Source of the DNA: Bolinopsis microptera | Taxonomy: Eukaryota > Ctenophora > Tentaculata > Lobata > Bolinopsidae | Direction: 5' to 3' | DNA length: 64,000 bases | Assembly: GCF_026151205.1 (NCBI RefSeq) | Contig: NC_087073.1 | Coordinates: 15,209,837 to 15,273,836 of the forward strand | Shown: one piece after another, positions 1 to 64,000 of the stretch | How positions within the stretch are numbered: position 1 is the first letter of the stretch | Layout: each line of letters starts with the position of its first letter | Translations under genes and position numbers: made by a program | Notes under the pieces: model-generated | Told to the model about the DNA's origin: nothing | Database searches by the model: none | Seen by the model: the letters and a program-made list of their open reading frames with translations, nothing else

Positions 1-174
1 TTTCAGTTAATCAGTTATTTTCATTTGTAAGCTTTTGTTAATGTTGTTGCTCTTCTGGCAGATTAAATCAGCACATTGGTTTCTTTTCACAATATTATGT
101 ACTCAACTTTATGAATTTTAGTAGCTTAAAGCATGTCATCCTCATCGCGCCCCAGTGAAAATTAGTTTTTTCCA

Positions 175-350
175 TTTTTCTCAAAAAGTAAGTCCCTGAG
201 AGCTTTAATACCTTCATAGTGCTAATATAAACATGTGTATTGCGGTCATTTTAAGCCCAATTTCAAGTCTCTAAGCACTTCAGAAGCTGAGATAGGAATT
301 TCCCAAATAAGCGCCTAATATGAAATATGGGCGTGGCTCCACAGGGTTGG
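175..350 (+). repeat. Dispersed repeat R1, single copy
   Basis: This segment resembles the three tandem units at 6240-6756. The shared order is an AAAAGTAAG-like anchor (at 184), then ATAAACATG, then AAGTCTCTA, then CTTCAGAAGC, and finally ATGGGCGTGG. The copies are clearly diverged. No coding potential was seen, and the family is not recognised. Confidence 0.6.
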
Positions 351-499
351 GACTAGCGAGACAATATTTGCCCCTCGGTGATTTGAGTTACTAATGGCCT
401 ATTTAACCCGATTCAGCAGCAAAAAACTCTGTACATCGAAGTGCACACTCAATTCCTCCCTGCTACTATATACACGATTTTCAAATTCAATATAGAATT

Positions 500-600
500 A
501 TATTAACTGGGCGGCGCTCGGCAGTCGGCATGTCACTTCGCCATATTGATATTTGCATGTTTATATAAACAGTAAAGACTGGGCCGTCCCCAGGTTGTAT
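500..600 (+). repeat. Interspersed repeat R2, copy 1
   Basis: The block with GGCGGCGCTC, then a TGTCA-TTC-CGCC-like stretch, then ATAAACA and GTCCCCA recurs at 16731-16830, and in reverse orientation at 34140-34225. That makes three diverged copies in the window. The family is not identified. The GC-richer composition stands out from the AT-rich flanks. Confidence 0.55.
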
Positions 601-2394
601 GGGATATGATAAAATACGCCATCACGGATCGGGAAATTGAGCGGCCATCCACAAAAGAAAAACGGCCGCATTTCTTGTTCGTTGTGAAGCTAACTCGTTG
701 CATCACCGTCCCCCTGGCCCATAAAATAATTGACCTTTGATCAGTCGTTCTTAAAGGATTCACAATTTCACATTAATCTATATAATTATAATAAAGTTCA
801 GTCTATTGCATTGACCACTATCAGTATGTTCAATTTTTCTATTAAGGTGATCTCAGTAATTTAAAATGCCGTGACTTAATTCGTCAATTCATAAAAAATT
901 ATGGTTTTTTTTCTTTTTTACACTATCTTTGGAGAAATATTTATCCCAATGAACAAATGAAATTTGTCCAACTTGCCAAAGACTAATTTTACCACATGCT
1001 ATATCATAAAAGATAAGATATTATTATCAATGCAGTACCAACCCGCAGCTTGAGCTTGACTGAATATCATGATCTTTATCACAAGACTTAGTTATCAATA
1101 GGTTAAAAAATACTATCCAAAAAGCACTTAGACATCGTCACGATAGCATATAATATAATAATATTAACTTTAATCATACGCATAGCACAAGACAGACAGT
1201 TACAACAGATCGCAAATTCAAAGATATACGTGCAAGGAGGTCTACAAATAACTGTGTCGTCGCTGATTTTGTTCGTTAAAAATTTGTCGTTAATTGTAAG
1301 TTAATTAGCATTATGCTGTGTATCAATTGAGCTTCTTGTTCAAGGTTAATTTAACTGCTGTTTTACCAATTGGAAGTTAGGATCTAATGATGTCGTTTTC
1401 TTTATTTTTAAGTCAACATTTCTCAGGCGGAAGTTTTGCAAACACAAATTAAACAAGAATATAAACCTGTGTATTATGATAATTTAGTAACTATAAATTG
1501 TGCGTGGTTGCAATTTAAGGAGGATTTCACAAAATCATGGTATTTAATAGCGTCACCTCACAATTGCTTAGTACACAGCTGTATGAGACACTGAGACAGC
1601 AGCCTCAATCATTACTTAACAGTCTCAATATCTTGCCTGCTTATTGTGTGATACAAGTTTTTGACGTTTGTATAATAGACCTGATTTAATTCACCTGAAA
1701 AGGTAGCAAATGTGTTCAGTAATGAGTCGTCCATTCTCCTAAAAACTGATGTTGAAGTAAGAAGTTGAACTTTACGGTCATACGGCATTTGGTGGCATAA
1801 GTATAACTACTACTATATAATAACTAACGAACAGGTTAAATTCGTGGGGAGGTATATTTGAATCGGGCCGTAACTACTAACAAGTGAACAAGCAATACCG
1901 AAATACGCTGTCTTAATTGAGCCGTTTAAGTGATGTTTTAACGGAATTTGGTCGGTGTTAAATAATTCTTAGGCTTTTTATAATTATACGGATACTGACG
2001 ATACATGAATATTTGTAATTTGTTGTGACTCATGCCACCTGTACTAAACAAGAAGTATTGATTTACAAATTTAAATGTCAATGATAAAATTAGTTATTCT
2101 ATCATGTATTAGTACTTGAGTCGTGGCGAGGCAAAAAATAAGTAAGCCATATTATCGAAACTATTAACCAACCACGGACCACCAATCGACAGTAATCTAC
2201 ATTATACCTAACAGATATTGTAATAATGACAGGGCAGGGCTGGAGGGAGCGACATTAGGGCGGGACCTTATGAGGGAGGAGGTTTGATAGTGTAATTGAA
2301 ACTTGTTACCTTGTTGGAGCTTGAACGAACATCTACCACAGAAAGAAAAGATTACCATATCTTCCCAGGGGAGTGCCTATGATTTTATTGAGGT
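601..2394. other. Non-coding stretch, nothing recognised
   Basis: AT-rich sequence in which I found no open frame with protein-like composition, no RNA gene and no clear repeat. Confidence 0.5.
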
Positions 2395-2434
2395 GTACCA
2401 GTACCAGTACCAGTACCAGTACCAGTACCAGTAC
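2395..2434. repeat. Hexanucleotide microsatellite (GTACCA)n
   Basis: About six and a half perfect tandem copies of the 6-bp unit GTACCA. No variation between units is seen, so length polymorphism between individuals is likely. Confidence 0.95.
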
Positions 2435-3375
2435 TAGTTATTGGGGGAAAAGAGAAAAGATGCTGCACCAGATTAAGCTTCATTAAATAGAACTGCGAAC
2501 CGGATATACTCAGTGGAAATTATAATTTGGTGCCACCAATCAACAGTTGATCAGATTAATCTGGTTAAAATGATTGCTTTACGTTAACAGTAACACCCAT
2601 TGGTATTATTTTACCAGACTTCCCAGTGCAAATGAAACGGTGATGATGTAGGGAAATGTGATAGACTTAGAGTGAAGATAAGATGCATCAAGCCTTTATA
2701 TGGCGGTATGGATGAGGGGTGGGTTGAGAAAGGAGGAGAGAGGGGGTGCAGAACCGCACGATAGATTTCTGGGGATAAAGCTAGGGTTCAGATTTGAACT
2801 TGAACGCTATTTTGAACATATTTTTCTAAAAACATTGTTTCCGGTCACTACAATTAAGAATTAAACACTTGATTATTAATTTTAGTTACTTGACCTGTAT
2901 CCTTGTACACAATTTACAATTAGTTCATTCAGACTAATTTTTCAACTTTACTTACGTTTATCCTCAAATTGGCCCATCATAGTTTCAACAAGACCAAAAA
3001 ATGACTGTTAATTGACAGTCAGCTCAAACTACAAATATCTACATAAAAGACAGTTTGGTAGTCTGTAATTACGGGTGTCGATAACAACTTTATATCATCC
3101 TTCGTAAATGTTTTGTGTTTTGATGGCAACAAATATTAATAGCTGTGTCTGGTGTCGTAACAGAATTGTGACTGCCAGCAAGGCGGAAGGAGACATACTA
3201 TTAGTGGGCGGCACAACATGAATTGAGTTCTCTATTGTATCTTTATTAACTGTATTATCATTATGATTATGGGATGTGATCTTTACATAATATGCATGGG
3301 CCTCACTTTCATATCATGAGATTGGCCTGCTTTACTGGAACACCATTTTAATACACAAAAATTGACCAAAACCCA
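2435..3375. other. Non-coding stretch, nothing recognised
   Basis: AT-rich sequence with no supported gene, RNA gene or repeat. Confidence 0.45.
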
Positions 3376-3426
3376 TAATTGGGTAGAGTGGACCGCTGCC
3401 ATAACTGGGTAGAGTGGACCGCTACC
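3376..3426 (+). repeat. Short tandem duplication with GGGTAGAGTGGACCGCT
   Basis: The motif GGGTAGAGTGGACCGCT occurs twice, about 25 bp apart. An inverted 13-bp match (GTCCACTCTACCC) lies near 3740-3752, so the region could pair over about 330 bp. Confidence 0.7.
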
Positions 3427-4199
3427 AGTGTCTCTCTTTCCCAAACAAAAGGAAATGATATTAATTTGAATAACTGTCCGCAAATGCAAAATGATACCGA
3501 TAATGAAATCGGTCGCTCGCTTTTCCCATTCATTCACGGCTTACGAATTTTAATAATGTTCGATTAATTCAAATTGCATCAATCACATTCATGATATGCT
3601 GTAAAAATCTAGCTTTGGGTTGATTTCGGGTCAATACCTAATATTTCGGGATAAGGGCGGTAGTCAGTGTCCAATTAGCTGATGTTTATTGAATCGTTAT
3701 TTCCTAATGCAGCTGCCTTCGGGTAGTTAATGGGAACTGTCCACTCTACCCGAATATGGATTTTGGTCAAATATCATCTCTTTTTGATTAATTTCAGGGT
3801 CCTTGACAAAGTCGAAATGTTAACTTCATACTGTTTGTTTTAATTCCTGTTTACTGATAAACTGATAACTTCATTTAAGTAATAAGGAGGAAATTTCAAC
3901 GATTTCGAAATTTTACCTTTGAAAACATTTCCTTGTGTTTAGGTAAGCATATCCGTCGATCACCGACTGAATATACCACTTTATAAAGTTGATAAAAATC
4001 GTGAAAATAAAAATTTTCGGTGATTTTAGCAATTTTCTATCAATTCGGGCGTGTCCACACGAGTGCAACTTTTTGATTTTAAACTTTTAAACTAGCCTAA
4101 TGCACAATATAGACCAATAGGAAGCAAAACTGACTTATATTAATGTCACGACTGTAATAATCAATCACGAGTTGTATCTAATCTGATTTCAATCTTCCT

Positions 4200-4350
4200 A
4201 CCAAGTCCGCTCTACAGTCCGCTCTCAAATTTCTAACCGCTCTAAAATCTGCTTGTGGGTACCGCTCTAGAGTCCTCATAGTATGGGCTCCTGTAAGGGA
4301 GATCCGCTCTAGAGTCCTACTCTGACGATTTGACTCCGCTCTATGGTCCT
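4200..4350 (+). repeat. Degenerate minisatellite built on CCGCTCTA
   Basis: The motif CCGCTCT recurs at least six times in 150 bp, several times as CCGCTCTAGAGTCCT or a one-base variant. Spacing is irregular (about 10 to 45 bp), so this is not a clean tandem array. No reading frame stays open through it. Confidence 0.6.
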
Positions 4351-4480
4351 ACTCCCGAACTGAGGTCCACAACCCAAAGGATGGCCCAACACCAGTGACC
4401 AAAGAATACTAAATCACAAAATTGTTTTTTTTATAAAACGATTCTTCAAAAAAGCAATAACTTCAATAGCGAATATCGTT

Positions 4481-4532
4481 ATGAAGGAGCAAACTATGAA
4501 AACTTTATGAAGGAGCAAACTATGAAAACTTT
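4481..4532 (+). repeat. Perfect 26-bp tandem duplication
   Basis: Two adjacent identical 26-bp units, 4481-4506 and 4507-4532, each starting ATGAAGGAGC and ending GAAAACTTT. Perfect identity suggests a recent slippage or repair event. Confidence 0.9.
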
Positions 4533-6239
4533 CCGGTAGATTTGCAGAAGAAATCCCGATAACACTCATGTGACCATTTAACCTTCACACAAACATCGAA
4601 CGCTGTAAGAAGATGACGATCGGACCTCATTAGATTTTCAGAATGCTTGAACAATTATCTAACCTTATTAAGACCTCAAATTTTGAATATAATAACCCCT
4701 TAATTGTGTAAAATCCATTTGAAAAGTTGTTACTTTGTCAAAAATCAAGTTTTAAAAACAGTAAATAAAAATAAATTAATTATTTTTTCATATAATGTAA
4801 ACTAGAGTCTTTAGACACGATTATCTTCAAGGCCTGTTGTCCGAGATGGCTGTATCTTTCATACTTTTGAATCTACGGACACTTGAATGTAGGCTACAAT
4901 TGACTGTCTTAAAACAGGGGTTCCAGAAAACACACTTTCAGAGCTCTAACCCACTTTAAGGCACCTGAATATGGCGATTTTGGGTTTTTACCGAATTTCG
5001 TATAACATTGAGTGCTGGCGCGTATTTTGCGCAGATTTCTTAAAAACCTCCACATAACTATTTCTTATTCCTTTCATCTTTGACATTGAATTAGAATGTT
5101 TTGAACTTAAAATATGCCTTCTGAACGACTTTCGATGAGTCTTAATGCCTGAAAAAACAGTAAAGGGGGTATAAATTATAATAGTATAGGGGGTAAATAG
5201 TATAATAGCCAGCACTGTGATAAATATATTATGCAATTTTAAATTATGAACACTGAACAGCCGTATCTGCTATGCATACGTGCCTATCACTCTATTTTTA
5301 AATATACCGCTTGGGTATTAGAACATGGCTTAGTTTAAAGGCACTGATCTAGTGCTGTGTATAAACATTAAACAGCTCAAATTAATTATTAATTGAATAG
5401 TAGACAGAAAAGGCTGGTAATTATAAGTTGTGCGTGGTGGCCACATGCACTGCATGAATGGTTTTAATTAGTGGAAAGAATGGTTGACAAATTTATCAAT
5501 TCTGACATGAGAACCTATAAAAATTATGGAAACTGTGGTTCGAGTCAGGTATTTGTACTTTTAATGCTTTACTGGCCATCATAAGATTAAATTAATATTT
5601 TTTAAAGCAAACTAACGAAAATACCCTCAAAATGTGAGTCAAACAGTGTGACAGATTGACCAAGTTTAGTTTCACTGTTGTAATACCACTAAACCTAAAA
5701 TAATCTAAAGTAAGTAAATCTGCAGCTTGATGGATTTCTATTTCCATTGCCGTGGCTCTGCCCTGTTTTGATCTTTTACTATAATTCGTGAGAAATGACT
5801 TTTGAACAGAAATTTGTTTCTCAAGAGGGTCAGTTTGTGAGGAAGTTGGGAGATTTGACTGGCTGAACTATTTCTAAATTCTTGGTGCATGTTCAAATTA
5901 TGAAGTTACTGTCTTGATACGGGGGAATATGGTGAAGGAAATTCATTAATATTCTCAAACTGTTTTGTACCTGTTTTAGGGCGCTCCCACAAAATCGCTT
6001 GCGATCGCCCAAATTTTTGAAAAATGTTGAGAAAAGGCACTGTGGGTATAAAAGTAAATTCGATGTATTTTTGGACGCTGATTCCGAATCACTTCCCATG
6101 ACGTAAGATAAAATATGCGCTTGCATCTTGCAGTTTTTAAACGCATACAAGTAGAATTAACTTTTCGAGTAATTTGGGGGAAAACAGAGAAAATTTGCAC
6201 AAAATAGAGCAAAATTGGTTTTATCAGCCATTTTTGCCT
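4533..6239. other. Non-coding stretch, nothing recognised
   Basis: AT-rich sequence. The short open frames at 4988-5236 and 5893-6212 have no protein-like composition or splice context. Confidence 0.45.
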
Positions 6240-6756
6240 CCCGTTCTATGTTAATAACACGAAAAGTAAGCATTTTAGGGTATATGTTGCTTCATAAGTT
6301 GTATATAAACATAACTATTTTGCACAATTTGCACTCACTTAAAAATCTCTAGGGCCTTCATAGCCCAATTTACCAGATACCCATATTTTTGCATGATTTC
6401 TGGAACCGAAAATCAGTTTTTCGCCAATAACTGAAAAAGTAAGTACTTTAAGGCATATGTTTTTTCGTAAGTCATATATGAATATGCCAATTTCGGTTCT
6501 TTTGCACACTATCCAAAGACTCTATCACGATCCTATCAAAAGTTAGTAAAATAGGCTCAGCGCCACGCCCAAAATGGGTTTTTATTTGGCGAATTTCTCG
6601 AAAAGTTAGAATTTTAGGCCATGTGTTGATCAATAACTCCTACATAAACATGCATATGCGGCTTCGTTTAAGCCTATTTTGAAGTCTCTACGACCTTCAG
6701 AAGCAAAGGGTCAGTTACGTTATTGGGTCAATATGGGCGTGGCCCTCCTGGGTTTT
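6240..6756 (+). repeat. Three tandem units of repeat R1 (about 170 bp each)
   Basis: The anchor AAAAGT(A/T)AG occurs at 6262, 6435 and 6601, spacing 173 and 166 bp. Each is followed at matching offsets by TTTTAGG- or TTTAAGG-like sequence, an ATAAACAT-like stretch, then a block around AAGTCTCTA or its variants. The third unit ends ATGGGCGTGG like the single copy at 175-350. The units are diverged, so the array is old. Confidence 0.65.
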
Positions 6757-7290
6757 CCCCACGGTAAAAAAATGTCTCCAACCGAATATCGTTTATTCAT
6801 ACCTTTATGAAGGTCTGTGCAAAGTTTCGTGAGTATCTGAAAATTTGCAGGTTCATTTCCATAAATGTCCATATATGACTGGACTACGTGGGCTATCACA
6901 GTATAATCAGCTCACTGCTCAGCATCTAAAAATTCTTCGATTAAATTGTAATGAAAACCAGTATAATTTCACCTTATAGTTTGTAACAGGGTAAACCTTG
7001 AAGTGGAAGTAAATCATAAACCATATATAGAGAGAGAGTGAGGTCAGAGAGAAACCATATGAATTGATACAAGATACCGATACAAATTGTTGACTTTGAT
7101 CCCAGACAGTAGTTTATAATAATGGCATTGCACTGCAATTCGCAGATGGCAAATCTTTGCCGTCACCACGCGTTCGGCGTTATATCATTGGTTATTTTAA
7201 TTTTCCGAGTTGAACAAATATACAAATATGTATTATTATTAAGTTTTTAATATCGTTTTAATGGTGTTTCGGAATCAGCATAAAAATAAT
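6757..7290. other. Non-coding stretch, nothing recognised
   Basis: No supported feature apart from a short (GA)n run near 7030. Confidence 0.45.
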
Positions 7291-7745
7291 TAGAATGATG
7301 CTACTTTCATATCCTCAGGGTCATTCTGTAAAAAAATTTAAAGCCTTGGTGGGACCGGCCATGCAACAACTTGATATTGTCAGAAATAATGATTATATTG
7401 TCCTCGATCATATTCATAAGCGTCGCCCGGTCTTTTATCTTGCTCATGTTCGAAGCCAATTTGAGAATTGCTCCATTATCTGGCGCCTTTTACTAAATGA
7501 TCACTTAATGATCAATTAGAAAGCCTTCAAAACAGAGTTGTTGAATAAATTGTATCAAATGAGGGCCGCTATCCACCTGATCTATATATTAAAAGTCCAT
7601 TAAAACACAAGAGAGCTATTAAAAATTTAAATAGATGGCTGCAACTACCCACCTGAGTTATATGATAAAAAGTGCAAGTTTGTTGACACTCTTTCTTCAT
7701 CTCAAAAGTTTGACTTGATTTTATTTCTTCCACGATGTATTAAAC
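7291..7745 (+). pseudogene. Decayed C-terminal fragment of a LINE reverse transcriptase
   Basis: A conceptual reading of 7310-7500 gives HVRSQFENCSIIWRLL, which resembles the post-polymerase motif of CR1-like and Jockey-like non-LTR elements (a tract around YCSxxW). It continues, in more than one frame, through a stretch like LQNRVV and then PPDLYIKSPLKHKRAIK. Stop codons and frame changes break it, so it is not functional. The assignment rests on motif resemblance only. Confidence 0.4.
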
Positions 7746-7779
7746 AATTTATTTTCTGTGTCATTGCTCCACTATCTGT

Positions 7780-7920
7780 CTTTCTACCAATTTGGTGCCT
7801 TGCACTAAATCACTTAAATTTTAATTAGAAAGCCTCCAAAAGAGAGCTGTTGAATAGATTTTAATATCTGAAGAGGTCCCCAGGTCCCCAGATCTATATA
7901 TTACAAATTCCATTAAAATC
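7780..7920 (+). repeat. Second, more decayed copy of the same LINE fragment
   Basis: The run from TTGGTGCCTT through AATTAGAAAGCCT to AGATCTATATATTA repeats the stretch at 7471-7615 at about 300 bp distance. It also carries a doubled GGTCCCCA. A local duplication of the LINE remnant is the simplest reading. Confidence 0.5.
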
Positions 7921-8357
7921 TAAAACATTGTCCGTTTCTAAGCAATTCGAACACATTGAGTTTAACAAATACAATCACGTTTGTTTGATTGTTTCATCAA
8001 AAGAAACTTTCTGATTAACATAATAACCTGGGGTCCCCAGGTAATGGATGACCATAAGTAAAAATAGGCGGCACCTTGCGCACCTCATAAGTATATCACA
8101 GGGAAAGCAAAATATAAAGCTGGGAAAGCTGTATATATATACTGTATGTACAAGCTATACTAACATTATGACTCAATTTAGGTCCTAAGTTTTCGTTGAG
8201 GTGGTCCAGCCACTTCCTATATTATTTTTCCGTTTTGGTGATTGATAAGACTTTATAATCGTATTCATAAAAATGTTTATAAATTAGCAAGCTAATATTA
8301 TCAATTATTAGAGTATAATCCGTTACCCTTCATTATCCAGCCTCAAGGTAAACTAGG
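7921..8357. other. Intergenic sequence upstream of the GPCR gene
   Basis: No TATA box or other promoter signal can be fixed. GGGGTCCCCAGG at 8031-8042 contains the palindrome GGGGTCCCC with its centre at T. Confidence 0.35.
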
Positions 8358-9425
8358 ATGACACTCAGCAAATCCCCTCTCGTTGACAAGTACAATATCT
8401 TTGCGGACCATATCCTTGGGCTGGCTCTCGCCCTGGTATCTCTCACAGGAACTGTCCTTAACATTTCAAGCTTCATCTACTTCAAGAGACAGGAAAATGC
8501 CCGGAGAAACAGCCGCTACTTCAAGAGACTCTACCTGGTGATAACTCTAAATGACACTCTCATCTGCCTGTCTCTGTTACCAGCTATTCAAGCTGTTTTC
8601 TCTCCTAACCGAGGACAGAGTGTGTACGGTGAGAAGAATAACAGTTTGATGTTCTATAACAAGATGTTTTGCAACGTGTGGGTTGTATCCTGGTGGATGC
8701 TTTCCCAGCTCTCTACTGTCATGGTTGCGTTTCTTAGTCTCTCTAGACTGTTTACTCTCACATTTCCCCTTAACGAGATCAAGCTCTGGCTCTCTTGGGT
8801 TATCCCTACCGGATTTGTTTTGGCTTTCATCGCGTTTTGGGCCGTTCTTGAAGTGGTCACTAACACCACTGCCTTCTACGCTCAAGAGGTATTAGCTTGC
8901 TTCTTATTTACCCTACCAATCTATGACATTATGGCTGTGGTAACGAATTCAGATCTTCTGGTAGGGGTATTAAGCGTGGCTGCTTACAACATAGGCCCAA
9001 CTTTAATCTTCCTCATCACTTGCACCTCCTGTGCCCTGTCTGTCGTATCTCTCCGGAAAACCAGTCACAGGGTCAGAGGTTTGGGTAACACTGGTAAGCG
9101 TCTCCAAGAAGCTACCAAATCTACCATCATCTTCACTGTCATCTACATTCTCTGTAACATACCGCTGCTTATCTTCGTATGGCTGTACCTTGCTGATGTT
9201 TATAGAGAGATGGTAAATCTCAAAGAGGGAACTGTGATGATCCAGTTTTTGATTCACTGGAACAACAATGCCAGGCCACTGACTGCCGGGAACAGTTTCC
9301 TGAAGCACTATATGTCAGTTCTGATGCACCAGTTTGGTGTGGCCCTCAACAGTACGATCAACCCTATTTTCTATTATTTTAGGATGAAGGAGTTCAGGAA
9401 TATGATCAGAGGAAAGTCTACTTGA
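8358..9425 (+). CDS. Class A (rhodopsin-like) G-protein-coupled receptor, intronless
   Basis: A single open frame of 355 codons with seven hydrophobic segments. Class A landmarks can be placed: N35 in TM1 (GTVLN), D66 in TM2 (LND), C105 at the top of TM3 paired with C181 in extracellular loop 2, P269 in TM6 (CNIP), and NPIFY at 335-339 in TM7 (NPxxY), followed by a short basic tail. The usual D/E-R-Y at the end of TM3 is L128-S129-R130, so the acidic residue is missing. The tail after TM7 is only about 14 residues. The protein would sit in the plasma membrane and signal through G proteins; the ligand cannot be told. The ATG at 8358 is the first in frame and gives an N-terminus with no signal peptide, normal for this class. 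Many invertebrate class A receptors are single-exon genes. Confidence 0.9.
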   Translation: MTLSKSPLVDKYNIFADHILGLALALVSLTGTVLNISSFIYFKRQENARRNSRYFKRLYLVITLNDTLICLSLLPAIQAVFSPNRGQSVYGEKNNSLMFYNKMFCNVWVVSWWMLSQLSTVMVAFLSLSRLFTLTFPLNEIKLWLSWVIPTGFVLAFIAFWAVLEVVTNTTAFYAQEVLACFLFTLPIYDIMAVVTNSDLLVGVLSVAAYNIGPTLIFLITCTSCALSVVSLRKTSHRVRGLGNTGKRLQEATKSTIIFTVIYILCNIPLLIFVWLYLADVYREMVNLKEGTVMIQFLIHWNNNARPLTAGNSFLKHYMSVLMHQFGVALNSTINPIFYYFRMKEFRNMIRGKST

Positions 9426-9479
9426 GTACTTGTTTCCGCCTGTGTGGGTCTACTTGAGTAATTGTTTCCGCCTGTGTGG
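9416..9479 (+). repeat. 32-bp tandem duplication spanning the GPCR stop codon
   Basis: Units 9416-9447 and 9448-9479 differ at one base. The first contains the receptor's stop codon (TGA, 9423-9425), so the second copies the end of the reading frame into the 3' UTR. Confidence 0.85.
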
Positions 9480-12400
9480 GGCTACAATATTTATCGGAAA
9501 CATTTTTCTAGAAGAAGCTGAATAATATATCGAAAAGTTTATTTGTACCATGGGTCCGTTATCCATGTCAGCACTGGAGAAGGTGATTAAGAGTTTTTCT
9601 CGTGCAATCTTTCAAATTAACCAAGTATTATTTGATTTGTGATTGTTGCTATAACTTAATAATGTTTGCTCCGATATTTTCAAAATTTTTCAGAGGCGAA
9701 TCATGAATCAATGATGGTGGTTGATAGGCTGGTTGGTAATGGTAGGCTGGTTGGCACCAAGTTTACTGCCTTTAGTTATCAGTATCTACTTCGATACTGA
9801 CGTCATTTGGGATATGTCTACTGTATAATTGGGAGCTTAAATTGACCGGAATCATTTACGTTGTTATTTTATGTCCATAATTTATTCATTTTAAAAATGT
9901 GTTTTTATGTTGCTTTACAATAATGCTGACCGTCGTATTGTTGTACTAAACTCAAATGTTTAAAATGATTTCAAATCATTAGAACAGAAAAACGTACCTT
10001 TTTTCGTTGTACATGTACAGTTGAGCAACTTTTGTAATTGAAAAGTCAACATGACAAACTACAGCACGAATAACGAAGTCAAATATACGAAATGCTAGTT
10101 TAAGTCTGGCTTTAAAATTTTCTAAGTTCAAATTTAACTCGACAATATTTCGACGCTAATGACCTTATATCCGAAACAAAAATTAAACATGTTGAAAATT
10201 TAAACGAGCCACTAAAATGTCCATATTATTTAATTACCCTGTAGACTGTTATAGCTAGTTATATCGGCTCTACAGTGAGCCGATATAACTAACTAAACTG
10301 CCAGCATATATAATATCTCCTCGTTGTTGTGCATCATTACCCACGTGACCTGCTATATAACTACCGCCCTAATCCGTTAATAGCGTGAAGATTTACGCAG
10401 CAATTATACTCCTAATTTATAACCAGGAATTGAACTTTTACCACAGACAAGTTTTCACGGAAGTGAGTCAATTTTCGTGCAGGTTTGCGATATTTGACAT
10501 TACTATAGTGACATAATTACTAGTTACATTACTACATAATTCTTCATCAATGCTGAAATCAGGGTTTGACTGATTCGAATTTTGTATTGGCAATGATATG
10601 AAAAATGATGAAAATGTGATAATATCGTTGAAGATAAAAACAGTCTAAAGGAAATTGCACTTACCGCAAATTTGGGCGAATAACATAGTTAGGAACTACA
10701 ACGGGTTTTCTTCAATCATGGTTTCTTCTCTTCTTTCTTCTCGTTCATCGTCATTATTAGTTATTAGATAAACTGCTTAAAAAGAACGTGCTTACAGAAC
10801 ATACTATAATATAGATAAAAAAGTTCGAATAAGATTGAAATTAACGATGCGAACAAAACATAATGGCTCATATACAGTATACACACAGTACCCGCATAGT
10901 GTGGGAGTATTATATAGGTACGAGGTGCGCAATTAAAAATTGAAAATTGAAAATTACTCCTATTCCAATTAGAAGCGTGCAGGCGAAAGTGATAGAAATA
11001 CTTGTGGAACTTCCCAACACATTCACCGCCACGAAATGTGCTATATTTGAATTTTCTAACATCAGTTTTTTCAATTGAAGACTGCGGTTGACCTTGCCAG
11101 TTGCCATACAATTATACAAATTGAAAAATAATGAAATATTCAGTAATATGAGAGGAAGAGACTATAAGTATAACTATATTTGAGAACACTACAAATGACG
11201 TGTCTACTGTCTAAGAAAGGAAACTCAGGAACTATTGCATCCTGTTCATTAGAAACTGTTTTTTTCGGCCAAATGCAGTGTCAAAAACACACCTCTTAAT
11301 GTGACAATCTTACAATGAACGGCAAACGCTATCCGGTATAAGTACTAATACTATTAGGTTATAACTTAAGGAAACTGGCAAGCACTCCGAACCTTTTTCT
11401 GTTAAGTGTGAACTTCGCAGTCGACTGTAAGTGTAACCTTCTCCTTTGACAGAAAGTGAGAGAAAGTCCCAAACTGCTGAAGTCTAGTTGTAATACATTT
11501 GAACAAGGTGTAACATTGTTCCATGCATTTAAATCGAAACCTGCTACCACTGACTAGTAAATTTCGCTTAAGATAACTACAATCAGCCAATTTAATGTAT
11601 CACAGCCGAAAGCATGCGTTCCTCTAGAAGGCACTTATAACTGATACCCATCATGGGTAACGACCTAACCTAAACTGTTGCAATTTACCATTAGCACAAT
11701 ACAATCAATACTAAACAGAATTCAATAACCATTATTATTATATAGGAAACGCTTAGCTGATCGGCAATCCGAAAATAAACGTTGATAGCGATTATCCACC
11801 GGTCAACTTTACCTGCCGATCTTATTTAGAATTCATTTTCTGTATTGAAAATAAACCTAAAAAGTGAGTTCAACAGTGATATGAAGATATGCGTAACAGT
11901 GAGTTGTATCTCACGAGCGCCTCACAGCGGGAAACGATTAGTTGTATCCGTGTGTAACATTAGATAGTTCTGCTTTAAAGTTTAAATGTCGCTAAAAGTG
12001 AGGTAGCGGTGCTAAGTTTGACACGTGACAGTAGGCTGTGTAACTGTATTGGTACCACTAACCACCCCACATAACTCCTTATACTGGCAGTAACATCTGT
12101 CTATAATAATTATAGGGGTATATTTTACAATGGATTAGTTTATTCTGCGATTATTGTTAAAACATGTGGTCAAGCTTCTCCTCATTTCACCACAAATAAG
12201 AACCGGAATCTAATATTAATGATATTTCTGCCGTAGAACTAATTATTTAATTATTCCTGCCTTTTGAGTTGTGAAGGTACATACAATATACATATTGATT
12301 ATTGATATATATATACCGAACATCCCTAAACGCCACTTTATCGTCCCAAAAAAATGTATGACGACTAACTTGGTATTGGGTTAAACCAAGAACTTAACCA

Positions 12401-14874
12401 GCTAATTATTTTCAGATGTTTGCTTACAACTGATGTGTATAAACACGGAACCGTTTATGTACGAGGTAGCTACGATTACTAATTCACTGATAATCGGCGG
12501 TGATGCAACCTGCAATTCCTGCAACCGCTGTACGGTATACGGAACACAAGTACTTAAGTCTAGTCCTTAAACGTGAGAGCCAGTCTCTGGTAGATCTTTC
12601 CTTTAATTGCACCACAAATATCTAATTTTAGACAATTTCATGTTGAATCGCATTTTACGTAAGAATTGTGTCTGTTGTTTTGGCCATACTGGATGGTATT
12701 CGAACTACAAAATATTTTGTTTGAACAACATCTTACATCTTACTTGACTGTTTTCAATCGCTCTTTAACTACTATAACACTGGCAGTCAAGACGATGCGT
12801 ACTTGAGGAATCTTAAGAATGAGTGGGCTGAGCAAGCAATCCTTGATACAGATACAGTACCGACTGGTGAGCGTCCATTATTTTTCTATGTTTGGTACAA
12901 AACATCATTTGAAGACTTACGCTTTTTTGCAGGAATCATGCCATGTGCCAGGCGATCTAGATGGAAATCAGTAGTGACTTGTTGGTCTCGAATAGCCCTA
13001 AAATATTCTAGGTTGGTCGCATGTATGCATCAGATGTGCACTTGATATCACATCCCTCCACAGGGATCACTTGACATTATGTAACCCTCTGCAATGTCAA
13101 GTGATCCTTGCGGGCGCAACTGTCGTTTTGATAATCCGACATGACGAATCGGATCACGTCACTGATTGGGAACCTGTTAATGGCCTGTCGGTATAAGGCA
13201 CGTTTTTCATTACAAACTTACATCTCATTATCATCTCATTCTTGTGTCGATTTGATCGCAATCCACTTCTACCAGAAACGTACGTTTTTCTCTGAATTTC
13301 CACATTTACCAAATTGCTTTTAAAAAGAACAGCAATTAGTCAGCAAGAACATCATATGGTTTTTCATTGGTTTTGGAGGTAAAGGTGTTGTAACGATGAG
13401 TAATTCCGCCCTTAGTTATAACACCAAACTTAACCATTCCAACATTTCAACCTTCATAACAGTAATGCTGCCAGTCTCGTCCAGTTGCGGTCGTAACTGA
13501 TGAATGGTTTTCATCTTTCTACCACATCTTCTACCGCATTTCGACAAAACTCGTTATATTCTTCAATATTCTATCGTTTATGGTTAATTTTCGAGAGTCG
13601 ACGATGACCGTGACGTACATAACCACGATCGATTTTTCGCATGATTGTTATGGTAAGTATTTCAGTATATTCAATAATCCTGACGATTTGAGGATGCAAC
13701 TTGTTAATATTCCATGAAATTCTCTATTCAGTGTCGTTACAGTTATACGTTTTAGTTAAATTAGTGAGGTCCAAATTTAATTTTCATTGCAGATCGTAAT
13801 AATTTACGAGAGACTTTGATTTTGTATGTGCTTTATATGTGTAACACACTCGTGCTACTACTAGTGGTGAGCTGTAGGGCAAGTATAAAGCTTTGACAGC
13901 GATTAACTTATCAGCTTGTTTTATGGTGACTTATCAAATCCCTGCTCTGTTAAAGTTTGGACCCGTCAAAAAATCACCAAGACCATAACATCCTGTTCGG
14001 GGAAATCTGAAGTCGTGAAAAAGAGGCCAAATGAATTAGTGACGGTCTTCGGAACATCGTTTAGCAGTTCTGAGAGTTTTTAATGAGACTATTGAGACTT
14101 TAGGAGGCCATAAACTTGTTTTGAAAGTGTGTCTCTGTATATGTATCTCTATCCCACGCATATTAGCGTCCATACATTATGGCCCATTTTATATGTATGT
14201 TCGAATTGCTTAACATTTGCTATTTTGTAAAAGTTTCAAATCATCTGATTTTTTCACGGGCTGCTTATCACCACTATAAAGGAGAAATAAAACGAATCAA
14301 GGATATTAAATCATCATATTTATAATACTGAATTTCGGGACACAAGGGATGACGTCAGAACTACTTGGGGACACATCTTTAGTCCAGCTAATCTGTCTCC
14401 GTTAGATCAAAATTGCGTTGCTTTTCGTAAAAATTGCCCATTGTTCTGACTAAAATTATAAGCTGATCAATCAGAGAGAACTGTAAAAAACAATTAATTT
14501 TCTCGAAATTCCAGTTTGTCGTCATATTAGGACCGGAAAAATTACGGCCGATAAGGTAAGTATGTACTGTAAGATGCTGAGTAACTTTGATCAGTAAGTA
14601 CGCTGACGTAAAAATAGTATATCGTATGATGGCTGTACGTACATTATCCATCACTTAGGTTGCTTCAATAGGACAATAATCATCGGTTTAAGCAATTTAA
14701 CTTGTGTTACCACGGAAACGATGGTAATCATTTCGTTAAGCGGCCGTTGTTTGGTTAAAATCTTTAACGTTGCATACAGACACTCTATAGTACTAGTAGC
14801 TATTGTTAGCCATCCATTTCATGACTTTATTTTCTTGAATATCGTTTCTGATTGTCGTTCGTTTCGAATCTGCG
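9480..14874. other. 5.4 kb with no supported gene
   Basis: I found no open frame with convincing protein composition or splice-consistent continuation. The frames at 10764-11119, 11359-11590, 12803-13045 and 14388-14654 look like chance. One strong inverted repeat is listed separately. Confidence 0.4.
10256..10291. repeat. Perfect 15-bp inverted repeat with 6-bp loop
   Basis: Arms 10256-10270 and 10277-10291 are exact reverse complements (TAGTTATATCGGCTC) around the loop TACAGT. No U-run follows, so it is not a Pol III terminator. It may be a small foldback element. Confidence 0.85.
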
Positions 14875-15393
14875 ATGGATAACTATAAGGATTTCGATAA
14901 TAAATCCATGACCAGTTCCCATGGTCAAGTTCCCAATCTTACGGGTGTCGGAGATTCTCACTTCCTGTTGGCTGATAGCGATGCCAGTCAAATGAGCAAA
15001 CCTTCATATCTTCAGGATAAGTTCAAGCAGGTTTCTGTTGGACTTGAAGACAAACTTTTGTTTTGATCTAGTGGTGTCACAAATTTTTTCCACAATGCTT
15101 GCACTTTGATCTTCCTTTACAGCCACAAATCATGAACATCACGAATTTATAATTTAAACACAATAATGAACGTATTTCAGGAGCGGAAGATAAGAAGGAA
15201 ACAACGAGAGCAGACAAAGGGACCCTCTATACCAGTAATCCGGGCTCCTATACCTCAGATCTTTACTCACGCCGCTCAACGAAACGCCTATTTTACTTGT
15301 CACAACGCCTCAGAAATGCTCAAGATTAGAGGCTTCCCCGCTAAAACTTATCCACCTATCGAGAGCCCTGAGGGTAGTGACGATTCCGATTAG
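14875..15393 (+). CDS. Two-exon gene, protein of unknown function (122 aa)
   Basis: Exon 1 is 14875-15030 (52 codons, ends CAG before gtttct). Exon 2 is 15181-15393, after acceptor gtatttcag. The join is in phase 0 and gives 122 residues. The N-terminal half is Ser/Asp/Asn-rich. The exon 2 part opens with a basic stretch (ERKIRRKQREQTK), continues with a Pro-rich segment (SIPVIRAPIPQIF), and ends with a short acidic tail (SPEGSDDSD). No signal peptide, membrane segment or known domain is visible. The basic run could be a nuclear localisation signal. The conserved-looking composition and clean splice phase support a real gene, but I do not recognise the family. Confidence 0.6.
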
Positions 15394-16554
15394 TAACGGT
15401 TCAATATTTACAGTTACTGGTGCTCATAATTTCCATCAAAATGACTGTTTGCCAGTATGAATGATATTTGAAATTGAATGATCGCATTCATATGAATACA
15501 ACTCAACTTGAGAAGAAAGCTGTATGCTGTAAGTGTAACATCGATCTATAATCTATATCTTTCGCAAAAGATATTTCGCAGTGTCCATTGTCCAGCCTCA
15601 GGACCTCAAATGCAAGTTTTTAGCCCTTTAATTATCACGTGACCGATATATTGAGACTCCCGTGAAGTCAACGCTCCACACATCACAGCACCTCCTGCTT
15701 TACCAACCTGGTCACCCTGTATACAGGTACAGGTGGGTCCCACTCCCAGCTACTGTACTTAACTTTCTCTCAATGCTTTACAACCTTGAAGTTGATGTTT
15801 TGTTCATAGTTCCTGAGGTCGTGTTCAGTATAAGTGGAGCGTTTGAAGAGGAGAGGACGCCGGACGGTATAAATCATACTCGGGTCATAGTTTTGACATG
15901 GACAATACGTATATAATTATATACATAGGGGAATTGCTGCGTTGGGATTCCGATTAGCGCTAGGAGTGAGGAGGACTGAGTCTGAATCTCCATTTTGGAT
16001 ATATCTCACTTGTCACTGCTGCGAGACGTGTTGGGTCAGATGTCACTGCAAAAGTGAAAAGGTTTACATATCTTAGTCTTACTGTAAGCTACCTGTCAAA
16101 CCAATATCTATCACCTATGCGCGGCACTTTTTTCAAGCTTCTTGAGACTAGCACTAGAGACTAGCAAGCGCAAGCTAGGTAAACAGTAAAACTGAGAACA
16201 AGAAGTAAAAGTCAAAAGATTTGAAAGTTCAGAAAGAATTGAATATTTGATGGCTAACTTTAATTTCTGAAAACAATAATAAGGAATCGTTTTAAAAATC
16301 AGTTAGAACCCGAAGTTTAAAATACATTCCTCGACACGACTTACGACTAGCTATGGACTACGAAAGACCATTTCTGTAATTTTGGGCCCATGGCCATGTT
16401 GCAATGCTGCATTGCTGCATGCCTGTAAATGTAATTTTTATACATGGTACATGGTAAGTATTTTTATGTAATAATAATATTGTTTAAAACTATATTTTTA
16501 TTTAAATTATTGAAACCAGCAAGTTTATAACTTATCGGGCTAATTTTATGGATG
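15394..16554. other. Non-coding stretch, nothing recognised
   Basis: The open frame at 15662-15916 has no splice context or domain. ACTAGCACTAGAGACTAGCAAG near 16145 is a short internal repeat. Confidence 0.4.
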
Positions 16555-16730
16555 ATACTCCGATACCAAATATACTCGTCTATAAGCTAAATTTCTTCGA
16601 AGTAACGCGCGCCGCTTTACTTTAAAAAAATACATTACGACCCAAAATATTATGACCAGACGCAAAGGAAAATTAATGACACATGACAGGTGATACCCCA
16701 TACTTGTGAAATATTTGTTTCAAATATTAT
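16555..16730 (+). repeat. Interspersed repeat R5, copy 1
   Basis: The stretch from TACTCGTCTA through AAATTTCTTCGAAGTA to GCGC-CCGCTTT matches 19085-19125, and both copies are followed later by a GGTGATAC motif and GTAAAATAT- or GTGAAATAT-like sequence. The family is unknown. Confidence 0.5.
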
Positions 16731-16830
16731 ATTACTGGGCGCAGGGCGGCGCTCAGCCTGTCATTCCGCCGAATCTCTATATGATTATGAACATAAACAT
16801 GATAGTCTGGGGTCCCCAAGTAAGACATTA
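16731..16830 (+). repeat. Interspersed repeat R2, copy 2
   Basis: It shares GGCGGCGCTCAG, TGTCATTCCGCC, ATAAACAT and GGGGTCCCCA with copies at 500-600 and (inverted) 34140-34225. The pair 16731-16830 and 34140-34225 is the closest: CTGTCATTCCGCC and its complement are exact. Confidence 0.65.
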
Positions 16831-16849
16831 GGTTAATATGCTCCCCTAG

Positions 16850-17040
16850 TTCACTGGCGGGATATTGGCAAAAAACTGTCTTGATCAGATCACGTGATAT
16901 GACCGTATAAAGGAAGTTGGTCGAATTTCTCGTTAGGGTTCGAGTTTAACAGGATATGCTTTTGTTAAAGGCATAATTGGGTTTGGGTTTGTCATACGTT
17001 GCATGTATGGGCTTTTACTAAATCGCTCGCCCAAACCATG
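16850..17040 (+). repeat. Repeat R4, forward copy
   Basis: ATCACGTGATATGACCGTAT followed by AAGGAAGTT recurs in reverse complement at 17900-17945. ACTAAATCGCTCGCCCA (17018-17034) recurs in reverse complement at 18361-18377. The pieces therefore form a broken inverted duplication of about 190 bp around the palindrome at 17458. Confidence 0.65.
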
Positions 17041-17189
17041 CCAACAGTGACAACTTTTGCGCGTCTCCTATATGCGCGTTAGTTATCTATGATAATTTTA
17101 GCGCCGGCGAACCACATGGTGTGGCTTGCAAAGTTCACTCAAAACGTTCCGTGCCCGCGGACAAGTCAACATTTGTGGTTTTCAGATTG

Positions 17190-17310
17190 CTCTAACCAGA
17201 GCCCTCTCGCTTGCAGTGGCGCGCGACCGCCGGAAACAAGCGCGACCGCCGGAAACAAGCGCGTCACGCAGTACGCGTATACACATGCAACATGGCTATG
17301 TGAAGTTTTC
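17190..17310 (+). repeat. Interspersed repeat R3, copy 1
   Basis: A GC-rich block with GCTCTAACCAGA, CGCGCGACCGCCG and CGCGTCACGCAGTACGCGTA. It contains a doubled GCGCGACCGCCGGAAACAA. Other copies lie at 18125-18225 (same strand) and 34680-34765 (reverse). The high CpG content is unlike the flanks. Confidence 0.7.
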
Positions 17311-17457
17311 AGAGACCAGATATTGCCATCTTGGATCATAAAAAGCCACTTGATAAGTCTATATATAGATTGTAGATATCAAAACTCTTTTTATCAGTAG
17401 TCAGAGTGGTTCGTTGTCATTTTACTTTTAGTAGTAGTACTTCTTTATTGCTAATAT

Positions 17458-17586
17458 TATTTTCCAATGTTGAAAGCATATAATTGGAAGTTTATTATTC
17501 TGCTTTTCCAATTAATTATTAGTAATAATTAATTGGAAAAGCAGAATAATAAACTTCCAATTATATGCTTTCAACATTGGAAAATA
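17458..17586. repeat. Perfect 129-bp palindrome (64-bp arms, 1-nt centre)
   Basis: Arms 17458-17521 and 17523-17586 are exact reverse complements around a single G at 17522; I found no mismatch by base-by-base comparison. Such a perfect palindrome would extrude as a cruciform. It is unstable in most genomes, so it is probably young or maintained by an active element. Its right end runs straight into a 33-bp tandem repeat. Confidence 0.95.
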
Positions 17587-17742
17587 CAGTTCACGTATCT
17601 CTGGCATTATTGAAAAATACAGTACACTTATCTTGTATCTACAGTATTATTGAAAAATACAATACACTTATCTACAGTATTATTGGAAAATACAGTTCAC
17701 GTATCTCTAGTATTATTGGAAAATACAGTACACTTATGGATG
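17581..17742 (+). repeat. 33-bp tandem repeat (5 units) abutting the palindrome
   Basis: The anchor AAAATACAG or AAAATACAA recurs at 17581, 17614, 17654, 17687 and 17720, spaced 33, 40, 33 and 33 bp. Units read roughly TATTATTGGAAAATACAGT then a variable TCACGTATCT or ACACTTATCT. One further unit is at 18240-18275, inside the same mosaic. The first anchor overlaps the last bases of the palindrome's right arm. Confidence 0.85.
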
Positions 17743-17815
17743 ATAATTAATCACTCTACACTCGACTGTCACGTGACTTTTTCAGCCCGTTCTCTAGCTG
17801 GTCCTAAACGACTAT

Positions 17816-17905
17816 TCGAAACCCTAACCCTCTCATCTGATCCCAACCCTAACCCTAACCCAATCCTTAACAAAAGCATATGCTGAAACCCTAACCCTAA
17901 CGAGA
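17816..17905 (+). repeat. Short interstitial telomere-like repeats (CCCTAA)n
   Basis: CCCTAACCCT-type runs at 17816-17862 and 17886-17905 contain three separate CCCTAA clusters, none longer than about three units. This matches the animal telomere unit TTAGGG read on the other strand. The runs may be chance, a healed break, or part of the surrounding repeat. Confidence 0.55.
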
Positions 17906-18000
17906 AATTAGACTAACTTCCTTATACGGTCATATCACGTGATCGAGACAGTTTTTCGCCTATATCTCGTCAGGGGAGCATTTTAAACCTATGTCATGGG
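17900..18000 (-). repeat. Repeat R4, inverted copy
   Basis: Reverse complement of 16850-16950, including the ATCACGTGAT palindrome and the ACTTCCTTATACGGTCATAT stretch. It ends near a GGGGGGTGATTCGG run. Confidence 0.65.
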
Positions 18001-18124
18001 GGGTGATTCGGAATCAGCGTCCGAAAATACATCGATTGAAGTTGGTTTCAACTGTCGGGGGCCCTTTTAGAACAATCTCGAAGATCGACTGTAGAGTGAT
18101 TTAGTACGCTCGTACACTTATTTC

Positions 18125-18450
18125 TTTGCTCTAACCAGAACCCATTCGCTTGCAGTAGCGCGCGACCGCCGTAGGCGGCAAAGGAAACAAGCGCGTCACG
18201 CAGTACGCGTATACACATGGCTATGTTATGTAAACTTATCTCCAGTATTATTGGAAAATACAGCAAACTACTGAGAATAGAACCAGCACTCCTGACAGCC
18301 AAACCGATTTTGCAATTTATCCAATGCGAAAATGCGCATTACCAGTTAAATGAAACAAGTTTGGGCGAGCGATTTAGTGAGCGCGAGAGTTTCTACGATA
18401 CAGGGGAGCCGCGCACTCGTGCGTGGCAGGTCATACAACGTATGACAAAA
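18125..18450 (+). repeat. R3 copy 2 followed by a further R4 piece
   Basis: 18125-18225 repeats the GC-rich R3 block (GCTCTAACCAGA to GCGTATACACATG). 18240-18275 is one 33-bp unit like those at 17581-17742. 18361-18440 is the reverse complement of 16990-17034. Overlapping open frames here (18048-18302 minus, 18217-18471 plus) are repeat-derived, not genes. Confidence 0.6.
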
Positions 18451-19050
18451 ATACAATACATTGCAAAGTAAATTAGCTCGATTCATGAAGTTTGAAAGAA
18501 GTTACAGCAATGCTGAATGCGCGCAATTTGGGGAGTGTGCTTTTGGCGGAGATATAACCTGCACCACCTTCAAAAGGCAAATTGAAGAGCTTCAAAGTAG
18601 CGGGTCAAACTTTTGATTGACGATGTCAATTCATCGCAGCACATCGGCGAGGCACAGTAGCGCATTTCGCCGATCTGTGAGAAGCCTCATTGAGTGCGCG
18701 GCGCGGCACAGTAACGCATCGCGCTACAAGTCAAACTTCAGCTTGATGATCTAAACATTTACAATATGTAATTGTTCCGATATTATATATAATTTGTAAG
18801 TACACATTACTACAATATGCAGCATGCAACATTCACTTGGGGACTCCTCACATATATCCTAATGCCCAGGCTTAGTTGTTAGTGATGTGATTAAAACATC
18901 GACAATATGGCAGACTTTACAGTTTAGCGTGTTAGGCGGTACAGGGTACTGGTTCTGATAATTTTACTATCGCGGATGTTTTTTTATATTCATTATGATT
19001 TCAATTTTGTTTTCCTTAACATTTTTGTTATCCTTACCTTAGGATTCTCC
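18451..19050. other. Non-coding stretch with CpG-rich part
   Basis: 18530-18740 is richer in CpG than its surroundings, with two AGGCACAGTAGCGCAT- or CGGCACAGTAACGCAT-like motifs about 60 bp apart. No gene or RNA is recognised. Confidence 0.4.
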
Positions 19051-19380
19051 CCCAGTACAGGTGGGCCAAAAGTTGACGGATGTTACTCGTCTAAATTTCT
19101 TCGAAGTAGCGCGCACCGCTTTCTTCTCGAAATCTGGCCCGATGGCAAGTTGCAAGTGCTACGAAGTAGCGCGCCGGGTCAGACCATTAACAATGGTCAA
19201 GGCGAAAAGTCGGTGGACATACGTTGGCCTTAATAGTTCAGTCACTAAGTGCCCAATTGAAATAATTCTTTCTGGTATGACTACTACCACTGGTTCGAGG
19301 AATTTGTCAAATCGATAAATATTTAACGGGTGATACTCGTAAAATATCTCGGCGCACGTCCTGGTAGGTTGTAAACCTAC
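19050..19380 (+). repeat. Interspersed repeat R5, copy 2
   Basis: GTACAGGTGGGCCAAAAGT and the ACATACGTTGGCCTTAA end also occur, inverted, at 34515-34560. The AAATTTCTTCGAAGTA core matches 16595-16610. CTACGAAGTAGCGCGC occurs twice within the copy. Confidence 0.55.
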
Positions 19381-19544
19381 AAATAAATATTCGAGTTCAT
19401 TTAAAAAAAATAAAGGTTCATTTTTGCATTTATTTGACAGTTTGGATAGTCGAATCGAGCTAAATTTTATTAAATAGTGTTTGGCCATTCGAAATACGTT
19501 TTTCCTGAACAAATTAGAACTGTAGCTTCTCAGATGACAGAGAT

Positions 19545-20687
19545 ATGAAGCATAACGATTTTATTCATTACGTTTGGAGTAATGTGTCAGGAGACTTCAA
19601 GCCCGTAAAAAGCTCCCATCCAGATATTCAAGCGGTGACTTTTTGCCCCGCCACTGATGATACTCTTAAGTTCACAATAATCAACGTATACGACTCCCCA
19701 GAGCAGTCATCCTACAAAAAGAGACTGGGGAAATCCTCACTACTTCTGTATCTTTGGTTAAATTACGCTGTAAAAGTATCATCCTGGGATCCCAATCCAT
19801 CAACAATAATAACACCTGGACTTACCACAACTTTCACATCGCCCCTCATTCAGTCACAGACCAAACCAGTTCATCACTCACTCACCAAATTGCCGACCCA
19901 ATATCTATTGAAGTGGCGAAAATTTTCTAGACAAATGACATATCGATATTGCTGCAGCAGATACAAATACCAACATTATTATATTCCCAAACGTTTGAAC
20001 CATTAAATTAACTAGGAAATTCAATCCTCAACTTAACATTTTCTGTTTTAAACTGATATGATGATATTAACTTAACTTATTTTTTTTATTACATACTCCT
20101 TCTTAGTGTGGTGACTTGGGGTCCATAAATATAACAATACAAGCTGATAAACCAAAAAGAACAACTGGGGTAGGTAGGTAGCCCTGGTGGGTGCGTAAAC
20201 TTTACGGTCTGCTCTCTCCAAGATCAGCCTGCTTCTCCATTTTACCGTGAAGCCTAATTTCTAGTTTTTATAAATACAATGCAAGTGCAGGTTTACTAAT
20301 CTTAATCTACTTAACAACTCAATAGCCCAAGTCACCATACCCGTAGTATATTCCATGGTAATAGAAGAGTAGAAGAACTTTAAAGTTTTTCAAATTGTTG
20401 CTATAATTGATTTAAATAAAAAATTGTTGTTTTCTTGAAATTGTTGTTTTCTTGACTGAAAAACAGCAATGGTGGACCAACCCAGTCAACACTCGAATCC
20501 ATTATTGACTTTGTTGCTGAAAACACAGATCTCGGCGAGAAACTGGTTCTAGGAGACTTCAATGCAAGAACAGGGGACCTCAACTTTAACTTTGATGATG
20601 AACCTCCAGCTGACATCGAGGCTTTCTCAACAATCGCAAGCTTTCCAGAAAAGTCAACAAGATCAAGCAAAGACTCTGTGGTAAACC
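19545..20687 (+). pseudogene. LINE-1 here: 5' part (endonuclease), broken by insertions
   Basis: Two pieces of an apurinic-type LINE endonuclease are visible. 19545-19730 contains FTIINVYDSP, the strand that begins the domain core. 20462-20687 contains LVLGDFNARTG, the canonical GDFN motif, and ends in KDSVVN. The reading resumes exactly at 31054 (VVNPRGK) after a 10.4-kb insertion with an 11-bp repeated border (20677-20687 and 31053-31063). Between the two pieces lies a further insertion of about 730 bp (separate entry). The start upstream of 19545 is unclear. The element cannot be active in this state. Confidence 0.75.
19731..20461 (+). mobile_element. About 730 bp inserted into the LINE-1 endonuclease
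   Basis: This stretch interrupts the endonuclease reading between the INVYDSP and GDFN motifs. One frame is open for about 60 codons from about 19727 to a stop at 19930, with protein-like content (SLVKLRCKSIILGSQSINN). It has no recognised domain. Exact borders and a target duplication could not be fixed; both sides have an A5 run. TTGTTGTTTTCTTGA occurs twice near 20425-20455. Confidence 0.4.
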
Positions 20688-20901
20688 TTGTTAGTATTGC
20701 CAGTAAACCATCCTATAGTGGAGTGACCAGTAAAGCAAGTAATGCGAATCACCATCAATATGACTAGCACTAGTTCCTGTTTAGATATGGGTAGAAGTAA
20801 AAATAATATCCTAGGAAAAATATGTACTATCAACATCTGTGGGCTCTCCCAGCGAAGCCACATGATGCTAAACAAATATGTGTTTGATAATGATATTATT
20901 C
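20688..20901 (+). mobile_element. LINE-2 here: 5' end and endonuclease N-terminus
   Basis: This begins directly after the 11-bp duplicated target. An ATG at 20742 opens a frame containing TINICGLS, the metal-binding Asn motif that starts LINE endonucleases, and FDNDII, the strand before the catalytic QET. The frame is cut at 20901 and resumes in phase at 27101 (LLSIQET), with ATTATTC shared at both borders (20895-20901 and 27094-27100). Confidence 0.8.
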
Positions 20902-23462
20902 GATTGAAATAAATTTTCGTGCACATACAGAATGAATGGTTAATAATTTAATATATATGTAGACCGAGCTCTGTGCACGGGATGCTTCCTGGAAGAATCC
21001 AGTTCTTTTAGCGGGGCACCCTACCTAAAGCCAAATTTTAATTGAGATATAATAATCATATTCCTAGAGAAATAATCAGAAATCGAATACCAATCAAATA
21101 ATATGATATATATGAGTAGTAACCATATTTACTATGCAAAATGCCCCAACCACATAGTGTAAATTTATATAGAATTCAAATTCCATATCATCATTAAACC
21201 TCAATACCTAGTCAATATAATAGCCCAAGCAAAATTAAATAACTTCTTATATACCTTACTGTCATACTACAAATTAATTAAACATTTGAAATCTGTTGAC
21301 CAGAGAATAAATTTCTAAGCCTAATGCAAGTGAAATAATTTAGATGCAATAATGAATGCCTAATGTGAGTATCATTTGTCAATGTCCTTGTAAAAAAGTC
21401 TGTACAAGAGATATGAGTAACTAATATAGAAGAAAAAACAGGAAGTTGTCGTCTGTTGTAAAATAAATAAAATATCTAGAATATAAATTAGAATATAAAA
21501 TAACATTCAGTCAATGTGTCGTCAATAAACTGTACAATTATCAAATGTTAAAACTGGGTGATACAGTCACCAAAAAAAAATACTAAGTATGATAAGTTAA
21601 TAAATTAAATGTGGTCTATAGGAAAGAAAAATTTTTTTTAGGAAAGAAAAATTTTTATTTACCACAAATAATCAATACATAATGTTATATTCATAAATAA
21701 ATTCAAATTTCAATTTCAAACACATATACAGTACGCCGCGCACACAGCCACAATTTAAAATTGTTCAGAAATTCGTAGGTCAGCTGTAGGCGCCGCGCAC
21801 AGGATCTATTTAATTGTTAACTTACAATTACATGTCACATTTCTTAATTTGTAATTACTAGAGCCAAAATTTCAGAAGCAAAATAATTTAAAAGATATTT
21901 CTGTCGTTCACGCAGTACAGGCCGTGAGCACTGCGATCTAATTAATATAATAATGGAGAGATTCCAAAAAACCGCGCGCTCGTTATTCATTGTGATTAAA
22001 TTGAGTGCGCGCCACTGTGAACAGCAGTACCGCTCAAGCATGAATTAGTACTGAGCGGTACGCAGTTCTGCGTGAGGCGTAGACATTTGTAGCACACGTT
22101 TCATTCAACTAATCCTTTAATCCATGTGACATGTACAATGTAATTATATTAAAGCAAAAAGAATATTAATTTTAGTAATAATTGACGTAAACATATGTGT
22201 TTAAATAACATCTATAATCTAGCGAGTTACTAATACCGTTCGCGTTTGTTTGTATTCTTGATTATATATCTTTACACTAGCCTATATTATGATGGAGATA
22301 TACATTAAATAATTGCTCCAATATTCAACACCGCTAAACAACAAATACCTACTCGCCCATCGATGAAGCAGTCGCCAAAACAAAGCTCAAAGTTAATATA
22401 TCTTCGTACTTCGTTTTGGAAACTGTAGAATTCTAATAAATAATTAGTGTTTCAATCGTGTATTCGATGGGCAAGCACTCGCCACTTGAGGCCGAGACAA
22501 ACGGCACCAGCTCCGCCCCGCAACCGTGAAGTAAGGCGGGGCGGTGGTGTGCGCCGTTTATACGGCCCACAGCACGAGACATTTTGAGCTCCAAGACTTA
22601 AGACTATAAAAGTCCCGAATTAAACGTAGCGACTTACCATCGTCAGCCGTCAAAAATTTAGAATTTGTATGTTATAAACTCTACACCTGCTATCAGTCTA
22701 ACATGTAATTTAGTTTGTTATTGGCTAAATTTTCAACTCGATTAAGCGATGCAGACGGATGAACTAGGCTTCTCCTCCGTCAAAAACACAATGAGAGGGG
22801 ATTGTGGAAGGACACGAACACTATTCGTTAACTCGTACCCCGGGTACCCCCTAGAACTGTGTCCCATCAGAGAGAGCCCATCACCCGTCAGATCGAAAAC
22901 AGTGTTTTAGTTTTGATATATGCTGTACCAATTACAATAAATGGTAAGTCAAGGCTGACGTTGGTAGCAAAGTATAAAGTGACACGTCACAACAAAATAA
23001 CCACTACACACTACACACACTATACGCTATAACTATTGTACACAGTACACAGTATAACTAAAATATAAAATATAAACAAGTTACAAGAGACAAAAGAGTT
23101 TACAGAAGAGTTTTACATCGGCTCAGCACCGCCAGGACATTGGCTATACACGTGGGTCAATTAGTTTGATTTGGTATGGCTCGACCGGGAAAGTGGTCGA
23201 AATTAGTGCTCTTAATGAGTCATCACTGTCGTCTGAATATTAGAGCGGGAACTTCCCAAGTTTCGGCCGACAACGCGCACAGCATGGGCGCGCAATGCTA
23301 TGCGCGGTCTCATATTACTGTGTCATTCGGCGGTTGCGCTCAGCGTTACTGGGAATGAGTTGTATGTTGTTTACCTAAATTCAAGCATGGTATTCATAGA
23401 TAAGCTTGTCAGTCAGTAAGTGCTTAAGTGGGAATAACAGGCAAATGAATATCACTTCATAA
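20902..23462. other. Left part of the block inserted in LINE-2; no gene found
   Basis: AT-rich sequence, probably 3' ends and flanks of reverse-strand elements. CTAAGTATGATAAGTTAAT followed by AAATTAAATGTGG at 21585-21620 resembles 24129-24170. AGGAAAGAAAAATTTTT occurs twice at 21620-21660. Inverted repeat 22027-22036 / 22052-22061 (GTACCGCTCA) and a GC-rich hairpin at 22499-22559 are present. No coding region was supported. Confidence 0.45.
22499..22560. repeat. GC-rich imperfect hairpin
   Basis: The arm around 22499-22520 (ending CCGCCCCGC) pairs with 22536-22560 (starting GCGGGGCGG), giving about 22 bp with a few mismatches and a loop of about 15 nt. It stands out in AT-rich DNA. It could be a foldback transposon end or a structured RNA; no evidence decides. 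Confidence 0.65.
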
Positions 23463-24128
23463 TCAGAATTCAGTGAAATTTCTGTCACACCACTCAGTTC
23501 CATACCGGTTTTGAGCTCTTAGAAGTGACTGTTTAAGTAAATTCTTGACAGATCCGCATGTGGAGGTGAAATTTAACGGGCCAACTTTACGGAATTCGTT
23601 CCACAGCCATGCAGATTTATAAATAAATTGATTAGTTGGAGAGGGTGTAATGAACAGATTATCTTTCCTATTTGATATGTTGAATAAGTAGTATAACGAA
23701 ATTGGTACTCGTGACTTAATGATCTTAAAAAGTTCCATTAAACAACGGTATCGGTACAGGTTCTCTGTAACAAGTAATTCATGTTTTGTGAATAGAGGCT
23801 TAGTGGACTCTTTAACATAGAATTCAGATCCTAGACGTTGAGAATTAATTGGTCTTGCTCTAGCACATGTCTTGAATTTGTCTACATAAGCTTCATAGTC
23901 TCCAAATAGAATCCTGATACACTTCTTTTGAGTAATAAATAGTGGTTTTAACTGATTATTGGGAATACCTCCCCAGACAGAAATAGCATAACCTAGGTGT
24001 GATTCAAAGAGAGAATGATATATTTGTTTATATAGTGATTCTGGTAAGCATTTCTTAATACGGTAGATACGTCCACAAGCACTTCTTAGTTTCTTGTTGA
24101 GGGATGATATATGTGGTAAAACTACCAC
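23463..24128 (-). pseudogene. LINE-4 here: C-terminal fragment of a CR1-like reverse transcriptase
   Basis: 221 codons matching the region after the polymerase core in CR1/L2-like elements: YHSLFESHLGYAISVWGG, then QKKCIRILFGD, then a KPLFTKHELL motif, then SAWLWNEFR near the end. The polymerase motifs and endonuclease are absent, so the copy is 5'-truncated, as is usual for LINE insertions. It lies just downstream, in the minus-strand sense, of LINE-3. Its tail motif differs from LINE-3's, so it is a separate insertion. Confidence 0.75.
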
Positions 24129-24310
24129 TAAGTATAATAGGTCAATAAATTAAAAGTGGTTTATAAAACTACCACTGTGGGAACCCCTTCTCCAGTTAAA
24201 ACATGTCAGTCATGTGCAAAATCAATCAGAATGGTAAGGTGGTAAAAAAGGGAATATCTTTTCGATACATCAATTATATATGCCTCAGATTTAAAAGAAT
24301 TAGAAGTTAC

Positions 24311-26690
24311 TTAGTTATCGGCGACTATGATTGCAGTGTAAAATTTGTCATATGAATTGTCGACGGTATAATTAGGGTCTGTTGTTATAGATGATAGTAG
24401 CTGTTTCTTATACGAATCACTAAAGCTTTTAACATCGGGCAGATTTCGTAGATCTGTTGGAACATTATTCCAACATTTTGCCCCCAAGTATTGAAAGTTT
24501 TTATGTGATGTTGATCTATTGACATAAAGGTTGCAGCTTTCGCCGCTCCTACTACCTCCTGATATGTAACTAAATTTGTTCATAAAGTTTGTAGGACAAT
24601 TGTCATGGATGATTCTAAACATATAATTTGACAGATGGAGTTGTCGTCTAAGATGGAGTGGTAACCATTTCATGTCTCTATAAACATTAAGGCTGCTCTC
24701 TGTTTTTGGAACGTTGAGAGCTATTTTGGCTACCTTTTTGTACAGAGTGTCAAGTTCAGCAAGTTTTGTCTTGCCAGCTCTACAATAGATCGTGTCTAAA
24801 TAATCGAATTGTGGCAACATGAGTGCATTGGCAAACATTTTCCTATATTTAATGGGTAGCAGTGCTTTACTTCTATACATGGCACCAATTCTCTTCATGA
24901 CCTTCCTAATAATATAATCTACATGGCTTTTGAAGTTTAATTTACTATCTAGAATGAGGCCAAGATATTTTGTCTCTTTGCACTCCTTGATTGTGAAAGT
25001 TACCTCATTACAATCAATGGTTATTTCATCATGTTGGTCAACAGAATCAAACAATAGGAATTCAGTCTTCTTTTCATTGAGTGATAATTTATTAACACTG
25101 AGCCATTTAAAGATTGTCATAAGTTCTATTTTCATGTTTATAAATGTGCTTCTGCAGGTTTGATCAAAGAATAGTGCACCATCATCTGCAAATAGAAAGG
25201 GCTTAGATAGGTTACAGGCATAAATGATGTCATTTATGAAGATACTAAATAATATAGGCCCAATGATGCTTCCTTGTGGTACACCACTCAGAACTTCTAA
25301 AAATGAGCTTAGATTGCCATTGATCTTAGTGCATTGATATCTACAAGATAAGAAGTTCTTAAACCAGGTTAAAGCAATGCCACCAATTCCATAATATGCC
25401 AATTTTTGAAGCAATATTTCATGATTCACTGTGTCAAAGGCCTTCTTAAGATCAAGAAAGATGATTCCTGGTTTATAAGACTTAGATTTACTCATATATA
25501 TTTCGTCCATCAGATCGTACATCAGATAAGTTGTGGAGTGATTTTTCCGAAAGCCATATTGATGCCGGATGAAAAGTTTTTTCTCTTCCATGTAATCAGT
25601 GAGTTGCTTGCCGACAAAGTATTCTATAAGTTTTCCTACAAGTGGAAGGATGGATATTGGCCTGTAATTATTAGGATCATCTTTCATTCCTGCCTTATGG
25701 ATGGGAGTTACTCTAGCTTTTTTACAAAGGGTTGGTACAACACCTGTATTAAGGCTCAGATTGACAATGTGGGTCAGTGGCTCAACTATGTGTGGTACAG
25801 CTTGCTTAAGTAAAAATAGAGGCACATTGTCATATGAGGCCTTGTCATTCTTGAGCGTTTCGACATACATTAGGATATCAGTTTCATTTATTTCTTGGAA
25901 TCTATCAAATGAGATATTAGAAGTTCTAGGAGGTAAAAAATCAGTAAAACTAACTCTTTCAATATTGGGGGCCTGATTTTGTAATCTTGATCCAACATTT
26001 GCAAAATGAAAGTTAAATAGCTCAGGATCATTCTCATTGATAGTTTGACAATTAGTTGTACCAGGGGTCATATTTGATGCCAGTTTGATAGTTTTCCATA
26101 TCCCTTTAAGATCATTCTTGGCACTTTTAACTTGTAGATCATCGATTACATTAGCCTTTTTGCAGGTTTTAGCTAATTTATTTCTAATATTTCTCTGAAT
26201 CTTGTAGCAATCCCAGGCCTCATTACACTTTATACATTTGCTACATGTACCACATTTATTGCAATTTCCATTGTCTCTCTTATCCTTCTTTTTACGGAAT
26301 TTCTTTAGAAGAAAATGTGTATGATTAATGGCATATAAAAGTTCAGTAGAAGGTTTATGTATGAACTTTTCATGCCTTTCTATGGTCTTGCAAGGGAAGA
26401 AGGTTGCATATGCCTGTTCAATATGATGACAAAGGCCAGCTGTGATAGCTTCAACATCTGTACTTTCCAATAGTGGACTGTAATCAGAACAGGTGTCTAG
26501 ATAGTCTAAGAATTGTTTAACATTACGTTTACAATGATTTCTAATTTCAACCTTCTCAAATTTAGGAGCTATAGGTACTTTACAATCTATCTCACACATA
26601 ATAGCTTGATGATCTCCAATACGTTCATCAAGAACAGAAGATTGGACAAAATCTGCATAACAGTTAGTGAATATTACATCAATAGTAGTA
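24311..26690 (-). mobile_element. LINE-3 here: CR1/L2-like non-LTR retrotransposon, 5'-truncated
   Basis: The minus-strand frame from 26599 to 24311 encodes 762 residues, and the same frame stays open upstream to about 26690. Upstream codons read TIDVIFTN and IGDHQAI, the end of an apurinic-type endonuclease. The reverse transcriptase motifs follow in order: YRPISILPLVGKLIE, QYGFRKNHST, FLDLKKAFDTVNH, GVPQGSIIGPILF and the catalytic FADDG. The C-terminus (MKWLPLHLRRQ, then CWNNVP) matches CR1-like tails. The polymerase frame has no stop, so the insertion looks young. The missing endonuclease N-terminus shows that it is truncated or was cut by the adjoining SINE. Confidence 0.9.
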
Positions 26691-26697
26691 GTAGTAG

Positions 26698-27090
26698 TAA
26701 CGGCTTAGTGGCTCAGTTGGTTAATCCGGGCCTGGTATTGCTTGAGGTACCAGGTTCGATTCCCGACTCTGCCACTAGCCGTGGGGTGAGCGTCGTCGAC
26801 GCTCAGCTAAGGATCCTGAGTGGTCTATGCAGCCCCCCGGTCCACTCAGCCAAATACTCGAGAAATCGGGTGTGAGGGTTAAATGAGGAGCTGCCCATTG
26901 CAGCAAAGTCTCGGGCGAAGAAAGTATGGTACGCACTACCTTAACCGTCACTGGCCTAATGTATAATTGAATCCTTCGGCTTCCTGTAATTGGCTGGTTA
27001 CACACTTGTGTAACAATGTGGCTGTTGGAATGTCCGAAGTAAAATAAGAGTTGAGATAGTCTGGGTAACATTGTCTCCACGTATTAGTTA
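26698..27090 (+). mobile_element. tRNA-derived SINE
   Basis: The head has a Pol III A box TGGCTCAGTTGG (26709-26720) and a perfect B box GGTTCGATTCC (26753-26763), 32 bp apart, as in tRNA genes. The acceptor arms do not pair, so it is not a working tRNA. The head is flanked by ACGGCTTAGTGGC and its near-complement GCCACTAGCCGT. The body begins with the hairpin GAGCGTC-GTC-GACGCTC and runs about 300 bp. It ends near the right border of the block in LINE-2. The family was not identified. Confidence 0.75.
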
Positions 27091-27093
27091 TTA

Positions 27094-30000
27094 ATTATTC
27101 TCCTCTCAATCCAAGAAACTGGCAGAAACCAGGAATACAAGAAACTGGACAACATGAAAACTTACGAGGACACCAACAACCAGACCAACAAAGGCTGTGC
27201 TGTTATGGTTCGAAATGATGCAATGTTCACCCAATTCTGTGACATCTCTAAGTGTTCAAAGAACATTGATACTGTTTGGGGTATGCTGTGTTGGAGTGGA
27301 AAACGGTACATAATTGGTAATGTCTATCTGAAACTGGACTATCTATCCGGTGTGAAGGAATTTAATGGAATGCTTGACAAAGCCTATAATCTTGCCAAGA
27401 AACACCAGTGCTCAGGAATTATTACCATGGGGGACTTTAATGCTCGCCACATTATCTGGAATGACTCAGTCAATAACAAATATGGTAAGTGCCTTGAGGA
27501 ATGTCTAGACTGGTCAAAGTTTAGTGTTCATGCTCCTTTATCTAGGACCTTTCTAAAAAATGGTAGCAGCCTCATTGATTTCTTCATTACATCGAATGAC
27601 CTAGACTACAATCTGGGCACTCCTTTCACTGATGACAAAGCCATTCTGTACAGTGGAGCCCCAGTAAGGGGTCATGTTCCTGTGACAATAACTATCAACC
27701 CCAGATGTCCCAGAGATGCCAAAAAATCGGAAAAGAAACTGGATCTATCCTCCATGAACTGGGACGACTGGACTAGTGATATAGAACAGACACTTTCTGC
27801 AGAAGCAATCGAATCCTTAGCTTTTGACAACAGTATTGACAACTTATGGAAGCTAATTGAAGATACAATAAATGAAGCTACAAAAGCAAACTGCTCACTA
27901 AAGCTGGTAACAAAACACAGTAAGCCCTATTGGACAAAAGAGCTGTCATCTAAATCAAAAGAACTAAGGGATGCGCTTGGAACCTACCTGACCAGAAACA
28001 CAGATGAAGCCTTTGAGAGGTTTCAAGCAGCAAAAGAAATCTTTGAGGAAACAAGGAAACAAGCATGTCAGCAGTTTATAGTGAACAAGACCCAAAATCT
28101 AAATGTAGCTCAAGCAAACAAATTCTGGAAAGACTTCAACAGACTTTTTAAGCCTCCAACTGACCAACAAGTGGAAGCTCTGGTTAATGAGGATGGGACA
28201 GTCATGACAGAGAATAAAGAAATAGAAAAAGAGTTGTTTGAGACATTCTTCATGGGTAAGCACATTGTAGAAAACATAGATAAATTTGATCAGAACTTCT
28301 ATAATGAAACCAACAAACTATACTCAGAAATCAAAGAGGATGGATTTCAGCCATTTGCTGATTCCATGGATAACTTTCAACACAGCTCAAAGCTTTACTG
28401 CCCAGTTACACACGGGGAAATCCTTGGTATAATTAAGGGAAATAAATCCACAGCAGGAAGTTTCGACAACTGCCAAGTTCATCCATCTATGCTCAAACAC
28501 CTTGGTCCAAACGTATTGCATGCCCTGAGTATACTTTTTAGCCTCTGCCTGAGAAATGGAAAATGGGTTTGGAATGCATCTAACATAATATTTCTGAAAA
28601 AAGAAGGAAAGAGCAGTTATGCAAAGCCTGGTTCTTACAGACCAATCTCAATCTCTTCATATTTAGGCAAACTCTTTGAACGGATTCTTGCATGCCGGCT
28701 GGAAACATATCTTTTCACTATCGGACTCATTGATAGCAACCAAGAAGGCTTCTCAAAAGGTAGAAACACTATAAGGTATCTGCACAGGCTAACAGCTGGA
28801 ATTAAAGGAGACATGATGAAAAAACTGACCGTTCTCTGCCTATTCATTGACTTCGAAAAAGCATTTGACTCGGTGTGGAAACAAGGCCTGATAGTGAAAC
28901 TATGGAAGGTTGGTGTGCATGGATGCTACCTAAGAACAATTGATAGTTTCCTCTTTGGGAGGACGGTAAGCCTCCTCCTAAATGGTTTCATTGGTCCTGT
29001 TAGGATGTGCCTCGATTATGGGCTGCCACAAGGCTCTGTTCTGTCACCAATCCTTTTCAAATTTTATGTGTTCGACATGGAGACCCTGTGTCAACTGTAT
29101 GAGCAGATTCAGGCCTTCAAATTTGCAGATGATGGAACCATCAAAGTGACTGGAAAAGATCTTGAAGAATGTCTCTTTTACCTAGAGCTGGCGATGGGAT
29201 TCATAGGGGAATGGACTTCTCAATGGAGGATGGTCATAAACTGTAATGTGAATAAAACAGAAGTTATATGTTTCCAATGCCAAGATGCTTCAGCTGTTCC
29301 CAAATCCTTTGATCTATGTGGAAACACCATCTATCTCACAGACAGCAGCAAAGTACTTGGTATAACACTTGACAGTAAGTTGAACTTCAAGCAGCACAGC
29401 CAGGATGTATACAACAAGCTAATCTACCGCTGGGTTTGTCTGAGCAGGTATACAAACCGTAATTGGGGGATGAACCAAAAGGTCCTAGTGAGGTTGGCCA
29501 AAACTGTGATGTTTTCCTCCCTCTTCTATGGCTCGTTTATCTGGCAAACTAATGCCAACATGCTGGAACTGAACAAACTTTGGTACAAGGTTGCAAAATC
29601 TGCTGTGGGAGCAGTCTTCAATGTTCAAAATGCCATACTAGAGGTCATCTTGGGAATACCCCCACTCCGGGTTACAAACAGAATAATATCGGTAAAGCAC
29701 TACCTGAAGGTATTCAGTAGTATACATATCGATGTACACCATGACTTCATATGCAGAGAGATCCGGAAACACAAAAATTCTGGGCCAGATGCGGGATGTG
29801 TTGAAATTTCTAAAGTGGAAGGTTGAAGTACATGCTGACTCTGTTCTGCCAGGTGATGCAATAATAATTGGACTGAATGATGCCTCGAAATTGTTCGAGC
29901 TCTCTAGGAAAGCCTGCCATTACACCAAGGTCTCTATCAAACAATTCACTGAATTCGTATGGCAGGAATCTATTAAGAACCAGTTACAAATGGAGGGCTG

Positions 30001-31052
30001 GTCTCAAATTCCCGTGGTGTCTACCACCCCCCTGAAGTTCCCTTATCATACTAGCAGAGAAACTGAGGTTCTAGTCATGAGCTTGTTTTACAAAAACAAT
30101 CTTCTAAACTCATTTCTTTTTGTCCTTGACAGACTGAAATGGCCATCTCCCTATTGCTCCTGTGGTCATGAAGAACAAACTGCAATTCATATACTGACTA
30201 GTTGTGGTCATGTTGACGAAGACCTTAGGGACCAAGCCTCATATCTTCTCAGTATTGGTAACGAGGTCTCCAATCTGGAAGATCTGGGTACTCCACACTT
30301 GGCGATCCTAAACTGCTCCAGAGATCCAAAGTTCATCCAAATCTGCAGTGAATGTGTGAATAATGATGACCTCAAGCTAAGAAGGAAGATCTGTATTTCT
30401 ACAGGGCCCACCCACGCCTAGCTGGGGAGTCTAGTCCCTACACTAGACGGCCAATGCTCTATCCATTGGTATGTACGCGGCCTTACCCAGGCCTGTAATA
30501 AATGGGGAGTCCCTCTTAGGACGACCAGTGCTAGACACTGTTTACTACTGACTGAATGGAAATCTACTTTACTCTTCGGATTGGTAGAACCTGTCTGGTT
30601 ACATGAACATTGGAGCTAGTTTTATATTAACTCACATGATATTATTGTCGACTTAGACTGCTTGGATGTATCACATCTCAACCATTGTTGGGTGTGTTAC
30701 TTTGTTTTGGGCTTCACTTTTAAGCTTTATTGATTTTATCTATAAAATTGCATCTCCATTGATATTTACGTAACTCGAAAAACTTTTTCTACCAAAAACG
30801 TTTTTGATCGGGAATCGTCTTTAAATTATTTTGGGGAATATTTTGACTTGATATAACGACGTCGTCGTAATGACACAAGTGACTGATCAACCACCTTATT
30901 TGATAGTGTTTTTAGAAATAAAGTATTTATATTTTTAACTTGGGGTGTAAATATTTTTAGGGTTTTTATTTTTTAAATTTCAGATCTTTCATACTATTTG
31001 TTACTAAAATGCTCATTGTAGCCTATAATATTTAGATTTTCATCATCATCAA
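27094..31052 (+). mobile_element. LINE-2 here: endonuclease, reverse transcriptase and 3' end
   Basis: From 27100 the frame reads SIQET (catalytic Glu of the endonuclease), MGDFNARH, SSLIDFFIT and GHVPV, the other conserved endonuclease motifs. Polymerase motifs follow: SYRPISISSYLGKLFE, QEGFSKGRN, FIDFEKAFDSVW, GLPQGSVLSPILF and catalytic FADDG. The frame stops at 29826, but the continuation is open in the next frame to 30421, which includes a C-terminal CSCG-x7-H-x4-C zinc-knuckle-like motif. A one-base shift therefore lies near 29732-29826. 30422-31052 is the 3' UTR, ending in a TCATCATCATCA tail at the 11-bp target duplicate. Jockey/I-like group by motif style; the clade is unproven. Confidence 0.85.
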
Positions 31053-31053
31053 T

Positions 31054-33660
31054 GTGGTAAACCCAAGGGGAAAACTTTTTCTGGACTTCATATCCAGTCT
31101 GAACCTTAGCATTCTTAATGGTGATACACTAGGAGACATCTTTGGGGAACCCACCTCAATTAATTACAATGGACACAGCGTTGTAGACTACGTAACAGCA
31201 TCCCCCATGCTAAGGGAATCGGTGCAAAGTCTTAAGGTCTTAGATCTTACGAAATTCTCAGACCACCGCCCATGCTTATGCACACTGAAACTGAGTCATA
31301 ATTATATAATTGATCCGGACGAAATTCTATCCTCACTCCAGCCAGCCCCAATGAAACACAAATGGGACGAGAATGCTTCAGAGAATAAACAGCAGTTCCT
31401 AGATGTCCAAAAAGAACCCCAGTTTGCAAGCAGAATCACGGAACTGGTTGAAGCTGTTTGCGTAAAAAAGGAGGATGTCATTAAGCTCAATGAAAACATC
31501 GTCGGCATTTATCGTGATATGGCTGATCAGGCTCTACCAAGACATAGAAAACATAAACAAAAACCCCTCAATAGGAAAACTCGGGGATACAAAAGGGCAA
31601 AACCGAAGTCTCCATGGTTTGATATTGCCTGCATCATCGAAAAACGTGAACTAAATCGATTAGCTAAAACATACGGTAAAAGTCCTCTTGATAAAGAACT
31701 GAGAGACAGCTACTACAACAAACGCCGCGAATATCGAAAGCTTGTGAGACAGAAGAAGGCCAAGTTCGTGGAATCTCTTTGTCGTGATGTTGACGAGGGG
31801 CGCGACATAAACTGGAGTCGCTTTAAGAAACTTAAAAGCTTCTCCTCAAATGGCACAAAGCTGGACGTTTTCGATATGATGAATGAAGAAACTACTGACT
31901 TCACGGAACGCAGAAAGACTGAACTTCGTGTTCATGAACTCGTGGAAGTTCTGGACAAAGATATCGAAATAGAGGAACTTCGGACCGCCATCAAAGGCCT
32001 TAAGAAAGGGAAAGCCATCGCCGAAGATAAAATCCTGAATGAGTTCCTCATTTCGTCAGATGAACCAATGCTGTCAGCTGTTCTTAACCTGTTCAACCAC
32101 TGTTTGAAACTCGGGGAGTATCCATGGACGACCTCTCTAGTTACCCCCTTGCACAAAAAGGGGAGTGTATACGATCCGAACAACTATCGGGCGATAGCTG
32201 TGGCGAGCAATGTTGGGAAGCTGTTTTCAACTATCTTATTACAGCGCCTACTCACATTCCGGTCACTAAACTGTCCAGACACCATAAACCAGCTAGGGTT
32301 CTGTAAAAAAGCACAGACGAGTGACCACATACTAACACTCTCAACTTGCATCCAAAAGTATGTAACGCAACGGAAAAAGAGGCTATATGGATGCTTCGTC
32401 GACTACGCGAAGGCGTTCGACTCTGTGTGCCGAGATTCCATGCTCTATAAACTCTGGGAGCTAGGAGTAAGAGGTCGATACTTTCAATGTATCGAGCAGA
32501 TGTATTCACATTCCTCAGCAAAAATCAAACTGTTGAACAGATTGTCAGAGACAATCGACATTCACTGTGGGACTGAGCAAGGTCACCCGATGTCTCCTGA
32601 GCTGTTCAAGTGTTTCATCCACCAACTCTCCCTAGATCTGGATAACGCTGAGGAAGTCAACGTCCCTGAACTGAATAATGTTAATATCACTCATCTCCTC
32701 TGGGCTGATGATCTTATACTTCTTGCCCTTGATCATACTGGACTACAGAAACTTCTAAACGTTTTACACAGTTACTGTATCGAATGGGGACTAACCGTTA
32801 ACATCGGAAAAACGGCAGTGATGGTGTTCAACCGTTCCGGGAGGCTCCTTAAAGAGAGTCTGACATTCCAACTCGGCGAAACCAACATCACATCAGTTCG
32901 AGAATATTGCTACCTCGGGATAACCTTTACCCTCAACGGTTCTTCAGCAGTAGCACAGAACAAACTGAAGCAAAAAGGTCTCAGAAGCTAATTCGACAGA
33001 GCTGGTTGCACAAGTCTAGCCAGACAGGCGTTCATAGAACAACGCACACTCAATCTGCCATGGTACAAAGGTATAGAAGATCTCCGACAAAGCCTTCAGT
33101 CAGTATCATCTCGCAGGTTGACCTACCCCAACCAATTCAAAACAGCACTACGTAGTACTTTTATTAACTGTTGGAACGAGGAGCGGCAAAACAACCGGAA
33201 GCTCAGTTTCTACAACACTATCAAAAGTGAATTTACAGCTGAAGCGTACCTGAACCTGCAGCTCAGTGGAGAAGAGGTGAAGCGGCTGGCGCAGTTCAGA
33301 ATGAGTGCTCATAAGTTCAACATCGAGACCGGTAGATACACCATCAACCGTGAAAATCCGCTCAGTCGCATTTGTAAGCACTGTTCTTCATCAGACCTTG
33401 AAGCTGTCGGTATACTGGCCGAACTACCAATGTTTGAGCCGATCATTGAAGATGAGAAACACGTTCTCACGGATTGTTCGCTTTACGACGACCTGAGGCG
33501 AAACACGGGTCAGCAGGCGAGAACCATGATCACCTCTGGAGCGGAGACCTTTGCGGACCTCTTCAAGGATATCCTATTGATCAGAGAAACTGCCAGATTC
33601 TTGAGTAAAGTGAACAAGCGGAGGTTCCCCCGAGTGACAGAAAAGAAAAGGAAGGACTAA
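31054..33660 (+). pseudogene. LINE-1 here: 3' part (endonuclease end, reverse transcriptase, tail)
   Basis: The frame resumes at GTG 31054, not a true start codon. It reads the end of the endonuclease (VVDYVTAS, SDHRPCL), then polymerase motifs NYRAIAVASNVGKLF, GFCKKAQTSDH, CFVDYAKAFDSVC, GTEQGHPMSPELF and catalytic WADDL. The frame is open to 33660 except for one TAA at 32989-32991. The 42 codons after it stay in frame and lead into a C-terminal C-x2-C type zinc motif (CKHCSS, then H-x4-C at HVLTDC). One substitution could explain the stop. With the 20.7-31.0 kb insertion it is non-functional. Confidence 0.85.
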
Positions 33661-34139
33661 CAACATGACTCACGGACTCAACATGCGTGGATCCGACAGT
33701 GTGTTATTTTTCGTGTGCGTTTCACACTTTTGATTTAGTGTGGAATTTATGTGTGGATCTTAGGCATGGACACAATGGACTGGTTGTTCGCGTCATGAAC
33801 ATTCCTTTTTAGAATAGCTCGGTTTTTAAACTCTTTAGACTATAACCGTCAACCGTGCATTTTCAGGACAGGTTTCGGTTTTTTCGTTTTTGACTTTCAT
33901 TTTATCTTTATTTTTTTAAATTTAGATCCGACACAATGTTTATTGTAATGATCATTTTATTTTGAAATCCTTTGAAAATCCTTTGAAATCCTTTGAAATC
34001 CCCTTTGAAATCCTTGAAATCCTTTGTGATCAGGTGATTGGTTTACCTAATCACGTGATTAGGTGACCCCGTTAAATATTATGGGAATTGTTAAGGGTGC
34101 CCAATTAAGGTGTCGAGTCGCGGTGTCACATAATCACCC
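33661..34139 (+). repeat. LINE-1 3' UTR with (CTTTGAAATC)n-type tail and a 20-bp palindrome
   Basis: 33964-34028 holds about six degenerate tandem units of CTTTGAAATC, likely the 3'-terminal tail of the LINE. 34045-34064 is a perfect 20-bp palindrome, ACCTAATCAC-GTGATTAGGT. A target duplicate for this element was not found. Confidence 0.6.
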
Positions 34140-34225
34140 TTACCTGGGGACCTCAGGCTATCTAATCATGATCATAAACATAGAGATTAGGCGGAATGAC
34201 AGGCTGAGCGCGGCCCAGTTAAATC
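34140..34225 (-). repeat. Interspersed repeat R2, copy 3 (inverted)
   Basis: Reverse complement of the R2 block at 16731-16830: TGGGGACC, then ATAAACATAGAGATT, then GGCGGAATGACAG and GCTGAGCGC. An open frame at 34063-34326 crosses it and is not a gene. Confidence 0.65.
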
Positions 34226-34509
34226 ACCCGGTCAATGTTGTTAACGAGATACACAAAATGCTTGATAACTTCGTCGTTTCTAGTACGTTTTGCCTCATGT
34301 TTTCAGATCATATATGCAACATTTGATAATCTACCGTCTCTAAAAAAATAGGCGTTCAGCATGTTCAGAAAAAACAATATAAGTGTTTTAATATTGAATG
34401 GGCGTGGTCTAAAATATTCGAATTTTCAAATTTTGACGACGAAATCCTCGAACCAGTAAGTACAGTATGCCATCTGCGAAGCAATAGTTCTCAAATATAA
34501 AACACAGTG

Positions 34510-34833
34510 GAGCTATTAAGGCCAACGTATGCCCACTGACTTTTGGCCCACCCTGTACAATCATAGTACATCTACATTGAAGTGTACTGTCAACATAGTG
34601 CTAAAATATACTATGCTTTAGATTACATTTGAGGTGTACCTCGACAAAAGATGCTTATGCTATTGTGCTTTTTACGTTCACATAGCCATGTGTCTACGCG
34701 TACTGCGTGACGCACTTGTTTGGCCGTGCGCTACTGCACGCCAGAGGGATCTGGTTAGAGCAACTTTTTACGAAGAAATAATACAGCAGCGTTTTTTAGT
34801 TTGTTATTAGGTCACTTTAGAGGATAAGCCGGT

Positions 34834-34860
<27 letters not shown>
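34510..34860 (-). repeat. Inverted R5 and R3 pieces ending in A26
   Basis: 34515-34560 is the reverse complement of the R5 ends (AAGGCCAACGTATG and GACTTTTGGCCCACC). 34680-34765 is the reverse complement of R3 (CACATAGCCATG, ACGCGTACTGCGTGACGC). A run of 26 A follows at 34834-34859. The co-occurrence of R2, R5 and R3 here and at 16.5-17.3 kb suggests one larger composite element. Confidence 0.6.
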
Positions 34861-34866
<6 letters not shown>

Positions 34867-35047
34867 TAATACGCCATTATTTGATCGAAGCCTCTTTTTT
34901 CACCATGTCCTGCCAGAAAGCAGAATGTTTGTAAATTTTATCTTTGGTGCCTCCTCAATCAATCCTCATCCTAATGACACTTCTTGGTGTATCATGAGTT
35001 TTGCTGTGCTTAACTTAAACCATATTTTTAGGATTGAAAATAGGTAC

Positions 35048-36861
35048 ATGATGGACACCCAGATGAAACCATCAGTATCACTGCTGATTACCCTATTTGG
35101 TATGGGTAGCTGGATTGCTATTAATGGAGTTATGGCAGAGCTTCCTTTGCTGGTTGCAAAACTACCTGAAGGATGGAATCTACCTACATATCTCGTTCTT
35201 ATAATTCAGGTTTGAGCCAGTGTTACATTTTTATAGATTTATATTTTAAAACACTTGCTTGGTAATTTTTATCCTTCATAGCCCCCTCCCAGATTGCAAC
35301 ATTACCATGTTACAAAAATTATTTCATAAGGAGGCGAATATTGTGGCATGAAAAATTTGCCTTCTTAGTAAAGTATCAGACAAACGCTCAAATGCGTATG
35401 GCAAAATATTTGCCTCCTCATGATTTATTTGTTATTTGTGCCAGGGTGTAAACTGTAACTCCTTATGAAATATTTGCATCATCGCGCGCAGCATTGCAAA
35501 TAAATCATAACATGGCAAATATTTTGCTAAGAATGGCGCATATTTTGTTAGCGCAGCGATTATTTTTGTAACATGGCAATGTTGCAATCCGGGAGGGGGC
35601 TCTTCATAATGGTTGTGGAATATTCAAAATGAAGACGTAGTAATTGTTTGCGGTACATACAAGAAAAAAATAAACTGTATTGTACATATGTCAATATTTT
35701 CAGGTAGCAAACATTGGGCCGATATTTTTTACGATTATGCGTCACTATAAAAGGAGTTTTGCAAGTCTGAAGTACACTGCATACAGCATCCTCCTGCTAG
35801 GTTTTGTGACAGCAATTCTACTGTCACAATTCTGGGATAAAGTGGTTGAAATAGGATCCAAGAAGTCAAGTCTCCCACTATTATTCCTGTCATTCATATT
35901 TGCTCTTTCGGACTGCACTTCATCTGTTGTCTTCCTCACCTTTATGGCAAAGTATCCTTCAGGTTACATGGTTCCCTTTTATATTGGTGGAGGTATGAGT
36001 GGAGTCATGCCTAGTATGCTGACTTTAGCACAAGGAACAGTTGGCGGAACATGCAGTAATGTCTCTACCAGTGATTCATCTGATGAGCCCAGATTTGGAG
36101 TTAACTTGTATTTTGGTTTACTATCAATCTTTGTTGTCATCTCGGGAACTGCATTTTACCTGCTAAATAACTTGGATTTCAGTCGAAATGAAAGGTATAG
36201 TAACATACAACCAGATAGTCCCTCCATCCAGTCACCAGAGCAAGATGGTTCTCCAACTCTTGAAGAGAATGCTTCTTTGTCTCCAGATCCTAATGAGATA
36301 AAGTCTACCAACATTCGAGTCTATGATGTGTTTTTTGGAACAAGAAGTTTGGAGCTTACTCAAATTAAATGGACTTTAGTTCAGCTATATTCTGTCATCA
36401 TCATCGTTTCTGCTCTTGGTAATGCAGTTATCCCTGCCATATTGTCGTATGCCTGTTTGCCTTATGGTCCTACTGCTTATCATCTGGCTACTGAGCTGGG
36501 ACTTATGGCAAACCCAATTTGTTGCTTCCTGGCTTTCTTTGTAGCCTGTAAAAGACCTCCTATCCTTGGAATGCTGTGCAGTGTCTCAGTGATCTTTGCC
36601 ACAGTCATAATTTACACAGCCACACTGTCTCCGAGTCCTTGGCTTGTTGGTACCACAGAGGGGTCTGTCCTTATCATCCTTCTCAATGTCTTGTGGACTG
36701 GAACCATATCTTACATCAAAGTTAACGTGGCGAGTGTGCTGCAGCAGTACGGTGAGAATGCTCTCATGTTTTGTGGAATAGTCACTCAGTTAGGAGCATG
36801 TTTAGGTGCCATCACAATCTTCTTGATCAATTCCTACACTAATTCCTTCACACCTTGTTAG
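35048..36861 (+). CDS. SLC52A-like: Riboflavin transporter, SLC52A family, copy 1
   Basis: Exon 1 is 35048-35209 (54 codons). Exon 2 is 35704-36861. The join is phase 0 at Q|V and gives 439 residues, within the family's usual 440-470. The family signature [18 protein letters not shown] sits in TM1, followed by [16 protein letters not shown] in TM2. About eleven hydrophobic segments are visible, and a hydrophilic acidic loop around 205-245 separates the halves. This is a plasma-membrane carrier for vitamin B2. I chose the ATG at 35048 because protein similarity to copy 2 begins there; the frame is open upstream to 34925. The intron holds a MITE absent from copy 2. Copy 2 lies 0.5 kb downstream on the same strand, so this is a tandem duplication. 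Confidence 0.93.
35281..35600. mobile_element. MITE (320 bp) in the intron of SLC52A-like copy 1
   Basis: About 40-bp terminal inverted repeats: GCCCCCTCCC-GATTGCAACATT at the left and its complement at 35561-35600, with two visible mismatches. It is flanked by CCTTCATA and TCTTCATA, an 8-bp target duplication with one mismatch, as hAT-type elements produce. There is no coding capacity, so it is non-autonomous. Its superfamily is inferred from duplication length only. Confidence 0.8.
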
Positions 36862-37397
36862 AATCAGATACGTTTTAATGTTGACCCTCAAGAGCAGCAT
36901 TTTTATATTTTATTGACCCTTTTATGTTATTGCTAGACACACTAGCCTGGATTAATAACTGTGAGTGACCATCTCTGTTGGATAGTTATTATTTTATTCA
37001 TAAAGACAATTTAAATTATTCGTTTAATGTTTTATTATTAACTAATTATTATGTGATGTAATTATTATGTTTTGCTATGGTAATATTATCCTTGAGTCAA
37101 TGTGATTTATAATTGCTGGTTATGGTATTTATTATTCTTATGGTTTTGGTAGTTATAGTTTAATTGATTTCTTTAATTCACAAGGTACTAAACTGTATTT
37201 AACGACAGTAAGGCGCCACAATCAAATAATATAAATTTATGTGAACGGTCTTTAACCGTATTAAATGATAATTGTCGTTAATTTAATCATTCGAAAAGTT
37301 TGAGCTATTTCAGTTATTTTCAGTTACAAATTTGTTGGTTATATACGTCAATCCATCACAAGCTTAATTTATGTAACCTCACTAGGATTGGTTAACC
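36862..37397. other. Spacer between the two riboflavin transporter genes
   Basis: AT-rich, with no feature recognised. It must hold the 3' UTR of copy 1 and the promoter of copy 2. Confidence 0.5.
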
Positions 37398-38929
37398 ATG
37401 GCTATGCAGATGAAACCATCGGTATCATTATTGATTATCCTGTTTGGTATGGGTAGCTGGATTGCTATCAATGGAGTCTGGGCAGAACTTCCTTTACTGG
37501 TCTCAAAACTACCTGAAAAGTGGGATCTACCAACATATCTTGTTCTCATAATCCAGGTTGGTTTCGATGTCTTTCTACCTTAGTATTAACTTAATTTATA
37601 GCAGTAAATAAGCATTATATTTGTGGTTTGGTTGGGTACCACTGTGCTATGAAATTCTTCATAGACTACCCGTACATGCCTTTCAGAATGTTTCTTAAAA
37701 AATATATGTTAAATATCATCCCTGTTTCTATAACAACCAATATCTTGGCTGTAATGTATATGTTTCAGGTTGCAAACATTGGACCGATTATATTTACCAT
37801 TATGCGGCAGTACAAAAAGGATCTGGCTAGTCTGAGGTACACTGCATATTTGATCCTTCTGATCGGTTTTGCTGCTGCCATTTTGTTATCCCAATTCTGG
37901 GACAAGGAGGTTAAGATAGGGTCAAAGCAATCGAGTCTCGCGCTTTTATTCCTCTCGTTCTTATTTGCTTTAGTGGATTGCACTTCATCTGTGGTTTTCC
38001 TTCCCTTCATGGCCAAATACCCTTCGAGCTACATGATTCCCTTTTACATTGGTGAAGGAATGAGTGGTGTCATGCCAAGCATGCTAGCTTTGGCTCAAGG
38101 AACTGGGGGAGACACCTGCTACAACGCCTCTGGTAGTGCGTCCTCTGATGGACCAAGATTTGGGGTAAATGTATACTTTGGATTAGTATCTACGTTGACA
38201 GCTGTCTCAGGAATCGCATTTTATTTCCTTAATAATTTAGATGTGAGTCTAAATGAGAGGTATGACAACATTGCTGTGTCAAGCACTCTTCCTGCACAAT
38301 CACCTGATCAGGAAAGAGCTGCAACTCCAGAAGATACTGCTTCATCTGCTTTGGATCCTAGTGAGACAAAGTTGGCCAACATCCGAGTATATGATGTGTT
38401 TTGTGGTGAAAGAAGGTCGGAGCTTGTTGATACTAAATGGAATTTTATCCAGCTTTACACCATCATTGCCATTGTTTCTGCCCTCGGAAATGGAGTTATC
38501 CCTGCTATATTGTCGTATGCCTGTCTGCCTTATGGTCCTACAGCCTATCATCTGGCTACTGAGCTGGCGCTTTTTACCAACCCAATTTGTTGCTTCCTTG
38601 CTTTCTTCGTTGCCTGCAAAAGACCTCCTGTCCTTGGAATCCTGTGCAGTGTTTCAGTGTTCATTGCCACAGTCATCATTTACACAGCCACACTGTCTCC
38701 GACTCCTTGGCTCGTTGGTACAGGATGGGGTTCCTTCCTGATCGTCCTGCTCAACATTCTGTGGACTGGATCTACCTCCTACATCAAAGTGAACGTGGCA
38801 AGTGTGCTACAGAAGTACGGCGAGAACACGCTGTTGTTCTGTGGTATAGTCACTCAGTTAGGTTCATGTTTGGGTGCTGTCATCATCTTCCTCGTCAACT
38901 TCAAGACTAATTCTTTTACACCTTGTTGA
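37398..38929 (+). CDS. SLC52A-like: Riboflavin transporter, SLC52A family, copy 2
   Basis: Exon 1 is 37398-37556 (53 codons, ATG in the context aaccATGG). Exon 2 is 37769-38929. The intron is 212 bp and the join is phase 0 at the same Q|V position as copy 1. The product is 439 residues, the same length as copy 1. It has the [19 protein letters not shown] signature, complete with the Trp that copy 1 replaces by Met. The two proteins are closest in the C-terminal half ([17 protein letters not shown] is identical) and differ most in the central acidic loop and near residue 130-160. Role as for copy 1; substrate differences cannot be read from sequence. Confidence 0.94.
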
Positions 38930-40826
38930 GGTGGACATTTTTTTAGGTTCTGTGTAACTTATATAGTAGATCAATAGCAGCTTCGATGAGGTCATTTTGT
39001 TACATGGTAACTATTTATAAAATCAATGGGAGGGTTTTAAGAATTATTCTCGTGTCAAATTACAAACCTTTGACATCATATTTTTTGTGCATGTACATTT
39101 GATTTCATATCATATTCGTCCAAATATTGAGATAAAGGGGTCTTTTAAAGATAAAATGGCTTCATAGGGCGTCATCCTGAAATTTATGTGAAAGTGCCCG
39201 AAATTTTATTTTGAGATAATAGTTGGCCAACAAATTCACGTTCATGACCAAACTAAACTTTTGAAGGGATCACAGACCCCATACGCCTAACAGTGCCTGT
39301 TGAGTGACCACGCCCAATTGTGGTCGGCCTAAAAATTCCAAATCAACCCAACATGGGCGATATTTTTGTTGCTGCCAATCTTATTATTTCATATAAATTT
39401 GGCGATCAAGTTCTGAAATTTGTTAGAACTAGTATATCTTCAGTGGGCAAGATCAAAAATATTTCTTAAATGTTTTTGGTCGCATATTTAATAATGAAGC
39501 TCATCAAGTCAAAAGCTGTTCAAAACATTAGGAATGATCTCATTTAAATTGCTATTGATCGTTAACATGATGTCTACTTTGGCACAACCAATTCCCCCGG
39601 CATCCTCCCATAAGACTGCCATACCCCAGAGGTAGGCAAAGCATCCACATGCTATCCTCTCGTGGCCCGTGGGCCACCAAGGCCAAGCCTCTCTTTCTTT
39701 TATAAATTTTTTAAATGATGTCTGGTTATGAATTTATATTAGTTTGCTCTCACAAAATGGTTCAATAGTTATGTGTAATAGTTTAAATTATGTATATTAT
39801 TATTATGATATGTTAAGTGAGTGACCCTCACACATTTTACTTTTTAGTGACCCTTTTAAATTTTCGTTTATCACATGTATCACGTGTATGTTTAAATTAT
39901 GAAGTTTTCACTCATAAAATACTTAAATAGTTTTACAATATAGGTATTAGTTATTACATATCACGTATAATTAATTATAATGATATTATATTAAGTGAGT
40001 GACCCTCACACTGACCTTAATATAGTTTACTTTTAGTGACCCTAATTATTTTCTATTATGATCGCAAAAACTATTAACTTGACGCATTGAAATACCAGCT
40101 AAGAACTATCCCACGCCCCTGTCGCCCTTAGATGTTTCCTTTAGTATCAAGTTACTAACTGTACCGACATGATTGTCAACTGATTGCATATAATATCATG
40201 CTACTTAGCTTGTATTTGTGAATTGTGAATTGTGATTGTTTGCTATCACTAGGTTTTGTTTATCATCGAATCATTTTGTAGGTGCCAACTTTTATCTTGT
40301 ACAACCAAACACCAGACCTGCTAATCCCGGACCAAGTTTCTTTAGCGGAACATTAAGTTCATTTAGAATTTATCTAACTGATCAATTAAACGTCCTTCAA
40401 AATATTGCGTCTGGGGTTAGAAGAGTCCAAGACATGGTAATGATGATATTCATTTTGTAACGGATGTAATTGATATCACAATCCCCTGCTAGTTTAAATT
40501 TAATCAAATTATGGCTTCCATATTATGTGATTATGTAATTTGAGTGCTGCAGGCTGCAGCCTTTTGATTAGACATAATAAGCTTCATGTTTATTGTAGAT
40601 AATTTATTGAACAGTAGTAATTTATTATTCATCAAACCATTAATTTATTGTAGAAATCTGATTTATCTATTGCGTATGTGTTAGGTGTATATTATGTAAC
40701 CTGTTAGCTTTTGAATTTTATTACCTTTTTTCTTTAATATTTTTGTTTAAATCGTTTGATTGATTCGACGTAATTAACAAAGTTTATGGTCGATCAGAAT
40801 TAATTTCGGAATGTTAAATTACTATG
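38930..40826. other. Intergenic sequence with short local duplications
   Basis: TAAGTGAGTGACCCTCACAC followed by TTTACTTTTAGTGACCCT-like sequence occurs at about 39810 and 39990, suggesting a 180-bp local duplication. A GC-rich patch lies at 39595-39690. No gene is supported; the open frame at 40236-40460 lacks context. Confidence 0.45.
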
Positions 40827-40916
40827 CCCCAAAGTTGGGGGGGGGGGGGGGGGGGGGGGGGGGGTCCAACCCGATGTCCGATATGAGGGTTGATGAGGCC
40901 AAAATCGGAATCGGAA
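40827..40916 (+). repeat. Left hairpin half: C4-AAAGTT-G28 plus 12-bp arm and 40-bp direct repeat
   Basis: G28 run at 40837-40864, preceded by CCCCAAAGTT and followed by TCCAACCCGATG. A 40-bp block at 40877-40916 (starts TCCGATATGAGGG, ends ATCGGAATCGGAA) recurs exactly, in the same orientation, at 44761-44800. Confidence 0.9.
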
Positions 40917-41422
40917 AATTGAGAAATTTACTGAATCAATCTCTAAAAGCTCTCAGAAGTGACATAATTTAACCAGAACCCCTACATATGCTATGTATGC
41001 TATATGAAAACGAAACAATTGGACATTCCAATAGTATGTTTTATGTGTATTTCCACTGCAGGGGCTAGTATGCTCACTACTAGTTGGAGTTATCATGTAC
41101 TCCCAGACCCGAGTGCTTTGGACTTGGTCTCTTGTGAGATCGATTGTTTCTGCTCATTGATTCTATCCATGTTACTTGTTATTATGTATTAGTACAACTA
41201 CAAACTAACAGTAACAACACTAGGTACCGGGTTATATTTTGTGGTCCGGTCTTCAAACATACCATAATATCACTAGTACACTGCACCTTAAATGTATAGT
41301 CAAGTACATTTGTATCGTAACACATGCTTGGCTGGGGAATCATGTTTTGTGTCCGTTCGGTAACCTATATTTTTAAAACGGACAAAACGTAGGACGGACA
41401 AAAACAGACAAAACATTTAGAT
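40917..41422. other. Spacer left of the polypyrimidine tract
   Basis: No gene is supported; the 62-codon frame at 41004-41192 has no splice context. A-rich patches with ACGGACAAAAC repeated lie at 41375-41415. Confidence 0.45.
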
Positions 41423-44165
41423 GTCCTCCTCCTCCTCCCTAGTCTTCATCCTCCTTCTCATCAGTCCTCCTCCTCCTCCTGAGTCCTTCTCCTCAATCCT
41501 CTTCAGTCCTCTTCCTGACTCCTCGTCCTCCTCGTCCTCCTTCTCCTCAGTCCTCCTCACCCTCTTCCTCAGTCCCCCCTCCTCAGTCCTACTCCCAGTC
41601 CTCCTCCTCCTCCTTCTCCTTCTCCTCCTCCTCCTTTTCATTTCTCCTCCCTAGTCTTCCTCCTCCTTCTCCTCCCTAGTCTTCCTCCTCCTTCTCATCA
41701 GTCCTCCTCCTCCTCCTGAGTCCTTCTCCTCCTGAGTCCTCTTCAGTCCTCTTCCTGACTCCTCGTCCTCCTCCTTCTCCTCAGTCCTCCTCACCCTCCT
41801 CCTCAGTCCCCTCCTCCTCACTCCTCAGTCCTACTCTTAGTCCTCCTCCTTCTCCTTCTCCTCCTCCTCCTCTCATTTCTCCTCCTTCTCCTTCCCATCA
41901 GTCCTCCTCAGTCCTCCTCATAGTCGTCTTCCTCCTCCTGAGTCCTCCTCCTCATCCTCCTCCACCTCCTGAATCATCCTCCTGAGTCCTCCTCCTCATC
42001 CTCCTCCTCAGTCATCCTCCTCTTACTCCTCAGTCCTCCCCCAGTCCTTCTCCTCATAATCGTCCTCATCCTCAGTCCTCCTCCTCATCCTCCTCCACCT
42101 CCTGAGTCCTCCTCCTGAGTTCTCCTCCTCATCCTCCTCCTCATAGTCGTCCTCCTCTTGAGTCCTCCTCCTCATCCTAGCCTCCTCCACCTCCTGAGTC
42201 CTCCTTCTCCTCTTCATCAGTCCTCATCCTGTGTCCTCCTCATAATCGTCCTCGTCATCGTCCTCATCGTCCTCCTCAGTCCTCCCCCAGTCCTCCTCCT
42301 CATTCTCCTCCTCCTCCTCCTCCTCATCCTCCTCCTTCTCCTCTTTCTTCTCCTCCTAATCAGTCCTTCTCCTCAGTCGTCCTCCTTCTCCTCCTCGTCC
42401 TCCTCAGCCTTCCTCCTCAGTCCTCCTCAGTCCTCCTCCTAATCATCCTCCTCCTCCTCCTCCTCAGTCTCCTCCTCCTCATCCTCCTCCTCAGTCCTCC
42501 TCAGTCCTCAGTCCTCCTCCTACTCCTAAGTCCTACTCCTTCTCCTCCTCGTCCTCGTCCTCGTCCTTAGTCCTCCTCCTCCTCTTCCTCCTCCTGAGTC
42601 CTCCTCCTCTGGAGTCCTCCTCCTCCTCCTCCTCATCAGTCCTCCTCCTCCTCCTCTTCAGTCCTCCTCATCCTCCTCCACCTCCTGAGTCCTCCTCCTG
42701 AGTCATCCTCTTCCTCCTCCTCTTCAATCTCCTCCTTATCCTCCTCCTCATCAGTCCTCCTCAGTCCTCTTCCTCCTCCTCCTCATTCTCATCCTTATCC
42801 TCCTCCTCCTCAGTCCTCCTCCTCCTTCTCCTTCTAATCAGTCCTCTTCCTTAGCCCTCGTTATCATCCTCCGAGTCCTCGTTTTTAGTCCTCATCCTCA
42901 TCCTCCTCAGTCTTCCTCCTCCTCCTTCTCCTCCTCATCAGTCCTCCTCCTCAGTCCTACTCCTCATCCTCCTCCTCGTCAGTCCTCCTCCTCCTCCTCC
43001 TCCTCCTCGTCCTCCTCCTCCTTCTCCTCCTCCTCCTCAGTCCTCCTCCTCCTTTTCCTCCTACTCCTAAGTCCTCCTCCTCCTCAGTCCTCCCCCAGTC
43101 CTCCTCCTCATCAGTCCTCCCCCAGTCCTTCTTCTCCTCCTCCTCATCCTCAGTCCTCCTCCTCATCATCCTCCTCAGTCCTCCTCCAGTCCTCCTCTTC
43201 CTCAGTCCTCCCCCAGTCCTCCTTCTCCTTCTCCTCATCCTCAGTCCTCCTCCTCAGTCCTCGTCCTTCTCCTTCTTATCAGTCCTCCTCCTCAGTCTTC
43301 CTCCTTGTCCTCGCTCTCGTCCTCCTCCTCAGTCCTCCTCGTCCTTAGTCCTCCTCCTCCTCCCCGTCCTCAGTCCTCCTCCTTCTCCTCCTTCTCGTCT
43401 TCCTCCTCCCCCTCCTCACCAATCCTACTCCTCTTCATCAGTCCTCCCTCTCCTCTTCAGTCCTCCTCCTCCTCAGTCCTCCTCCTCCTCAGTCCTCCTC
43501 GGTCCTTCTCCTCCTCCTCAGTCCTCCCCAGTCCTCCTCTTTCTCCTCAGTCTTCCTCCTTCTCCCCCTCCTCCTCAGTTCTCCTCCTCATCCTCCTTCT
43601 CCTCTTCCTTCTCCTCCTAATCAGTCCTCCTCCTCAGTCGTCCTCCTTCTCGTCCTTAGTCCTCGTCCTCATCCTCATCGTCCTTAGTCCTCGTCCTCAT
43701 CGTCCTTAGTCCTCGTCCTCATCCTCCTCGTCGTCGTCCTCGTCCTCTTCAGTCTTCCTCCCCAGTCCTTTTCCTCCTCCTCAGTCCTCCCCCAGTCCTC
43801 CTTCTCCTCCTCCTCATCCTCAGTCCTCCTCCTGCTTCTCCTTCTTATCAGTCCTCGGTCCTCGTCCTCGCTCTCGTCCTCGTCCTCAGTCCTCCTCGTC
43901 CTTAACCCTCGCGTCCTCTTAGTCCCCCTCCCCGTCCTCAGTCCTTCTCTTCCTCATCCTCCTCACCAATCCTGCTCCTCTTCCTCAGTCCTCCCTCTCC
44001 TCTTCAGTCCTTCTCCTCCTCAGTCCTCCTCCTCCTCCTCAGTCCCCTCGGTCCTTCTCCTCCTCGTCAGTCCTCCCCAGTCCTCCTCTTCCTCAGTCTT
44101 CCTCCTTCTCCTCCTCCTCCTCCTCAGTCCTCCTCTTCTTCAGTCCTCCTCCTCCTCCTCATCAG
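41423..44165 (+). repeat. 2.7-kb strand-asymmetric pyrimidine tract, (TCC)n with CAGTCC
   Basis: Nearly all bases on the plus strand are C or T, in runs of TCC and TTC broken by CAGTCC, GAGTCC, CATCC and GTCC at irregular 10-40 bp intervals. Longer internal copies are visible, for example AGTCCTCTTCCTGACTCCTC at 41505 and again near 41746. Open frames on both strands (poly-Ser/Pro one way, poly-Arg/Glu the other) are products of the repeat and not genes. Such tracts can form triplex DNA. Confidence 0.95.
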
Positions 44166-44760
44166 TTTACACAATTTATTGTTACTAAAATGTTTTTAAA
44201 CGCATTTGAGTCTGTAACATATTGACATGTTACTGTTACTGACTCAAAATGTGCTTGAGAATTTTTTTGTTTAACAGAGTTTTACTCTCCAGTACTATGT
44301 AAAAGTTGTTACATGATAAATAAAGATTTTGATAAATAAAGTGATTTTCATCCCTTTTAATGTCATTAAAAATTGTGTAGACTATTCTTTGTATCTAACT
44401 GAGGATTGGAAGTTTGAGAAAGGACCATGGTCATTAACCGTGCTTCCCATTTCTGCAGATAGCCTGTCACAAATTGTGGTGACAATTTAAATCAAAAGTT
44501 ACTAAAGCGTTCGCTATTTGTTACGATTGTTATTACCAACCGTACCTCTTTCAATTGTGGACCGGGGTGGATGTTTCTGTCAAACAAGAGTTGGTACGAC
44601 AGTGTGTTGTTTTTCGGACGAAACGATTCTTGTTTGGAACAAGAAACCATTTTGGGGTTCTGGGACCACCACCAATCGATTTCTTGTCATATTTAAGTAC
44701 AGAAATAGCTACCTATATCGCCTAGAAACTCAGAGGGAAGATTTAAATTTTCCCGATTTT
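44166..44760. other. Spacer right of the polypyrimidine tract
   Basis: No supported gene. The open frame at 44518-44859 runs into the C29 run and is rejected. Confidence 0.45.
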
Positions 44761-44822
44761 TCCGATATGAGGGTTGATGAGGCCAAAATCGGAATCGGAA
44801 TCATCGGAATCATCGGGTTGGA

Positions 44823-44853
<31 letters not shown>

Positions 44854-44858
44854 AGTTG
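44761..44858 (+). repeat. Right hairpin half: 40-bp direct repeat, 12-bp arm, C29-AAAGTTG
   Basis: 44761-44800 is identical to 40877-40916. 44811-44826 (CATCGGGTTGGACCCC) is the exact reverse complement of 40861-40876. The C29 run (44823-44851) is followed by AAAGTTG, the same heptamer that precedes the G run on the left. Confidence 0.9.
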
Positions 44859-45078
44859 AATAAGTAAACTAACAGTGGCCTAGATTTTTGGTCACCTAAA
44901 AATCAAGGAACATTGTAAATATTACAAACATGGTATGTAATTGAGTCAACAATAATCTTCAACAGACTAACCATTCTGAGATTATATTCCATAAACTTTT
45001 TCCATCAATAATTCAGCTAAATTCAATAACTTATCCTAGGATAAACTGGTTATTAAGAAAGTTCCAGAGTCGAGGGAA

Positions 45079-46449
45079 ATGAGGTACCTAGTTATTGGAG
45101 GGGGTGTGGCGGGGACAACTGTAGCTGAAAACCTTCACATCTTCGATCAGCACGCCGACGTGACCCTAATCTCTGCAACAGAAACGGTCAAAAAAGTTAC
45201 AAATCTGGAGAAAACGGGCGAAGTAATTAACACTTTTGATGTGACCGACTCCACGCCTAGGGGCCAGTATTACCATTTTATCTGTGGTGTGGTCACTGGG
45301 TGTGATTTGAAACAACAGACTGTTGTCCTAGCGGATGGAAGATCAGTTTCATATGATAAAATGTGTATAGCTACAGGAGCCCACCCTAAAGTGCTCTACC
45401 CGAACAATGCCCACGTGGTAGGTGTACGGGACACAGAGAGTGTTCAGGATTTACAGAACAGACTCAAACATTGCAAACATATAACTGTGGTGGGTAACGG
45501 CGGAATAGCGTCGGAACTGGTTTTTGCAGCTAAGCTATGTCATGTCAGCTGGGTTATCAAGGATCAGACCATCTCGTCAGTATTTGTTGACAGTGTTGCC
45601 AGCAAGTTTCTTTTGGACTCTTTACAGAGTAAAAGTGGTAGTAATAATGACAATGACGAGAGCAGTTCAGTGTCAAAACGGCAAATATTTTCAACTAAAG
45701 TAACAGATAATAAGAGTTGTGTAATGGGCTCTGCTTTAGGTCCAGATTGGTATAAAGGATACTCATTAGATGGACCCTCGTCTTCTAAACAGCTTGAAAT
45801 AGAATATGGGTGTGAAATTGTTAGCATTGATACTGACAGTAACGATTTCAATCTAAATATCAAATTAACAAACAGTAAGACACTACAATCAGACGTTTTA
45901 GTCAGCGCAACTGGTGTAATTCCTAACTCTGAACTTTTCAAAGATAAACTTGAAGTTTCGGAGCTAGATCACGGTATAATAGTAAACAAGAGAATGCAGA
46001 CAAATGTACCCAGTGTGTTTGCTGCTGGTGATATTTGTAGTATCCCCTGGAGGGAATGTGAGAATTGGAAGCAGATGAGGTTATGGACTCAAGCAATGCA
46101 GCAGGGATTTTATACTGCTCGCAGCATGGCTGCCTCTGAAGACGATCTCATCGAGCCAGACATGTCGTTTGAGTTATTTACACACTCGACTAAACTGTTT
46201 GGGTTTAAAGTGATATTGTTGGGGAGGTTTCAGGAGTGGGAGGGGTGTGAGTGTTATTTTAGGATTACTGAAGGAGTAGAGTTTGTTAAACTTGTTCTTA
46301 CCAATGGTAGGATACAAGGTGCTCTCCTCATCGGAGAAACTGATCTGGAAGAGGTTATGGAAAATTTGATACTCAATCAAATGGATATTTCACAGCTAGG
46401 CGAAAGCATTTTAGATCCAAACATTGATATTGAAGATTATTTTGATTGA
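45079..46449 (+). CDS. PYROXD1: Pyridine nucleotide-disulphide oxidoreductase PYROXD1
   Basis: A single open frame of 456 codons; human PYROXD1 is about 500. Class I flavin oxidoreductase motifs are in order: FAD-binding GGGVAG at 6-11, the ATG motif (CIATGAHPK) near 95, NAD(P)-binding VVGNGGIASEL near 137-147, a second ATG (ATGVIPNSE) near 277, and the FAD ribityl motif VFAAGDIC near 313-320. The charged stretch near 188-205 (SGSNNDNDESSSVSKR) is where PYROXD1 differs from nitrite-reductase-type relatives. The C-terminal Fe-S or redox Cys pair of other family members is not evident. In vertebrates PYROXD1 protects the tRNA ligase complex RTCB from oxidative inactivation. The gene has no intron in its coding frame, and no poly(A) remnant follows, so it is not an obvious retrocopy. 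Confidence 0.93.
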   Translation: MRYLVIGGGVAGTTVAENLHIFDQHADVTLISATETVKKVTNLEKTGEVINTFDVTDSTPRGQYYHFICGVVTGCDLKQQTVVLADGRSVSYDKMCIATGAHPKVLYPNNAHVVGVRDTESVQDLQNRLKHCKHITVVGNGGIASELVFAAKLCHVSWVIKDQTISSVFVDSVASKFLLDSLQSKSGSNNDNDESSSVSKRQIFSTKVTDNKSCVMGSALGPDWYKGYSLDGPSSSKQLEIEYGCEIVSIDTDSNDFNLNIKLTNSKTLQSDVLVSATGVIPNSELFKDKLEVSELDHGIIVNKRMQTNVPSVFAAGDICSIPWRECENWKQMRLWTQAMQQGFYTARSMAASEDDLIEPDMSFELFTHSTKLFGFKVILLGRFQEWEGCECYFRITEGVEFVKLVLTNGRIQGALLIGETDLEEVMENLILNQMDISQLGESILDPNIDIEDYFD

Positions 46450-46758
46450 CGTTTTGTTACTGATTGATGCTATCTTTTTAACTTGTTTTGAGTTTATGTT
46501 AAATTTCAGATTTTCTTTGGTTTATTTAGAAACACATATTGTATTTTCATTCAATTTTCTGAATTCGAGCAGTTTGATATAGGACAATTTTCTTTGGCAC
46601 TACATTGATCTACAGAAAAAATGTGAGCTGGACACTAGACAGCGACAACAGATTATCAAAAAATTACCTTCATCAGTTATCAGCGATCACTGAAAACATA
46701 TTGAATTACCCTTAACTCATTTGTAGACCAGTATTTCAGTTGTAGATCATACAATAAC
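46450..46758. other. Intergenic spacer
   Basis: No feature recognised between PYROXD1 and the CHHC zinc-finger exon. Confidence 0.45.
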
Positions 46759-47147
46759 ATGCCTCGCTCCAACCAAGACGGAGATCAGCTGATGCAGTGC
46801 CCATATTATCCAAATCACATGGTAACACAGATGAGATTTCCTTATCATCTAATTAGGTGCAAAAAGGTGTGCATCTTAATCTTACCTACAATTTCAGACG
46901 GGAGATAATAAATTATAATGGATAAGTCGTTTGAAGAAGATAAAAGATGTTTTTATCCGCCTGACGGGACAGAGTTGGATTAAATAATGTCGACCTTTTT
47001 CTCCATAAATCTCCCCGTTTATTTATCTCCACAATTCCCTCACAATCACGAAGGAACGGAACACCAACAATGTCCGTACGACGCAAAGCATGTTATAATA
47101 CTAAGGAGCCGTTTTGAAGATCACATTAGGACCTGTGATAACTGATA
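46759..47147 (+). CDS. CHHC zinc-finger protein, GTSF1-like; exon structure unresolved
   Basis: Two U11-48K-type CHHC fingers lie 0.2 kb apart. Finger 1 is in an exon at 46759-46866 (36 codons, donor AAAAAG|gtgtgc): C14-PYYPN-H20-x9-H30-x3-C34, with the RFPYHLIRC sequence typical of GTSF1. Finger 2 lies at about 47070-47146: CPYDAKH-x9-HIRTC, then CDN and TGA. GTSF1 proteins have exactly two such fingers with about 13 residues between them and act in piRNA-guided silencing. The phases do not join: the good acceptor (aatttcag, 46896) leads to a stop after six codons (TGDNKL), and no in-frame acceptor precedes finger 2. Either an unseen splice exists, or finger 2 belongs to a separate frame (ATG at 46987), or the locus is degrading. 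Confidence 0.6.
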
Positions 47148-47711
47148 AGAGAGCTGTCATTGAACCTCAGCTGGGTTCGTCAAATTGTTATGCGATTTTG
47201 AACGAAATTCAAAAATCAGATTTATTAAAAAGGGAGCGGCCAGACGTTCTAAATGCTATGAACATGTCTACATGTCTACCTCTTCCTTAAATACCCTACA
47301 CATGGTCATTGGTCGCGTCTCCACGGATGAATTTGTTAGAACACCACCTTCTTATCTGTTTTGGGGACCTACTCAAGTAGAACATCCAAGTTAAGTGCTT
47401 TTGTGTGGCGGAGAGCGAGGGTAAATAGCCGGTAAATAAATTTATTTATTAAACAAGCTCTGAAGCGATTACGCATCTAATAACATTAACAAATATTGGT
47501 CTCAGTTGGGATTCTGAGCTGTCGTTTACACTCCTATTAATCTGCGTGAAAAAATGCTTTTGTACAATTAATGTATGTTGAATGTTGATGGCTAAGTTGC
47601 GATCTGAATGTGCTCTGAATGTGCTCCTCGAGCAATCGTTACAGTTTCTGGCAATTTTACCAAGTATAGTCATTACAAGTTCTCCGGTTCTCTTTAAACA
47701 CGAAAATTGTT
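47148..47711. other. Stretch without a supported gene
   Basis: A minus-strand frame open for 88 codons (47449-47715) is followed by AATAAATAAA-like sequence and could be an alternative last exon of the minus-strand gene that starts at 48197, but no phase-compatible acceptor was found. Confidence 0.35.
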
Positions 47712-48197
47712 TCACAAAATGAATGCAATGTAGATATCTGAGTTAAGTGCCTCCCTATCTCTCACTGTGTAGTTAGTAAAAAGGTAGAGGCGAAAACATT
47801 ATTATAATATGCACAAAACAATTCAAATTTATGCTCAAAAATGTTTGATCCTGTTTTCTGGTCCTAGATCTGAACCTTGTGGCCTTAATACCACTATTTA
47901 ACCTTTTACATCGAATCTACCTTGTAAACTGTAAAGGTAATTATAGGATCATCTTTACATTGTTTAGACCATTGAAATAGCTATAATATATGTTCAGTTT
48001 ACAGTTACTATACAGTATACAGTATACATACCCGAACCCCCGATGAGAATTATTTCGTATATGTTCTGCTTGAAGCCTCGTGTTTCAGAGAACTGAACAA
48101 TGTTCCCCGTTTTGCAAAGTGAGCCTCTCTTCGTCACTCCTTCTGGGGTTATCTTTACTATCGCATTATGTACAAGATAATCCGCCAAATTTGTCAT
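47712..48197 (-). CDS. Small two-exon gene, unknown function (about 72 aa)
   Basis: Exon 1 runs from the ATG at 48197 to 48032 (donor TCGG|gtatgt). Exon 2 runs from 47764 to 47712. The intron has a textbook branch-like TACTAAC and acceptor ctacacag. Phase 1 joins cleanly and gives about 72 residues, starting MTNLADYLVHNAIVKITPEG and ending IYIAFIL. No domain is recognised. The start lies 67 bp from the plus-strand gene at 48265, in divergent orientation. The second exon is short and less certain than the first. Confidence 0.4.
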
Positions 48198-48264
48198 TTT
48201 TCATTCAATTTTCCCATTAGAATAAGCATTGAGCAATTCATAGACCAATAGAGATTACAGAAAC
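48198..48264. promoter_or_regulatory. Candidate bidirectional promoter
   Basis: A 67-bp gap separates two divergent start codons (minus 48197, plus 48265). It contains CCAAT at 48245-48249, on the plus strand. Both 5' UTRs and the promoter would have to fit here or overlap. Confidence 0.4.
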
Positions 48265-50873
48265 ATGACGGGTAAAATAACAGCCGCCTTTACTGCCTCT
48301 TTTAACATACCGGTTTCTACCGCATTACAGCTGGCAAAGGACTTGTTGGAAGGTAAAGATAATAAGATTATACCCTACTAGTTTATAAGTTTAAACCAAC
48401 GGTTTAAAATAACTAACGCATACGAGAGGTAACACTGAAGTCTGCTCTACAGTCTTTGCCTACCCATATCCTCTCTTCGTCAAACCCGTAGCTCACTCCC
48501 AGGGTGCAGGCAGCATTTGACAGCTTCTTCTTGACTGTCATCTCTGTGACTCCCGTTATCTTCATTTCATTGTAGCTGTGACCAAGGCTCTCTATTCGGA
48601 TTGTGGAGGTGCAGAGTGTGCCACTGTCTGGGAGGATATTTATATCAGCACAAAAACCGGAGTAAGCCTCAGGCCTCTACTTTCGGCATAGAGTTGCCGT
48701 AGAAATGGCAAACAATTTTCTTAGTTAAAGCCTTTTGAGAAAAATTTTGTATTTGCTCCAAGCAACCCAGGGCCACCCACCTACTATTTAATTAAGTGCA
48801 ACTTATAACAGTATAACATGTATAATATGAAAAAATACAAATCATTAACTAGGACCAAGTACTTTAGTTTATTTAATTAAATGTAAATTGTAAGTAAGGT
48901 AAATTAAAAGTGTGTACCTGATGAGGTATCGCACTTCGTCTTGCTCTGGTCTGGTGATGTGATCTCCTGACTGGTGAACACTGTGACAGTGCCTCCCCAA
49001 CAGTCCTCCCCCTCGCACTTACACTCTTCTTCGTCTCTAGAACACTGGTAGGTAGAGTAGCTACTCTTCCAATAAATCAGCACTTTGTCTATACAATCAA
49101 CCTTGGGTATAAGATCCGTGAATAGAGATGAAGTGTTAGCTTGGAGAAGCTGAATAGTTTTTCCAAAAAGATTAGTGTGATCTGTGATAAATATTGAGTA
49201 CCATTCGTTTTAGCATCTTTAATCTAACCTGATACAGCGTTATTCTAAACCAAGCGTTGTTTCTCTCGTCAGGGACAATCGTAGCTTTTGTGAGCCTGTC
49301 TCCGTCTATTGCATAAGAGCCATTACTTCCCCCATACAATCCAGAAACTTCTATCTCACCGTCCGATAGACTCAGTATATTTGTTCCTGCGTAATTCAGT
49401 GTTTTTGAAGTCATCAGCCTTTTCTATTTCTTTCTGTGCGACTAGTGATTTAAACATGCATACAAATAATAGCAATAGTTGTCTTAGATTCTATACTAGA
49501 ACAATCACAAACTTTCTCGTATTCTATATTTTCTTACCTTCTACTAAACAGAAGAAAATGAGGAAAATGTCAACTTTTACTACACTCATTAAGATTAAAA
49601 TCTTGTCAGATTTTACATCACGTAAAATCTGGCATCGAATATATAATACGGAATATATAATACGGAATAAAGAAAAGCTAGGTGGATATGACTGATAGAA
49701 ATTTCTCGCTCAGGATGCAAATCTTTTGTCACGTGTATAGCTGCGGGGCGTGTATATTGTATAAGACCTCTATACTTATAGGGAAAATTGTTCGGAAGTT
49801 AAATGCTTTCCTTTCCGTATTTATTTTGACAGCTTCTTCTAAAGAAATTTGTTAAGCAATATTTGCTGTGAGTAGGTGGGCTAGAAGATTCCGCAACACG
49901 GTAGTCAGTATTCTTTTTCAGTTCCTTCTTTCAAGTTTTTACAAATTTCCAGTTCTTTAGAACCATACTATCACCTGATGAGATATATTCTGGCAAAACT
50001 TCAGCTCACCATAAAAATTGAATCCCAACTCAAGTACCTAAAAGATGATAATATGGTAGGGTCTTCAATTCCAATGAATCAATTGTATACTGTATAGGAC
50101 GAATGTTGTAACTTTTGGCGGTAAGTTTTAAGAATTCGAGAAGCTTCTATAACTTTGAGATTGGCCACCACAAAGCAGAAGTCATATACTACCGCTTGAT
50201 ATACGGGAAGTCAAACTACCGGTTGTTACGCGGGAAGTCGAACTACCGCAAGCTAATTGAGCATGCTGACTATAATTCTCTCATTTCTTATTACTTCAGT
50301 GCTAGATAATCAGCAGAGAAACAACCTGCCAGCAACGACCTCAAACACACACGAAATAGAACAAGCCCTGTCAAATGAATGGGACATAGGTTGGTAGTTT
50401 GTCATCGCTATTATTTAACTAACAATGCATGTCTTTGTATTGTAATTGCATATCTCTGTGCACTGTGTACACTATACGTGTCATTACTTTTGCCCGTCAG
50501 CTTTTGGAGTCAACCATGATTTATGCAGAATAATACACAATTTGGTAAGCATGATCTCCCAACCACGGCCACTGAGTTGTCATCAGCAGCAACGATTAGC
50601 CGTCCCCATCGAGACTTGTGTATCAAGTTGAATGACCCTTCCTGTCGTTATTAGACACGTGTACTAATCTTCTAGAATGTGTTGCTCGCTCTAGATTGTT
50701 CTAGAAACCTCTCCATAATACACGCTGCATAATAGTGTGCAGAATACTGAGCCACCACAGTTGCTCCACTGATTACGTAAGCCGCTGTTTATAATTATAA
50801 CCTGTTATGTATTGCAGAGGCGCCTGCTGCAGTCCAGACAGCAAATCAGAGACCGTGGTTAATTAAATTGTAG
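48265..50873 (+). CDS. Small three-exon gene, unknown function (77 aa)
   Basis: Exons 48265-48352, 50300-50389 and 50818-50873. Donors are GAAG|gtaaag and ATAG|gttggt; acceptors are ttacttcag and tattgcag. Both joins are phase 1 and the frame is open to TAG at 50871, giving 77 residues. The sequence starts MTGKITAAFTASFNIPVSTA, passes through LQLAKDLLEV, which looks helical, then a polar Asn/Thr-rich stretch, and ends RPWLIKL. No signal peptide or known family. Three exons agreeing in phase make it likely to be real. The first intron (about 1.9 kb) contains a complete gene on the opposite strand (48413-49589). Confidence 0.5.
48413..49589 (-). CDS. Secreted-type protein with F5/8C-like region and DUF3011-like C-terminus
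   Basis: Well-supported exons on the minus strand: A 49414-49229, B 49149-48918 (acceptor actattcag), C 48627-48413 (acceptor cctcccag). Phases 0 and 1 agree, giving 210 residues from the Met at 49414. Exon A holds SYAIDGD and NNAWFRITLYQ, like the discoidin/fucolectin (F5/8C) core. Exon B is Cys- and acid-rich (ECKCEGEDCWGG). Exon C ends with ACTLGVSYGFDEERIWV followed by CRADF, matching the DUF3011 pattern C-x-x-G-x-S-x-G-x-D...IWV...CRAxF. A possible signal-peptide exon is at 49589-49538 (MSVVKVDIFLIFFCLVE), but its phase-1 donor gtaaga does not fit exon A; a weaker phase-0 donor would. Likely an extracellular carbohydrate-binding or immune-type protein. Confidence 0.65.
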
Positions 50874-51544
50874 CAAATTGAACTTATATGTACATGTAGT
50901 TTTATAGTTAATAGCCGTGTACGGTATTAATCTGATAGTTTAAACTATTTACCAACAGCTGTACAATGAAATTCTTGACAAATCCTTCATGTTTTACCTC
51001 TTCGGTCGAGTCATTTGTAATATGACACTTAGCTAGAAGGCCGATTTAACATCCAAACCTCAATTAATTAAATTGTTCCGGCAGAATCTCAATGCTCCAA
51101 GTATGGAATGTATCATAGTGATCGGGTGATAATGATCGGGTGATGATGATCGGGTTTGGGGCTACGATAGTCTCTTTTATTAAGCGAAACAAAATGGAAA
51201 ATTAAAGGATCCAGATTAAGGGTGATAGCCACAATATGAAAGAAAGAACCACCTTCCACCATAATACACATTACCTGGATGATCCACCGATGACTCATAG
51301 TTTTTCACCTATGAACTCCATCAAGAATATAACTCTGAAAATTATGATAAATAATCCCAACTAAATTCGAGCCACTTTGAGTTAAGATTTAGGTTGCATT
51401 TGTATTGTTGGGTAATGAGTTACGGATATGATTACTGTTAGTTGCTAGTTGCTAGCTATTTGGACGATTCATTGCTCCGATGATACTGTTAACTTAGTGT
51501 CGATGCAATTGTAATCGAAATATTATTTGGAAAACTGACCCTGA
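50874..51544. other. Intergenic stretch, nothing recognised
   Basis: It contains the short repeat GATAATGATCGGGTGATGATG near 51125. No gene is supported. Confidence 0.4.
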
Positions 51545-53204
51545 ATGGACACTAAATTTTCATTGAATGAAGAAAAGGAACGAAATATTGGAAAATTTCC
51601 AGAAGAATTGACGAAGGACAAACAGGTGATACATGACTTGCTGCTGTATAATATACTCTCTGCAGCATAGGGCTGCATTGTGCACATCTAATTACAACTC
51701 TTATATGGTCACTAATGGAAATACCATTATCTGTAACACGAGACTGTCAGGTGAGGTCTTTGGAGTGCTGACATGCTATCTCGTGACCCTCACATGTCTC
51801 ATTAGCCATGGCTCAAAGGAAATATTTTCCAACTCTGGCGCTCTTGCAAACTAGGAAAGAGCTAGGTTGAGGAATAAATAAGCAAGAGACCAAACAATCA
51901 GCAGTTTTAATACTTCCAACATTACTTTATAACACATACATTAAGGTGAGGCTTAAGTTTCAATGTGTATCTGGTTTTCTCAGGAGACCAGACCTCACAC
52001 CTTTGGATATGCCATTCGCTAGGAGGGCTCTAATAAATATGTAAAAATTTTTCCATTTGAATTTGTGATTAAGACCTATGTTCATTGTTTATTACCGATA
52101 ATGTAATCTCTTTAAGTCAGTGACATCTCTTTAATTCAGTGTAAACCGAAGACGAAGAAGACTGTAATGTGGAAAAAGCAGATAAAGAGACCTAGGACTG
52201 AGCTGGGGGCTATGCGTGAATACGATAGAGGGGTCGAACTGAACACAGTCACACAGTTACAGCTCAACCCGACTTCAGAAGGAGTGACAGTTGCTGCTTT
52301 TGACTTAGAAACCTGCGGACTCGAAAAGACTAGCGATATTTTGCAGGTGACATACGATCTTTTCAAGGATTTGCAGCTGCGAAAACTTCCTACGCTTTGC
52401 GTTCTGTTATAAATTTAGCACCTCTTCCAATATTGTAATTCAATGTAACACCTGGTTCCATTTCAGATAGGAGTAAAGAAATTCACCTTCAACTCGAATG
52501 AAACAGATGTTGAGGAGTTCAATCAGTATGTAACTCCCTCAGGCGATATACCTTCCTCAGCTTCAAGAGTAAACAACCTGTATCGTGAAGGAGACCGCCT
52601 TGTTAAAAGGACACCTTCAGGTGATCAGATAGCACTGGAAACATTACCCATAGGAGCTGCCTTAACAGAAATGTGGTGTTGGTTGTTGACGGGTTGCAGT
52701 CAAGTTATCCTTGTTGGATTCAATAATGCTGCCTTTGATGATCCCGTCTTGCTCTACCACTCAAAGAAACATTGTGAAGAGGAGCTCATGCTCAGAGTGA
52801 GAACTGCTACATATAGTGCTGATCTCCGCTCTATTGTTGGGTGGAAGGGCAAACTAGAGGCCCACTACAACTCTTGTCAAGGACCGCCTATCCAGTTTCA
52901 CGATGCTCTCGCTGATTGTATGGCCGTATGCCACATCCTTAAGAGCAAAAATGTATCATACGAACAGTTGAAAAAAACAGCAGTTTCAATTGAAAGCATC
53001 GTGCAGAAACTTACACATCCTCTTCTGAAAGCTAAATTGGTGACTCCCATTGTGGCAGAAAAGATTGGTGCTTTTACATGTGCAGACTACTTTAATTTAT
53101 CAGAGAACGAACTCATTAGGTTCTTAAAAACACACGGGGTGCCCAAGAAATCAATAACTGTATGTGTAAAGGAACGCCTTAAATACAAAGATTTATTAAG
53201 TTAA
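51545..53204 (+). CDS. DEDDh-type 3'-5' exonuclease-like protein (341 aa)
   Basis: Exons 51545-51625, 52140-52346 and 52467-53204. Both joins are phase 0 (CAG|gtgata, CAG|gtgaca; acceptors ttaattcag, catttcag). The DnaQ/RNase T exonuclease motifs are complete: Exo I FDLETCGL (D82, E84), Exo II GFNNAAFD (D187), Exo III HDALAD (H241, D246). These residues bind two metal ions and cleave DNA or RNA from the 3' end. A Lys/Arg-rich region precedes the fold (32-46). After the fold, 90 residues end in a helical, Lys-rich segment (IRFLKTHGVPKKSITV). Closest in kind to TREX-like and other animal single-domain exonucleases; the exact family was not identified. AATAAA at 53203-53208 overlaps the stop codon. 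The gene is bracketed by two direct repeats. Confidence 0.85.
51637..52038 (+). repeat. About 400-bp direct repeat, copy 1 (in intron 1 of the exonuclease gene)
   Basis: It matches 53588-54004 almost throughout, e.g. AGACTGTCAGGTGAGGT, GGAGTGCTGACATGCTATCT and the end AGGAGGGCTCTAATAAA. Each copy ends with an AATAAA motif. By eye most of the first 200 bp is identical and the second half more diverged. Could be a solo LTR or a MITE; ends do not show clear TG...CA or inverted repeats. Confidence 0.85.
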
Positions 53205-53587
53205 TAAAATTTTATTTTCAATTCAATTTCAAGCTTTTGCCGAGATTATAGACAGTGGTATGTTATAGAAAATGATAATATTCAATATGTAGTTACCTTT
53301 TCAATTTAGTTTACCGAAAATTGTATCGTTGCATTCTACTTGTGTTGTAACTCAAAAATGTAGTCAAAATAAAAACAAACGCGATTTTTGCTTCAACACA
53401 AAATGCCCATTTTGGGCATGAGTGTATTGTACGATCTGGCCAAAAACTTTTTGGGAGTAAGGCCCTTATATAATATACCTTCGGTAATCCGTTCATAAAT
53501 CGGTGGGCACTCGACGTTATAAAATTTACTGAGAGAAAAAATAATTTCAGGCAATAGATGACGTACTGTTGTACCATAAAATACTCT

Positions 53588-54004
53588 CTTGCTGCTGTAT
53601 TATATACTCTCTGCAGCATAGGGCTGCATTAGTGTATTGTGCACATCTAATTACAACTCTTATATGGTCACTAATGGAAATACCATTATGTTTAACACGA
53701 GACTGTCAGGTGAGGTGTTTGGAGTGCTGACATGCTATCTCGTGACCCTCACATGTCTCATTAGCCATGACTCAAAAGCTCAAAGGAAATATTGTCAACA
53801 CTTGGCTCACATACAAACTAGGAAAAAGCTATGTTAAGTAATTAATAGCCCAGAGAGCAGTGAATGTGAAGTTTTAATACTTTCAACACTACTATATAAC
53901 AAATAATTTGAGGTAAGATTAAGTTCCAATGTGTAACTGGTTCTCTCAGGAGACCAGACCTCATATCTTTTGGTTTGCCTTCCTCTAGGAGGGCTCTAAT
54001 AAAC
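53588..54004 (+). repeat. About 400-bp direct repeat, copy 2 (3' of the exonuclease gene)
   Basis: Same orientation as 51637-52038, about 1.95 kb away. It starts 384 bp after the exonuclease stop codon. It has a short insert, AGTGTA, after GGGCTGCATT relative to copy 1. Confidence 0.85.
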
Positions 54005-54609
54005 AAATAAATATACACTTAAACTATTCGGTTTTGTGTCTATCACGTTGATTCATACATTACTTGCTTGATTGATTACTGTGCTCGACTATACTGCAGT
54101 AGATGTCTCAAACTTGATACAAATCCAACATATATATACCGGATCGAAGCATTTGAGAGTTGAGACCCAACAAAATCCGAAGTTCTATTTGCGGACTGAA
54201 ATTGTGCGACTATTACTATAAATCTGGATCCCTTAATTTCCCATATCAATTTGCTGAAATCCCGTCCTAAAACTGATCAGTCCCAAAACTGATAACAGCT
54301 AAATTTACATGTGGGATATTATTTAGAGTTTATTAGCTTCTTTGGCAAAACACATGTAGTGATCCACACGATCTAGGTCCCGAATCCTATCAAAAATTAC
54401 AATCATCATACTTCATCTGGAACCAGACGTAACCATACATAACATGACGATTGTGATAATTACTCACTCAAAAGGATTAAAACGCCACTGTCACGATGGA
54501 CATACATAAGTGTATTTCAAGATATTTCATCGAGTATTTGATTTATTATAAATGTGATTATAATTCAATTTAATTATGAATTAACTGGTGAACATAATAT
54601 TTCATTCAG
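54005..54609. other. Intergenic stretch, nothing recognised
   Basis: Probably contains the unseen first exon of the gene whose exons begin at 54610. Confidence 0.35.
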
Positions 54610-56787
54610 GTCAAACAGAGTTACGTCAGAGAATGTATCATGTAAGTTATAAATACTGTTATTTTCACTTCAGTGCACAAGCCTGGTTAGCTCAGTCGGT
54701 AGAGCATCAGACTTTTAATCTGAGGGTCACGGGTTCGAGTCCCGTATCAGGCTGCTTGACTTTTGTCAACGGCCTCTCCACAGAAATACCTTATTTATAC
54801 TTTAAGTTTGATCTATCTGGGGATTCTAAATTGCAGCGAAATCTTAATTGTTTATCTAAGAAACTAAGAACACAACTTTCGGAGCACAAACCAAGTAACG
54901 AGAATCTACGAGTGAGATGAAATCTACTGTCCAGTGTCCACAGTTCGTCCTAACAGTCCCTATAGCTATCAGACCAAAGTTACTGCTAGCAACTGATTCC
55001 ATTACAAATGTAATCAAATAATTTCATGCTTACACAGTTCACAATTGTTTTCTCATAATAAAACAGACGTAATTCTCATCCCTATGTAGTTGATCACAAT
55101 ATCACCTATAAGCGCGATAACGTGTCAATTTTTGGCCGTTTAATTTGTGAAAGTACAGTTGTGGATGGAAAATATTCGTGGTATTGTGAAATTAAGATAC
55201 AATAGTAAGCAATAGTTGTATTGTCACAAGGAGACTATAAGAATGTTTTGATTCTGTATAAATATTTTAAGTTTTACTGAAGCATATCTCCCACGTGGTG
55301 TAGGGGCTAGCATCTGTGGCTTTCACCCACAAGACCCGGGTTCGATTCCCGGCGTGGGAACGTGTTTTCTCTTTTTTTTCTCTACCAAACTGTCAGCTAT
55401 ACTGAACCATTTGCAGGTTAGCAAGTGTTAGAAGGAAGGAACAACCTCCTTCCTGGGGCCTATTTTTCGGCAGGTCTTCTACTAGTCGATAGCTATTGCA
55501 TCTCTCGCATAGTTTCAGTAACTTGATTCTGTATCAGCTCATTGGATATCTCTAAAAGCCAACATTGATATCTGTAACTTTGGTAATCATTATAAGCCAA
55601 AATGTGACGAATTTTGCGTTTTGCAGGAAGAGGTCCAGGGACTGGATAGCCACGAAAGAGCGAATGCACATTCTGATGGTTGCAGTCCCTTGCCTTTACA
55701 GTCGGTTAGTTGCTAAGATATATTAATTGATATTTTAAATGTGCTTTTTCCCTAATTTTTAAATAGTTTAGTGTGGGATCTGGGATCAAATGTTTTTTGA
55801 TAGGAGTATTAATTGTCACATGTTTGTCTGGGAAATAGCGCCCCGCAAACTATGTTTAACTTCTGGGCGCTAAAGACATATGACGTTGAAGTATGACTAT
55901 TTGCGCGTACGTACCATCTTGTCTACATACATAAGTATAGCTAGCTAGATACGGCCACTGTACTCAGAAGGGCGATTTCAGCGATTTTAATCAGATACTG
56001 ATCATAATTCATAGGGTTACCCTCGGATTTATCATAGCGCGTCGGAGATAGCTCGGATTTTTACGCCGATTCACGATTGGACTACCCGGTACCCCAGGAA
56101 ACCGCCGACCAAATCGTTTCGCAGAGCGGCGAATGGAAGAAGGATCTGCCAATTCCAAGAGGCGATAGGATTTGCCCTCGGACCCGATAGGGAATTCGAA
56201 TCCTATTGGATCCGAGAGCAAATCCGAGAGGAGATACCTAGTATTTGAAATATCGGAACCGATATTATTGAAAGAAGTTAACTTCAGGATCAGATCAGCT
56301 TCATTTTAAGTTGATCCAAGGCTAACAATCTTGATATTTTATTATGTCGCCAAATGAGGGTGTGAGTACTGAGTTGGGGGCTATTAGCTATATCGGTAAA
56401 TGAAGCTAGAAGTGGATGCACATTACCATATCACTATCATTATTTTCCTTAATCTATAAAAGTATAAATCGTTATCAGAATTACGTACATTTTGGATGGG
56501 GCCGTTATCAGAATTACGTACATTCTGGATGGGGTCGCTGATTGTTGAACTTTGTACCAGAAGGATCTTTGCGACTTCCGGCTAAATCTCTTCCGAAAGG
56601 TTGATGACGTTATTGTCAATGATGATCCTTCATCAAGGTAAATCTCTTCCATATTCTAGATAACAATAATAATACTGAAATTGTATTAATTATTGTTGAT
56701 TTTGTTTCGTTGTTCACCTGTAACGTATGACAATGTCTAGTGTGTTTTATATTCAGGTGGTTTCGGTTGAGCAAGCAAAATGTCTGA
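54610..56787 (+). CDS. Multi-exon gene, unknown function (98 codons visible, start not found)
   Basis: Five consecutive exon-like blocks agree in phase: 54610-54641 (donor CAT|gtaagt), 54837-54911, 55627-55704, 56561-56637 (AAG|gtaaat) and 56757-56787, ending TGA. Acceptors are tcattcag, aattgcag, ttttgcag, tgtaccag and atattcag. They read QTELRQRMYHRNLNCLSKKL, then a probable coiled-coil (NENLREEVQGLDSHE), then KDLCDFRLNLFRKVDDVIVN and end RWFRLSKQNV. The first block needs a preceding exon ending in phase 1. No family recognised. tRNA-Lys lies in the first visible intron and tRNA-Glu in the second, both on the same strand. Confidence 0.5.
54681..54753 (+). tRNA. tRNA-Lys (anticodon TTT)
   Basis: 73 nt with a full cloverleaf. 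The acceptor GCCTGGT pairs with ATCAGGC (one G-T). The A box is TAGCTCAGTCGG and the B box GGTTCGAGTCC. The anticodon stem CAGAC/ATCTG (one C-A mismatch or shifted pair) frames the loop CTTTTAA. A TTTT terminator follows at 54760. No intron; CCA is not encoded, as in eukaryotes. Confidence 0.97.
55289..55360 (+). tRNA. tRNA-Glu (anticodon TTC)
   Basis: 72 nt. The acceptor TCCCACG pairs with CGTGGGA. The B box is GGTTCGATTCC. The anticodon stem TGTGG/CCACA frames the loop CTTTCAC. A T-rich terminator (TTTT, then T8) follows within 15 bp. Sequence matches the usual animal tRNA-Glu pattern. Confidence 0.97.
55361..56560. other. Intron and flanking sequence with GC-richer patch at 55980-56235
   Basis: Apart from the exon at 55627-55704, no gene is supported. 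The 70-codon minus-strand frame at 56009-56221 lies in a GC-richer patch with a repeated CCTCTCGGATTTGC/GCAAATCC theme (inverted GGATTTGCCCTCGGA and TCCGAGAGCAAATCC), so it is probably a repeat. Confidence 0.4.
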
Positions 56788-57740
56788 TCTTACAGACGAG
56801 AGTCGGGAGATTCTATAGATATCAGAGCGGCCGGCGGCGAGATTCTAGAACAAACCCATATTTTAAAGATGAAAGAACTTTATAGATTACAAAGCGAACT
56901 CGATCAGATATGTAAACACTAAACAGTTGGATCAGTTTTAACGATATGATACGAATACTATCTTGTTTTCAAGGTCATGTTATCTTTGAGGGAAAATATC
57001 TCCTGTTATGTTCAGAAAACGTTCCTTTTTCGCATTATATTTGATAGTTATATGTATAATATTTGAACTTACAGCGGTTTATTATGAGGGATTAAAATAT
57101 CGTTCAAAAATGAGCTCAGCTGGTATAAACATGATCTTCACGGTTAGTGTTAGTACCCAGTACCGGGTTAGTACCATGCAATCACTCTGAGCTTGATTTA
57201 GTTTTGCCCAAGGTTTGTTATTTATAATACTAATAAAATTATTGTGTCATTATTAATGATTAACGACTCATTGAGGTGGCATACTTATCACGTCGCAATT
57301 AACTAATTTAAACATTGAGGCTTATAACAGACATATTATACATGTACATATAATAATAGACATTTTGATTCCAAACTAACGGACGCCTTTTAAATATTTA
57401 AGTCAAGATGAGTACTGATCGGTGATCCATCGGTTAAATTTTATGTTTGATTTTATTCGGATCATGACTGCAGTAATTTCTATCCCATACCATCAGAATA
57501 AAAAACAATGGTTTTATATTATTCCACACGTAATCCTTACCTAATTCAAATGTAATCGTGTAATTTCAAACCGATAGGCAATAACTGGCATTGCAACAAA
57601 TGAGTGTAACATCTTGTGTACTCCGCAGTTTTAATAATCCTTATCTTACAGCTAATATGAACGACATAGCTGCGCCTCTTCCACTTAGACGTTCAGATAT
57701 CCCCCTGGAAGAGGCGTTTTTTATAACGGACAAACTCCTT
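56788..57740. other. Intergenic stretch, nothing recognised
   Basis: No gene supported. A 31-codon frame (ATG 57657) overlaps an inverted repeat, CGCCTCTTCCA / CTGGAAGAGGCG, at 57675-57719. Confidence 0.4.
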
Positions 57741-57744
57741 CCTG

Positions 57745-57830
57745 CGTTGTGATTGGACGAAGCAGCAATGATTATCCAATCGGCGTTAAGAATGATTTGG
57801 AGTTATCGAAAATGGCGGGACGCAGCCACT
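57745..57830 (+). promoter_or_regulatory. Candidate promoter of the P-loop NTPase gene
   Basis: ATTGG at 57752-57756 and CCAAT at 57776-57780 are two oppositely oriented CCAAT boxes 20 bp apart. GGCGGGA at 57814-57820 resembles an E2F site. All lie within 140 bp upstream of the start codon at 57885. No TATA box is seen. Such CCAAT plus E2F-like promoters are typical of proliferation genes in animals, which is inference here. Confidence 0.4.
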
Positions 57831-57884
57831 TTACTAAAACTCTCGTTGATTTCGTTCTTGCTCTGTGATAACAAATAACGCACT

Positions 57885-60800
57885 ATGTCGACCGAGGTGA
57901 TCGCCCCCACTCCTACTGATCTTAATGAATCTAAAGGTTCTGAAAAGACAGCACAAGCAAAGCTCGTGATAAGGTAGAAAACTATTCCTTATCTGATTAG
58001 CCCTTAACAAATTAACCGTGCCGCTAAAGGGGATGTGCCGCTAAATGCGGCGTTTCTTTTGACACGTGACAGTGGTTAATAAATATTCGACAAATTCAAA
58101 TCCGAGTAGCTATGTAACCTTAAACTAGATGAACTTGCAACGCCACCCCATTATATCGGCATCCATAATTACCACTAGCAAATCATTTTAGTCGGGATGA
58201 AAGAGTCGATTTTTGAGTTTCTCTGGCACTAAATGTTTAAAAGGATTTCTGAACGGAATATGGTACTTTGGGCTTTTTTCTACGAAACCCGACTTGTCTG
58301 CATTTTTGGGTCACTAAAAATTGCTCATAATTGGCCACGCCCTTTTACTATCTCCAACTATCAACTACAGAATAAATCCCTTCAGTTTACTAATTTTTAG
58401 ACATCTAAATATTCTCACGTTATTCACTTCTACACTCTACAGGGAGGGACATCTACGTGTAGAACAGGTATCTGCAGCCGAACTGAAGACGAACGATGTT
58501 GATAGCATCATCAAACTCAACACCAGTAACATCAGCACTGCTTCCGGTTAGTTTCATATCTTACTACCTCCCCTTTTAGGTTGATTTAGAGACGTCTCTT
58601 GTATTAATGAAAATATAATTGATTCCACCTTTTATCACTTTATCAGGGCTTTATCCTAACTATAAAAGTATAAAATATTTGATTACCACTCATGCCCTCT
58701 TTAGAAACGCAGACAGCCCCAGTACCTCCAGCAGCTCCCCTGGACCTGCTGACCCTGATGGGAGGGTTTGAGGAATGTAGCAGCTGGCTCCTCTCCTACA
58801 CAGCCTCCACCAACCAGTACTGCAGGAACGAGAACGATGTGTACAACAAGATCAAACGAGAGTTCTCTGTCTTCACTGAGAAGGAGGACGTTTTGAAGGA
58901 GCTCAGGGGTATTGCTGATAAGGTTAGAACTTTAATGAGAATATTGATATGACTTTTACTATTTCTGTCGCGACCGCTATTTGATTGCATCTTACTATAT
59001 ATAAAGCGAGACGATATATATGGTTCCGTGCAATTTTACTGACACCACGGCATCAACTTTAACGCGACTTTCCGCAAAAACCGTAAAAGATATAAAACTG
59101 AAACTTTTTTGGCTGGGTCAAATGCTTTAATGGCCTACAAATCAGCATGAAAAAATAAAAAATTGGCCAAGAACTAGGAGTTTCAGAGCCCAAAATTTGG
59201 ACCCCCAAGTGGTGTCAAAAACGCGAGTTAAATAGGTAATAATTATTTTAGTCTCTTGAGTCTTGACACCATTTTAGGGTAATACGGGTTCCTGCTAGTG
59301 TAAATAAAGACTAGCGTGATTCATTTTTACATATATATATAATAAAAGTTCATATTTCTCAGATGCCACTGCTGGAGTACGACGAGGAAGGCACTGACAA
59401 GATGTACAGAACAGCTCACAGTATCCGTTACCTCATGGACAGTTGTGTCACTCTACACTTCTTCATGAAGGGTCAGATCTTTTTAGCTTTACGAGGTAAT
59501 AAACTGTTAAAAGAGACCACCATAATCTTTCCAATAAAACAAATCTAGATTCTAATGTGAAATAAACCTGGAAGCCTTTCAAGAAAATGATATCATGTTG
59601 TAATTCTCAGGATCTGGTGGGGTAGAAAGAGTTATAAAGGAACACCACAAGTCTTGGTACGAGGACGAATCCTGGGAAGCTCTGAACCTGCCTTACGACT
59701 GTTTCCAGCGGATTCTCAAGGGTAAGGTTCACAAGGCAATGAACGGGGCTATTGCTGGGAAATATAGCAACTGGCCGGGAGTCAAGGAGTTCGCTCAGAG
59801 ACACACGTACGGTGCTAACGGACATCAAATCAAGTTTACTGAACTCTACAGGTAATGTTAGCCTGAGAATTTGAAACATTCAAAATCATAGACTAAGAAT
59901 TAACGCAAACATTTGTCCGGCATAAATTATGTAAGGTGTACTATACAATTTTATGTTGGACCGTCATTATTTATGACAAGAACATTCTTTATTTCTTTTA
60001 CTGTTTTTAAAACCTCCTCACGTATTCAGGATGATGAAGAAAGATTTCGCTGCTCCTCACGACATAATAAGACACATGAGAATGGAAGATGTACTGGAGT
60101 ATGCTATCACTACAGTCCCTGGTCTCAAGCTGGTCGGCCAGAATGAGGAAAGGAAGGTTAGCATTCAACAAAATAGCAGAATCTAATGTGCGGGAATTAT
60201 TATGTCCGGTTCATATTTGTAAGGTCTTTTTCAAACTGAACTAACATTGACAGCGGGTTGTTAGTAAGGGCATGATCAAATTAGGTACTGAGGGATCGAT
60301 GGTAGAATAGCTTTTTCATGACCTGTACAGTGCACGTAATACACGTATTTCTGAAATTCCAGACCAGTAATTAAGTAATTCATACAACTGCTTTAACTTT
60401 AATAATAATAATTGCTCAATAACGATTTCAGGTAGTAACGGATTCAGATGTGATAGACCTGGTGATGAAACTGAAACATCTCCAGCTATCAGGAGTTAAG
60501 AGCATCTCGAAAGAGTTCACCTCATTTCACCCCAGCTGTAGGGACTGGACCTCCTACCATATGACCTATCAGAAGTTAAACCAACACTTCCGGAATGTCT
60601 TGAACCCGGGGAATCGAAGGAGGTCTAAGTCTGCTCCTCAGGTACGTCACTGGTTACTATTATGTTTTACTGATTAAAAAGATGTTACTGATATTATGCA
60701 GTACTGATGAAAAACTTGATTCGGCAGTCATACTTAAACTATCCAATTTTTAAAGAAAATGTTTGTTCTTTTCAGAATCTGGTATCAAAACTGCATTAAA

Positions 60801-63501
60801 TAACCGCTTATTTCAAAGCCCTAGTTAGTTATACCCGATGCACTATTTAGATTTTTGAAAGCACACCTGTTACTAGGAGGAAACAAAGACGGAGATATCA
60901 TCTACTGTCCTGGACAGCTCCAACAAGATCCGGCACTCTTATCTAGCTATCGGTATCAACACTGCTGTGGAGAAGAAGTCACGCTCTAGATCTGAGGACG
61001 CTGATCGTCATGTAACTTATAATGAGCGAGGGGAACAGTCCAGATCTAGAACTAATTCCGGTTAGTTTTACTGATACTCCGTTATTACTCTAGAACTAAG
61101 CAACAGTGTAGAAGGTGTGATTTAGCAGTGTAGTTATCTATGGTGTTCGTGATCAATGAGATGATCAGATAATAATGTTTGTATTTGTATGCGCATTCCT
61201 TGTATTTTAACATACCTCCACTAACCCCACAACAACCCCTTAGAACGTGAAGACAACAGTAACTCGGTAGTGTACCTCAACACAGACAAGAGATCTGTAG
61301 TTCCTGTAGTAGGGTTACCAGGAACTGGTAAAACTGCTACTTTAGCTACCCTGCTGGGTAGAGCCCACAACAAAAACACTCCCTCTACAGGTGACTTATC
61401 TTTCGTTACTATCAGTATGCTTAGTTACTCATTCAGTATGCATTTGTATCCAATTTAAATAGATACACGCTCTGTGAATCTCTAGAAATTGATTTATTCA
61501 TATTTGACGTGTTAAATGAAGGTTGAAGCTATAACATAATGTACATAATGTACAAAACTTAATATCCTCAGTTTTGATAATAAGTTCCAGTTGTAGCACC
61601 ACAAACAAATTGCTCGAGTTTACCAGCGGAACTGTCCTGCGCGCCTGTCCCGCTATAAACGGGAAGACTAAAAAACGAACTATTTCGAAAACCTTCATCA
61701 AGGAGGACGACAATGCTGGTGAGGAATCAATTAACCTTCAATCAGAAATTGAGACAAATCTTAATGAATTGTTCGTACTCAATGAGTTTTCAGTCCCAAA
61801 CCTCCGTTTTATTTGAACCATGTTCAGAATTACATGTTTTCAGAGTTCTCGAGTGATGATGAAGAGGCTGTTAAAACTGCAAGCGCGGACAACGAATCCA
61901 CGGAGTTCGAAAAGGTGGAAGAACCCCGACACTCACCTATTGAAGTGATAGAGAAGCCTGACGCTCCTCTGGAGGAAATCGAGAAACCCTACTCCCCTAC
62001 TGATAGCGTTGAGAAAGTTGAATCTTTCAACGGAATAGACGGGGAAGCTCTGGAGGATGGGGAGATTGAAGAGGAAGATAAGAAGGTAAAAACAGGCGGC
62101 TTCTTCAGCCAAATTTTCGAATCCCTCACTCTCTACTACAATATTTTTAAGGTTCGCGTTCGTCGGGTAAATCCCAATCAATACTAAGAGTGCTTTTTTG
62201 TTCTCGGTTTCATTCAAAGAGCTGTGAAAGTATTAGCTATGAACGTGAATTAAATTGGATACATTGCATCTTCAATCTATTTTTCAGGATGTATTAGCTG
62301 CCAAGTTCTCGAAAGACGGAAAGGTTGAAGGAAAGGTTGAAGAAAAGAAGCCCAGAAAAGAAAAAAGATCAACGGAGCCTAAGATAGAAGATGAGTTTGA
62401 AAAAACTGAGCTTCCTTGGATGGTAAGAATATAATACAAATTAGTTTGAGAATGTATTTACTGAATCAGTTTCCTAGATATTATTTCTTTACGGATTTAT
62501 TAAATTGATGACCAGAAAGTTTGCAATATTCACATATTACATAATCACATTTTGGCCAATGTTTCGTAGAGATCACTTGAGACTTTGACTAAATGTAACA
62601 ATTTTCCATCCACCGTTTATATTAGAGTACCACACTTTTATAGCTTACTCTGACTCTCAGGTATACGACAGTGTAAAGGACGTGTTAAACTCGGAGAGTC
62701 AAGGCATGATAACAGTTCTACATTACCCCAACTACGAGGACATGGACGCTGAGATCATCTGTGGGGCTCTCGAACAGTTCACCTCCATCTCCAGCAAGTA
62801 TCCTAAATATCTGATCATAGATAATCAGGACGTCCTCACTCATCCTTGTAACAGCAAGTGAGTCTGAATTCTTGTACACGAAATGTGAAACTGCTCCCAC
62901 AGTAAGATAGTTAATTTTATTAAAAGTACCATTTTGTGCACTTCTGTAGACTATATTTTCTATTTTGTGCAATACTAAAAATACTGATCTGACCCATGTT
63001 GACTAATAAAACCACGTCCCTTGCCAGTACTCTAGATAAGCTGGTAGAAGATCACCGGGAGAACAATATGAGTGTGTGGGTGGCAGGAACAAGTCCTAAC
63101 TCTCTACCTATCAACCTACTGGACTACTCCACCCTTGCTATCCTTCATCAGTTCACCTCCAAATACTGGTCAGTCTGTTCACTTGGTTTGAACTGCCCTT
63201 TTTGGCGGTTTAAGATAAAGAGATAACTGATCACTCACAAGCGATGGTAAATCTAGATAGTAGATATTCAATTTGTTCAAATTCCGTCTTAATCAGTAAG
63301 TGAAAATAAGGTATTTCTCCACACAGGTATACGGAGCTAGCGGATCACCTGGCGGTTAACTCAGTGACATACCAACAATGTCAGGGACTCTCTCCTGGGA
63401 AGTGCATCATGGTGGCTCCCGGTGCCAACATGAACCATCCTGTACACTCCTCTTCCTACTGTTACCCCTGCACCATTGTTCCACCCAAACCCTTCAAGTA
63501 A
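57885..63501 (+). CDS. 15-exon gene: HerA/FtsK-like P-loop NTPase with novel N-terminal half (821 aa)
   Basis: Exons: 57885-57973, 58443-58546, 58705-58922, 59363-59471, 59611-59851, 60030-60156, 60432-60641, 60877-61060, 61244-61390, 61572-61718, 61844-62085, 62288-62422, 62661-62857, 63028-63168, 63327-63501. All 14 joins agree in phase and sum to 822 codons. Walker A is GLPGTGKT (451-458). A Glu/Asp-rich linker (about 526-606) and a Lys-rich part follow. Walker B-like YLIIDNQD has Asp705, with Asn706 where Glu is usual. Then come VAGTSPNSLPINLLDYSTLA, HQFTSKYW and SPGKCIMVAPG, the pattern after Walker B in HerA/VirD4-like NTPases (a TxxPxxLP motif, then xxHxF). Residues 230-300 (ELYRMMKKDF, MEDVLEYAITTVPGLKLVG) resemble a LOTUS/OST-HTH RNA-binding domain, weakly. 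A Ser-Arg stretch lies at 400-425. No membrane segment. Function unknown. Confidence 0.8.
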
Positions 63502-64000
63502 AGACACCCTAACCATACACTAAGAGGTATCTCGCCCTTCGTAGGGGGCCGACCAGACTTTAAAGGTGCCCAATGGATATATAAATGATTTGCTTTTTAA
63601 TTTCAAATTTTTGTGATGTATTTGTCAATTTGAGTGCTCTTTAATGATGGTATTTTTCCATATCGAAAATTCGCAAAAACTATTAAAAATCGTGTTTTCT
63701 TTCTCAATAACACTGTTTAATGATTTTAAAATATCAGATTTCCGGAGAAAGCGATTAAAATGGAAGGTCAATGACATTAAAATGAAGTCAATATTCCAGC
63801 TGTTAAATTTCGAAATAGTAAACTGCCCAATTCATGGATGCGGGCGAGAAATTCAGTCAAAACTGTACAATTTCATCTTCCAAAACTGGAAATGGGAAAA
63901 TATGATTTTCCAATTTTCTTCAGGATTTTGACTTCCAGTGCCCCAATTTGGTTTCATACCATTATCAATTAACTGACTAATTGGTTTGCGGGCAAAAATT
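63502..64000. other. Downstream sequence to the window end
   Basis: No canonical AATAAA was fixed near the stop. An open frame at 63644-63931 is AT-rich and Lys/Phe/Ile-heavy with no splice context; not called. Confidence 0.4.

Follow-up and report, generated by a model that had tools for sequence, protein, structure and literature searches.

In prokaryotes, HerA/FtsK ATPases are the motors behind DNA pumping, end processing and anti-phage defence. A predicted gene of the ctenophore Bolinopsis microptera, lying at 57885-63501 on the + strand of a 64,000-nucleotide window (the whole stretch of DNA that was analysed), raises the question of whether an animal encodes a member of this class and, if so, whether the protein would still act as a motor. 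The original prediction described a HerA/FtsK-like NTPase joined to an unplaced N-terminal half and put it forward as a candidate undescribed system.

The gene model

The predicted intron-rich animal gene model holds, with 15 exons and 829 residues, as judged from GT-AG splice sites, phase, open frame, base composition and sole genome matches. Wnt genes mark the host genome as that of an animal. The exons, like all features below on the + strand, lie at 57885-57973 (exon 1), 58443-58546 (2), 58705-58922 (3), 59363-59495 (4), 59611-59851 (5), 60030-60156 (6), 60432-60641 (7), 60877-61060 (8), 61244-61390 (9), 61572-61718 (10), 61844-62085 (11), 62288-62422 (12), 62661-62857 (13), 63028-63168 (14) and 63327-63501 (15). 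Each of the 14 introns is GT-AG, and the exon phases are consistent, the latter as had been predicted; spliced in silico, the exons give 829 aa and a stop rather than the 821 residues originally counted. Since the length from Walker A to the end is equal in both models, the 8-residue difference lies upstream of Walker A. At exon 10 the acceptor before 61572 gives an in-frame join; those before 61591 and 61597 both disrupt the frame and were rejected.

The model frame is free of stops until the terminal one, whereas the other two forward frames contain stops in all 15 exons, and GC content is 47% in exons against 34% in introns. A codon score whose training set was only 5 ORFs was positive for the model frame in 13 of the 15 exons and ranked it above the other two forward frames in 12 (the exceptions being exons 7, 8 and 15); it supports the model weakly, because a minus-strand frame scored above the model frame in 7 exons (2, 7, 8, 10, 13, 14 and 15) and equalled it in exon 9. 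When the protein was compared with its own genome all 15 matches were the gene's own exons, i.e. a single place in the genome. An inverted-repeat scan returned 15 imperfect pairs of 18-24 bases each, one of which (56856-56874 / 63871-63889; 19 bases, 79% complementary) flanks the gene; this pair was rejected as a mobile-element end because it does not stand out from the remaining 14.

Homology of the C-terminal half

Homology supports the C-terminal half as HerA/FtsK-like, in that HerA-type proteins of Bacteroidota align with it from the Walker B strand on. A single pairwise BLASTP comparison with a Bacteroides HerA-type domain gave 42.4 bits (E 1e-8) over aa 705-805. With hhalign, the whole half scored 89.1% against a 17-sequence profile (L093, from Piscinibacter, plus 16 members of the Bacteroidota-type set) and 88.8% against a wider HerA profile, where the best of 100 shuffles reached 2.6% and 0.93% respectively. 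Alignment of profile A2 to aa 660-829 gave 94.4% (E 9.4e-8); as the aligned span was aa 725-806, this match excludes the Walker B strand. Scores from hmmsearch were 24.8 and 24.7 bits, against 0.6 and 3.5 for the best of 200 shuffles. Furthermore, when the bacterial domain was searched against the 265-Mb genome, the one match at E of 10 or below was exon 14 of this gene (E 0.0139, 31% over 51 aa). All 81 of the scan loci used scored 36.6-47.4 bits with the ctenophore half; three other HerA types scored 27.3, 21.9 and 17.3 bits, and ABC-transporter controls 24.6, 18.1 and 16.9.

The bacterial relatives in turn match solved HerA proteins. Profile A1, made from three of them, had nine matches in the PDB, all nine of HerA/FtsK type, headed by TdpA (2.2e-5) and archaeal HerA 4d2i (2.6e-5), with the best five spanning 2.2e-5 to 3.8e-4; A2, which itself contains other HerA proteins, matched solved HerA structures at 4.5e-19 and up. 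Those profiles match the solved archaeal and bacterial HerA structures 4d2i, 8wiv and 8xau, but none of these was listed when the ctenophore half, with its insert removed, was searched directly against the PDB by phmmer, the best match there being RFC at the P-loop (E 0.032). A CedD model matched the C-terminal tract in both the ctenophore protein (E 4.7e-4) and the bacterial relatives (4e-7 to 5e-7).

None of the Pfam HerA/FtsK models calls the protein (FtsK_SpoIIIE, with a cut-off of 24 bits, reached 12.1), HerA_C has no match in the genome, and the Bacteroidota relatives themselves fall below every Pfam and NCBIfam HerA cut-off. The Walker A half scored only 0.1 bits against the HerA profile. 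Searches of the C-terminal half gave two phage records at E 3 and no match among viral contigs. By sequence, the closest of the proteins compared are large HerA-type proteins of Bacteroidota; around 100 residues, from Walker B to the C-terminal tract, align with Bacteroidota HerA-type "ATP-binding proteins" (WP_070099500.1, L005) and with the Piscinibacter protein, at 22-28% identity in the best rows.

Nucleotide-binding motifs and altered catalytic residues

The Walker A motif GLPGTGKT is present in exon 9 (61312-61335), at aa 459-466 and not at 451-458 as first numbered; the whole genome contains a single match to a degenerate DNA pattern written for this motif. The Walker B strand YLIIDNQD (aa 709-716, 62808-62831) and the SPNSLP...ILHQF tract (aa 747-767, 63092-63154), both also predicted, are found in the translation, SPNSLP beginning at aa 747 and HQF at aa 765. 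The tract aligns with ASQDPMSLP...LLHKF of HerA-type relatives, and LSPGKCIMVAP (aa 793-803, 63388-63420) aligns with their LVPGEAYLWAT. The Arg, Pro, His and Gly conserved in the HerA tract persist in the ctenophore protein. The bacterial relatives carry an RPRVTKHGG-type tail in 76 of 84 cases, whereas the ctenophore protein has no Arg beyond aa 793.

Walker B Asp712 is also retained, but the catalytic Glu position is occupied by Asn713 (placed by eye, IIDN against VFDE, the MAFFT alignment having a gap at the animal residue) and the sensor Gln position, in the [ST]Q.P tract, by Thr. The ctenophore protein has thus lost two residues that its bacterial relatives keep, and differs in its catalytic residues from the solved HerA proteins as well. 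Both Glu and Gln are retained in 85 of 85 relative loci, which are mostly from Bacteroidota and all contain the scan seed FDEAHKY, so that the invariance of Glu is partly due to selection; the sensor Gln is present in all 87 rows of the MAFFT alignment, and L093, L094 and L095 also retain both residues. The Asn and Thr replacements had been overlooked in the original prediction. With these two changes the protein may bind nucleotide without motor activity, and from its sequence it is probably a nucleotide-binding pseudo-ATPase. The HerA/FtsK-like assignment therefore stands for the C-terminal half, by homology to bacterial proteins that match solved HerA, but does not extend to the catalytic Glu and sensor Gln.

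N-terminal half, linker and acidic insert

The N-terminal half was called unplaced and has stayed so: no usable match came from Pfam, PADLOC, NCBIfam, PHROGs or PDB sequences, including for the region encoded by exons 3-7 (aa ~65-374, 58705-60641). The best phmmer match in the PDB was DotZ at E 0.7, tblastn against plasmids gave a single match at E 5, and there was no match among viral contigs. Folded alone, exon 7 gave three helices at a low pLDDT of 56 and exon 5 a pLDDT of 45, both judged too low for a fold search. A LOTUS/OST-HTH domain, suggested by eye, was unsupported by a PF12872 search, which gave three genome matches at E 10 or better and none in the gene, an exon-by-exon search being one that may miss a weak member.

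Exon 8 (60877-61060, aa ~375-435) encodes a polar, charged linker by composition; over aa 372-436, 74% of residues are polar, Gly, Pro or charged and 17% hydrophobic. The acidic insert (aa 527-658, exons 10-12, 61697-62419) is 33% Asp plus Glu and is predicted to be disordered by the charge-hydropathy rule. Exon 12 (135 bases) could be skipped without a break in frame; skipping exon 11 alone (242 bases) would break it.

Alternative explanations

It is possible that the protein is an active HerA/FtsK-type translocase that pumps DNA or RNA with a shifted acid and another sensor; Asp715 could in principle substitute as the catalytic acid, both Walker A and the Asp of Walker B remain intact, and the HerA tract residues listed above are conserved. 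This is nevertheless considered unlikely, as the two residues lost here are those kept in all 85 loci (mostly of Bacteroidota, with the Glu partly selected by the scan seed) and in L093, L094 and L095. Distinctly unlikely is an ordinary P-loop ATPase of AAA or SF1-like type whose HerA-like tract is convergent. Pfam AAA_22 does pass its cut-off of 27 bits, with 27.7, when the acidic insert is cut out of the query, and there are weak matches to RFC chains and SF1-type models, most of them at the P-loop; however, the AAA_22 match stops at query residue 187, at the VWVAG strand, leaving unexplained the stretch from SPNSLP to LSPGK where the HerA match is strongest.

The PADLOC mad8 match (E 1.3e-11, 42.6 bits) would speak for a relative of Mad8, from the anti-phage system MADS, but this is extremely improbable. 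Other loci of the same genome score 42.4, 42.2, 41.5 and 38.7 bits with this model, L008, L009 and L010 among them resembling ABC transporters by eye, and it also fires in 14 of 14 control genomes; the model therefore reports the P-loop only, and the match was rejected as non-specific after this genome-wide control. Finally, two neighbouring genes (exons 1-8 and 9-15) might have been falsely fused, given that exon 8 encodes a polar linker and that the model is built on DNA alone. This too is very unlikely: the exon 8-9 junction is GT-AG and in phase across an intron of 183 bases, none of the 14 AATAAA/ATTAAA words inside the gene falls in that intron, and N-terminal extensions are also described for eukaryotic relatives in the available part of PMC10853773.

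Discussion

The reading that we favour, with somewhat better than even confidence, takes the C-terminal half (aa ~437-829) for a diverged P-loop domain of HerA/FtsK type that serves as an ATP-binding scaffold or clamp and not as a motor. The protein would bind ATP and self-assemble via this domain; hydrolysis would be slow or absent, so that the protein would serve as a scaffold or clamp gated by nucleotide and would not translocate. For the other parts we infer that the N-terminal half may provide the target contact, possibly with nucleic acid, as in the published wHTH-extended relatives, and that the acidic disordered insert may either keep the protein off DNA or bind a basic partner.

A eukaryotic HerA/FtsK class, "clade-6", is already published from fungi, Capsaspora, some plants and others (PMC10853773, available part), so the suggestion of an undescribed system is unsupported. 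The words animal and metazoa are absent from that part, and its section 22 is consistent with the earlier statement that such NTPases are rare in animals and mostly known from prokaryotes and fungi. As described there, clade-6 members share with the ctenophore protein a eukaryotic HerA/FtsK-type domain and an N-terminal extension, without a recognised nuclease domain. Their extensions are wHTH-derived; a check for wHTH in the N-terminal half gave no Pfam match, exon 7 forming only the low-scoring helices above. By the same published description, the C-terminal clade-6 signature hxhxxRxRhsxDsGx[ST] is absent from the ctenophore protein, and clade-6 has a 4-helical insert in the NTPase domain where the ctenophore insert is acidic and disordered by composition. 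Being closest, among the sequences compared, to the Bacteroidota HerA-type proteins, the ctenophore protein is probably akin to these ATPases. Inactive FtsK copies are contained in bacterial conflict systems (PMC8195603, available part). The kinds of HerA/FtsK protein invoked here are those of fungal and unicellular genomic elements and of bacterial defence.

An animal member of the class was not found in the open-licence literature, a weak negative. It is a tentative suggestion, doubtful at present, that an early-branching animal kept and domesticated a HerA/FtsK ATPase that now regulates nucleic acids under nucleotide gating but without catalysis, which would make it the first animal member of the class. 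Its origin could be either descent from a holozoan ancestor, Capsaspora having the class, or transfer. The ctenophore gene offers a testable animal case of a class that the available part of PMC10853773 names only from fungi, plants and protists; a diverged copy that has become an ordinary intron-rich animal gene and has lost its catalytic residues would reveal the fate of a domesticated motor.

Gene model and copy number

The gene at 57885-63501 on the plus strand was re-derived from the sequence as 15 exons separated by 14 GT-AG introns of 115-469 bases, encoding a product of 829 residues. The original prediction had the same 15-exon span but a product of 821 residues, with Walker A at 451-458 instead of 459-466; since the distance from Walker A to the end is equal in both models, the eight-residue difference lies upstream of Walker A. 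The start of exon 10 must be at 61572, as neither of the acceptors before 61591 and 61597 preserves the frame. No stop interrupts the model frame before its terminal one, both other forward frames contain stops in 15/15 exons, and GC content is 47% in exons and 34% in introns. Five ORFs of the window served to train a codon score, which was positive for the model frame in 13/15 exons and placed it top of the forward frames in 12/15, but it adds little, since a minus-strand frame was higher in 7/15 exons and equal in one. When the protein was compared with its own 264.65-Mb genome there were 15 matches, all of them the 15 exons; the gene is apparently single copy as far as this search reaches, scoring as it does the best candidates only and with gaps in the genome read as N.

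The contig that carries the gene is at least 15.27 Mb long, and the surrounding frames by eye resemble ordinary animal genes, which argues against contamination. The host genome is itself animal, given its matches to Wnt exons (17, at about five places on contigs C1, C3 and C5; control genomes 0/14). One nuclear-receptor ligand-domain exon was found in it; zf-C4 had no match there, and as the zf-C4 controls were likewise silent this does not establish its absence. Ctenophore nuclear receptors are not known to carry the zinc-finger domain. The host is probably a ctenophore, going by this receptor pattern, the small number of Wnt genes (four are described in Mnemiopsis, PMC2959043) and the 13 chromosomes of ctenophores (PMC11797021), with C13 of this genome reaching at least 14.2 Mb.

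Around 160 bases upstream of the start codon, at 57673-57722, is a perfect 11-base inverted repeat (CGCCTCTTCCA / TGGAAGAGGCG) with a 22-base loop, followed by six T; it had no Rfam match at the gathering threshold. Two tRNA genes, Lys(TTT) and Glu(TTC), lie at 54680-55361 (+). By eye, three long, LINE-like reverse-transcriptase-like frames are present at 24314-26704 (minus), 27088-29823 (plus) and 31036-32988 (plus), and at 35674-38926 a multi-pass transporter-like frame looks tandemly duplicated, the two copies being adjacent and very similar.

The C-terminal half matches bacterial HerA-type proteins

With the acidic insert cut out of the query, AAA_22 was the sole Pfam family to pass on the C-terminal half (residues ~437-829), and marginally so (27.7 vs 27 bits). 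The PADLOC mad8 match of the protein is non-specific, as ABC-transporter-like loci of the same genome score about equally (one, L008, is at G000 C4:14534800-14537200). Against plasmids, tblastn gave three weak matches (E 0.1, 0.5 and 10), all three in Bacteroidota and falling on the C-terminal tract of large ‘ATP-binding proteins’, where FDEAHKYM...IREMRHKGVSMMIASQDPMSLPTQIIELSSVVLLHKFNSPQW...LVPGEAYLWAT aligns with animal YLIIDNQD...VEDHRENNMSVWVAGTSPNSLPINLLDYSTLAILHQFTSKYW...LSPGKCIMVAP. A single pairwise BLASTP between the animal and bacterial domains gave E 1e-8 over residues 705-805, and the bacterial domain (185 residues), searched at E ≤ 10 over the animal genome, matched exon 14 alone (E 0.0139). 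One of the plasmid loci, L005 (1-6342, Bacteroides), encodes an 1845-residue HerA-type protein and, after it, a PP2C phosphatase, a Fic protein and RhuM, an arrangement suggestive of a defence or mobile cassette.

Relatives of the bacterial domain were taken from a GTDB scan (80 of 315) and a viral-contig scan (2), making 85 with the three plasmid loci; 84/85 passed a motif filter (L089 was dropped). Profiles from a thinned set of these scored the animal protein at 24.7-24.8 bits; among the controls (one reversed and 200 shuffled sequences) the top scores were 0.6 and 3.5 bits. Against a Bacteroidota-type profile hhalign gave 89.1%, and against a wider HerA profile 88.8% (best shuffles, of 100 each, 2.6% and 0.93%), both alignments running from the Walker B strand onward; against A2, a nine-sequence profile, it gave 94.4% over residues 725-806. 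Two results count against a HerA/FtsK identity: the P-loop end of the animal domain contributes just 0.1 bits in the profile alignment, and the HerA_C profile has no match anywhere in the host genome.

The bacterial proteins provide the bridge. A2 matched HerA-type structures in the PDB at 4.5e-19 and up, a partly circular result since A2 includes archaeal, Sir2-linked and phage HerA-type proteins. A1, built from three Bacteroidota proteins only, had nine PDB matches, 9/9 of HerA/FtsK type, the best being TdpA (2.2e-5) and archaeal HerA 4d2i (2.6e-5). These three proteins also matched CedD (4e-7 to 5e-7) and HerA_Thermprot (1e-4), both under the curated cut-offs, and Pfam HerA_C (E 0.009, under cut-off). 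These matches make the assignment one of homology through a bridge, beyond motif order, and so support the HerA/FtsK reading originally proposed for this half.

Insert and N-terminal half

The insert (residues 527-658) is 33% Asp+Glu and disordered by a simple charge-hydropathy rule. Skipping exon 11 alone (242 bases) breaks the frame; exon 12 (135 bases) is skippable in frame. The N-terminal half, unplaced in the original prediction, stayed so: neither PADLOC nor NCBIfam offered a family at E 10, Pfam gave P-loop matches only in one scan and nothing in a second, the best E values were 0.068 (PHROGs), 0.7 (PDB) and 5 (plasmids), none being usable, and viral contigs gave no match. An OST-HTH identity was unsupported by search. 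Modelled alone, exon 7 forms three helices at low pLDDT (56) and exon 5 is also low (45), neither model being good enough for use.

Which HerA type

By BLAST against the animal half, 81/81 rows of scan loci L011-L092 (without L089) scored 36.6-47.4 bits, and L005-L007 and the Piscinibacter locus L093 35.8-42.4 bits. The other HerA types, with three comparators only, scored 27.3 (phage), 21.9 (Sir2-linked) and 17.3 bits (haloarchaeal), close to ABC transporter controls (24.6, 18.1 and 16.9 bits). Proteins with similar tracts occur in fungi. The Bacteroidota tails carry RPRVTKHGG by pattern in 76/84. The eukaryotic HerA/FtsK class clade-6 is described with the C-terminal signature hxhxxRxRhsxDsGx[ST] (PMC10853773), which the Bacteroidota relatives have in a loosened form in 79/84 and in the form with Asp in 0/84; from the tail we infer that they may belong to clade-6. 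Kinship of the animal protein with clade-6 would be a further inference: unlike clade-6, it has no such signature, and it is set beside that class by description only. The main text of PMC10853773 contains no word starting metazoa, animal or ctenophor.

Catalytic residues

Residues were compared over 87 rows (the 84 relatives with L093 and two other loci, L094 and L095), mostly of one phylum. Every row (87/87) has the Walker B Glu and the Gln that precedes the conserved Pro, whereas the animal protein has Asn713 and Thr at these positions, keeping the Arg, Pro, His and Gly of the tract. Because the 84 rows were picked by a pattern containing the Glu, the count was repeated without it on 85 loci including L089 (Glu 85/85, Gln 85/85); as the scan seed FDEAHKY is present in every one of them, the way they were chosen partly explains the invariance of the Glu, though not that of the Gln. 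The aligner gapped the animal Walker B, and Asn713 was therefore read by eye (IIDN vs VFDE), a pairing also given by BLASTP. Since the Walker B Glu activates water in established P-loop ATPases, the animal domain is predicted from its residues to bind nucleotide with little hydrolysis. Inactive FtsK copies are mentioned for bacterial conflict systems (PMC8195603).

The overall reading, of an animal gene, apparently single-copy, bearing a diverged HerA/FtsK-type domain, is credible, and going by its sequence that domain is probably catalytically silent.
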